Origin: Phycisphaerae bacterium
GTDB lineage: Bacteria > Planctomycetota > Phycisphaerae > UBA1845
DNA length: 36,921 nucleotides
Reading direction: 5' to 3'
Assembly (NCBI GenBank): GCA_029260055.1
Contig: JAJDDX010000337.1
Span: forward strand, 1 to 36,921
The notes beneath the pieces were generated by a model that did not search any database, was not told the DNA's origin, and was given only the letters and a program-made list of their open reading frames with translations. Positions within the stretch are counted from its first letter, which is position 1. Each line of letters opens with the position of its first letter. Made by a program: the position numbers and the translations under genes. Positions 1 through 36,921 of this stretch are shown here, piece after piece.

Positions 1-1
1 C

Positions 2-1240
2 TCGACCCGGCTGCGTGACTGGCTCGACTCAGGCAACACGGGGCAGACGACGGTCGATACGTACGTGCCGAATCAGGAACCGACGGGCGCTTGCTGCAAC
101 GCCGATACGAGCAGCCCCGCTTGGTGGTGCCAGGAGGTGACACAGGCCGCGTGCGATAGCGGTGCGGATGCGTTCTTCGGCGGGAGCTGTGGTTCCGCTC
201 CCTGTGCCACCCGGTGCGCCGCCGAGTGCGATTGGTGTTGGACGGGCACCGTGCGCGAGAACAACTGTCCGGTCAGTTGGGACGGTGACGGTGAGTGCGA
301 CTGCGGATGCCAGTTCGCCGACGTCGACTGTTTGGGCTGCGCGAACGCACCCTACATGATCGGCGGGGCGGTCTACGATAACTGCGCCGATCCGCTGGGG
401 AGCGGGGTCGCGGGCGTGCCGGTGAGTGTGTCGTGCGACGGTGGGTATTCGGGGACCGTGTGGACGGTCGGTGCACAGGGCTTGTGGACGCTGGCGGGTG
501 TGCCATGCGGTACGTGCACGGTGTCAGCCTCGGGCACCTGCTACGTGGGCTCCGCGTGTCCACCGGCCGCGTGTAATGACTCCGTCGTGATAGCGGTCAA
601 CGATGCCAACCAGGGGTCGAATCAGAGCCTCGGGTTCTTGCAGTCTTGTACGCCTTACGACATGAACGGCGACGGGTTTGTGAGCATCATCGGCGACGTG
701 CCCTGCTTCGTGAGTTGCCTCTACTTCAATGCGTGCGATGCGAGTTGTTTCGCATGCCCGTGTAGCGAAGTGACGTGCGCTTGCGACTGCAACGGCGACG
801 GGTTCTGCAGCCTGATTGGGGATGTGCCATGTTTCGTGGACTGCGCCTACTTCGGAAACTGTGCCGCCTCCAAAGCGGCGACGGGCGGCGTCGCGAGCAC
901 GGACGGCTTCACCGTGGGTGGTGCCGTGTTTGAGGATGAGGTCGATCCGCTTTCGTCCGGGGTGTCCGGCATCCGGGTCGAGGTTCAGGATGAAAAGGGG
1001 CATGTGGTCGGATCGACTGAGACGAGCGGTGCGGCCGGCCTGTGGCAAATCGACGGTCTGGCCGAGGGTAGGTACGTCGTGAATCTCAGTGAGGCGAGCG
1101 TCGAGCGCGAGCACGTGATCGACTCGATGACCATCGTCGTCGCCGCCGCCGCCGAAGCGGCTAACCAGAGCCTGACCGTTCGGTACGAAGGGAAGAAGGC
1201 GACTCGGACGGATGTGGGCAGGCCGGCGGCGGGGCGCTAG
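2..1240 (+). CDS. Cys-rich surface protein with dockerin-like repeats (5'-truncated)
   Basis: The reading frame is open from the first bases of the window, so the N-terminus lies outside; a GTG at 65 is only an internal candidate. Visible modules in order are a Cys-rich segment beginning TGACC, with many paired Cys; a carboxypeptidase-regulatory/SdrD-B-like beta-sandwich around GGAVYDNCADPLGSGVAGV; two dockerin/EF-hand-like repeats (DMNGDGFVSIIGDVPCFV and CNGDGFCSLIGDVPCFV); and a second beta-sandwich starting near GGAVFEDEVDPLSSGVSGI. This pattern is common in large extracellular planctomycete proteins, where such modules probably bind calcium and help attachment or assembly. No catalytic domain is visible in this part. 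It converges on the PQQ-propeller gene with a 13-nt gap. The surface location is inferred; the catalytic part, if any, would be upstream of the window. Confidence 0.8.
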   Translation, partial: STRLRDWLDSGNTGQTTVDTYVPNQEPTGACCNADTSSPAWWCQEVTQAACDSGADAFFGGSCGSAPCATRCAAECDWCWTGTVRENNCPVSWDGDGECDCGCQFADVDCLGCANAPYMIGGAVYDNCADPLGSGVAGVPVSVSCDGGYSGTVWTVGAQGLWTLAGVPCGTCTVSASGTCYVGSACPPAACNDSVVIAVNDANQGSNQSLGFLQSCTPYDMNGDGFVSIIGDVPCFVSCLYFNACDASCFACPCSEVTCACDCNGDGFCSLIGDVPCFVDCAYFGNCAASKAATGGVASTDGFTVGGAVFEDEVDPLSSGVSGIRVEVQDEKGHVVGSTETSGAAGLWQIDGLAEGRYVVNLSEASVEREHVIDSMTIVVAAAAEAANQSLTVRYEGKKATRTDVGRPAAGR

Positions 1241-1253
1241 CGGCGGATGGCGG

Positions 1254-2546
1254 CTATTTCGCCGTGAGGTCCGCGCAGAGCAACTCCTTGTCGTTTCGGG
1301 CGAAGACGTGCTTGTAGGCCAAGGCCGGATGGGCCCAGCAGACGCCGCCGCGGCGGGGCAGTTGGTCTAGCGTGGGGTCGATGAGCTTGGTGCGGCTGAT
1401 CTCGTCGAATCCGGTGGGTGTAAGGCGGCTGATGATGAGTTCGCCGCGTTCGTTGAACATCCAGACCTTGTCGTCGTGCTTGACGAAGTGAATGGTCGCC
1501 CAGCGTGCTTTCGGCACGGCGCTGAGGTCCTCCCATACGCGCTTTCCCGTTTCGAGTTCGAGGCAGCGCAGTTCGCCGTAGCTGTCGACGCCGTAGATGT
1601 GGTCGCCGGCCAGGTAGGGTGTCGAGATGATCGACTGCAGTCCGTCGGTTTCCATTTCGCTTTCGCCGGCACGCTGCCACACCTCGGTCACGGTCTGCTT
1701 GCCCGGGTCCAGCCGAAGCATCAGAGCGCCGTCGAAGAAGTTGGTGAAAAAGAGCTGGTCGCGATGATGCACGGGTGACGCGACGCCGATGACCATGCGC
1801 TTCGGCGGGAAGGGGTGCTCCCAGTGGACCTTGCCGGTCTTGGGATCGAGGCCCACGGCGTGTTGACCGGTGTAGCAGATCAGCACACGCCGGCCGGCGT
1901 GCTCGATGATGATGGGGGCGGAGTAGGATGCGCCGTCATCGAGGGCCTTCCAACGCTCCTTACCGGTCTTCTTATCGAGGGCGACGAGGCACGCGTCGGG
2001 CTTGCCGCCGATGTGCAGGATGACCAGATCGTCCTCGATGAGCGGAGCGGCTGCGATTCCCCAGATCGGCATTTCGATTGAATAGGTCTTCAGCAGATCC
2101 TTTCGCCACAAGACGGTGCCGCTCTTTGCATCGAGACACAGCAGGTTGCCCATTGCGCCTAGGGCGTAGGCTTTGCCGCTATCGAGCGTGACGGAGGCCC
2201 GCGGTCCGGCTTCGTAGCCGACGCCGCGGTATTCACAATCGTAGGCATGGGTCCAGATGGGCCGGCCGGTCTTGGCGTCGAAGCAGTGGATACGCTCGAT
2301 TTGTTTTGGTTCGACGACTCGGTCGGTGACGTAGACGCGATTGTCGGCGACGGTTGGGCCGCTGTATCCGCTCGATATGTCGGCGCGCCAGACGATGTCC
2401 AGTTTCGGTTTGTCGAACCGCTCGACGATTCCGGATTCGCGCCAGACGCCGTCTCGGGTGGGTCCTCGCCATTGGGGCCAATCGTCGGCGAATGCGCTCG
2501 TTGTCGCCAAAGCCATCAGGAGCAGGGCAATTGCTTGCTTGAGCAT
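1254..2546 (-). CDS. Secreted PQQ-type beta-propeller protein
   Basis: 430 residues. An N-terminal signal peptide (hydrophobic MLKQAIALLLMALATTSAFA) is followed by DDWPQWRGPTRDGVW, the usual opening of planctomycete PQQ-repeat (BamB-like) proteins. Several blades are recognisable by the VALDKKTGKERW / GLDPKTGKVHW type of repeat. No quinoprotein dehydrogenase active-site motif was seen, so the role could be a scaffold or binding propeller in the periplasm rather than a redox enzyme. The ATG at 2546 is preceded by AAGGA at a 6-nt spacing. The gene appears monocistronic, with about 257 nt to the next gene upstream. Confidence 0.85.
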   Translation of the reverse strand: MLKQAIALLLMALATTSAFADDWPQWRGPTRDGVWRESGIVERFDKPKLDIVWRADISSGYSGPTVADNRVYVTDRVVEPKQIERIHCFDAKTGRPIWTHAYDCEYRGVGYEAGPRASVTLDSGKAYALGAMGNLLCLDAKSGTVLWRKDLLKTYSIEMPIWGIAAAPLIEDDLVILHIGGKPDACLVALDKKTGKERWKALDDGASYSAPIIIEHAGRRVLICYTGQHAVGLDPKTGKVHWEHPFPPKRMVIGVASPVHHRDQLFFTNFFDGALMLRLDPGKQTVTEVWQRAGESEMETDGLQSIISTPYLAGDHIYGVDSYGELRCLELETGKRVWEDLSAVPKARWATIHFVKHDDKVWMFNERGELIISRLTPTGFDEISRTKLIDPTLDQLPRRGGVCWAHPALAYKHVFARNDKELLCADLTAK

Positions 2547-2803
2547 GCGTTATCCTTGTCGAATACCGGGTGCGTTCGATATACGGAGCGGGTCGGACGG
2601 CCGAACCGTGGTCTTGGTTCGGCGCTTCCTACCTGAGCCCGTCTTGGTCGAGTGTACCTTGACGCCGGCGCCGAGCAACCGCGCCGCCGCCCGGCGATGG
2701 CAATCCCGGCCGAAGCGTAATGGAGTGCCTTGCGTGAGTCCCGGCCTGACTCGCGCATGGGCCAACAGCGAGATCGCGATTCACGCCACAGTAGGCGCTG
2801 CGG
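2547..2803. other. Intergenic region without a supported gene
   Basis: 257 bases between two minus-strand genes. Open frames here have no start signal or family resemblance. A short inverted repeat (GAGTC-ccggcct-GACTC) lies near 2735-2751 but has no T-tract, so a terminator cannot be claimed. Confidence 0.4.
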
Positions 2804-4861
2804 CTATGGTGGCGGGACGGTGAGGTAGGCCTGGAAGGCGCCCACCATGAGCCTCGGCGCATCTTTCCGATTTCCTCCGAAGAACCCCTGCGTGATCTCG
2901 AATGGGGCGGAGGGGTCGATGTCGAGTGCCGCGGGATCACCGAAGCCGGCGAGGCCCACACACGCCGTCGGTACGAAGGCGGCTGGCGTAAGCGCCTGGA
3001 ATTCGGGATCGGCGAAACAGGCCTCGTTTTCGCGGTACTTACTGTGCACGTCCCTGATCTGATCGGAAGAGTTCAGCCATGGGTCCATGTAGATCGTCCA
3101 AGCCTGCATGTCCTCCACGCGTGTTGCGTCAGCCGCGCACTCCACGGGCGTCGAACAGTCGACACAGGGATCGTATTCCTTTGTTTCTCTGGACTCGTAT
3201 GCCCAGAGGCTCGGGTTACCTACATAAAGCTGGAAGTCCGGGTCGACCATCTTCGTTAGTTGGCCGTACCGCCCGGTCGTACTGTATTCAGGCGAGACTG
3301 GGCAATCGGTGTCGGGGCACGTGCCGTCATGGCAACCGGTGCGAGTGCCGCCGACCTCGCGGTAGTAGTGGGCCAAGTTCTGGTACAATCGCCAGAACCT
3401 TTGGGACTCCGGTCGCGGAGGCGTCATTCCTGGCGAGATGTAGATCAGGTTATTGCGCATGACGGTCTTCCCGTCGTACCAGTACCCGATCTGTTTGTAG
3501 AAGTGCTCAGTGGCCGGTTCGGGCGCGAGATGAGCAGAAGCGTAGGCGAACGTATTGTGGATCAGATAGTTGTCATGCTTCTTGTGGTAGTCCAGGAACA
3601 GGGTGTTGAGGAACACGTTATTCGCAATCAGTAGTTGGTTCGTGCCGTCGCTCATGCCGGGTGTCTTGACCGACTCGTTGTTCAAGAACATGTTCCGCTC
3701 GATGCGGAAGTAGTTGCCAGAGTAATCGGCGTCGCAGTAGCGCCCGTGATCAATGTCAAATGCCGCATCTGCCTTGTAAGTTGTGTGCGCGGCATCCCAG
3801 TCCTCGACCACGTTATTGAACACGATGCCGTTTGCCGGAGAGACGAGCGAAATGCCGTCCTGGTTGCCCTTTTCTACCCCGTCGTCCAGGTCGTATCCGT
3901 GGATGTAGCAATTCTGGATCACCAACCAATCCAACTCGAAAGCGTTCGTGCCGCAAGACACATAGTCCACGTAGCCTGCCTCGCCGGGAACAAGGCATGT
4001 CAACCGGTATTTGTGGAAGTAGGTGTCCTCTTCGCATTCCTGTTTGACGTCATCACAGCACTCGATGCACTCGATGGCTCCGGGTAGGGGGTAGGGTTCA
4101 TTGTCCGCCGGGCGGATGTTGGAGCAATTGTATACATAGATGCCCTGTCCGTTGCTGAGTTTGCCGCTGCCAGCGTACTCTAGGCCTTCAATCTCGACGT
4201 TGTCGATGAACACGTTCTCGCAGCCTTCTACCCGGATGTGGCTTCCGGTAATGGCGCCGGCGAAGTAGCTGTTCCTGATGATGACCGTGCCGCAGTTTTG
4301 AATGAGCAGCGTGTCCTTGGCGAAGTAGAAGTCCGACACGTTAGCCGACGACTGTTTGCTCGTTCGGCCGAGTTGCCTGACTTTGACATCCTCGATGAGC
4401 ACGTAGTCGTAGTCCTTGATCCACCAGTAGGTCTCCGCAACGGTCGAGTCGTCCGTGTTCCAGATCACGTCGCGATCCTGAGCGCACAGATGGAAGAACG
4501 ACTTGGTTGAGCCCCCAGCACCGGGCCCTGTGACGGTGAGATTTCCCAGGCCGGCTCCGGGGTCGTAGCAGCTCTGGCCGAGTTGTGAGGTTTGTCCGGC
4601 AGGTTGCCAATGTTGATCCTTGCCAGTAGCGAGGGTAGACCAATCAGACGTATAATCCTTGGAGTAGCAGCCATCTTGGGGATAGAACTGCTTCCGCGCG
4701 CTCAGCCAGATATTCCATTCTGCTGCAGTCAAGCCTGACGGAGGCGTCACGGGAAAGAGCTCGATGCACGGGGGGGCGGCATCGGAGGCCGAGCCCGGCT
4801 CGCATCCGGAGTTGAGTTGGATCACAAGCAGAGCGACGAGGAGGCGAGTGTATCGTTGCAT
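2804..4861 (-). CDS. Lipoprotein with right-handed beta-helix fold
   Basis: 685 residues from the ATG at 4861, chosen over an upstream in-frame start at 4969 because AAAGGA lies 6 nt before it and because it begins directly with a lipoprotein signal (MQRYTRLLVALLVIQLNSGC, lipobox Cys at about residue 20). The middle of the protein shows successive short strands of parallel beta-helix type, for example VLIEDVKVRQLG, LLIQNCGTVIIRNSYF, VFIDNVEIEGL, LVIQNCYIHG and IVFNNVVEDW. This resembles pectate-lyase-like or Pfam Beta_helix/NosD-like surface proteins. Such folds often bind or cut polysaccharides, but no catalytic residues could be assigned. It probably sits on the cell surface or outer membrane. 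The exact function is unknown. Confidence 0.8.
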   Translation of the reverse strand: MQRYTRLLVALLVIQLNSGCEPGSASDAAPPCIELFPVTPPSGLTAAEWNIWLSARKQFYPQDGCYSKDYTSDWSTLATGKDQHWQPAGQTSQLGQSCYDPGAGLGNLTVTGPGAGGSTKSFFHLCAQDRDVIWNTDDSTVAETYWWIKDYDYVLIEDVKVRQLGRTSKQSSANVSDFYFAKDTLLIQNCGTVIIRNSYFAGAITGSHIRVEGCENVFIDNVEIEGLEYAGSGKLSNGQGIYVYNCSNIRPADNEPYPLPGAIECIECCDDVKQECEEDTYFHKYRLTCLVPGEAGYVDYVSCGTNAFELDWLVIQNCYIHGYDLDDGVEKGNQDGISLVSPANGIVFNNVVEDWDAAHTTYKADAAFDIDHGRYCDADYSGNYFRIERNMFLNNESVKTPGMSDGTNQLLIANNVFLNTLFLDYHKKHDNYLIHNTFAYASAHLAPEPATEHFYKQIGYWYDGKTVMRNNLIYISPGMTPPRPESQRFWRLYQNLAHYYREVGGTRTGCHDGTCPDTDCPVSPEYSTTGRYGQLTKMVDPDFQLYVGNPSLWAYESRETKEYDPCVDCSTPVECAADATRVEDMQAWTIYMDPWLNSSDQIRDVHSKYRENEACFADPEFQALTPAAFVPTACVGLAGFGDPAALDIDPSAPFEITQGFFGGNRKDAPRLMVGAFQAYLTVPPP

Positions 4862-5106
4862 CACACGTCCTTTCGACTTGGCATGCGGATAGGGGGGCGT
4901 CCGCAAGAGTGAACATGTACGGTCGAGGTTCCGGCCCTGAGACGGGACTCGACTATAGCGGAGTGCCATGGTGGCGCCAAGCGATGACCGGCAGTAGCGG
5001 GTCGTCGGGCCGTGTCTTTACCGGCTTGGACGGCGCGGCCGACCTGTGCGGCGGCACAGAAGTGAGCCGGGGCACGTAGCGGCGAGTCTTCAAGAGTCAG
5101 GGTGAG

Positions 5107-5116
5107 CCCCTAGGGG
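5107..5116. repeat. Perfect 10-bp palindrome CCCCTAGGGG
   Basis: A perfect palindrome in the 315-base stretch between the beta-helix lipoprotein start (4861) and the acetyltransferase stop (5177). It could be a binding site for a dimeric regulator, but there is only one copy, and a 10-bp palindrome can occur by chance. Nothing else was recognised in 4862-5176. Confidence 0.25.
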
Positions 5117-5176
5117 TTTACCAAGATCCCCGGGCGCGAGGCGGATGACTGCGGTGAGACCTGGTACTGAATGTGC

Positions 5177-5701
5177 CTATGCGCCACCGAACGCGGGGGG
5201 GTAGCGAACTACGCCATCGATGGCGTCGAGGGCGCCTGGGACGAGGCCGCGTGCCATGAACGCCTCGTCGGGCACGGGGAAGGGGCAGCGGATGCCATAC
5301 TGGCCGGCCGGTGTGAAGCCGAAGCGCGGATAGTAGTCAGCGTGCCCCACGACGATGACGATGCGGTGCTCGGCTTGGCGGCAGGCGATGAGCCCCTCGC
5401 GAACGAGATCGGATCCGATGCCTTGGTACTGGCACTCCGGTAGCACGGCCATCGGCGCGAGTGCCTGGGCCGATAGATCACCGTCGCTGGTGGCGATGTG
5501 GATCGGGCTAAAGATTATGTGGCCGACGATCTCGCGCTTACGGACGGCTACCAGCGACAGCGTCGGATCGAATCGCTCGTCTTCACGAAGCGCTTCGACA
5601 ATGCGGGCTTCGTCGGGCTGTCCGAACGCGCGTTCGTGGACCGCGTTGATACGGGCGTGGTCCTCAGTGGACTCCGGGCGAACGGTGACGGTTGTCGGCA
5701 T
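5177..5701 (-). CDS. GNAT N-acetyltransferase, YhbS-like
   Basis: 174 residues from the ATG at 5701. A longer open frame runs upstream to 6073, but its N-terminal part is Arg/Pro/His-rich and unlike the family, and it would overlap the divergent gene's promoter. Motif A of the GNAT fold is visible as VLPECQYQGIGSDLVREGL (acetyl-CoA pyrophosphate loop QYQGIG at residues 91-96). The later VGHADYYPRFGF and VPDEAFMARGL segments are characteristic of the YhbS group of predicted acetyltransferases. It is cytoplasmic and its substrate is unknown. It is divergent from the YVTN-propeller gene. Confidence 0.85.
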   Translation of the reverse strand: MPTTVTVRPESTEDHARINAVHERAFGQPDEARIVEALREDERFDPTLSLVAVRKREIVGHIIFSPIHIATSDGDLSAQALAPMAVLPECQYQGIGSDLVREGLIACRQAEHRIVIVVGHADYYPRFGFTPAGQYGIRCPFPVPDEAFMARGLVPGALDAIDGVVRYPPAFGGA

Positions 5702-5878
5702 CGCTATCTCGCTTCCATGGCGGGTGTGGGCCGAGATTCGCTTCTGTCGACTGTTTGTGCACGCGAGCGATGGCCGCGTCAAGGGGCACGGGTGGTGGCA
5801 CAAACCCCCTTTCATCGGCCTGCAGGGTCGAAGGCGTGCGTTTGCGTGCCCGCGGTTTCGAATCTCGGTGGATTCTCT

Positions 5879-5908
5879 TTGAAAGGCGTGTGGCTGAGTC
5901 GTTATACT
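5879..5908 (+). promoter_or_regulatory. Predicted sigma70-type promoter for the YVTN-propeller gene
   Basis: TTGAAA (5879-5884) and TATACT (5903-5908) are separated by 18 bases, each 5/6 to consensus. They lie about 100 nt upstream of the AAGGAGGG/ATG at 6009, inside the 307-base divergent region with the acetyltransferase. Transcription would start near 5915. Confidence 0.5.
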
Positions 5909-6008
5909 TGGGATTCGTAACGGCCCCGGGTGCCGGCGATCGAGCCCAAGCTCGTGCGGGTCGTTATGTGTCGCCTTGACGACACCAGGTTTCGAAGGAG
6001 GGCAGAAC

Positions 6009-9000
6009 ATGTCGGCGCTTCGTATATTCATCGGTCTGCGAGCTGTTCGGGCGGTGCTCGTGCTCACATTCATCGCGTCGGCGCAGGCTTCGAGCCCGTC
6101 GGCATCCGTCGTGCTCCCCGAGGCGGTCCGTGAGGACGGCTCGGCTGCTCCTGTGTGGGTCGACGACTGGACGCCGGCTTATTCGATCGCTCACTTCGCA
6201 CCTCTGCCGGGCCCGAGTGACGGGGCTGATCGCGGGGGCGCACCGCTGCTATTGGATTTCATACCGGTCGGCGTGCCGCCGGAGGGCGACACACCCACGG
6301 AGCTGGCGTTTACACCCGACGGCTCCAGCTTCGTGATTGCGCATCGCGATAGCCAGAACCTGGTCGTGTTCGACGCGGCTACACGCACCGTGATCGACAC
6401 GATTCCGGTGAGCGGGTCGCCCAACTCGCTGGCGATCGCTTCGGACGGCGTTCACGTGGTGACGGCGAATCTCTACGAAAACACGGCGTCCATTGTCGAC
6501 CTGACGACGGCAACGGAGGTGGCGGTGGTGCCGGTCGGCACGCAGCCCGGGGTGGTGCGCATCACGCCAGACGGCCTGACGGCTGTCGTGGGGAACACGG
6601 TCGATGGCACGTTGTCGGTGATCGACATCGCTACCGCTACCGAACTGCGGCAAGTGCCGGGCGCCAACTTCGGACAGACCACGAGTTTCATATCGTGGGC
6701 GGTACTGTTTAGCTTCACCGATTACGCGATCGCGCAGGACAACAAGACAGTGATCTTTCCGGACATGTTCAACGCGCAGATCCAGTTCTTCGACATCACT
6801 ACGGGTGGTGTCAATTCGGTTGTGTCCGATCCGAACGCCGCAGTTGTGTCGATTGGCGCGGACGGCACGATGGCAGTCGTGTCGCATACCTATCCCGATT
6901 CCAAGGTGACGGTCCTCGATGTCGTGACGCAGACGATCACGAAAGTTATCCCGACCGGCGCGAGTGCGACGATGGTGCCTCCGATTGCCCTGAATCCGAC
7001 CAATACGAAGGCGATTGTGGCGGTGCAGAACGCCGTGCGCGTGATCAATCTCGTGACGGATGGTGTGTCGGGCGACCTGGCTACCGGGACGCCGGCTGCG
7101 CTGGCGACGACGGCCGACGGCCTCTACGCCATCGTGGGGAACTATCTCGGGACGCTGGTCGGCTATGCGTCGGAGTCGATCGTCGCCAACTATCTAAGCA
7201 CGACGACGCCCGATGCGCTGGCGGCCTCGCCGGTGAATCCTCGTGCAGCCACCGCCCATGCGCTGCGGAAGGAGGTTTCCGAGGTGATGAACACCAGCGG
7301 ACCTGCGGGTTTCTTGGAGGGCATCGTGCCGACCGGGCCGACGCCGGAGGGTGACAAGGCCCGCAACGTGGCCATCACGGCCGACGGCACGCGTGCGGTG
7401 GTGGTCAACAACCACAGTCAGAATGCTACGGTGATCGATCTTACGACGGGGGCGATCGAGGCCGTCGTGCCGACCGGGGAGCGTCCGGGCGATGTGGCGA
7501 TCACGCCGGACGGGTCGAAGGCCGTCGTGGCGAACCTCGATTCGACGTTCGCTTCGGTGATCGACCTGACGACTTTTGGTGCAACGAGCATTTCGATATC
7601 GCGACGCGGCAGTCAGGTTGCGATCTCTCCGGACGGACAATACGCGTACATCCCAGTGGTGGCGAGCGGCGACGGCGTGTGGCGGATCAATCTCGGCACG
7701 ATGTCGGTCGACGGGCCGAAGCGGACGACGGGCAACATGGGCGGCATCGGGTTCGTGTTCGACCTTGCCAGCGGGATCGCACTGAGCCATGACGGCGCGA
7801 CACTGGCGGTCTGTGGAAGTTTCGACAACAACGTCTCGATCATCGACACGGCCTCCTGGGCGGAGGTTGCGCGGGTACCGGTGGAGACGTTCCCCGTGCG
7901 GGCGGCCTTCTCGCCGGACAATTCGCTCGTCTACGTGAGCAACAAGAATGCCAACTCGGTGTCGGTCGTGACGAACGCCGGTGGTGGTTCTGGCGTGCTG
8001 CGTACGTTGTCGGTCGGGAGTCAGCCCTTCGAACTGACGACCAATCCGAGCGGCACGCGGCTCTATGTGGCGAACTTCGACAGTCGCTCGATTTCGGTCT
8101 TCGAGACGACGGGCTTCACCTTGGTGGATGCCATCTTGCTTCCGCAGACCGGCGGCGCGGGCCAGCCCGTGGGGCTGCACGTGTCGGCGAGCGGCGCGGA
8201 ATTGTACGTGGCTGCCAACGGTGCGGATTTCCATCTGATCGACACTGCGAGCCATACGATCACGGACACGGTCAACATGGGGCTTGCACCGACGGAGTTG
8301 GTGTTCAGTGACGTGAATCGGTGTGGGTACTGTCCGACGCCGCTCGGCGACGACGGATTGACGATCGTGTGCATCGCCGGCTCGGCACCGGCGGCGCCGC
8401 TTTCGGAGAACAGCCTGGGCATCGCTTGCGCGGACAACGACGGATGTGAGCCGACGGCTGTGTGCCTTGACGGTTTCTGTCATGTGGCGAAGAACCGGTA
8501 CGTGTCGGTCGATCCCAATCCGGTCAACAGTGGTCAGCGGACCGCGCGGCGCGTCAGTCTCGATCTGGGAGGTGGGCAGAGCACGGTGATAGGGTGGTTT
8601 GGCGCGCCGGCTGAGGTGGCGGTTGCCGGTGGGGAGCCGAGCCCGCAGCTTCTGGTGCGACTGGTGGACGAGGTCGGTCGGCACTATCGCGACTGGAGTG
8701 TGGATGATGCGAGCTTGCCGTGGGTCGATGCGACGGCGCATCTGGGCGACTGCGAGGTCTCGCCGGGGCAGACGTATCTGATCCAGGCTATTGCGGAGGG
8801 GGCTGATCCTTCGGATGAGGCGCAGTACTCCACGGCGTTGGTGCTTTCCACGGTCGTCGACTTCGGAGACGTGGTTGGGACTTCGCCCGGTTTGCCGCCG
8901 GACACGAATCGGAACTTCAAGGACATTTCAGCGGTGGTTCGGGGGTTCCAGAGCATACAGACGGAGCCGAAGGTGTGGCTTGATCTGCAAGGTGGCACTG

Positions 9001-9128
9001 CGACGCCGGAGATTCCGGACTTCAGCGACATCAGCTTTACGGACATCAACCACGCCGTGGCCGGCTTCCAGGGTGGGAGTTACCCCTTTGCTACTCCGTG
9101 CGATTGCCCGGGGCAGAGTTGTCCGTAG
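6009..9128 (+). CDS. Large secreted YVTN-type beta-propeller protein with dockerin-like C-terminus
   Basis: 1039 residues. The ATG at 6009 has a strong AAGGAGG just upstream, so the frame extension to 5976 is not used. The signal peptide is MSALRIFIGLRAVRAVLVLT followed by IASAQA. Two blocks of YVTN-family propeller blades follow (roughly residues 75-400 and 430-760), each blade carrying phrases like AITPDGSKAVVANLDS and SVIDLTT. Next comes a Cys-containing segment (DNDGCEPTAVCLDGFCH), a beta-rich part starting at NRYVSVDPNPVNSG, and a degenerate planctomycete dockerin-like tail with DISAVVRGFQ and DISFTDINHAVAGFQG ending in a Cys-rich CDCPGQSCP. It is probably extracellular. YVTN propellers serve binding or adhesion roles, and no enzyme site was seen. 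Confidence 0.87.
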   Translation: MSALRIFIGLRAVRAVLVLTFIASAQASSPSASVVLPEAVREDGSAAPVWVDDWTPAYSIAHFAPLPGPSDGADRGGAPLLLDFIPVGVPPEGDTPTELAFTPDGSSFVIAHRDSQNLVVFDAATRTVIDTIPVSGSPNSLAIASDGVHVVTANLYENTASIVDLTTATEVAVVPVGTQPGVVRITPDGLTAVVGNTVDGTLSVIDIATATELRQVPGANFGQTTSFISWAVLFSFTDYAIAQDNKTVIFPDMFNAQIQFFDITTGGVNSVVSDPNAAVVSIGADGTMAVVSHTYPDSKVTVLDVVTQTITKVIPTGASATMVPPIALNPTNTKAIVAVQNAVRVINLVTDGVSGDLATGTPAALATTADGLYAIVGNYLGTLVGYASESIVANYLSTTTPDALAASPVNPRAATAHALRKEVSEVMNTSGPAGFLEGIVPTGPTPEGDKARNVAITADGTRAVVVNNHSQNATVIDLTTGAIEAVVPTGERPGDVAITPDGSKAVVANLDSTFASVIDLTTFGATSISISRRGSQVAISPDGQYAYIPVVASGDGVWRINLGTMSVDGPKRTTGNMGGIGFVFDLASGIALSHDGATLAVCGSFDNNVSIIDTASWAEVARVPVETFPVRAAFSPDNSLVYVSNKNANSVSVVTNAGGGSGVLRTLSVGSQPFELTTNPSGTRLYVANFDSRSISVFETTGFTLVDAILLPQTGGAGQPVGLHVSASGAELYVAANGADFHLIDTASHTITDTVNMGLAPTELVFSDVNRCGYCPTPLGDDGLTIVCIAGSAPAAPLSENSLGIACADNDGCEPTAVCLDGFCHVAKNRYVSVDPNPVNSGQRTARRVSLDLGGGQSTVIGWFGAPAEVAVAGGEPSPQLLVRLVDEVGRHYRDWSVDDASLPWVDATAHLGDCEVSPGQTYLIQAIAEGADPSDEAQYSTALVLSTVVDFGDVVGTSPGLPPDTNRNFKDISAVVRGFQSIQTEPKVWLDLQGGTATPEIPDFSDISFTDINHAVAGFQGGSYPFATPCDCPGQSCP

Positions 9129-9159
9129 GGCTCGCAGGGACCGTCGGTGCCCCGGGGGG

Positions 9160-10467
9160 TCATCCGCTGCGCTTGGGCGACTCCTTCAGGAACAGGCGCA
9201 TCTTGTCGAAGTCGAAGGTCAGGGCGTAGGGCCTGAAGAACGTGTGCGAGATGATCCCGCCGACGCGGAAGCCCATGTCGTACTCGGTCATCGGCGGGAA
9301 GGGGCCGAAGAACGCACTGATGCCGGAGCGCTGGGCGCTTCCCAGGGCGAGCTTGTCGATCGTGAACGGCGTCACCTTGACCGGTCCCCCGCCGCCCATG
9401 CCTTCGAAGGTCGGGAGGCCGGACAGGTCGATTCCCGCCGCCTTGATCGTCGAGTCCGGGCAGGTGAATCCTCCGCCGGCGAGCCCGGTATCGACGAACA
9501 CGAGTAGCGGCTCGCTGCCGTTGACCTGCCCCCACGTCACCATGAAGTGCTTTCGGCCCATCCAAAACGGCATGACGTGCGTCCCGTCGGATTCCGCCAC
9601 TTTGTCGAGGCGTGCCGTTGCTTTGTCCGACTTGCGCTGGAGGACAAGCTGCCCGTTCGGGTAGTCCAGGGTCGTGACGAAGTGGTAGAAGAGCACGGTG
9701 CCGATGATACCGACGGGGTCTTGGCCGTCCTGCGCGATGCCGGGCAGCGCGAGATCGAGCAGGTGCACGGGTACGTTCCTGACCTCGAACTCGCCGAGCT
9801 TGATCGAGTCGATCCTGGCGTGCCCGACGGAGGCTTCCATGCCGCCGGCGAAGGTCCCGGTGGTCTTGCCGAATCGCTTGGCGCCGATGGTCTTGGCGAA
9901 CTTCGGGTTGAGGTAGAGTTCGGACGCGCCGGTATCGATGAGGAGGGAGACCTCGTCTCCACCGTTGAAACGAGCCTTGATGATCGGCAGCGGATCGGTC
10001 TGCGCGAACTTGACATGCGTACTGTCCGCCTCGCCGTGGACCTCATAGGGGGTGATTCCCTTGAAGCTCGCCAGCTTGTCAGCCACTGCGGTCGAGCCCG
10101 TGGCACGGAGCAGCTTGGCTGCTTTTGCGAACTCGTCCTGGCGGTAGAACGCCTCGGCCAGCAAAGACCTGGGCCGATCTTCCTTCGGAAGTAGTTTCTT
10201 CGCCGCGCGGAGGTATCGCTCAGCCTCTTCGAAGCGGTTTGCGAGATGTGCGATTTCGCCGAGTCGCAGCGCGGCCTGGCCGTCCTCGGCGTCGTCGGCG
10301 AAGGCTTCCGCGTACGCTGTCCGCGCCTTGGCGAACTGGCCGACGCGGAACGACTCGTCACCGCGATCCCGCGGCCCGCCGTCCTCCTCGGCAAGAGCGG
10401 CCATCGTAAGCGAGGTCGAGAAGGTCATGGCGAGCATTGTGAATGCCAGGCATTTGAATCGGTTCAT
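9160..10467 (-). CDS. Periplasmic TPR plus double-DTG aspartyl-protease-like protein
   Basis: 435 residues from the ATG at 10467, which has GGAG 8 nt upstream and starts a clear signal peptide (MNRFKCLAFTMLAMTFSTSL). The frame remains open further upstream to 10821, but that part resembles nothing. Residues about 35-125 are TPR-like helices. Two retropepsin-like halves follow: LLIDTGASELYLNP (DTG at 178-180) and LLVFVDTGLAGGGF (DTG at 326-328). In retroviral-type proteases two DTG loops form one active site; here both are in one chain, as in bacterial Asp_protease_2-type proteins. Proteolytic activity is likely but not certain. The gene is convergent with the YVTN-propeller gene. Confidence 0.82.
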   Translation of the reverse strand: MNRFKCLAFTMLAMTFSTSLTMAALAEEDGGPRDRGDESFRVGQFAKARTAYAEAFADDAEDGQAALRLGEIAHLANRFEEAERYLRAAKKLLPKEDRPRSLLAEAFYRQDEFAKAAKLLRATGSTAVADKLASFKGITPYEVHGEADSTHVKFAQTDPLPIIKARFNGGDEVSLLIDTGASELYLNPKFAKTIGAKRFGKTTGTFAGGMEASVGHARIDSIKLGEFEVRNVPVHLLDLALPGIAQDGQDPVGIIGTVLFYHFVTTLDYPNGQLVLQRKSDKATARLDKVAESDGTHVMPFWMGRKHFMVTWGQVNGSEPLLVFVDTGLAGGGFTCPDSTIKAAGIDLSGLPTFEGMGGGGPVKVTPFTIDKLALGSAQRSGISAFFGPFPPMTEYDMGFRVGGIISHTFFRPYALTFDFDKMRLFLKESPKRSG

Positions 10468-10723
10468 CGGTGCAACTCCGGTACGAGCGGTCGAGATCTG
10501 CCGGGCGAGCCCCGCGTGCGGCTCGTCCTTTTCGAAGACGTTCACTTGCCACAGACGCTTGGCGTGACTGATCCACTTCAGGAAAAGCCGGATTTCCGCG
10601 ATTCGGCGGACAAAATCAGACGGCGCGTCCAGCCCCTGCGCATCGCTGGCTCCGTCAGGAATGGCTCGAGGAACGTCCGGCGCCGGGGACGAGCTCCGCC
10701 GCCACATTTGGATTGAACGTGCT
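10468..10723. other. Intergenic stretch, no supported gene
   Basis: 256 bases separate the protease-like gene from the end of the ubiquitin-like operon. A short hairpin (CGAGCC-ccgcgtgc-GGCTCG, near 10505-10524) is present without a T-run. The minus-strand frame is open throughout but lacks a ribosome site or family resemblance. A promoter for the gene at 10467 is expected here but not recognised. Confidence 0.4.
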
Positions 10724-11149
10724 CTAGCCGAGGATGAGCAGAGCGATAAGCAGGTAGAGCCAATAGCGGTTGAAGAGGCGGGCGATGCAGCCGAATACGT
10801 TTGTGTGAGCCAGGCCATCAATTGCCAAGACCGCGGCGAGTGCGACGAGGATGGCGGCTGCGGGGACCCAGAGCGGGTTGCTCTGCCAAGCGAGTCCGAA
10901 GTCGCCGTGGGTGGCGTAGGCGAATGCGCGTGTCAGGCCGCACAGCGGGCAGGCGCTTCCGGTTATCATTCGAAAGAAGCAGATCGGCAGTTTGTCCTCG
11001 ACGATGATCGACCGCAGTGCCCACGCGACGGGAAAGAGCGCCAGCAGTGATGCACTCCACAGCAGTCGGTAGAGGCGTCGCCTTGCGACGCGCGTCGGGC
11101 AGTGCGGCTCGCGCGTGTCCGTGTCGGGTTTATGCGTGGGCGCGGTCAT
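10724..11149 (-). CDS. DUF2752 membrane protein
   Basis: 141 residues. The diagnostic DUF2752 motif is present as GSACPLCGLTRAF near the middle, flanked by hydrophobic segments (LLWSASLLALFPVAWAL; LWVPAAAILVALAAVLAI; YWLYLLIALLIL), giving about three membrane passes. DUF2752 proteins are small membrane proteins of unknown function; the CPxCG pair suggests metal binding or redox chemistry. Its ATG overlaps the E2 stop codon (ATGA), so it is very probably translationally coupled to E2 and is the last gene of the operon. Whether it takes part in conjugation or is a passenger cannot be decided here. Confidence 0.8.
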   Translation of the reverse strand: MTAPTHKPDTDTREPHCPTRVARRRLYRLLWSASLLALFPVAWALRSIIVEDKLPICFFRMITGSACPLCGLTRAFAYATHGDFGLAWQSNPLWVPAAAILVALAAVLAIDGLAHTNVFGCIARLFNRYWLYLLIALLILG

Positions 11150-11607
11150 GACGCTGACAGGTCAAGTGCTTCCAGCGGCAGTGAGTCGATGTTGAGTTCG
11201 GCCCACTTGGCTGCGTGGGCGTTGAGCGGGCTCTTGGTGTTGTAGCTCTGGTACGTGATCATCTCGCCGATGCGGATGATCAGATCAGCCAGGCGTTGCC
11301 CCGCGCTCCAGTGGTCTCCGATGCATATCTTCGTCGGGTCGATGTTCGGGTGAAACACGGGCGTGATCATGCGACAAAAAGGCGGCCTGCGCGGGTAGTC
11401 GAGCGGAAGGTACAACTCCGCGCGGTGGGTGTCCGCTCGTTCGAATGAGTCAGTTCCTTCGGGTACGAGGCCCGCGACGCGATATTCGACTGTGTACTTT
11501 TCCGGCGGTGTGCCCTCGGTACCGACGAGACGAATGCGCGGGTGGTTGGCATAGACCCTTTGGACTTGCTCGTGGTCGGCTGCGAGTCTTCGAATTCTGG
11601 GGTTCAT
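11146..11607 (-). CDS. E2-like ubiquitin-conjugating enzyme (UBC fold)
   Basis: 153 residues, matching the minimal UBC-fold length. Visible E2 hallmarks in order are the YPRRPPFCR strand (compare YPxxPP in eukaryotic E2s), the HPN motif at residues 86-88 (VFHPNID), the catalytic Cys95 in KICIGDHW, and the helix ending SPLNAHAAKW, which matches the PLN-x2-AA segment of classical E2s. All elements needed for thioester formation and isopeptide transfer are present. It should take the Ubl from the E1 encoded three genes upstream and act with the adjacent RING protein. The ATG at 11607 has GGAG with a 6-nt spacing. It lies 34 nt after the RING gene and overlaps the DUF2752 gene by ATGA. Confidence in the family is high; the target is unknown. 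Confidence 0.92.
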   Translation of the reverse strand: MNPRIRRLAADHEQVQRVYANHPRIRLVGTEGTPPEKYTVEYRVAGLVPEGTDSFERADTHRAELYLPLDYPRRPPFCRMITPVFHPNIDPTKICIGDHWSAGQRLADLIIRIGEMITYQSYNTKSPLNAHAAKWAELNIDSLPLEALDLSAS

Positions 11608-11641
11608 GCGATACTCCGTCGGGCTCGTGGAGCCGGCTTAC

Positions 11642-12352
11642 TCAACCACCAAACGCTCCGTAGAACACGCCGGCAAGAAGCATTATGACGGACTGCGCCG
11701 CAGCCACCAGCAATGCTATCTTGCAGATCGCCCCGCGTATCGCCGGCAACGCCTCGATGGCTTCGCGGTGGCGCAAGTACCACATCGAGCCGAACAGGGC
11801 GACCAGTGGCGCGGCGCACGGGAGCAAGGCCAGTACCAATAGCCAGGTGCCGGTTCGTTGTACGGCCGGAAGTTGGCTTTCGGTCGTGCGCCGCGCACTG
11901 AAGGACGCGGCGTCTTCCGGAGCCGCCGAGGCGAAGGTGGCGCCGCAATGACGGCATCGGACCGCCGCAGCGAGGATGATCCGCCCACAACGCGGGCACG
12001 GCTTGTCTTCCTGGCCCCAGTGGGCCGCGGGGATTTCGAGGCTGTCTCGCTGCTCGGTCGCCGGTACCGCGGCACAGCCGTAGACGCCGCAACCGCCGTT
12101 GTATTCCCAGCACCCGTCGTGATAGATCGTCGTACACTCGGGGCAGGCCTTCGTGCCCTCGTCCGACGCGACCGCGCTCTGGCACACGGGGCAGAGTCCG
12201 CCCGCGGGCTCGGCGGCGGGCTGGATTCGGAACTTCTCGCTGCACTTCGGGCAGACTACTTTTCTTCCGATATGGGCGCGGCTCGCGTGGAACGATTGAG
12301 CGCACCGCGGGCAGCGAACGACGATCTTTCCCGGCTCTGACGCGTCGTCCAT
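11642..12352 (-). CDS. Membrane RING-like zinc protein, E3 ligase candidate
   Basis: 236 residues. Three zinc modules are visible: an N-terminal ribbon (C14, C17, C34, C37), a RING-like cluster (C54, C57, C70, C73, H78, C81, C88, C93), and a further ribbon (C119, C122, C133, C136). The YHDGCW and GGCGVYGC spacing is that of prokaryotic RING-type domains known next to bacterial Ub-like genes. Two hydrophobic segments (about 168-193 and 208-233) place it in the membrane with the zinc domains probably cytoplasmic. RING domains bind E2 and stimulate transfer, so this is the natural E3. It starts 6 nt after the FHA gene and is followed 34 nt later by E2. E3 activity is inferred, not shown. Confidence 0.85.
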   Translation of the reverse strand: MDDASEPGKIVVRCPRCAQSFHASRAHIGRKVVCPKCSEKFRIQPAAEPAGGLCPVCQSAVASDEGTKACPECTTIYHDGCWEYNGGCGVYGCAAVPATEQRDSLEIPAAHWGQEDKPCPRCGRIILAAAVRCRHCGATFASAAPEDAASFSARRTTESQLPAVQRTGTWLLVLALLPCAAPLVALFGSMWYLRHREAIEALPAIRGAICKIALLVAAAQSVIMLLAGVFYGAFGG

Positions 12353-12358
12353 CCGCCT

Positions 12359-13768
12359 TTACCTCTGTCGTGCCTGGAAGACGAACGTGGTCGCACCGAT
12401 ACGGATTCTGTCACCGTGGCGCAGTCTGGCGCGTTCTATGGGTCGGTCGTTGATCTGCAGCGGCTCTTCACGGGACTGGCGCTGGATTTCATAGTTGTCA
12501 CCCACGGCGCGGATGACCGCGTGGCGGTCCGCGACGGCGTCATCGTTGAACAGGTATATGTCCGAGCGCGGCGACGCCCCGACGTTCATGGTGTCCTTGA
12601 AGATGAGGAATTCCTTGCCCGCCAGGGGGCCTTCGGTCATGCGCAGCCACGCGTCGCGCGCGAGCAGTTCCACGATGCCGATCATGGCGCCGACGCTCGC
12701 GCCGATGACCACGAAGCCGGCCAGCCGGCTCCAGTGGGCGCTGGGTTTATCCACGCCGAGCATCAGTATGTCGATGGGGTCGAAAAGCAAACCACCCATG
12801 AGCCCGCCGACCAGACCGCCGAGGAACCCGTAGAGTACGAGGCGTCCGGAACGCAGCGCGAGCCCTTGCCCGAGGCCCATGGCCATTCCCGCGGCACTCC
12901 AGGCCAGCGCGCGGCCTCCCATTTGGGTGAGGAAGCCGAACGTCGTCAGTCCGGCGGCCGCATCTCCCTCCTGCGCCATCGCCAGGGCGTTCAGTGGCAT
13001 GTAGATCAGCCCCGCGATGATGCTGGAGACGAATCCGCCGATGAAACCGGCCAGCAACCCCACGACGCCGGCGAGCAAGGCGCGACGCAGCAATCGGCAC
13101 ACGGCGCCGTCGACGGCTCCGATCGCCAATCCCACGATCGCCGCGACGATCGGAAAGAGGAGTATGGCTGCGGCTGTAGAGCGAGCGCTGCGTTGCCCCA
13201 GCGTCATAGAGGCGTCCTGATCACTGTGGGGTGGTGGGTCGAGCACCACGAAGACGCCCAGTGCGACGCTGCTGTTTCCCGCTTCGAGGTACTCCAGGTA
13301 GACGCCGATCTCGTTGTCCACGGCCAGCCGTGTTATGTCCAGCGGTTCAGCCTCGCCGCCCGTGGTCAGCAGCTTTCCCTGGGTCACGAGCCAGATTTGC
13401 TCGTCGTTGATGCGGACCCATCCCACCGTATCCACATCGAAATCGCCGAACTCGTTACCGGGTACGGTCCGACTCGTGAACGAGTGGCTCACTTGGAGTC
13501 GTTCGATCGGGCCCTGGATGTATATGTAATCGTCGAAGTACGGCTCCACGATCGCCCATGCCGCCAGGGCGGCGAGCGCGCCGGTGACCATGAAGATGAA
13601 CCAGTTTCGGTAGTACCATCGTCCGGCGCGATCGCGCGACAGGTCGCTGTCGCCGCGCATGGATCTTTGTCGTTTGAGGAGGTCGTCGACGTGCGCACTT
13701 CGCGCGTCGTCGGTACTGATCCGTATGACCTCGTCCTGCGTACCCTGGGGTCGCTGTGTCACGGGCAT
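12359..13768 (-). CDS. Polytopic membrane protein with C-terminal FHA domain
   Basis: 469 residues. The layout is a cytoplasmic N-terminus of about 55 residues, one membrane segment (56-75), a soluble segment (about 80-195) and a block of several Gly/Ala-rich membrane helices (about 197-370). The C-terminal FHA domain (about 377-467) is seen from GPLAGKEFLIF, SPRSDIYLF, DRHAVI and LRHGDRIRIG. FHA domains usually bind phosphothreonine. Here the usual GR Arg is Ala398 and the Ser of SxxH is Ala413, while His416 and Asn440 remain, so binding may be non-canonical. The ATG at 13768 has GGAG 4 nt upstream. It sits between the JAB and RING genes and may be a membrane scaffold or substrate-recognition subunit. 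Confidence 0.85.
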   Translation of the reverse strand: MPVTQRPQGTQDEVIRISTDDARSAHVDDLLKRQRSMRGDSDLSRDRAGRWYYRNWFIFMVTGALAALAAWAIVEPYFDDYIYIQGPIERLQVSHSFTSRTVPGNEFGDFDVDTVGWVRINDEQIWLVTQGKLLTTGGEAEPLDITRLAVDNEIGVYLEYLEAGNSSVALGVFVVLDPPPHSDQDASMTLGQRSARSTAAAILLFPIVAAIVGLAIGAVDGAVCRLLRRALLAGVVGLLAGFIGGFVSSIIAGLIYMPLNALAMAQEGDAAAGLTTFGFLTQMGGRALAWSAAGMAMGLGQGLALRSGRLVLYGFLGGLVGGLMGGLLFDPIDILMLGVDKPSAHWSRLAGFVVIGASVGAMIGIVELLARDAWLRMTEGPLAGKEFLIFKDTMNVGASPRSDIYLFNDDAVADRHAVIRAVGDNYEIQRQSREEPLQINDRPIERARLRHGDRIRIGATTFVFQARQR

Positions 13769-13824
13769 TTCACTCCGCGGTATCTAGGTACTGAGCCATT
13801 CGCGCGCTCCGACAGATGGTTTCG

Positions 13825-14904
13825 TCAGTCGGAGCCGCCAGGCGCGGACCGGGGATCCTCTTCGCCTTGACCCTTCTCCAATTGCTCTTGCTCGAGCCGT
13901 TTCCTTTCTTCCTCTGCCTCCTGGGCTCTCAGCGCCGCCCGGACGCTCTCGATGAGCTTGCTTTCCATCTTCTCGGGCAGAGCCCAGCGGACCACTTGCA
14001 CGCCGAGCAGGTAGGTCTCGCCATCCATCTGGACGGGCACGGCTGCGAACCTGACCTGTTCGGGAGGGAACTGCGAGTCCGCGAACCGGTCGTAAATGCC
14101 GTAGCCTATAGCAGACACGATTCCGACGGCCAGCAGCATGCCGAGAGAGAGCACGACGCGATAGACGGCTGCCCGCTGTTCGTCCATCGCCTGGATGAGC
14201 TGCCCGAGGCGCTCCTCGACGGACTGCAGCGTCTTTGCGTGTTCGGCTCCGGTCGGCCCGTCGGCGTTTACCTCGCGAGCTTGAAGGCCCGCGCATTTTC
14301 GCTCGCGCCCTTCGACCCAGAAACGCGACAGGTGTTCGATGCCATTCTTCGTGTTGACACAGATGGCCTCGTCTCCGCCGAGTGGGTCGGTGACGAAGGC
14401 GATCTGGCGCGGGCCCGAGAAGAAATGACGTTGAATGAACAGGTCCATCTCGGAGAACTGCACCCCGAAGCCCGGATGGGTGTGGTACCATCCGACGATC
14501 TCGTGCTTGGCGAACTTCTCCTCGCGTACCTCGTGGATGCGATTCCAGGTCTCCTGGGTGAAGGTCACGTGGGCGGTGCCTGTCTTGGCCGCTTCGCCGC
14601 GGACGATCGCCTCGACGGACAGGAACAGTCCGTCGTCGTCCTCGCAGAAGAACCCGAGCAACACGCCGCAGATTTCGCGGTCAAGGTGCTCTTTGGCATG
14701 TGCCGTCAGGTCGGCATAGGCCTCTCGCGACATCGCCACGCGGACGGGTTCGTCCACGCCGTGCGGCCCGGGGAAGGTCTCGAAGCGGATCTTCGGCTTC
14801 CTCTCGGACCACCCACCGGCGGTGACGGAATCCGGCGAGGCGGGTTCGTTGTCGTTTTCGGGCTTGCGCCGAGGTGTGCCTCGCTGCCGACCTTCTCGGG
14901 ACAT
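13825..14904 (-). CDS. JAB/JAMM metalloisopeptidase with membrane anchor
   Basis: 359 residues from the ATG at 14904, preceded by AAGGAGGC at an 8-nt spacing; the GTG at 14922 overlaps that ribosome site and is rejected. The JAMM metal site is complete: Glu77 in REICGVLLG, the HTHPGFGVQFSEMD block giving His141, His143, Ser151 and Asp154. This fold removes ubiquitin-like proteins from conjugates or trims their tails. A single membrane segment follows at about 247-270 (VVLSLGMLLAVGIVSAIGYG), then about 75 residues ending in a charged Glu/Lys-rich coil. The order within the operon (E1, JAB, FHA, RING, E2) supports a deconjugating role at the membrane. Because the Ubl has no tail to remove, deconjugation is more likely than maturation. 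Confidence 0.92.
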   Translation of the reverse strand: MSREGRQRGTPRRKPENDNEPASPDSVTAGGWSERKPKIRFETFPGPHGVDEPVRVAMSREAYADLTAHAKEHLDREICGVLLGFFCEDDDGLFLSVEAIVRGEAAKTGTAHVTFTQETWNRIHEVREEKFAKHEIVGWYHTHPGFGVQFSEMDLFIQRHFFSGPRQIAFVTDPLGGDEAICVNTKNGIEHLSRFWVEGRERKCAGLQAREVNADGPTGAEHAKTLQSVEERLGQLIQAMDEQRAAVYRVVLSLGMLLAVGIVSAIGYGIYDRFADSQFPPEQVRFAAVPVQMDGETYLLGVQVVRWALPEKMESKLIESVRAALRAQEAEEERKRLEQEQLEKGQGEEDPRSAPGGSD

Positions 14905-14932
14905 GGTACAAGCCTCCTTCACCGCGCGTCGC

Positions 14933-16108
14933 TTACGACCACGCGAGGCAGTCCTGGCGATCTCCGGCCAATTCGATGCCCAGTACGTCGTCGCCGCGGC
15001 GTGCCCAGAGAATATCCCAGCGCGGCAGCCCGAGCTGACTTACCGTCAGGTCCAGCAGATCCGAGTCCTCGGTCAGGCTGTGCAGAAAGTGCGGCACGCA
15101 CTCGGTCTTGCAGTTGTCGCATAGGGCGTCTTGCTCGCCGACGTGTTCGATCGGCTGAAGCATGCGTTTGCTCGTCGCGCAGGCGGGGCACTCGATGCGT
15201 TCGACGAGTTCGCGCGGGAGGTCGATCGCCTCGAGTCCGCCCAGCGCGGTGGAGGCCCGCTGCCAGATCGTGCGCAGGGGCGTGGCGGACGTGAGATCCT
15301 CCGCGCTGTCGATCGCGGGGGCGTCCGTGTGCCATGGGCAATCGGGGGCGACGGGATAGTCGACGTTGTACGACGTGTGCCCGAGTCCTTCGAACACGAA
15401 GCCCTTTCCGGCGAGTGCGTCGAGCCCATGGAGGCGTTTGAGCACCTCCTGGGCTTGCAGGGCGCCGATGACGGAGGCGGTCGTGGGGGTGGTGGGTGTA
15501 CCTCCTCCGGCGTGCGCCTGGCGGGCCAGCAGTGAACAGGAGCGTCTTTTGTTGAGCAGGTCCCAGTCAACTCGACTCATCGTACATTCATAGCAGGCCG
15601 TCGCGGGCGGCGCGAAGCCGCGGACTATTCCACCCAGCGCCTCGATCCCGCCGTCGATCCAGGGTCGCCCGAGTTGAGCGGCGCAGCGGTTGACGAAGAC
15701 CCTGGCTTCTCGGTTGTCCAGGCACCCGACGACGACATCCGCCCATCGGAAGTAGCCGAGGCCCACGTCAGAAAGGACGTTGCCGACCAGCGCAGCCGCT
15801 TTGATGTCGGGACAGAGCCGCGTGGCAGCTTGAACAGCCACGGTGGCCTTCGGCTCACCGCAGTCCGCTTCGCCAAAGAGCACGGATCGGCAGAGGTTAC
15901 TCTGCTCGATCCGGTCCATGTCGGCTACGATGATGTGCCCGGCTCCCAGCAGCGCCAGGTTCTTGATGACTTCGTTTCCCAGCGCACCGGCGCCGACGAC
16001 GAGCACCCGGGCGGTGCGCACGACCGCCTGGTCCCACCAGGGGATTGCGGCAAGGCGCGCGAAGCGGCCCTCTTTCACGACAATCGGGTTGGTTTCGCCG
16101 TGCCCCAT
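14933..16108 (-). CDS. ThiF/E1-like Ubl-activating enzyme
   Basis: 391 residues from the ATG at 16108 (GAGGAA 6-7 nt upstream); the GTG at 16114 directly abuts that site and is less likely. The adenylation Rossmann fold shows GAGALGNE near residue 39, the VADMDRIEQSNLCR segment with the ATP-binding Asp and Arg, Lys87, and CLDNREAR. A zinc pair CYEC (172 and 175) and the candidate catalytic Cys191 (RRSCSLLAR) follow, as in ThiF/MoeB-type E1s. The C-terminal third carries two further CxxC pairs (CPAC and CDNC) that could form a separate zinc module. It should adenylate the C-terminus of the adjacent 93-aa Ubl and pass it to E2. The Ubl stop lies 10 nt upstream, so the two genes are coupled. Confidence 0.92.
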   Translation of the reverse strand: MGHGETNPIVVKEGRFARLAAIPWWDQAVVRTARVLVVGAGALGNEVIKNLALLGAGHIIVADMDRIEQSNLCRSVLFGEADCGEPKATVAVQAATRLCPDIKAAALVGNVLSDVGLGYFRWADVVVGCLDNREARVFVNRCAAQLGRPWIDGGIEALGGIVRGFAPPATACYECTMSRVDWDLLNKRRSCSLLARQAHAGGGTPTTPTTASVIGALQAQEVLKRLHGLDALAGKGFVFEGLGHTSYNVDYPVAPDCPWHTDAPAIDSAEDLTSATPLRTIWQRASTALGGLEAIDLPRELVERIECPACATSKRMLQPIEHVGEQDALCDNCKTECVPHFLHSLTEDSDLLDLTVSQLGLPRWDILWARRGDDVLGIELAGDRQDCLAWS

Positions 16109-16118
16109 GCGCACTTCC

Positions 16119-16400
16119 TCAGCGAGCCGCCGTGCCGGCCGTGATTTCCGGTTGAAGACGCAAGTCGTCGTTGTGCTGGATACTCGCCTGCGCGAAGGTA
16201 TCGCTGTCGAGCAGTTGTCGCCCGGTGCGCTTGTGGTGGAGCTTGTAGCTCAGCAGTTGGCCGTCCGGGCTGGATAGGGGGAGGTTCATCCGTTCGACCA
16301 GGATCACGAGGAGGCGATCGACGGTTACGTCATCCGGGGCTTCGACCTGTTGGCTTCGGCTACCGGTGACGTCCCAGACACGCACTTGGACCATTGACAT
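16119..16400 (-). CDS. YukD-like ubiquitin-fold protein (Ubl)
   Basis: 93 residues with a beta-grasp pattern: strand VQVRVWDVTG, strand SQQVEAPDDVTV, helix DRLLVILVERMNL, strand LLSYKLHHKRTG, and a final strand NDDLRLQPE. YukD-family proteins have this ubiquitin-like form and pair with E1/E2/JAB genes in bacteria. The C-terminus is ITAGTAAR without a GG and without a tail, so the E1 would have to activate Arg93. The ATG at 16400 has GGAAG 5 nt upstream; an internal ATG at 16394 is possible. It lies directly upstream of the E1 gene. It is most likely the conjugated modifier; a mere structural partner cannot be excluded. Confidence 0.85.
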   Translation of the reverse strand: MSMVQVRVWDVTGSRSQQVEAPDDVTVDRLLVILVERMNLPLSSPDGQLLSYKLHHKRTGRQLLDSDTFAQASIQHNDDLRLQPEITAGTAAR

Positions 16401-16449
16401 CTGTGCTTCCGTCTTTCAATGAGGGTTCATGTGGTTTCTGCTGATCGAG

Positions 16450-16743
16450 TCACGCCTGTCCGGGGAGAGGCTGCGCCCGCGCGCTGTCCTGGACGTGGCT
16501 CAGCAGGACGCGTATGACTTCCTGATGTCGCTTGCTGTTCGGCTTGGTCGGTATGGTGAACACGTCGCGTCCGACCTGAAGCGACAGGGCATGGTTCTTC
16601 GACATCAGGACGCAGTCTATCTCGGCATAGGCGAAGCGTTTCTTCCCGCCGCCGATGACCGTTTGCTGGAAGGTCACGCCGCTGTCATCCACTTGAATCG
16701 AGCGAGCTTCGAAGGCCGTGTTGGCGGTAAACTTAAGTGTCAT
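16450..16743 (-). CDS. Hypothetical 97-aa operon protein, possibly PH-like
   Basis: 97 residues with no family I can name. The sequence alternates short strands (LKFTANTAFEARSIQVDD, VTFQQTVI, KRFAYAEIDCVLMS, ALSLQVGRDVFTIPT) and ends with a helix (SKRHQEVIRVLLSHVQ). This strand-rich layout with a C-terminal helix resembles small PH-like bacterial domains, but the assignment is weak. The start at 16743 is an ATG with GGAGA about 13 nt upstream, a long spacing. It sits between the double B-box gene and the Ubl gene in the same direction, so it is probably part of the conjugation system, perhaps as an adaptor or a substrate. Confidence 0.65.
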   Translation of the reverse strand: MTLKFTANTAFEARSIQVDDSGVTFQQTVIGGGKKRFAYAEIDCVLMSKNHALSLQVGRDVFTIPTKPNSKRHQEVIRVLLSHVQDSARAQPLPGQA

Positions 16744-16761
16744 TGTTTGCGTCTATCTCCA

Positions 16762-17808
16762 TCACCCGATCAGGATGCCGATCACGATCAAGAGGAGTGC
16801 TGCGCCGAGGATCAGGCCGTTCCAGATCGTACCGAGCCACACGATAGCCGGCGTTTTCAGTTGACGCTCGAACGATGCCGCGCCGAGGGCGACGCCGATC
16901 AGCGCCGGCATGACGACGAGGTAGATGAAGAGCATTCCGAGAATCTCATCTTCTGCCTCCGTGGTCACTTCACCGAAGATCGCTCCAGTCATGAGCAAGG
17001 CCGTGCTTACCGTCGCCAAGGTCGCGAGCACCACCGACGAGATGGCGAGTGTCTTCCGCTTTCCGGACAGACGCGTTTGCGGGTCCACGGCGCACGTGGG
17101 GCACAGGTGGACATCGCCGGGCAGGCTGAAGTCACACGTCGCACAGACCGCGGATCGGCACCTGGCGCAGCGGCGGGTCGCCGGCACGGTCGGATGAGTA
17201 ACGCATACGGAGCCGTCCGCAAGCGACATGGCGGGCGCCGTCGCGGCAAAGGCGTTCGGACCCTGGCCGGCAGAGGGAGCTCCGGAGCCGGCGCATCGCG
17301 GACATAGCACCGATCCATCGGCCTGCGGGAATGCGCAGGTCTGGCACATCAGGGCATGGCATCGCACGCAGGAGAAGGCCGCGTCCATGTCCGGGTGCTG
17401 CACGCACGTGGTCGAATTCGCGCCTTCCGGTTCGGCCGATGAGATAGCGAAGATCCCCGGCGAGTCGGGGTCTTCCACGCGGAAGGAACTGCCACACTTG
17501 CACTTGGCGTTTTGCCCGATGGTTGAGCGAGGGGCGCTATACTTGTGCCCACACGATGGGCACTCCGCGACCAGGTTGTGATTGTGACCGGTAGCGGCAT
17601 GGCCCAGGGGGATCGCCATGTCGGGCGCATGCTCCGCAGTGGCGACAGGGATCGGCGGCGGCGCGGCGACGGGTGTGGGTCGCGCCGCGGGCGGGGCAGC
17701 CGGGCGCAGGAAGAGGACATCGTAGTCCGCTCCGTGCGCGTGGCACCTGACTTCGGTTTGGCTAATCGCTTCAAGCGGCGATCGGCACTCCGGGCACATG
17801 AGTTGCAT
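16762..17808 (-). CDS. Membrane protein with zinc ribbons and two B-box-like fingers
   Basis: 348 residues from the ATG at 17808, preceded by AGGTGG at about 8 nt; a GTG at 17820 is an alternative. The N-terminal zinc ribbon (CPEC near residue 5, CHAHG) is followed by a proline-rich linker, a second ribbon (ECPSCGHKY then CKCG), and two B-box-like zinc fingers. These are near residues 135-172 (CVQHP ... CVRC ... CQTC ... CPRC) and 202-239 (CVTHP ... CARC ... CATC ... CPTC). Three hydrophobic helices close the protein (about 254-278, 292-314, 320-346). B-boxes in eukaryotes pair with RING domains in TRIM proteins, and here they are on separate chains. It is probably a zinc-dependent membrane adaptor of the operon. 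Confidence 0.8.
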   Translation of the reverse strand: MQLMCPECRSPLEAISQTEVRCHAHGADYDVLFLRPAAPPAARPTPVAAPPPIPVATAEHAPDMAIPLGHAATGHNHNLVAECPSCGHKYSAPRSTIGQNAKCKCGSSFRVEDPDSPGIFAISSAEPEGANSTTCVQHPDMDAAFSCVRCHALMCQTCAFPQADGSVLCPRCAGSGAPSAGQGPNAFAATAPAMSLADGSVCVTHPTVPATRRCARCRSAVCATCDFSLPGDVHLCPTCAVDPQTRLSGKRKTLAISSVVLATLATVSTALLMTGAIFGEVTTEAEDEILGMLFIYLVVMPALIGVALGAASFERQLKTPAIVWLGTIWNGLILGAALLLIVIGILIG

Positions 17809-17890
17809 GCTTATGGCCACCTATCAGAGAGCCCGCGGATCGTCGGCCGGTCGGTCAGTGTACGGCGAGACGCCGAACCGGGCGAATGCG

Positions 17891-18283
17891 TCAGGTTCCG
17901 GCGATCTGCAGGATCACAAAGAGCACCCAAAGCACGAGTCCGACAATCCCGACGACCAGACCGGCGGTCGCCTTCCCCGAACCGCTGAGGTTGGGGTTGG
18001 CGGCCATCATCTTCTTCGCCTTCAGCGCCTTCGAGATGGCAAGGGGCTCGAGAATGATGCCAAAACAGAAAAGCCCGATGAGCGCGTACTTCAGCGCCTC
18101 GCCGGCCTCGGGGCACTCGATCATCGCTTCGGGAGCGATGGGTTGCCCTCCCACCGCGAGCACTTTGCAGGACCCGCAGTACTTTGCGCCGTGTATCTCG
18201 ACCAAGCAATTGCCGCAGAACGGTTCCGCACATCCGGTGCATCGGTCTGCCGCAGGGACTCCGGCGTGGTTCTTGCACTGCAT
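17891..18283 (-). CDS. Small B-box-like membrane protein, first gene of the Ubl operon
   Basis: 130 residues from the ATG at 18283; an in-frame extension to 18325 lacks support, whereas AAGGAG lies 10 nt before 18283. The N-terminal B-box-like finger has C3, H6, C15, C18, C23, C26, H31, C36 and C39 (CKNHAGVPAADRCTGC ... CGNC ... CGSC). Two hydrophobic segments follow at about 57-80 and 103-127; the second (KATAGLVVGIVGLVLW) resembles the end of DUF4190-type proteins. It is separated from the larger B-box gene by about 80 nt. It is the leading gene of the conjugation operon and a likely membrane partner of it. Its function is unknown. Confidence 0.75.
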   Translation of the reverse strand: MQCKNHAGVPAADRCTGCAEPFCGNCLVEIHGAKYCGSCKVLAVGGQPIAPEAMIECPEAGEALKYALIGLFCFGIILEPLAISKALKAKKMMAANPNLSGSGKATAGLVVGIVGLVLWVLFVILQIAGT

Positions 18284-18360
18284 ACTCGGGACACTCCTTC
18301 CGGGCGAAGAGGACCAAGGCCGCACTTGTTTTGACCACGAGAGAACTGACGCGAAGCCGA

Positions 18361-18389
18361 ATCGTACCCGTTTTACCGCACTACTTCAA
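18361..18389 (-). promoter_or_regulatory. Predicted promoter of the Ubl operon
   Basis: On the minus strand TTGAAG (18389-18384) and TACGAT (18366-18361) are separated by 17 bases, each 4/6 to sigma70 consensus. They lie about 78 nt upstream of the first ATG of the operon (18283). The prediction is from sequence alone. Confidence 0.35.
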
Positions 18390-18650
18390 GTTGAATCTCG
18401 AAGCGACGAGAGGCGTCCTTGCGGGGCATGTTGTGCGCGGGGGGCGACAGTGGGGGCGGTGGAGACCGACATAGCCGGTTGGGGCTACGATGTCGGGAGC
18501 CTATCTGTGGCGTTTGGGCGCAGTGTCGTGCGCGGTTGTGCGGGTCTTCAGATGAGTAGATTTGCCGAAGGAGGCCGGTGACTGGTTTGACGGGTCTTGT
18601 GCGGGCGAGCTTGCTATGTCTGCCAGCCTTGGCATGGCAGGCAAAGTGAC
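18390..18650. other. Intergenic region between tRNA-Leu and the Ubl operon
   Basis: Open frames in this stretch are short and unsupported. A hairpin (CTGCCA-tgccaaggc-TGGCAG on the minus strand, near 18620-18641) lies just downstream of the tRNA and could end its transcript or mark processing, but it has no T-tract. Confidence 0.3.
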
Positions 18651-18734
18651 TGCGGATGAGAGGACTCGAACCTCCACGGGGTTGCCCCCACTGGCACCTG
18701 AAGCCAGCGCGTCTGCCAATTCCGCCACATCCGC
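18651..18734 (-). tRNA. tRNA-Leu (anticodon CAG)
   Basis: The minus strand folds into a class II tRNA of 84 nt. It has a perfect 7-bp acceptor stem (GCGGATG with CATCCGC), a D-arm beginning GGCGGAATTGGCAGACGC, an anticodon stem CTGGC/GCCAG around loop TTCAGGT, a long variable arm (GGGGGCAACCCC) and a T-arm with GGTTCGAGTCC. The anticodon CAG reads CUG Leu. The CCA end is not encoded. The gene lies between two minus-strand operons. Confidence 0.95.
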
Positions 18735-18786
18735 ATTCGCTTCGAGCGTCGGGTGGCCGATGGCAGCCGCCCGAGTCGAATCAACT

Positions 18787-18814
18787 AGCTTATCCCACCC
18801 CTCCAAGCTGTCAA
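18787..18814 (-). promoter_or_regulatory. Predicted tRNA-Leu promoter
   Basis: A perfect TTGACA (minus strand, 18814-18809) is followed after 16 bases by TAAGCT (18792-18787), a weak -10 element. The mature tRNA 5' end is at 18734, about 45 nt downstream of the expected start site. Confidence 0.4.
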
Positions 18815-18881
18815 GCTGATCGGAAGTCTGGCCGCGAAGACGCAGGGGAGGGCGGGCATCGATCGGACATGGCGGTGCGGC

Positions 18882-19715
18882 TCAGGTGCCCTGGCGCGGG
18901 ACCAGTTCGCCGCTCGCGGACTCGATCCAGCCCGATTTGCCGTCGGGGAGCTCGATGTTCCACCACGCCCCGCGGCGTCCGCGGAGGGTGAACTCGGTGC
19001 CCGGCTGAAGGGGTTGCTCGAACTGTCGCTGGTATCCGGTGCCGGGCCCCTTGTAGGTGACGACATCCATGGCGAGCAGCACGCCGGCCGGTTCGTTGCG
19101 GTCGGAGAAGAGGCTGACGCCGACCGACGCGCCGAAGCTGGCGGCTGCGAAGAGACACGCCAGCGCGAGCCCGGACAGCGCTCTGCGCGGGACGAAGTTT
19201 CGCAGTGCCAGCACCACCCAGCACGCGGCGAAGGCGACCATGGCGATTTGGGCTCGAAGGGGCAGCGCGATCGAGTAATGAAGGAAGAACAACCCGCGCA
19301 GGAGCGTACTGCGTCCGCGCGGCTCGATCGCGGTGAGACATCGGGATCGCGCCTCCTTGAGGTTGTTGGCGAGCAGTGGGTCGCCGGGGATCAGTCGCTC
19401 GGCGCGGCGGTAGTGCAGGATGGCGAGGCCCACGTCGCCGGCCTGGAGGTAGCAGTTGGCGAGGTTGTATTCGAGCTTGCCGCTTATGATGCCGCTGTCG
19501 GCCAGGCCTTCGAGGCGCTGGGCGGCTGACCGGAAAAGATGTACCGCTCGGGCTCGCTGCTTGGCGTGCATCTGTTGGGCCTGGTCGAATTGCTCCAAGG
19601 CGAGTTCGAACTCGGCGGATGGGTCGCCGAGCAGTGACTGTGCAAAGGCGGGCGCAGCGGCAAGGGCCGGCCAGCAAAGGGCGAGCGCGACGAGGGCTCG
19701 GCGGTCGACCTTCAT
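18882..19715 (-). CDS. batE: BatE-like protein: TPR, membrane segments, SH3 domain
   Basis: 277 residues from the ATG at 19715 (AAAGGA 7 nt upstream), overlapping the batD stop by ATGA. A signal segment (KVDRRALVALALCWPALAAA) is followed by TPR-like helices, with LEYNLANCYLQAGDVGLAILHYRRAERLIPG split across residues about 95-125 and typical of BatE. Two hydrophobic helices (about 150-195) and a C-terminal bacterial SH3-like domain (VTYKGPGTGYQ ... GAWWNIELPDGKSGWI) follow. BatE is thought to act with BatA-D in the cell envelope in stress tolerance; the biochemical role is not settled. It is the last gene of the operon. Confidence 0.82.
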   Translation of the reverse strand: MKVDRRALVALALCWPALAAAPAFAQSLLGDPSAEFELALEQFDQAQQMHAKQRARAVHLFRSAAQRLEGLADSGIISGKLEYNLANCYLQAGDVGLAILHYRRAERLIPGDPLLANNLKEARSRCLTAIEPRGRSTLLRGLFFLHYSIALPLRAQIAMVAFAACWVVLALRNFVPRRALSGLALACLFAAASFGASVGVSLFSDRNEPAGVLLAMDVVTYKGPGTGYQRQFEQPLQPGTEFTLRGRRGAWWNIELPDGKSGWIESASGELVPRQGT

Positions 19716-21505
19716 CGCGCGGTCCTTTCGATGCGTTTGATCCACGATCGAATGTCGGCGGCGGCCTGATCGAGCGAGGCTGAATCGAGCGAGCCCGGGG
19801 CGTATCGCGCTGCGTTGCATCTATCGAGGAAGGTCACGATTTCAGCGATCAGGCCTCCGTCGACGCCATGGTCGTCGAGCGTCGCGGCTATCTCGACGGG
19901 TGTCAGTTCTCCGGGGGGAAGGTTGAAGCGATCCGAGACGTACGCCTTGACGGCTTCGGCAAGTGCTGCGCGTTGGTCACTTTCCGCGGTCTGGCGCGAC
20001 GCGGCGGTGAGGCGTGCGTGGGCGTTGCGCTGCGCTCTGCGGCGTCTGGCGTATCCCACGTCCCGGCGGAGCCGTCTAGTCCTCTGCGCGCCGATCGTGA
20101 CGATCAACCACAAGGCCGGCGGTGCCGCGAGCATGGCGATCCACGGCGGTGTCAGTGTGAAGGCATGGCTGGCGAGCACCTGGTTTGCGTCGACGTAGTT
20201 CCGTTCGATACCGCCGGCCAGCACGGTCAGCTTGGTGCCGTTACCGCCGCCCGCGGTGTCGTCCGTCAGGGCGAATGTGCTCGACCCCGGCGACGCAGGA
20301 TCGACCGTCAGCAAGATCGGCGGACTCGTGAGTGTGACGTACTCTTCCTTCCGCAGATCGAAGTAGGACCACGAGATCGGGGGGATCGTCTGCTGCCCGG
20401 CCTGCTTGGGGAAGATGGCTCGCCTGAAGGTCTTTTGCCCCCGTTCCACGTCACCGACCAGCTCGTCTTTCGTGTAGTCGAAACGGCTCGCGAGTTCGGC
20501 ATGCCTGGCGAGATCGGGGCCGGCGATGCTCTCGAGCGGCCTGCCGCTGATCGTGATCGTGAGCGTCACGGGCTTGCCCTGTTCGACGCGTCTCGGCATG
20601 GCATTGACCGCGAGTTTGTAGTGGCCGACGGCGCCGGTGTAGTTCTCCGGCCTGCCCTCGTCGGGGGCGGCTTTGACGGTGACGGTGATGGCGTCGGCGC
20701 GAGCGGTTTCTTTTCGGCTTCGGGTGACCTCGTATGATCCGAAGAAGCCGCGGCGCACATCGGTGGGGTAGCGGGCGGTGACGAAGATGGGTCCCACCTG
20801 CGTCTCGCCCACCGTTTCGGCTCGAACGGTTTGCACCACCTTGAACAGCTCGTAGCGGTGGCGCTGGCCCTTCGAATCGGTGAGCTGGGTTTCGCTGGAT
20901 GTCGCTCGGCCGTTGGCGAACACGGAGAACTGTGAACGTGCTAGATCGACCACGCTGCGGAGCAGGTTGAGCGGAATGGTTCGGCCGTTGATGACGACCT
21001 TGCGGACACCGATGGTCAGCGTGGCGGTGTAGGACTCCGTCACGTAAAGGGTCGTCGGCTCGACATCCATCTCGACGAAGAGGAACTTGTCGGCGCGTGG
21101 CGAGGTATCCACCTTCGGTTCGCGCACCACGATCTTCACGGGCTTCGTCTCGTAGGTCTTGCCGCCGGCTTCGACGGAGAGCGGGCCGAGCTGATAGGTG
21201 CCTATGCGAACGCCCGTTAATTTCAGGCTGTATGTATAATCGGTTCGTGAGGTCCTTTGCCCACCTACGATCGACATGCGGCTATTCATGGCCGGGTTCG
21301 CGTTGACCAGATTGATCTCGAGGCCTTCCGGTACCACGGCCTGAGGCGCGCTGGGTCTCTCGGTGTTGGTGCAGACGAGCTGAATGTCGGCGACCTCCCC
21401 GACCTCGAGGACGCGTGAGCCGATGTGCAGTTCGACACCGGGCTGCTGAGCCGCCGCCGCGGTCGCTGCTGCCAAGGGGATCAAGATGGCCGCAATGCGC
21501 GTCAT
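19712..21505 (-). CDS. batD: BatD-like envelope protein
   Basis: 597 residues. A signal peptide (MTRIAAILIPLAAATAAAAQ) is followed by successive beta-sandwich domains: VELHIGSRVLEVGEVADIQL, IGTYQLGPLSVEAGGKTY, YKLAVNAMPRRVEQGKPVTL. This is the order seen in BatD (oxygen-tolerance family). A membrane helix near residue 450 (WIAMLAAPPALWLIVTI) precedes a cytoplasmic helical tail containing DRFNLPPGELTPVEI, which is common in BatD-type tails. It directly follows the batC gene with no gap and overlaps batE. The large domain is probably periplasmic and interacts with the VWA proteins. Confidence 0.88.
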   Translation of the reverse strand: MTRIAAILIPLAAATAAAAQQPGVELHIGSRVLEVGEVADIQLVCTNTERPSAPQAVVPEGLEINLVNANPAMNSRMSIVGGQRTSRTDYTYSLKLTGVRIGTYQLGPLSVEAGGKTYETKPVKIVVREPKVDTSPRADKFLFVEMDVEPTTLYVTESYTATLTIGVRKVVINGRTIPLNLLRSVVDLARSQFSVFANGRATSSETQLTDSKGQRHRYELFKVVQTVRAETVGETQVGPIFVTARYPTDVRRGFFGSYEVTRSRKETARADAITVTVKAAPDEGRPENYTGAVGHYKLAVNAMPRRVEQGKPVTLTITISGRPLESIAGPDLARHAELASRFDYTKDELVGDVERGQKTFRRAIFPKQAGQQTIPPISWSYFDLRKEEYVTLTSPPILLTVDPASPGSSTFALTDDTAGGGNGTKLTVLAGGIERNYVDANQVLASHAFTLTPPWIAMLAAPPALWLIVTIGAQRTRRLRRDVGYARRRRAQRNAHARLTAASRQTAESDQRAALAEAVKAYVSDRFNLPPGELTPVEIAATLDDHGVDGGLIAEIVTFLDRCNAARYAPGSLDSASLDQAAADIRSWIKRIERTAR

Positions 21506-22417
21506 CTACCAGTCCTTGTCCGCCGGCGCGACTTGCACCCTTTCGACGCGCTGGGGCTTACGCTTCTGGCGGTCGCGCAGCGCCTGCATCAGCTCGCGCA
21601 GTTTTCGCTCGGCATCTTCGCGGGAGTCCTCTTCGCTCTTCTGGGCTTGCTGTTCCTGCTGTTCCTTTTGCTCTTGCTCGGACTGTTGCTGCTCTTGTTC
21701 TTCGCTCTGCTGTTGGTCTTGCTGTTGCTGATCCGACTCTTGCTCTTGATCCTGGCTTTGTTGTTGCTGTTGATCTTCGTTCTTCTCTTGTTCCTGCTGC
21801 TGGTCGGATTGTTGCTTCTCTTGGTCTTGTGACTCTTGTTCTTCGTTCTTCTCGCCGTCTTCGTTCTGTTGTTGCTCTTGTTGCTGCTGTTCCATTTGCT
21901 GTTTGAGCGTACGCCACATCGAGGCGGCTTTGAAGTTGGCGTCGTTGGCGGCTGGATGATCGGGCCGGTTTCCCAGCACGGTCTGATACCGCTGCATGGC
22001 CTTCTCGAGGCTTGCGATCGCCTCCTGCGGGTTTTCGGTTTGCTTGAGTGCTTCGGCGTGGTAGGTCGTGCCGACGCTGTAGATGGCATCGTCGACCAGC
22101 GCGTCGTTCTTGGCGGTGGCGGCGTTTTCGAACGACGCCCGCGCTGCCTCATAGTCTTCCATGGTGTAATGCGCGAGGCCTTCGACGAAGTCGATCTCAT
22201 GCGCAGCCGGTTCGATAGTTCGCGCGTGCTGGTAGGCCGTCAAGGCGCCGGCTGGGTCGTTGGCGAGAAGAAGTTGGTTGCCCGCCCGGACGGCCTGGGC
22301 CGCGCCGAGATCGGCATAGACTGACCGTGTGGGCGTGTCAGCGGGGGGCGGCGCTGCCTCCTGCGCGAGCGCGGGGGCGGTCAAGAGGATAGCTATGATG
22401 AAGAGCGTGCGTGTCAT
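21506..22417 (-). CDS. batC: BatC-like TPR protein with long Gln/Glu-rich coil
   Basis: 303 residues from the ATG at 22417 (AGGAGG 7 nt upstream), overlapping batB by ATGA. A signal peptide (MTRTLFIIAILLTAPALA) is followed by TPR-like helices (GNQLLLANDPAGALTAYQHA, FVEGLAHYTMEDYEAARASF). A very low-complexity Gln/Glu/Asp/Lys/Ser stretch spans residues about 173-263. The C-terminus ends VAPADKDW, the KDW ending common in Bat TPR proteins. The low-complexity region is encoded mostly by CAG/CAA/GAG/GAA codons, which produces spurious Leu-rich frames on the other strand. Confidence 0.85.
   Translation of the reverse strand: MTRTLFIIAILLTAPALAQEAAPPPADTPTRSVYADLGAAQAVRAGNQLLLANDPAGALTAYQHARTIEPAAHEIDFVEGLAHYTMEDYEAARASFENAATAKNDALVDDAIYSVGTTYHAEALKQTENPQEAIASLEKAMQRYQTVLGNRPDHPAANDANFKAASMWRTLKQQMEQQQQEQQQNEDGEKNEEQESQDQEKQQSDQQQEQEKNEDQQQQQSQDQEQESDQQQQDQQQSEEQEQQQSEQEQKEQQEQQAQKSEEDSREDAERKLRELMQALRDRQKRKPQRVERVQVAPADKDW
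21629..21901. repeat. Low-complexity Gln/Glu codon tract within batC
   Basis: About 270 bases of degenerate CAG/CAA/GAG/GAA codons encode an almost uninterrupted Gln/Glu-rich coil. No fixed period is evident, so it is a compositional repeat rather than a clean microsatellite. It may vary in length between strains. Confidence 0.7.
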
Positions 22418-23580
22418 GCCCCAACCTCCTGTTGCCACACCCGTTGCGGAGCGTCGTCAATCGCGAGCCGCCGCTGTGCGATGATGGTCTCTGCACCGAG
22501 CAGGATCAAGGCGGCCACCAGAAAGAGCTGATACCTGGGCTTGTGGCGCATCCGCTCTTCCGTGCTCAATTCCGTCTTGCGCATGCCCGCGACGGCGTCG
22601 ACCAGCAGGTTCAGGTCATCCAGGGGTGCGTATTGGCCGCCGCCCGCCTGGGCCGCCAGCCGCAGCCCGTCGACATCGAGCTTTGAAAAGACGATTTGTC
22701 CGTCGTGCAGCAGCGGTTTGTTCGATCCGCCCTGAGCCGAGGGTACCTGAGCCCCGGCTGAGAGCGAGGGATCGCCGATTCCGATCGTGAAGAGGCGGAT
22801 GCCGAACTGCTCGTAGACGGACTTGGCAGCCTCCTGCGCTCCGCCCTCGTGGTCTTCGCCGTCGGTGAACAGGAGGATGAGCTTGGTGGCCTCGGCCGGT
22901 GACTTGGCGAACAGATCGGTCGCCTCTGCGATCGCTCGGCCGATCGCCGTACCTCCGCGTGGGACGATGCCGACCCGGATGTCACGGAGTTTGGATCGAA
23001 AGGCTATGTGATCGGTGGTTAGGGGCAGGCGCATGGAGGTCGAGCCGGCGAAGGCGACGAGCCCGAGCCGGCTCGCGCCGCCGAACACATCTCGCTCGAT
23101 GAGCTGCTGTCTGATGTCTTGCTTGGCTCGGGCCAGGCGATTCGGTTTCACGTCTTGTACGAGCATCGAACGAGATACGTCGAGTGCCACTACGATGTCG
23201 ACACCGTAGGCGCGCTGCTTTTCGAGGTAGATGCCCCAGCGCGGGCCAAGGATCGCCGCGACAAGCGCGACCAGTGCGATGACGACCAATCCGGCACGAA
23301 GGGCCTGCCTTGCCGGGCTCGATTGCGGTGCGAGAAGGCCGGCGAGTTCGGTCGAGACGAATCGGTTCATTGCCCTCTGCCGCCGGAACAGGCTGTACAT
23401 GAAGAGGAGGCCCGCGGCTGGTACCGCGGTGATTAGCCACCACAGGTCGGCATTGTCGAACGGCAGGTCGCCGGCATCGGTGACGACGACCACCGCGCCG
23501 CCGATCGCGGCCAGTGCCATCGGAACGGCGAGTACCCACAGGAACCAGGGCCATGTCGGATGGAGAGACCGTCGTCTCAC
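22414..23580 (-). CDS. batB: BatB-like VWA membrane protein
   Basis: 388 residues. The GTG start at 23580 has AGGAGG 5 nt upstream and overlaps the batA stop (GTGA). Three N-terminal hydrophobic segments (about 10-33, 47-63, 96-112) precede a von Willebrand A domain with an intact MIDAS: DVSRSMLVQD (Asp134), and FTDGEDHEGG later. A C-terminal membrane helix (YQLFLVAALILLGAETII) follows. BatA/BatB pairs are typical partners of MoxR ATPases. The MIDAS binds a divalent metal and mediates protein contact. It is probably inner-membrane with the VWA domain outside. Confidence 0.88.
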   Translation of the reverse strand: MRRRSLHPTWPWFLWVLAVPMALAAIGGAVVVVTDAGDLPFDNADLWWLITAVPAAGLLFMYSLFRRQRAMNRFVSTELAGLLAPQSSPARQALRAGLVVIALVALVAAILGPRWGIYLEKQRAYGVDIVVALDVSRSMLVQDVKPNRLARAKQDIRQQLIERDVFGGASRLGLVAFAGSTSMRLPLTTDHIAFRSKLRDIRVGIVPRGGTAIGRAIAEATDLFAKSPAEATKLILLFTDGEDHEGGAQEAAKSVYEQFGIRLFTIGIGDPSLSAGAQVPSAQGGSNKPLLHDGQIVFSKLDVDGLRLAAQAGGGQYAPLDDLNLLVDAVAGMRKTELSTEERMRHKPRYQLFLVAALILLGAETIIAQRRLAIDDAPQRVWQQEVGA

Positions 23581-24689
23581 GGCAGCCTCCTGTAGCGTGT
23601 GTTGGCGAATAGTAGCTCGGTCATAAGCAGCGCCAGGCCGAGGATCATGGCGATTCTGGCCGCTTGTATGTTGTCCTGGTACGAGCGCTCCCCCGTTTTT
23701 CGGCGTTCCAGTTGGTCGATCTCCTCGTAGACCTCTTCGAGCGAATCGGTGTCGACCGCTCGGAAGTACTTCCCACCGGTAGCGTTTGCGATGCGCTGCA
23801 GCAGATCTTCGTCGACTTCCGCGCGGCGTTGAACGAACAAGCCCCTCGGCGCGCGCCGTGCCGAGCCGATCGCGCCGATGGTATAGACTTTGATCCCGAG
23901 TTTGGCGGCGACCTTAGCTGCTTCCAGCGGGTTCGGGGCCGGCGGTCCGCCCTGGATGCTCGCGGGATTGTCCGCTCCGTCCGTCAGGAGAATCAGGACC
24001 CGGCTTTTGGCCGACTCGGCGCCGGGGACGCCCGCGACGGCCTGCTCGCCCGCGCGACGAAGATCGTCGGTCGCCAGCACGATCGCGTCACCGAGCGCGG
24101 TGTAGCCGGCTTCCTCGTCCCGGCGCACCTCCCGGCCGTCTACCCAGCCGGGAATCTCGGTCTCCTTCAACAGGTCGACCAGAGAGGCATGATCGAGCGT
24201 CAGCGGGCAGGGCGATTCGGCGAACATGGCGAAGGTCGTCATGCCGATGAGGTCGTTGTCCCTTCCTTGAAGTGCGTCCCGGCCGAGCACGAAGTCCTGG
24301 AAGACGCGTTTGACCGCATCCAGACGACGGACCCATTGTCCGTCCATGTGGAAGTCCTCCTCCGACATACTGCCCGACACGTCGAGCACCATCTGGATTG
24401 CGATGCCCTCAGCCGAATCTTGATACGCGCCCGAGGACTGCGGCCTGGCCATGGCGACGATGAGTGCCAGGATCGCCAGCGACCGGAGCAGGGGGAGCAC
24501 GAACCGGGTATGCGTCGCCCACGTCGCACCGCCGGCGCGGACGGTCGAGAGTGAACTGAAGCGAACGGGGACGCGTGAGCGTTTGCTGCGGTACGACCAC
24601 CACACCAGCGGGACGATCAGCGCGGCGGCTGCGCACGCCCAGGCGAATACCGGGCCGGGCGCAAAGTGCTCTGACAGCCACTCCGTCAT
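23577..24689 (-). CDS. batA: BatA-like VWA membrane protein
   Basis: 370 residues. Two N-terminal membrane segments (about 13-32 and 63-80) flank a cytoplasmic loop. A VWA domain with MIDAS DVSGSMSEED (Asp103 and the two Ser) and the later LTDGADNPAS follow, then a last membrane helix (AARIAMILGLALLMTELLF). The organisation is the same as in aerotolerance BatA. It overlaps both neighbours by 4 nt (ATGA with the upstream lipoprotein gene, GTGA with batB), so translation is coupled across the cluster. Confidence 0.9.
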   Translation of the reverse strand: MTEWLSEHFAPGPVFAWACAAAALIVPLVWWSYRSKRSRVPVRFSSLSTVRAGGATWATHTRFVLPLLRSLAILALIVAMARPQSSGAYQDSAEGIAIQMVLDVSGSMSEEDFHMDGQWVRRLDAVKRVFQDFVLGRDALQGRDNDLIGMTTFAMFAESPCPLTLDHASLVDLLKETEIPGWVDGREVRRDEEAGYTALGDAIVLATDDLRRAGEQAVAGVPGAESAKSRVLILLTDGADNPASIQGGPPAPNPLEAAKVAAKLGIKVYTIGAIGSARRAPRGLFVQRRAEVDEDLLQRIANATGGKYFRAVDTDSLEEVYEEIDQLERRKTGERSYQDNIQAARIAMILGLALLMTELLFANTRYRRLP

Positions 24690-25828
24690 TCGCTGCGCTC
24701 CTGATCGCCGTGAGGTGATATCGCCGGAGCGGTCGGGTCCGGCCCGTGGCCGCGTGTGCGCTCGACGAACGACTCAGCCGCACTCAGGGCGCCGCTCGAC
24801 TCGTCGGTCGACGGCTCGTGTCGGGCGTATTTGACGAGGTCGCAGGCCGCCAGGAATCGTTGGAGTTCCACGGTGATGTCCGGGCCGAATCGCGCGTCGG
24901 CTATGGCGGCTGACAGGAACTCCTCCGTGGTCATCTCGCTCGCGGTGACGCCGTAGCGTCGTTCGATGTAGCCGCGGACGATGTAGCTGATTCGATAGTG
25001 GAACTCTTGGAGAAGTCCGCGATCGAGTAGATGCTCTTCCATCAAGGCGACAAGCTGTTGACGAGCCCAGATGTCCGCGGGGATCGGCGGCGGGGTGGGC
25101 TTGGGTCGCTCCAGCAGGCGGCGTCGGAGCCATCGACGCAGGCGAGGCACGGTGAGCAGCAAGACGACCGCGAGTGTGGCGGCTGCGATCGGTATGAACC
25201 ACCACCATCGGCTGAGGAGCGTCGGGAGTTCTTTGGGATCGAGCACGGTGATCGTGGCCATCTCTTCCTGCGTGACTTGGCGATTGGCCGGGTCGCGGGC
25301 GAGGATCGAAATCCCCTCGGTGCTGACTCTGCGAAGCTCGGCGCCGGGCGTACTGTCCGCGGAGAACGATGCGGAAGCGGGTGGCAGCTCGTACTCTCCC
25401 GGCAGGACGAAGGCGAGTGTGTATCGGGCCGTTTCGATGACCGTGCCGTCGGGATCGGGCTCTGATCGGTTACGTCGGGCATCGACTACGCGGATCTCGA
25501 AGGTGAGCTCGGCCTCGCGAAGCGTGTCCCGGTAGTCCTCCAGATGGACGTTGCCCCCTTGCTTAGCTTTGGCTTCGATTTGGACCTCGGCGTGGCTCGT
25601 GTAGTCGAAGTCCGTCCGCGTGGCGGTGAGCGAGAGCGTCACCGGGCCGTCGCTTGCGGTCTTGGTCACGGCGTCCGTCGGGGCGGCTGATTCGGGCTTC
25701 TGGCTCTGGCATCCCGATATCCAAGCCGACGCGCAGACGGCGAGCATGGCGACAGCGTTGGGCCGCAAGACGCACGGGCAAGCTGCTGCTAGCCCATGCC
25801 ACCCATTATTGATCGTTCGACGGGGCAT
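24686..25828 (-). CDS. Bat-cluster lipoprotein with membrane helix and DUF4381-like tail
   Basis: 380 residues if the ATG at 25828 is used; it overlaps the DUF58 stop by one base (TGATG). A lipobox is seen at residues about 28-40 (MLAVCASAWISGC), unusually far from the start, and an alternative ATG lies at 25747. The first part is beta-rich (VTLSLTATRTDFDYTSHAEV), a membrane helix follows (WWWFIPIAAATLAVVLLL), then a cytoplasmic helical domain with FHYRISYIVRGYIERRYG and TTEEFLSAA. That tail resembles DUF4381/BatD-like tails; the family name is tentative. The N-terminal codons 8-22 are derived from a palindromic repeat unit (see 25772-25815), which may have lengthened the N-terminus. Confidence 0.7.
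   Translation of the reverse strand: MPRRTINNGWHGLAAACPCVLRPNAVAMLAVCASAWISGCQSQKPESAAPTDAVTKTASDGPVTLSLTATRTDFDYTSHAEVQIEAKAKQGGNVHLEDYRDTLREAELTFEIRVVDARRNRSEPDPDGTVIETARYTLAFVLPGEYELPPASASFSADSTPGAELRRVSTEGISILARDPANRQVTQEEMATITVLDPKELPTLLSRWWWFIPIAAATLAVVLLLTVPRLRRWLRRRLLERPKPTPPPIPADIWARQQLVALMEEHLLDRGLLQEFHYRISYIVRGYIERRYGVTASEMTTEEFLSAAIADARFGPDITVELQRFLAACDLVKYARHEPSTDESSGALSAAESFVERTRGHGPDPTAPAISPHGDQERSE
25772..25815. repeat. REP-like unit at the 5' end of the Bat lipoprotein gene
   Basis: These 44 bases are near-identical to the right arm of the 35459-35539 palindromic element. Shared blocks are ACGGGCAAGCT, CCCATGCCACCCAT and ATTGxTCG, with one to a few differences. The unit overlaps the first codons of the lipoprotein frame. 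Confidence 0.7.
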
Positions 25829-26703
25829 CAGAGTCGTGCCTCTCGTTTTCGGAAGAACCGCACCAGCGGATCGACATAGGAATGGTCCGTTCTTACGTCG
25901 ATGGTTTCGGTGTCCATCCGGCGGAACAGTGTCTCGCGATCCGCGGCTCGCGACGCGACTTCAGCCGCGAAGCGCCTGCGGACGCGTTTGCTTGCGGTGT
26001 CGACCAGCATCACTTCGCCGGTTTCGGGGTCTTCGAGTTCTACGAATCCCACATTCGGAAGTTCCCATTCACGCGGGTCGCTGATCGTAATCGGGATCAG
26101 GTCGTGCCGCCGTCGCGCGACGCGCAAGGAGGTCTCGTAGTCGGATGCGATGAAGTCGCTCACCAGGAAGCAGACGGATTTACGCCGCGTGACCCGGTTC
26201 AGGAAGTTCAGTGCCGCGGCGATGTCCGTGCCTCGGTGTACGGGGGTGTGGTAGAGCAACTCGCGGATGATGCGGAGTACATGCTGTGTGCCTTTCTTGG
26301 CGGGCACGTACTTCTCGATTTCCGACGTGAAGAGGATCAGGCCGACCTTGTCGTTGCTGCGGATGGCGGAAAACGCCAGCACCGCACACAGTTCAGCCGC
26401 CACGTCCAGCTTGAACTGCCGGTCGCTCCCGAATAGCCCCGAACGGCTGGCGTCGACGACGAGCATGACGGTCAGTTCACGTTCTTCGCGGAACTTCTTG
26501 ATGAACGGTTCGCCGTATCTGGCGGAGACATTCCAGTCGATCAGGCGCACGTCGTCCCCGACTTGATAGGGGCAGACCTCCTCGAACTCCATGCCGCGGC
26601 CTCGGAACGCGGAGTGATACTGCCCGGCGAGGACGTCGTTAACCGTCCGCGACGTGCGTATCTGGATCTGGCGTACCTTTTTCAGCAGTTCCTTCGGGAT
26701 CAT
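25828..26703 (-). CDS. DUF58 (VWA-like) MoxR-partner protein
   Basis: 291 residues, full length for DUF58. The diagnostic centre is visible as YQVGDDVRLIDWNVSAR followed by EPFIKKFREERE and the VWA-like LVVDASRSGLFG strand. DUF58 proteins accompany MoxR AAA+ ATPases and are probable chaperone or substrate adaptors. The ATG at 26703 has no ribosome site upstream; only about 10 bases separate it from the inserted octamer array, so the insertion may have removed the native leader. The upstream partner moxR is otherwise intact. Downstream it overlaps the Bat lipoprotein gene by one base. Confidence 0.9.
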   Translation of the reverse strand: MIPKELLKKVRQIQIRTSRTVNDVLAGQYHSAFRGRGMEFEEVCPYQVGDDVRLIDWNVSARYGEPFIKKFREERELTVMLVVDASRSGLFGSDRQFKLDVAAELCAVLAFSAIRSNDKVGLILFTSEIEKYVPAKKGTQHVLRIIRELLYHTPVHRGTDIAAALNFLNRVTRRKSVCFLVSDFIASDYETSLRVARRRHDLIPITISDPREWELPNVGFVELEDPETGEVMLVDTASKRVRRRFAAEVASRAADRETLFRRMDTETIDVRTDHSYVDPLVRFFRKREARL

Positions 26704-26724
26704 GGCATAAACGGCGAAAAGTCC

Positions 26725-26743
26725 AAACGTCCAAAAGTCGAAA
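26725..26743. repeat. Left inverted repeat of the cassette
   Basis: AAACGTCCAAAAGTCGAAA, matching the right repeat (27262-27281) in inverse orientation with one mismatch in the shared 19 bases. It is part of a GTCNAAAN octamer array. Confidence 0.8.
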
Positions 26744-26753
26744 GCGGGCTCCG

Positions 26754-27131
26754 TTACCGCTTGCCGGTGCTGCGCATGTGCGCCTGGGTCTTACGTACAA
26801 TCGTTCGGAGTATCTTCGATAACTCGATCGCTTCCTCGCTTAGCCGGCCACGAATGGGATCCGGGAGGAGTTCGCAACGACCTGCGAGCTCCAGCCAATA
26901 CTCCGTTTCGCTCGCCTCTTTTCGAGCGATGCTGATCTTGTGGGCGAAATCGGCATCGGTCAGCGCCGCATCCGCTTCCCACACATTCGCGCCAACCGAA
27001 GTCGCCGCGCGTCCAAGTTGTTTCCCGACGATCCACCCGCGCGTCTCGTGGGGCAGGGCGGCTATCGCCTTCATCGCTTCTGTGGCGAAACGCAACGTCC
27101 GTTCCTTCAGATCACCTGCAATGCGCCCCAT
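26754..27131 (-). CDS. Four-helix-bundle protein (23S rRNA intervening-sequence/S23 family)
   Basis: 125 residues, the normal family length. It has the family's helical layout, with diagnostic stretches GKQLGRAATSVGANVWEADA and FAHKISIARKEASETEYWLE and a fourth helix SEEAIELSKILRTIVRKTQ. Members were first found in intervening sequences of 23S rRNA and also occur as stand-alone genes in Planctomycetes and other groups; the DGR accessory protein Avd has the same fold. Its function is unknown, with RNA or DNA binding suggested. The ATG at 27131 has GAGG 9 nt upstream. It is inserted within the moxR-bat operon, in the same direction, flanked by inverted octamer arrays. Confidence 0.88.
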   Translation of the reverse strand: MGRIAGDLKERTLRFATEAMKAIAALPHETRGWIVGKQLGRAATSVGANVWEADAALTDADFAHKISIARKEASETEYWLELAGRCELLPDPIRGRLSEEAIELSKILRTIVRKTQAHMRSTGKR

Positions 27132-27261
27132 CCGACAACGCCTCGCATACTCTGAATACTGCTCTCGGTTTCACCGATTCCTCGATACGCTCAATACTGA
27201 GTGAGTACTTTGTCCTCTCGTGGCTCCCGAGCGCTGGATCCTCCCGCAGCGATCCTCGACT

Positions 27262-27281
27262 ATTTGGACTTTTGGACGTTT
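27262..27281. repeat. Right inverted repeat of the cassette
   Basis: On the minus strand AAACGTCCAAAAGTCCAAAT, preceded by further GTCAAAAT and GTCGAAAC octamers that reach the TAG of moxR. It pairs with the left repeat at 26725-26743. Confidence 0.8.
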
Positions 27282-27297
27282 CGACATTTTGACGTTT

Positions 27298-28296
27298 CTA
27301 CGGCACCGCGACGTGGTCCAGCACCGCCCGCACTACGTCTTCGGATGTCTTTTCTTCCGCCTCTGCTTCGTACGTGATGATCACGCGGTGGCGTAGTACG
27401 TCCATGGCGATGCTCTTTACGTCCTGGGGTGTGACGAACCCGCGGCCGTCGAGGAAGGCGGACGCCTTGGCGCCGACGGTCAGTGCGAGCGTCGCGCGGG
27501 GCGAGGCGCCGTATTGCACCCAGTCGGCGATCGGTATCTTGAAGGCTTCCGGGTCACGCGTGGCAAAGGTCAGGTCGACGATGTAGTCCTTGATTTTGTC
27601 GTCGACGTAGATCTCGTCGACGACCTTCCGAGCCTCGATGATCTGCTCCGGCGAGGTGACCGGGTCGATCGAGGTATCCGGTGTCGTGTGCGCCATGCGA
27701 TCCAGAATCTGCCGCTCTTCGGTCTTGGATGGATAGCCTACGATGACCTTCATCAGGAACCGGTCCACCTGGGCCTCCGGTAAGGGGTACGTGCCTTCCT
27801 GCTCGATCGGGTTCTGGGTGGCAAGCACCATGAAGGGCTCATCCAGCTTGAAGGTGTCCTTGCCGATCGTGACCTGTCGCTCCTGCATGGCCTCGAGCAG
27901 GGCGGACTGCACTTTCGCCGGTGCCCGGTTGATCTCGTCCGCCAGGATGATGTTGGAGAAGATCGGGCCTTTTTGGACCTGGAAGCTTCCATCGGTCGGG
28001 CGGTAGATCAGCGTTCCGATCAGGTCGGCGGGGAGCAGGTCGGGTGTGAACTGCAGTCGCTGGAATCCGGTGTTGATGCCGCCGGCCAGGCAGGAGACGG
28101 CCGTCGTCTTGGCCAGGCCCGGCACACCTTCGATCAGGACGTGTCCATTGGAGAGCAGGGCGATGAGCATTCGGTGGAGAAGCTCATCCTGCCCGACGAT
28201 CACGCGGTGCATTTGCTCAAGGAGCTTGCGCAGCGGTTCGCTCTTGGCGGCCGCCTCGGCTCCGAGTTGTTTTACGTCCAGCTCCGTTGTGGCCAT
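27298..28296 (-). CDS. moxR: MoxR-family AAA+ ATPase
   Basis: 332 residues, typical for MoxR. Walker A is GVPGLAKTT (Lys63), Walker B is LADEINRAP, and the sensor region VLATQNPIEQEGTYPLPEAQ is split by conserved Asn and Gln; the RFLMKV segment follows. The ATG at 28296 has AGGAG 9 nt upstream. MoxR ATPases act with DUF58/VWA proteins in assembling or activating envelope or metal-containing complexes; here the partners are the downstream DUF58 and Bat genes. The C-terminus ends VLDHVAVP and is not altered by the adjacent insertion. Confidence 0.93.
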   Translation of the reverse strand: MATTELDVKQLGAEAAAKSEPLRKLLEQMHRVIVGQDELLHRMLIALLSNGHVLIEGVPGLAKTTAVSCLAGGINTGFQRLQFTPDLLPADLIGTLIYRPTDGSFQVQKGPIFSNIILADEINRAPAKVQSALLEAMQERQVTIGKDTFKLDEPFMVLATQNPIEQEGTYPLPEAQVDRFLMKVIVGYPSKTEERQILDRMAHTTPDTSIDPVTSPEQIIEARKVVDEIYVDDKIKDYIVDLTFATRDPEAFKIPIADWVQYGASPRATLALTVGAKASAFLDGRGFVTPQDVKSIAMDVLRHRVIITYEAEAEEKTSEDVVRAVLDHVAVP

Positions 28297-28443
28297 GGCC
28301 TTTGGCTCCTAAAGATCAGGTAAGACGCAGACGGAGGATATCTAGCAATACGACGTTACAGACGCAAGGAAGTCGGCGATCCTGTCACCGCGAATGCGCA
28401 AGTTGTTGTCGCAGGGCGAATGTAACGGGTGTGTAATTACAGG

Positions 28444-28462
28444 GGCGGAGCGGGTCTCCGCC
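28444..28462 (-). terminator. Possible terminator hairpin after the PAS/GAF/receiver gene
   Basis: A perfect 7-bp stem GGCGGAG-cgggt-CTCCGCC starts 4 bases after the TAG at 28467-28469. There is no T-tract, so it is either a weak intrinsic terminator or an mRNA-end stabiliser. The rest of 28297-28443 holds the moxR leader; no convincing promoter was recognised. Confidence 0.35.
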
Positions 28463-28466
28463 GGTG

Positions 28467-30152
28467 CTATTTCGATTCGGCGGGCTTGAGCGCCATGCGC
28501 AGTTCGCCCAGGAGTTGGTCGACTTTGAAGGGCTTGAACAGGACGGCGGCCAACCCTTCGCGTCGGGCGCGGACGATCGAGTGGTTCGGATCGTACCCGA
28601 AGCCGGTCGTCAGAATGACGGGTGTCGCCGCGTTGGCTTCCTTGGCGGCTGCGAACACTTCGTATCCGCTTTTTACGGGCATCTTGATGTCGGACAGGAC
28701 CAAATCGAAGGGCTGGCGGTCGATGGATTCAATGGCTTCCTCGCCGTTGCTGCACGCGCAGACCTCGCAGCCGTAGCCGCGGAGCACGTCGCGAACGGTT
28801 TCGCGGATGGTGTCTTCGTCATCAGCGACGAGAATCCGCTTGCCGGACAGGACCGGGTCGTCGAGTTTCTTCCGTGCCCGCCCGGCGCCGACCACGCCCG
28901 CTTTCGTTGACGTGAGCGACTTGATCGTCTCACGGATCAGGTCCGCGTTTTCCGAGATCCTCCGCAGACGATGGCGAAGGTCGTCGTGTCCGATGTAGTC
29001 CTCGACGAGGCCTTCCACGTCGGTGAGGATGTCGTTGATGGGGCCGGTGCAGTCGGCCATGACGTTCGTGCCGAGCTGTCCCGTGGTCGTGCTGCGTTCT
29101 CTGACCAGCAGTTCGAGTACGTGCAGGGCGAGCGCTACGTAGCGAGCGAAGATTTCGGCGAACTGTCGAGCGTCCTCGTTGAACGCGGCGAGTTTCGTGC
29201 TCTCGAAGTTAGCGATGCCGACCACTTCGTCGTGCAGGAACAACGGTACGGTCAGCGAAGACTGAGCCTCTTCGATGCCGGTCATGTATCGGGCGTCGTT
29301 CGCCGTGTCGGGGCAGATGTAGCTTCTGCCTCTGGCGGCGACATAGCCGCTGATGCCGTTTCCCTCTGCGCTGGCGCTGATATCCACCTCGTGTGAATTA
29401 CTGGGCGCGGCCGACGACAGGACGAGTTCGAGCCGATTGGTCTTCTTGTCGAGTACGCGTATTTCGAAGTTGTCGAAGTGGAGCAGTTCGTTTGTGCAGC
29501 GGATGATCTTCTGTTCGAGCAGGGCGAGTCGTTCGTGTGCGTCGAGGCGGGATACCTGATCCACGTCGAGGCTTAGCAGTTCGCGCCCCGCCTGGTCGAT
29601 GGCGTCGATCTTGTCTTGAAGGCGCCTGGCGTTCGTCGTGTTCTGTACGACGGCTGCTACTTGCGTGATCCGCTCGTGCAGATCGATCACCGGTGTGGCG
29701 TTAACTTCGTAGTGGTCGTCCTCGCTGGTGCCGAAGCTGAATCGCCGGCCGCGTACGTGCGACATGCCCGCTTTGACTTCCGACTGTGCCCAGCGGAACG
29801 TCTCGGTGCAGCAGTGACACACGTGGTCGCGCACGTCGTCGGCGAGGCTGAGCATCTTCGGATTGGCCCATTCGAGTTCGCCCTTTTCGCCGACGATGCA
29901 GACGCCGAGGTTGACGCTGTCTATCAGGCTGGCGGCCTGGTGTCTTGCGTGGACGCTGTGGAATGGGATGAAGTCGGCCGCCCGGCTGACGACGAGGTCG
30001 AATGGTCTCGCCCTCAGTGCGGCGAGTGCCGCTTCGAATGTGCTGACACGCTCGACCCGAGCATGTGAATCGAACCACTCGGAGAGTTCTTCATCACTCT
30101 CGAGGTGCCCAAGAACCAGCACGCGCAATGCTTTGACGCCTGTCGTTCCCAT
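28467..30152 (-). CDS. PAS-GAF regulator with degenerate phosphotransfer helix and C-terminal receiver domain
   Basis: 561 residues from the ATG at 30152; a TTG at 30212 is rejected. In order: a receiver-like N-terminal fold (VLVLGHLESDEE ... FDLVVSRAADF) that lacks the phosphoacceptor Asp; a PAS-like domain (about 75-170); a GAF domain (about 205-350, with GISGYVAARGRSYICPD and TVPLFLHDEVVG); a two-helix segment like a histidine-kinase dimerisation domain but without the His (near ADCTGPINDIL); and a complete receiver domain (LVADDEDTI, phosphoacceptor Asp488 in VLSDIKMP, Lys in LFKPF). No ATPase domain follows, so the protein must receive phosphate from a kinase elsewhere. It is a cytoplasmic signalling protein with unknown input and output. 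Confidence 0.82.
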   Translation of the reverse strand: MGTTGVKALRVLVLGHLESDEELSEWFDSHARVERVSTFEAALAALRARPFDLVVSRAADFIPFHSVHARHQAASLIDSVNLGVCIVGEKGELEWANPKMLSLADDVRDHVCHCCTETFRWAQSEVKAGMSHVRGRRFSFGTSEDDHYEVNATPVIDLHERITQVAAVVQNTTNARRLQDKIDAIDQAGRELLSLDVDQVSRLDAHERLALLEQKIIRCTNELLHFDNFEIRVLDKKTNRLELVLSSAAPSNSHEVDISASAEGNGISGYVAARGRSYICPDTANDARYMTGIEEAQSSLTVPLFLHDEVVGIANFESTKLAAFNEDARQFAEIFARYVALALHVLELLVRERSTTTGQLGTNVMADCTGPINDILTDVEGLVEDYIGHDDLRHRLRRISENADLIRETIKSLTSTKAGVVGAGRARKKLDDPVLSGKRILVADDEDTIRETVRDVLRGYGCEVCACSNGEEAIESIDRQPFDLVLSDIKMPVKSGYEVFAAAKEANAATPVILTTGFGYDPNHSIVRARREGLAAVLFKPFKVDQLLGELRMALKPAESK

Positions 30153-30256
30153 GGTCGTCGCCCGCCTATCGGTGTGCTTCTTACCCCGGCTCTCCGACCC
30201 AATTATAGGCAATCGGCGGACGAATCTCCTGCCGCAGTATGCCGCACGTCACCGAG

Positions 30257-30262
30257 AGTATA
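30257..30262 (-). promoter_or_regulatory. Possible -10 element upstream of the PAS/GAF/receiver gene
   Basis: TATACT on the minus strand, 5/6 to consensus, about 105 nt before the ATG at 30152. No good -35 was found at 16-18 bases. Confidence 0.25.
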
Positions 30263-30358
30263 AGTCGGGGAAGATACTCCCGATCCATGAATGAATACAA
30301 GGGATAATTGCTGCTTTTTCTCGGTCGAGAGTGAAGTTGGGTTCTCGGACGTGCCGCG

Positions 30359-31057
30359 TCAGTCCTGCGCGTCTGGGTGATTCGCACCGATTGTGCGGCG
30401 TCCGAGTCGGGCTTCGGTACCGTTGAGTAGACGCGCAATATTCGCGCGGTGTCGAACGAGGACAAGCATGCACGCGCACAGCGTGAAAGCCAAGAAGGGC
30501 CAGCGCGGCGACGTGTCCCATCCTTGATACAGCGACAGCAGTGTATATGAAGCGGGGAAGGCGATAGCGGCCGCGATCGATCCCGCAGAGCTGATGCGTG
30601 TCAGCGCGACGAGTGTGGCCCATGTGGCCACGCCGAGAAGGGCGGGTACCGTCAGATGGGGGTAGATGCCGAGTGCCACGCCGAGCGACGTAGCGACGCC
30701 CTTGCCGCCACGGAAGCCGAGATAGGGCGAGTGGTTGTGCCCCAGGACGGCACTGAGGCCCACGATCATCCAGCAAAGAAGGGCCCATGGGTTGGCCGGG
30801 TCGGGGCTTATCGGCGGACGCAGTAGCCATTGCCCCGCCAAGATCGCCGGCACCAGCCCCTTCAGGACGTCGAAGGCAAACACGGTCAGGCCCCACCTGA
30901 GGCCGAGATGGCGGCCCACGTTGGCGGCGCCGATGTTGCCGCTTCCGAGCGTCAGAATGTCGACGCCGTTGATTCGGCCGACGATCAGACCGACGGGCAC
31001 GCCGCCTACGAGGTAGCCGATGACGCAACCCAGGATGGTGCCGCCAAGCAGCGTCAT
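30359..31057 (-). CDS. plsY: Glycerol-3-phosphate acyltransferase PlsY
   Basis: 232 residues with the PlsY signatures: GSGNIGAANVGRHLG (conserved GSGNxGxxN), FDVLKGLVPA, and GHNHSPYLGFRGGKGVATSLG (conserved GH and FxGGKG). Five or so membrane helices fit the family. PlsY transfers an acyl group from acyl-phosphate, made by PlsX, to the sn-1 position of glycerol-3-phosphate, the first step of phospholipid synthesis at the inner membrane. Its ATG overlaps the stop of the glycosyltransferase gene upstream (ATGA), linking lipid and lipopolysaccharide core genes in one transcript. Confidence 0.95.
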   Translation of the reverse strand: MTLLGGTILGCVIGYLVGGVPVGLIVGRINGVDILTLGSGNIGAANVGRHLGLRWGLTVFAFDVLKGLVPAILAGQWLLRPPISPDPANPWALLCWMIVGLSAVLGHNHSPYLGFRGGKGVATSLGVALGIYPHLTVPALLGVATWATLVALTRISSAGSIAAAIAFPASYTLLSLYQGWDTSPRWPFLAFTLCACMLVLVRHRANIARLLNGTEARLGRRTIGANHPDAQD

Positions 31058-32223
31058 CGCCGGGCTCCGCTGTGGATCAGCTCTTCATAGAGGTCGAACA
31101 TCTTCTCGGCATGCCTCGCCATGGTGATGCCCTCACCGGCGACACGAGCCGCCTCGCCGAAGCGGCGTCGCAATGCGGCGTCGCGCAGGGCGTCGACGCG
31201 ATCAGCAAGCGTTTGTACGTCCCGTGGATCGTCGAGGACGAAGCCGCTGGTGCCGTCCTCGATCATCTCCGAGGCTCCGTCCCATCGAGTCGTGACGCAC
31301 GGCAACCCGTCGGCCAGGGATTCCAGCACGACGCGGCTGCAGGGATCGTAAAAGGTCGGATGGACCAGCAGGTCGGCCGCGTGCCGAAAGGCGTCGACGC
31401 GGTCCGTCGGCCCGGTAAACGTCAGGTGTGCGTCGACGCCGAGTCGAGCCGCCGCCGTGTGCCAGCGTTTGGCGTCGCCCTTGCCGATCACCAGCGACCG
31501 CACGTTTCTAACGCCTCGTGCGAGCAACTTCGCGAGCGCCTCCATCCACGATTCGACGCCTTTGAGGCGGAAGTTGTGGGCGATGAGGATGACGAGGCAG
31601 TCGTCACCCGCGATCCCGAATTCCCTGCGAACCGCCGTCCGCTCTCGCTCGCGGTCTTCCTCGCTGACCGGAGTCGGGTCGACACCGTTGTAGATCTTGC
31701 GGATCCGCGCGTCGGGGACGTCGTAGTGACGCTTCAACTGTGACACCACGTAGTCGGAGATCGCCACGACCACCGGTCCATCGGCTTCGCCGAGGAGCTT
31801 ACGCTCGATGGCCAGCATGTAGCGCTGTTTGAAGTTGAAGTGATTGAGGTAGCGCTTGAAGGAGCGAACGGCGCCGTTACTACGCAGCGCGATATTGCGT
31901 TCGATCGACTCGGCGACCGTGCCGCCGCGGGGCTGATAGAGGTCGGCCGTCCGACACGGCGAGATCGCGTGGACCACGTCGAACGATTGGGTTTTGATCA
32001 GTTTGTCGACACGGTGCATGAAGGTCACGGTCTTGCGGGTGCGCGACATGGCCGCTCCGCTGACGGTATGGACGTGCAACCCCGGCGTGGGTGACGGGCG
32101 ACTTCGCGTGAAGAGGTGGATCTCGACGCCGCGATCCATCAGCCAATGGATGAACTGCAGGGTCGATGTCTCGGCGCCGCCGCGCCACGCATCCACCCAT
32201 TCCGATACCAAGGCAATCTTCAC
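31054..32223 (-). CDS. Glycosyltransferase family 4, WaaG-like
   Basis: 389 residues from a GTG at 32223 with GGTGA nearby. The N-terminal half has the GT-B opening MKIALVSEWVDAWRGGAET. The C-terminal half carries LVILIAHNFRLKGVES and the nucleotide-sugar site HPTFYDPCSRVVLESLADGLP, in which the Glu of the ES pair is the usual GT4 Glu. It is most similar in pattern to WaaG/RfaG, which adds a hexose to lipopolysaccharide inner-core heptose. Neighbours (heptosyltransferase, WaaP-like kinase) support a role in core assembly on the cytoplasmic face of the inner membrane. The sugar donor is not decided. Confidence 0.87.
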   Translation of the reverse strand: MKIALVSEWVDAWRGGAETSTLQFIHWLMDRGVEIHLFTRSRPSPTPGLHVHTVSGAAMSRTRKTVTFMHRVDKLIKTQSFDVVHAISPCRTADLYQPRGGTVAESIERNIALRSNGAVRSFKRYLNHFNFKQRYMLAIERKLLGEADGPVVVAISDYVVSQLKRHYDVPDARIRKIYNGVDPTPVSEEDRERERTAVRREFGIAGDDCLVILIAHNFRLKGVESWMEALAKLLARGVRNVRSLVIGKGDAKRWHTAAARLGVDAHLTFTGPTDRVDAFRHAADLLVHPTFYDPCSRVVLESLADGLPCVTTRWDGASEMIEDGTSGFVLDDPRDVQTLADRVDALRDAALRRRFGEAARVAGEGITMARHAEKMFDLYEELIHSGARR

Positions 32224-32244
32224 CCGCTCACCGTTTCTTAAGAG

Positions 32245-33117
32245 TCAGTGCCTGGCCGCCCGCCTGCGATCGTGCCGGGCGATTCGCTGCGTCTTGCCGG
32301 CCACGTGATAGGCTAATCGCCTGGCCGGCGCGGTCAGCTTAGACATCCCGAGGTACTGTTTCAACCACCGGAGGCGGTCACTGCGCGACACCAGGCCCGG
32401 CGGCGTCGAGAAGTTCAGAGAAGCCAGATCCTTGATGATCCAGCGCTGCCGCAGACAGGTCGGGCGTTTGACGCGCTGAAGGTCGATCAGGCGAAGCGAC
32501 GACTCCAGGTCCGCCTCCGCGTCGTGGAAAACGTGGCACAGATAGAGGTCTCGATGGAAGTAACGCTGCTCGTGGAGGCGGGCGATCAGCCGCGCCACAG
32601 GTTCGCTCAACCGCTGAACCGGTGCGTCGCCATCGTTCAACCATTGGTCAGCCCAGGTTTCGAGCGATTGCCCGGGCACTTCTGCCGTGACGATCGCGCT
32701 GCGGCGTTCGCGGGAGCCGGCCAGTTGCTCACCGAAGGCGATCGGCTCGACCACGGGTATGCCGTCCGCGGCGAGTCGATTGATCCACGCCCATTCGACC
32801 CCGGCTGTGCTGGCCGCGCCGCTGCCGGATCGTCGCACCTCTCTCCGCGCGCTCGCCGGCGGGTCGGTGAAGCGTTTGAGATAGAACGTGCGCGGCGTGC
32901 CGTCGACATCGAGCCGAAAACGTAGCCGCTGACGCCACTCGGGCAGCCCGGACTTGCCGAGCGATTCGGCATCGGCGACGGAGAACAGGCCGTCAAGACT
33001 ATCCGCACCGGCTGCCCGCAGGGCGTCCACATATCCCTGCGCGACCAGAAGATCGTGGAGTCGGGTGAACGTCGGTGGTTGTGTGGCGAGGCCGGGTTCA
33101 ACCACGGGCGGGCTCAC
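32245..33117 (-). CDS. WaaP/Kdo-kinase-like lipopolysaccharide core kinase
   Basis: 290 residues from a GTG at 33117, which overlaps the heptosyltransferase end by 20 bases; no clear ribosome site, so the start is uncertain. The kinase-like core shows a Lys strand (TFYLKRFTD, Lys81), a catalytic loop HRDLYLCHVF (HRD at 188-190) and a metal-binding Asp in RLIDLQRVK. These are the features of the WaaP/InaA/Kdo-kinase family, which phosphorylates heptose or Kdo of the lipopolysaccharide core. The position between heptosyltransferase and WaaG-like genes agrees. The acceptor sugar is unknown. Confidence 0.83.
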   Translation of the reverse strand: MSPPVVEPGLATQPPTFTRLHDLLVAQGYVDALRAAGADSLDGLFSVADAESLGKSGLPEWRQRLRFRLDVDGTPRTFYLKRFTDPPASARREVRRSGSGAASTAGVEWAWINRLAADGIPVVEPIAFGEQLAGSRERRSAIVTAEVPGQSLETWADQWLNDGDAPVQRLSEPVARLIARLHEQRYFHRDLYLCHVFHDAEADLESSLRLIDLQRVKRPTCLRQRWIIKDLASLNFSTPPGLVSRSDRLRWLKQYLGMSKLTAPARRLAYHVAGKTQRIARHDRRRAARH

Positions 33118-34333
33118 TTAGCGGTGATCTGTTGTCCATCCGCAGCCACGCGGCGGCCGCGGTGTGTACCGCGTCGACGGTCACGCCCGTCATGCATTCC
33201 AGGTGGTTCAGCGGGCACTTGCGCTGCTGACACGGCCCGCAGTCGACGTCGATGCGTACGACCGTTTCTTTCGGGTATTCGGTGGCGGTCCACTCGGGGT
33301 GGGTCGGTCCGAACACCGTGACGACAGGCACATCGAACGCCTTGGCGAAGTGCCGCGGCCCGGCGTCGTTGCAAATCAGCAGATCACTTCGCTTGATTAG
33401 CGATTTGAGCTGCCCCAACGTCAGGAGCGGTTGATCGAAGACGAAGTGCTTCTGCTGCATCTCGTCTCCGATCGCGTGGGCGATGTGCTGTTCGCCGGGG
33501 CCGCACGTCACGATCACCGCCGCGCCGAATTCCTCGATCAGGCGGTCGGCGACCTTGGCGAATCGATCGGGCATCCAGCACTTGGCCGCTCCGTATTTGG
33601 CTCCCGGGCTCAGCACGACCACGGGCTTGTCTTTAGCGATGCCGATTTCACTGAGGCGTCCCGTCACGGCTTCGTCGCCATCGGGCGTCGTGAAGAGCTC
33701 GAACCGGTCGCCAGGCTTGTCGCAGCCTATCGCCTCCGCGAGGTCGTCGTAGTAGGTGGTCAGCCGCATCGGCACGAAACGGCTCGGCTTGACCGGGAGT
33801 CTCGGTGGCAGGAACTCGGGTGGCCGGGCCGATGTACCCTCCGGGCCGGGTGGGATGGGCAAACTCGTTTGCCCGTGTGATTCACCGGTGGCGCGGCGCC
33901 TCTCGACATCGGCCCGCAGGTTCTTCACTGGCACGCGGTCGGTCAGCAAGAAGCCCCGTCCGTCGCGGTCGTAGCCGATCCTCCTCTTGGCGCCGGCCAG
34001 CCGCGCGGTCAGTGCCGCTCGGAATGAGTTGGGCAACAGGATGGCCGCGTCAAACTGTCGGCTGCGCAGTTCGCCGACGAACTCGCGGTAGGCGCGGTGC
34101 ATCAGGCTCCGCTGAGCCTTGTCGGGCCACTCGACGACTTCATCCATCCAGGGTCCGCCGCGGATCAGATCGACGAGGTTCGACTCGGTAAGGAAGGTGA
34201 TTCGGGCATCGGAGAAGCGGGCACGGATCGTGCGGAGAATGGGCGTAGCCATCACGAAATCGCCGACCCATGTCGGCAGCACGATCAGGGCGCGCCGGGC
34301 ATCGGCTGGTATTGTCTGATTGCTGTTCGCCAC
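33098..34333 (-). CDS. Heptosyltransferase (GT9, WaaF/RfaF-like) with an in-frame repeat insertion
   Basis: 411 residues from a GTG at 34333; a TTG at 34369 would add 12 residues. Family features are ALIVLPTWVGDFVMATPILR at the N-terminus, VLSPGAKYGAAKCWMPDRFA, LLICNDAGPRHFAKAFDVP with the nucleotide-sugar-binding DAGP, and VTVFGPTHPEWT. The tail DVDCGPCQQRKCPLNH carries the Cys-rich end of WaaF. It should add heptose to the lipopolysaccharide inner core from ADP-heptose. Residues about 150-174 (ESHGQTSLPIPPG and surroundings) have no counterpart in normal WaaF and are encoded by a palindromic repeat unit inserted in frame in the linker between the two Rossmann domains. Confidence 0.88.
   Translation of the reverse strand: MANSNQTIPADARRALIVLPTWVGDFVMATPILRTIRARFSDARITFLTESNLVDLIRGGPWMDEVVEWPDKAQRSLMHRAYREFVGELRSRQFDAAILLPNSFRAALTARLAGAKRRIGYDRDGRGFLLTDRVPVKNLRADVERRRATGESHGQTSLPIPPGPEGTSARPPEFLPPRLPVKPSRFVPMRLTTYYDDLAEAIGCDKPGDRFELFTTPDGDEAVTGRLSEIGIAKDKPVVVLSPGAKYGAAKCWMPDRFAKVADRLIEEFGAAVIVTCGPGEQHIAHAIGDEMQQKHFVFDQPLLTLGQLKSLIKRSDLLICNDAGPRHFAKAFDVPVVTVFGPTHPEWTATEYPKETVVRIDVDCGPCQQRKCPLNHLECMTGVTVDAVHTAAAAWLRMDNRSPLSEPARG
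33848..33879. repeat. REP-like unit inside the heptosyltransferase gene
   Basis: The 32 bases match the left arm of the element at 35459-35539 at nearly every position, including the inner palindrome GGGCAAACTCGTTTGCCC. It stands alone here without a second arm and lies in frame with the coding sequence. Confidence 0.8.
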
Positions 34334-34375
34334 GCGCAGTATTCTAGATGAGGCGCCACGGGGCCACAAACGCGG

Positions 34376-35431
34376 CTACCAGGCGCCCGCTCCGCGGAGA
34401 ATATCGAGGATGATCAGCGGTCTGTAGCCGAAGTGGTAGGCCACCATGCCGGTCGTAAGGACCGCCAGCATCGCGATCACCTGTGAGGCGATCGCCACAG
34501 CCGCACTGTGCGCCATCCGCAGGTACGTTCGATACCCGTGGTACAGCGACCAGGTGACGAAGCCGAAGAGCGCCAGTGCGGAGAGCGCCGTGAGCTCATC
34601 GGTCGGGACGAATCGCCGCGCGAGCAGGCCCGCCAATTCCGGTGCGTAGCCGATGACGACCGCCGGCGGAAGGACGAGGAACATGGAGTACGCCCAGACG
34701 CGAAACACGTGGATGGTGCGGACCTTGTATAGCCGCATCGATTGACGGAAGACCATGAGAGCTCCGAAGCTCGCCCCCGCCCACAAACAGACCATGGCAA
34801 TCAGGTCGGGCGCGTAGCCCGTGCGGATGGCGGCCGCGAAGTACATCATCAGCGTGGCGATACCCCCGATCCATCCCGGGCGTCCCCAGCCCCACATCAG
34901 TTGTTCGAGGGTGCGCCGGCATCCTTCGAGCGTCACCGCGGTCACAAAGTACAGCGTCAGCGACAGGACGATCATGCCGATCAGCGGCCCGACGTGCGGG
35001 GCATCGTGGATGTCGAGCCGGCGCCACAGGCGAGGCGGCCAAAGCGACCACCACCATGTCCGCAGGTAGGATCGAAAGGGCTCGTCGCGCCAGCGAGTCT
35101 CGAAGAAGGGCTGGCGACTGCGACGGTATTCACCGATCGCAGATGCCCAGGTGAAGTCTTCGCCGCACTCGGGGCAGCGTGTTTCGGTGAGGCCGAAGAG
35201 GTGATAGCCGCAACTTTCGCACGTGAGGTGCTCGAGCGGGACGACTTCGTCCCAGTCGAAGTCCAGGCGGCATTTCGGGCACTTAGGTTCGGTCAGGCCT
35301 CGGAGGTCGTGGCCGCATCGCGCGCACGATACGTCGAAATGGACGAGATCCCAGTCGGGATGGGCGGTCGTCGCATCCGTGCCTGTGGCCGGCGTTGTCA
35401 CCATCGTGTTCGAGTCCGAGCCGGGCTCCAT
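34376..35431 (-). CDS. Zinc-ribbon membrane protein, paralogue 1
   Basis: 351 residues. Two tandem zinc-ribbon units open the protein: CARCGHDLRGLTEPKCPKC and CESCGYHLFGLTETRCPEC. A conserved WWWSLWPPRLWRRLDIHD segment follows, then about six hydrophobic helices. It is about half identical by eye to the next gene upstream in the transcript (35563-36612), so the two are a tandem duplication. The ATG at 35431 has AGGGG about 9 nt upstream. The family has no name I recognise; similar zinc-ribbon membrane proteins are common in planctomycetes. Function unknown. Confidence 0.75.
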   Translation of the reverse strand: MEPGSDSNTMVTTPATGTDATTAHPDWDLVHFDVSCARCGHDLRGLTEPKCPKCRLDFDWDEVVPLEHLTCESCGYHLFGLTETRCPECGEDFTWASAIGEYRRSRQPFFETRWRDEPFRSYLRTWWWSLWPPRLWRRLDIHDAPHVGPLIGMIVLSLTLYFVTAVTLEGCRRTLEQLMWGWGRPGWIGGIATLMMYFAAAIRTGYAPDLIAMVCLWAGASFGALMVFRQSMRLYKVRTIHVFRVWAYSMFLVLPPAVVIGYAPELAGLLARRFVPTDELTALSALALFGFVTWSLYHGYRTYLRMAHSAAVAIASQVIAMLAVLTTGMVAYHFGYRPLIILDILRGAGAW

Positions 35432-35458
35432 CTAGTGTTCCCCTAAACCCGAATCGGC

Positions 35459-35539
35459 GGGTGGCATGGGCAAACTCGTTTGCCCGTGTACGTGGGCTAT
35501 CGAGGGACACGGGCAAGCTACTGCTTGCCCATGCCACCC
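35459..35539. repeat. REPIN-like palindromic doublet between the two paralogues
   Basis: Two inverted arms flank a 17-base spacer. The left arm (35459-35489) begins GGGTGGCATGGGCAAAC and the right arm (35507-35539) ends GTTGCC-like TTGCCCATGCCACCC, its reverse complement. Each arm has its own inner palindrome (GGGCAA and TTGCCC). The doublet can fold into one long hairpin. Single units recur at 33848-33879 and 25772-25815. Confidence 0.75.
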
Positions 35540-35562
35540 ATCATTGGTCGTCTGCCAAGACA

Positions 35563-36612
35563 CTAGAGACCTCCGAACAGTTCGCAGATCGCGAGGATCA
35601 GTGAAGCCGCGAAGCTGCCGGGAATAAGCGTATCGCAGATGGTGACGGCGCCCAAGATCGCCATGAGCTGAGCCGCCACGGCGACCGCGAAGCTGTGCGG
35701 CATACGCAGGTATACGCCGTACCCGCGCCAGATCGACCAGGTGGCGTGAGCCAGGAATGCCAGTATCACGGCGGGCTCAATCGGAAGGTACGCTCGCGTC
35801 CTGCCGACCAACGCTGCTTGGAACAACATGAAGATCGTGAAGACCATGGCCGGAAGCATCGTCGTCGTCGCGTAGGCCCATACGCGCAGCACGTGCGAGG
35901 TGCGTACCTTGTGCCGGCGCATCGACTGCCGAAACACCATCAGCGCACCGAAGCAGCAACCGACCCAGACGGCGGTGCTGGAGACCACGACGTAGACGTC
36001 CGGGGCACGGACTTGTTCGAGAAGGCACTGCAACAGGTACGTCATACTCGGCGGTCGTCCGCCTCTAGGTGCCAATCGCCAAGCCCAGTAGTACTGACGG
36101 ATCCAAATCTGAAGCGCGAACAGCACCACGAGCGCGGTGTAGAACGAAGCAAAGCAAAGCAGGGGCCAGGCGATCAGGGGGCCTTTCTGCGGTGGGTCGT
36201 GGATGTCGATCTTGCGCCACAGCTTCGGCGGCCAGACGCACCACCACCAGGTCCGCACAGCCGAGCGGATCGGCCGCTCCCGCCAGCGGTATTCGAAGAG
36301 CTTCTTCTTTCGTCTTTGATGACGATCGAGTGCCTCTTCCCAGGTGAACCGCTCTCCGCACTCTGGGCAGCGGGTTTCGGTCAGGCCGCGGAGGTGGTAG
36401 CCGCAGCTCTCGCAGCGCAGTTGTTCGAGGGGCAGTGCCTCGTCCCAATCAAAGTGCAGGCTGCACTGTGGGCAGATGGGTTTCGACAGTCCGCGAAGGT
36501 CCGCACCGCACCGGGCGCAAGCCACGTCGAACGGCACATGGTCCCAGTGAGGTCCGTGGCTGTTGCGCTCGGTATCGGGTGTTTGTTCTGCGATTGGGAC
36601 GGATGGGGTCAT
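35563..36612 (-). CDS. Zinc-ribbon membrane protein, paralogue 2
   Basis: 349 residues from the ATG at 36612, chosen over an upstream frame extension to 36705 because it gives a length and N-terminus matching paralogue 1. Two zinc ribbons (CARCGADLRGLSKPICPQC and CESCGYHLRGLTETRCPEC) are followed by FTWEEAL, then WWWCVWPPKLWRKIDIHD and about six hydrophobic helices. A shared GALMVFRQSMRxxKVRTxHVxRVWAY core supports common descent with its neighbour. No ribosome site is evident. Function unknown; no enzyme motif seen. Confidence 0.75.
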   Translation of the reverse strand: MTPSVPIAEQTPDTERNSHGPHWDHVPFDVACARCGADLRGLSKPICPQCSLHFDWDEALPLEQLRCESCGYHLRGLTETRCPECGERFTWEEALDRHQRRKKKLFEYRWRERPIRSAVRTWWWCVWPPKLWRKIDIHDPPQKGPLIAWPLLCFASFYTALVVLFALQIWIRQYYWAWRLAPRGGRPPSMTYLLQCLLEQVRAPDVYVVVSSTAVWVGCCFGALMVFRQSMRRHKVRTSHVLRVWAYATTTMLPAMVFTIFMLFQAALVGRTRAYLPIEPAVILAFLAHATWSIWRGYGVYLRMPHSFAVAVAAQLMAILGAVTICDTLIPGSFAASLILAICELFGGL

Positions 36613-36921
36613 TTTCGACTGCACGATATCAATTGTTGGCACACGCAGGGGCCGCGTCAAACTTGTGTCTGGCGTGCGTGGGCACCAGGTGGACGTGTGC
36701 CCCATCCTTCGGGTACGCCCGAAGGGTGGGGGAAGGACGTTTGTCCAAGGGCTGTCCGAAGGGCCGCCCGGGCGCCGGTTCGAGCCGTACAGACAGATGC
36801 CGGATTTGCCCCGGCTGCCTTCCGTCCCCCACCCTGGCTTCGCAAGGATGGGGCACCCCGCGCGTGGCGGCGGAGGCGGGAGTTGCCGAACGCGTCACGG
36901 GGCCCGCCCCAGCCGGGCGGG
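36613..36921. other. Gene-free right end with a palindromic pair
   Basis: About 309 bases with no supported gene. It contains two inverted copies of a second repeat type (see 36697-36856) and ends in a GC-rich tract. A promoter for the minus-strand gene at 36612 is expected but not recognised. Confidence 0.5.
36697..36856. repeat. Second palindromic doublet, unrelated to the REPIN-like element
   Basis: The left arm (36697-36738) starts GTGCCCCATCCTT and ends GGGTGGGGGAAGGA. The right arm (36819-36856) is its reverse complement with a different short central loop: it reads CTTCCGTCCCCCACCC and ends AAGGATGGGGCAC. The left arm also has an inner palindrome CTTCGGG-tac-GCCCGAAG. Confidence 0.65.

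Follow-up and report, generated by a model that had tools for sequence, protein, structure and literature searches.

Ten minus-strand genes in a 36,921-nucleotide stretch of DNA from a Phycisphaerae bacterium (the window) probably encode a membrane-tethered, reversible ubiquitin-like protein (Ubl) conjugation system. An earlier note on this DNA had described ten co-directional genes with small gaps or ATGA overlaps, and all ten open reading frames are present at 10724-18283, with transcription running from 18283 to 10724. The intergenic gaps, 5' to 3', are 82, 18, 49, 4, 10, 56, 6 and 34 bp, followed by a 4-bp ATGA overlap between the E2 and DUF2752 genes. Curated Pfam cut-offs were the threshold for domain calls and are exceeded by YukD, ThiF, JAB, FHA, Prok-RING_1, UQ_con and DUF2752, while transmembrane (TM) segments are predictions of a hydropathy scan. 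In order of transcription the genes are:

17891..18283, minus strand: membrane protein with B-box-like zinc finger and 2 TM (DUF4190-like), 130 aa (Pfam below cut-off, TM scan)
16762..17808, minus strand: membrane protein with zinc ribbon, two B-box-like domains and 3 TM, 348 aa (Pfam at cut-off)
16450..16743, minus strand: soluble protein of 97 aa, predicted PH-like fold (AlphaFold, Foldseek)
16119..16400, minus strand: YukD-like Ubl, 93 aa, ending ...PEITAG followed by TAAR (Pfam YukD)
14933..16114, minus strand: E1, ThiF/E1 adenylation domain (Pfam ThiF, residue conservation, PDB profile)
13825..14922, minus strand: JAB/JAMM metallopeptidase with 1 TM and charged tail, 365 aa (Pfam JAB)
12359..13768, minus strand: 6-TM polytopic protein with C-terminal degenerate FHA domain and beta insert 82-176 (Pfam, AlphaFold, Foldseek)
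11642..12352, minus strand: RING-like protein (Prok-RING_1, C4HC3) with flanking zinc ribbons and 2 TM, 236 aa (Pfam)
11146..11607, minus strand: E2 (UBC fold), 153 aa (Pfam UQ_con, PDB E2 matches)
10724..11149, minus strand: DUF2752 small membrane protein, 141 aa (Pfam)

Conjugation enzymes and the Ubl terminus

The Ubl, E1, E2, RING-like and JAMM assignments made in the earlier note agree with Pfam and with the motifs, and the profile searches that it proposed as a check assign the E1 to the ThiF family and the E2 to the UBC family. The E1 (Pfam ThiF, 7e-50) carries a GAGALG motif and ATP-site residues that are invariant among its relatives, and Cys193, kept in 107 of 107 relatives, is by its position the candidate catalytic cysteine. 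Moreover, the E1 has a zinc site (C174/C177/C259/H262) and a C-terminal zinc ribbon (C309/C312/C332/C335), and among PDB profiles it reaches about 1e-45 with UBA7/UBA1 and about 1e-32 with ThiF/MoeB. Either GTG 16114 or ATG 16108 is possible as its start codon. The E2 matches UQ_con at 5e-12 and E2s of known structure in the PDB at 6e-10; HPN86-88 and Trp100 are each found in 81/81 relatives and Cys95 in 79/81. The JAB protein (Pfam JAB, 1.6e-12) reads HTHP...S..D, and the JAMM motif HxHP..S..D is kept in 112/112 relatives. By sequence, the E1, E2 and JAMM deconjugase that define a Ubl-conjugation operon are all present, as is the conjugatable C-terminal glycine of the Ubl.

The Ubl itself lies just above the YukD cut-off (5e-6, 27.6 bits against 27), and its profile reaches the structures of ubiquitin and archaeal Ubls with E values of 0.002-0.04 (single-domain chains). 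The ...AG terminus is invariant in all 103 aligned Ubls: 32 stop exactly at AG, and 57 continue for a tail of 1-12 residues that is not conserved. An AG terminus with variable short tails is as expected for a precursor that is trimmed to its terminal glycine. The terminus is AG and not GG, which counts against the reading as a cascade.

Membrane scaffold, RING-like protein and accessory genes

TM segments are predicted in the JAB, FHA, RING-like, DUF2752 and both B-box proteins. The proposal in the earlier note of a full cascade working at the membrane is upheld in part, the membrane location by these predictions and the cascade by the family placement of E1 and E2 and by the conserved gene neighbourhood. 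The polytopic FHA protein matches Yop-YscD_cpl (4e-13) and FHA (6e-9) in Pfam, and its AlphaFold model (pLDDT 86) matches GarA/OdhI (7e-9) and YscD (5e-5) in Foldseek. The arginine by which an FHA domain binds phosphothreonine is absent in 68 of 71 relatives and from the window, which has Ala398, and phosphothreonine signalling was rejected as the main role of the domain since only 3/71 keep this residue. Because the arginine is lost and 17 E2-FHA gene fusions are found (FHA-RING fusions number 8), we infer that the protein is a scaffold that keeps the E2 at the membrane and not a phospho-sensor.

The RING-like protein matches Prok-RING_1 at 5e-10; its zinc ligands (C54, C57, C70, C73, H78, C81, C88 and C93) are intact in about 107/108 relatives, and the tryptophan that follows the sixth ligand is kept in 102/108. 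Zinc ligands alone do not imply an E3, and the protein is most likely an E3 or a substrate adaptor. A trypsin-like protease gene occurs in 34 of 68 FHA-type loci, with a topology that varies between clades, and RING-Trypsin_2 fusions exist among relatives. The clade of the window is without this protease and has the B-box and PH-like genes in its place. A proteasome search of the genome itself gave two matches, one of them in AT-rich DNA that may be a contaminant.

Both proteins that the earlier note called B-box membrane proteins have predicted TM segments (2 in the first, 3 in the second), and their B-box assignment is borderline. The first falls below the B-box cut-off (1e-3, 19.3 against 24.1 bits) and just below that of its DUF4190-like membrane segment (2e-8, 34.3 against 35), and the second has two zf-B_box stretches (4e-5) exactly at the cut-off of 24.1 bits. 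Orthologues of the first occur in loci L041, L043, L071, L073, L075, L076 and L077, and the second is found in the same clade. The 97-aa protein, for which Pfam returned no match, has a predicted PH-like fold: its AlphaFold model (pLDDT 86, pTM 0.75) has seven strands and one helix, and PH domains are its best Foldseek matches (probability 1.00, TM-score about 0.6, with an E value of only 2e-3). Its homologues occur in L041, L073, L075 and L077. The last gene product matches DUF2752 at 1.3e-15.

Conservation of the operon

Do these genes belong together? In the neighbourhood comparison that the earlier note had also suggested, made over the 60 relatives with sufficient flanking DNA, Ubl, E1, JAB, FHA, RING and E2 genes lie together on one strand at 40 loci, in Planctomycetota, Bacillota, Acidobacteriota and other phyla. 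Since the core is kept together at this frequency across several phyla, chance neighbourhood is ruled out. RING genes are present in 48/60 loci and DUF2752 lies on the same strand in 13/60. A second architecture (L053-L069) combines Ubl, E1, E2 and JAB; most of its loci lack FHA, and RING matches are few there. The core of the gene combination, which the earlier note did not recall as described, is frequent in several phyla, and what sets a small clade apart is the B-box/PH/DUF2752 accessory set alone. Four features go beyond that note: the conserved AG terminus, the degeneracy of the FHA domain, the E2-FHA fusions and the protease of sister operons.

A survey of the phylum found 29 positive genomes among 392, with a patchy distribution, and the E1 clade of the window mixes Planctomycetota, Verrucomicrobiota and Riflebacteria. 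Cultured carriers include strain syqfu, a planctomycete with a complete genome, and Lacipirellula limnantheis. The flanking aspartyl-protease gene at 9160-10821 was considered as an eleventh member and rejected, as no copy was seen next to the operons of relatives. No widely recurrent flanking gene was found around those operons, and a Pfam tally of 113 flanking genes, having no baseline, was uninformative.

Proposed mechanism and its significance

The reaction steps, E3 role, topology, substrates and outcome that we infer are as follows. The Ubl would be produced as a precursor or directly with its ...AG end, and the membrane-anchored JAB peptidase would cut off any tail (TAAR in the window). 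With ATP, the E1 would adenylate the terminal glycine and form a thioester on Cys193, from which the Ubl would be handed to Cys95 of the E2, itself kept on the cytoplasmic side of the membrane by the polytopic FHA protein, whose FHA fold has lost phosphothreonine binding. The RING-like membrane protein would most likely then serve as E3 or substrate adaptor, so that the probable targets are proteins of the membrane or envelope, perhaps the zinc-finger membrane proteins of the operon among them. JAB would additionally take the tag off, and the B-box, PH-like and DUF2752 proteins may act in this clade as readers or adaptors at the membrane, or be substrates. The likely outcome is that envelope proteins are controlled or turned over, and sister operons provide a trypsin-like protease; turnover is the weakest step because the window's clade is without that protease.

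More speculatively, the operons may represent a distinct and widespread class in which a phosphate-blind FHA domain docks the E2 on a polytopic membrane protein or makes it part of that protein. Tagging would then take place at the membrane alone, coupled either to a membrane protease, which in sister clades is trypsin-like, or, in the window's clade, to B-box/PH adaptors. If this is true, a complete E1-E2-E3-deconjugase cascade, whose E2 is of the canonical HPN type, sits at the membrane in several phyla and outside the defence contexts studied to date. Such systems bear on the assembly of the eukaryotic ubiquitin system, and the cultured carriers make the question directly testable.

Alternative explanations

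One hypothesis dispenses with an E3: the RING-like and B-box proteins would be zinc scaffolds or Ubl readers, and the E2 would modify any protein delivered by the FHA protein. The second architecture would fit this, as would the fusion of RING-like domains to proteases and FHA; however, the strong conservation of the RING zinc ligands and of the following tryptophan, together with the association of RING genes with FHA-type operons, makes us regard it as possible at best. We consider it less likely still that the operon serves antiphage defence, in which the Ubl would be put on phage or host proteins upon infection with the membrane proteins as sensors or effectors, as in proposals for Bil and CBASS-type systems. 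Bil is an E1/E2/JAB operon that acts in defence. CBASS E1/E2/JAB operons do so too (PMC10097602, PMC11153139), and both the patchy spread and the mixed E1 clade, which could reflect transfer, are consistent with such a role. Against this, the E2 has no phage match at all and the E1 a single plasmid match among 72,556 records, counts that also lend little support to a mobile or phage-borne element; PADLOC matches to the operon's E1 and JAB are generic, and among the 113 flanking genes PADLOC found no family in more than three, several being generic enzymes, in a tally without baseline.

A non-covalent role, in which the YukD-like Ubl would be a structural component like that of type VII secretion and the E1 and E2 relatives would be vestigial, is very improbable. 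The Pfam family is indeed YukD, type VII systems likewise combine a Ubl with a degenerate FHA domain (PMC10765036, PMC9600267), and YukD of B. subtilis is reportedly not conjugated (PMC5845737, PMC1779556). The invariant AG terminus and the intact catalytic residues of E1, E2 and JAB argue against this, and a type VII role of YukD was rejected, since the genome has no WXG100 protein and one YukD only. Sulfur-carrier or cofactor biosynthesis of the ThiS/MoaD type, suggested by the ThiF/MoeB superfamily of the E1, is hardly credible given the co-encoded E2, RING and JAB, the NCBIfam ThiF/MoeB models that score far under cut-off and the ranking of eukaryotic E1s over ThiF/MoeB.

Comparison with known systems

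The membrane-tethered conjugation system proposed here resembles Bil (BilABCD) in having Ubl, E1, E2 and JAB in one operon, with a JAB that matures the Ubl. In Bil, however, BilA has two Ubl domains, BilB a CEHH motif and BilD an inactive and an active adenylation half (PMC11354881), whereas the window has a 93-aa Ubl with one YukD domain and its E2 type an invariant HPN; the FHA/RING core is absent from the description of Bil. Type II CBASS Cap2/Cap3 and 6A-MBL systems share the E1, E2 and JAB chemistry (PMC10097602) and give weak NCBIfam matches, but their E2 and E1 are fused, a separate Ubl is absent and the partner is a nucleotide cyclase or MBL protein. FtsH ternary conflict systems, which occur in planctomycetes and elsewhere, combine JAB, a RING-type E3, E1 and Ubl/E2 proteins, but with a Ubl-E2-EAD1 fusion and with vWA, MoxR and FtsH components (PMC7159879), none of which turned up here. 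Type VII secretion (YukD/EsaB, EssC FHA) shares the Ubl fold and an FHA domain without phosphate-binding residues (PMC10765036), but is without E1, E2 and JAB, and its YukD is reportedly not conjugated.

The Caldiarchaeum ubiquitin operon likewise encodes Ubl, E1, E2 and RING proteins, and its JAMM protease processes the precursor of the Ubl (PMC5654768, PMC6043591). The profile of the window's Ubl reaches archaeal-type Ubl structures, while the host there is an archaeon. To our knowledge, that operon has neither an FHA membrane scaffold nor B-box genes. Bacterial Ubl-E1-E2-RING-JAB operons whose Ubls are YukD-like were reportedly predicted by Burroughs, Iyer and Aravind (2011; cited in PMC7159879). 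They have the same core enzyme set as here, and Prok-RING_1 is reportedly a family from that work. Our literature search found no experimental study of the operon type; its core was predicted earlier and is uncharacterised, and the variant with B-box, PH-like and DUF2752 accessories is, as far as we found, new.

Operon structure and conservation

All ten open reading frames of the operon were confirmed on the minus strand, with intergenic gaps of no more than 82 bp and one ATGA overlap, and the ten co-directional, tightly spaced genes of the earlier note are thus real. Profile searches for each product, which that note had proposed, succeeded in part: seven of the ten exceed curated Pfam cut-offs, the two B-box proteins score at the borderline, and no Pfam family matches the 97-aa protein. 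NCBIfam and PADLOC added only generic E1 and JAB matches. The AlphaFold model of the 97-aa protein comprises seven strands and a helix, which Foldseek matches best to PH domains; with a TM of ~0.6 and an E of ~2e-3, the predicted PH-like fold is a good but not certain assignment. The surrounding genes include:

18650-18735, minus strand: tRNA-Leu (CAG), just upstream of the operon
18885-26703, same strand as the operon, upstream: Bat-type cluster (BatD, BatA, VWA, DUF58, TPR)
9160-10821, same strand as the operon, downstream: TPR and retropepsin-like aspartyl protease gene

The tRNA gene is a candidate integration point. By eye, one alternative start of the aspartyl protease gene would yield a signal peptide; this gene was seen beside none of the relatives' operons, and genes flanking those operons show no wide recurrence.

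Of the phylum's 392 genomes, 29 carry an E1 orthologue, and 20 close relatives gave a single good match; a wider scan of one genome per species yielded at least 80 loci in Planctomycetota, Verrucomicrobiota, Bacillota, Acidobacteriota, Armatimonadota, Lentisphaerota, Riflebacteria and others. In a quick tree drawing on MAG sources, the window E1 falls within a fully supported nine-row clade of Planctomycetota, Verrucomicrobiota and Riflebacteria, a mixture of phyla that suggests transfer, short of proof. Neighbourhoods were counted at the 60 of 107 non-redundant loci that had at least 1.5 kb upstream and at least 7 kb downstream of E1. Genes for Ubl (57), JAB (58), FHA (45), RING (48) and E2 (56) lie on the E1 strand, and all six core genes do so together at 40 of the 60 loci, which bears out their reading as more than chance neighbours. 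A second architecture retains Ubl, E1, E2 and JAB, and FHA is mostly absent from it. In strain syqfu, a single complete chromosome (CP087563) holds two such operons, L041 and L042, which differ in type. On a cyanobacterial plasmid (L154; NC_019754.1 38825-42302), genes for ThiF, two small hypothetical proteins, E2 and Mov34 are consecutive. At locus L152 (G000:C106), a proteasome-family gene lies on DNA that by eye is AT-rich against the GC-rich window, and the contig may be a contaminant.

Catalytic residues and the Ubl C terminus

The nucleotide-site residues of E1 and Cys193 do not vary across 107 rows, and there is hardly any variation at the zinc pairs C174/C177/C259/H262 and C309/C312/C332/C335; by its position, Cys193 is the candidate catalytic cysteine. 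Eukaryotic E1 structures (~1e-45) outscore ThiF/MoeB (~1e-32) with the E1 profile. The HPN motif and Cys95 that had been noticed in E2 are kept in 81/81 and 79/81 relatives, as is Trp100 (81/81). The JAMM motif of JAB is complete in 112/112, and the RING zinc ligands in ~107/108.

All 103 aligned Ubls contain AG, preceded by PEIT, STFV, PEIV, PEVV, PEMV or PVLV, a count that start-site errors leave unaffected since the stop codon sets the C terminus. Nothing follows AG in 32 of them, 1-12 residues follow in 57 (TAAR in the window) and 13-60 in 11; the other three are fused to long downstream segments, one including a zinc ribbon:

L112, 8384-8971: Ubl with long segment after AG
L140, 7421-8926: Ubl with long segment after AG
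L142: Ubl with long segment after AG

The Ubl-zinc ribbon layout at L112 resembles the ubiquitin-S27a precursor. Mainly because of the invariant AG, we read the Ubl as a probable conjugated modifier, with JAB processing the tailed forms.

Predicted membrane segments, probable scaffold and protease partner

Hydropathy predicts transmembrane segments in JAB (1), FHA (6), RING (2), the B-box proteins (2 and 3) and DUF2752 (3); Ubl, E1, E2 and the PH-like protein are predicted to lack them. The predicted FHA structure has six transmembrane helices and a C-terminal FHA fold nearest to GarA/OdhI in Foldseek, and the phosphothreonine-binding Arg is kept in just 3 of 71 relatives. Gene fusions of E2 with FHA (17 genes, the inspected ones all clostridial) lead us to conclude that the FHA protein is probably an E2 scaffold; FHA-RING fusions number eight.

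A trypsin-like serine protease gene lies within or beside the operon at 39 loci, 34 of them among the 68 FHA-type loci. In Pirellulales-like genomes it is often fused C-terminal to a RING domain, and in Clostridia it stands alone. Among 40 aligned protease domains, 35 have serine and histidine motifs and five the serine motif alone; by hydropathy scan, the predicted membrane side varies between clades. The protease is absent from every locus with the second B-box gene or the PH-like gene, and this absence counts as one evolutionary event, not nine, because such loci form one clade.

Function and relation to known systems

Our leading guess for the operon's purpose is regulation or turnover of envelope proteins. 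A role in defence is possible, but neither phage and plasmid carriage nor the flanking genes, in a flank test without a baseline, lend it support.

Bacterial Ubl-E1-E2-RING-JAB systems have been described as predictions in the part of PMC7159879 that cites Burroughs et al. 2011, and earlier types of bacterial Ubl system in PMC1779556; the core combination is hence not new as a kind. Three features could be either new or already published: the probable scaffold with its degenerate FHA domain, the AG terminus, and the alternation of protease and B-box genes. B. subtilis YukD is reportedly unconjugated (PMC5845737, PMC1779556), whereas the operon Ubls have an invariant AG end. The operon FHA, with its binding Arg mostly lost, resembles those of EssC and MxiG, which are without the binding residues or the activity and mediate contacts between subunits (PMC10765036). 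The operon RING shares the C4HC3 ligand order reported for prokaryotic RINGs (PMC11354881).
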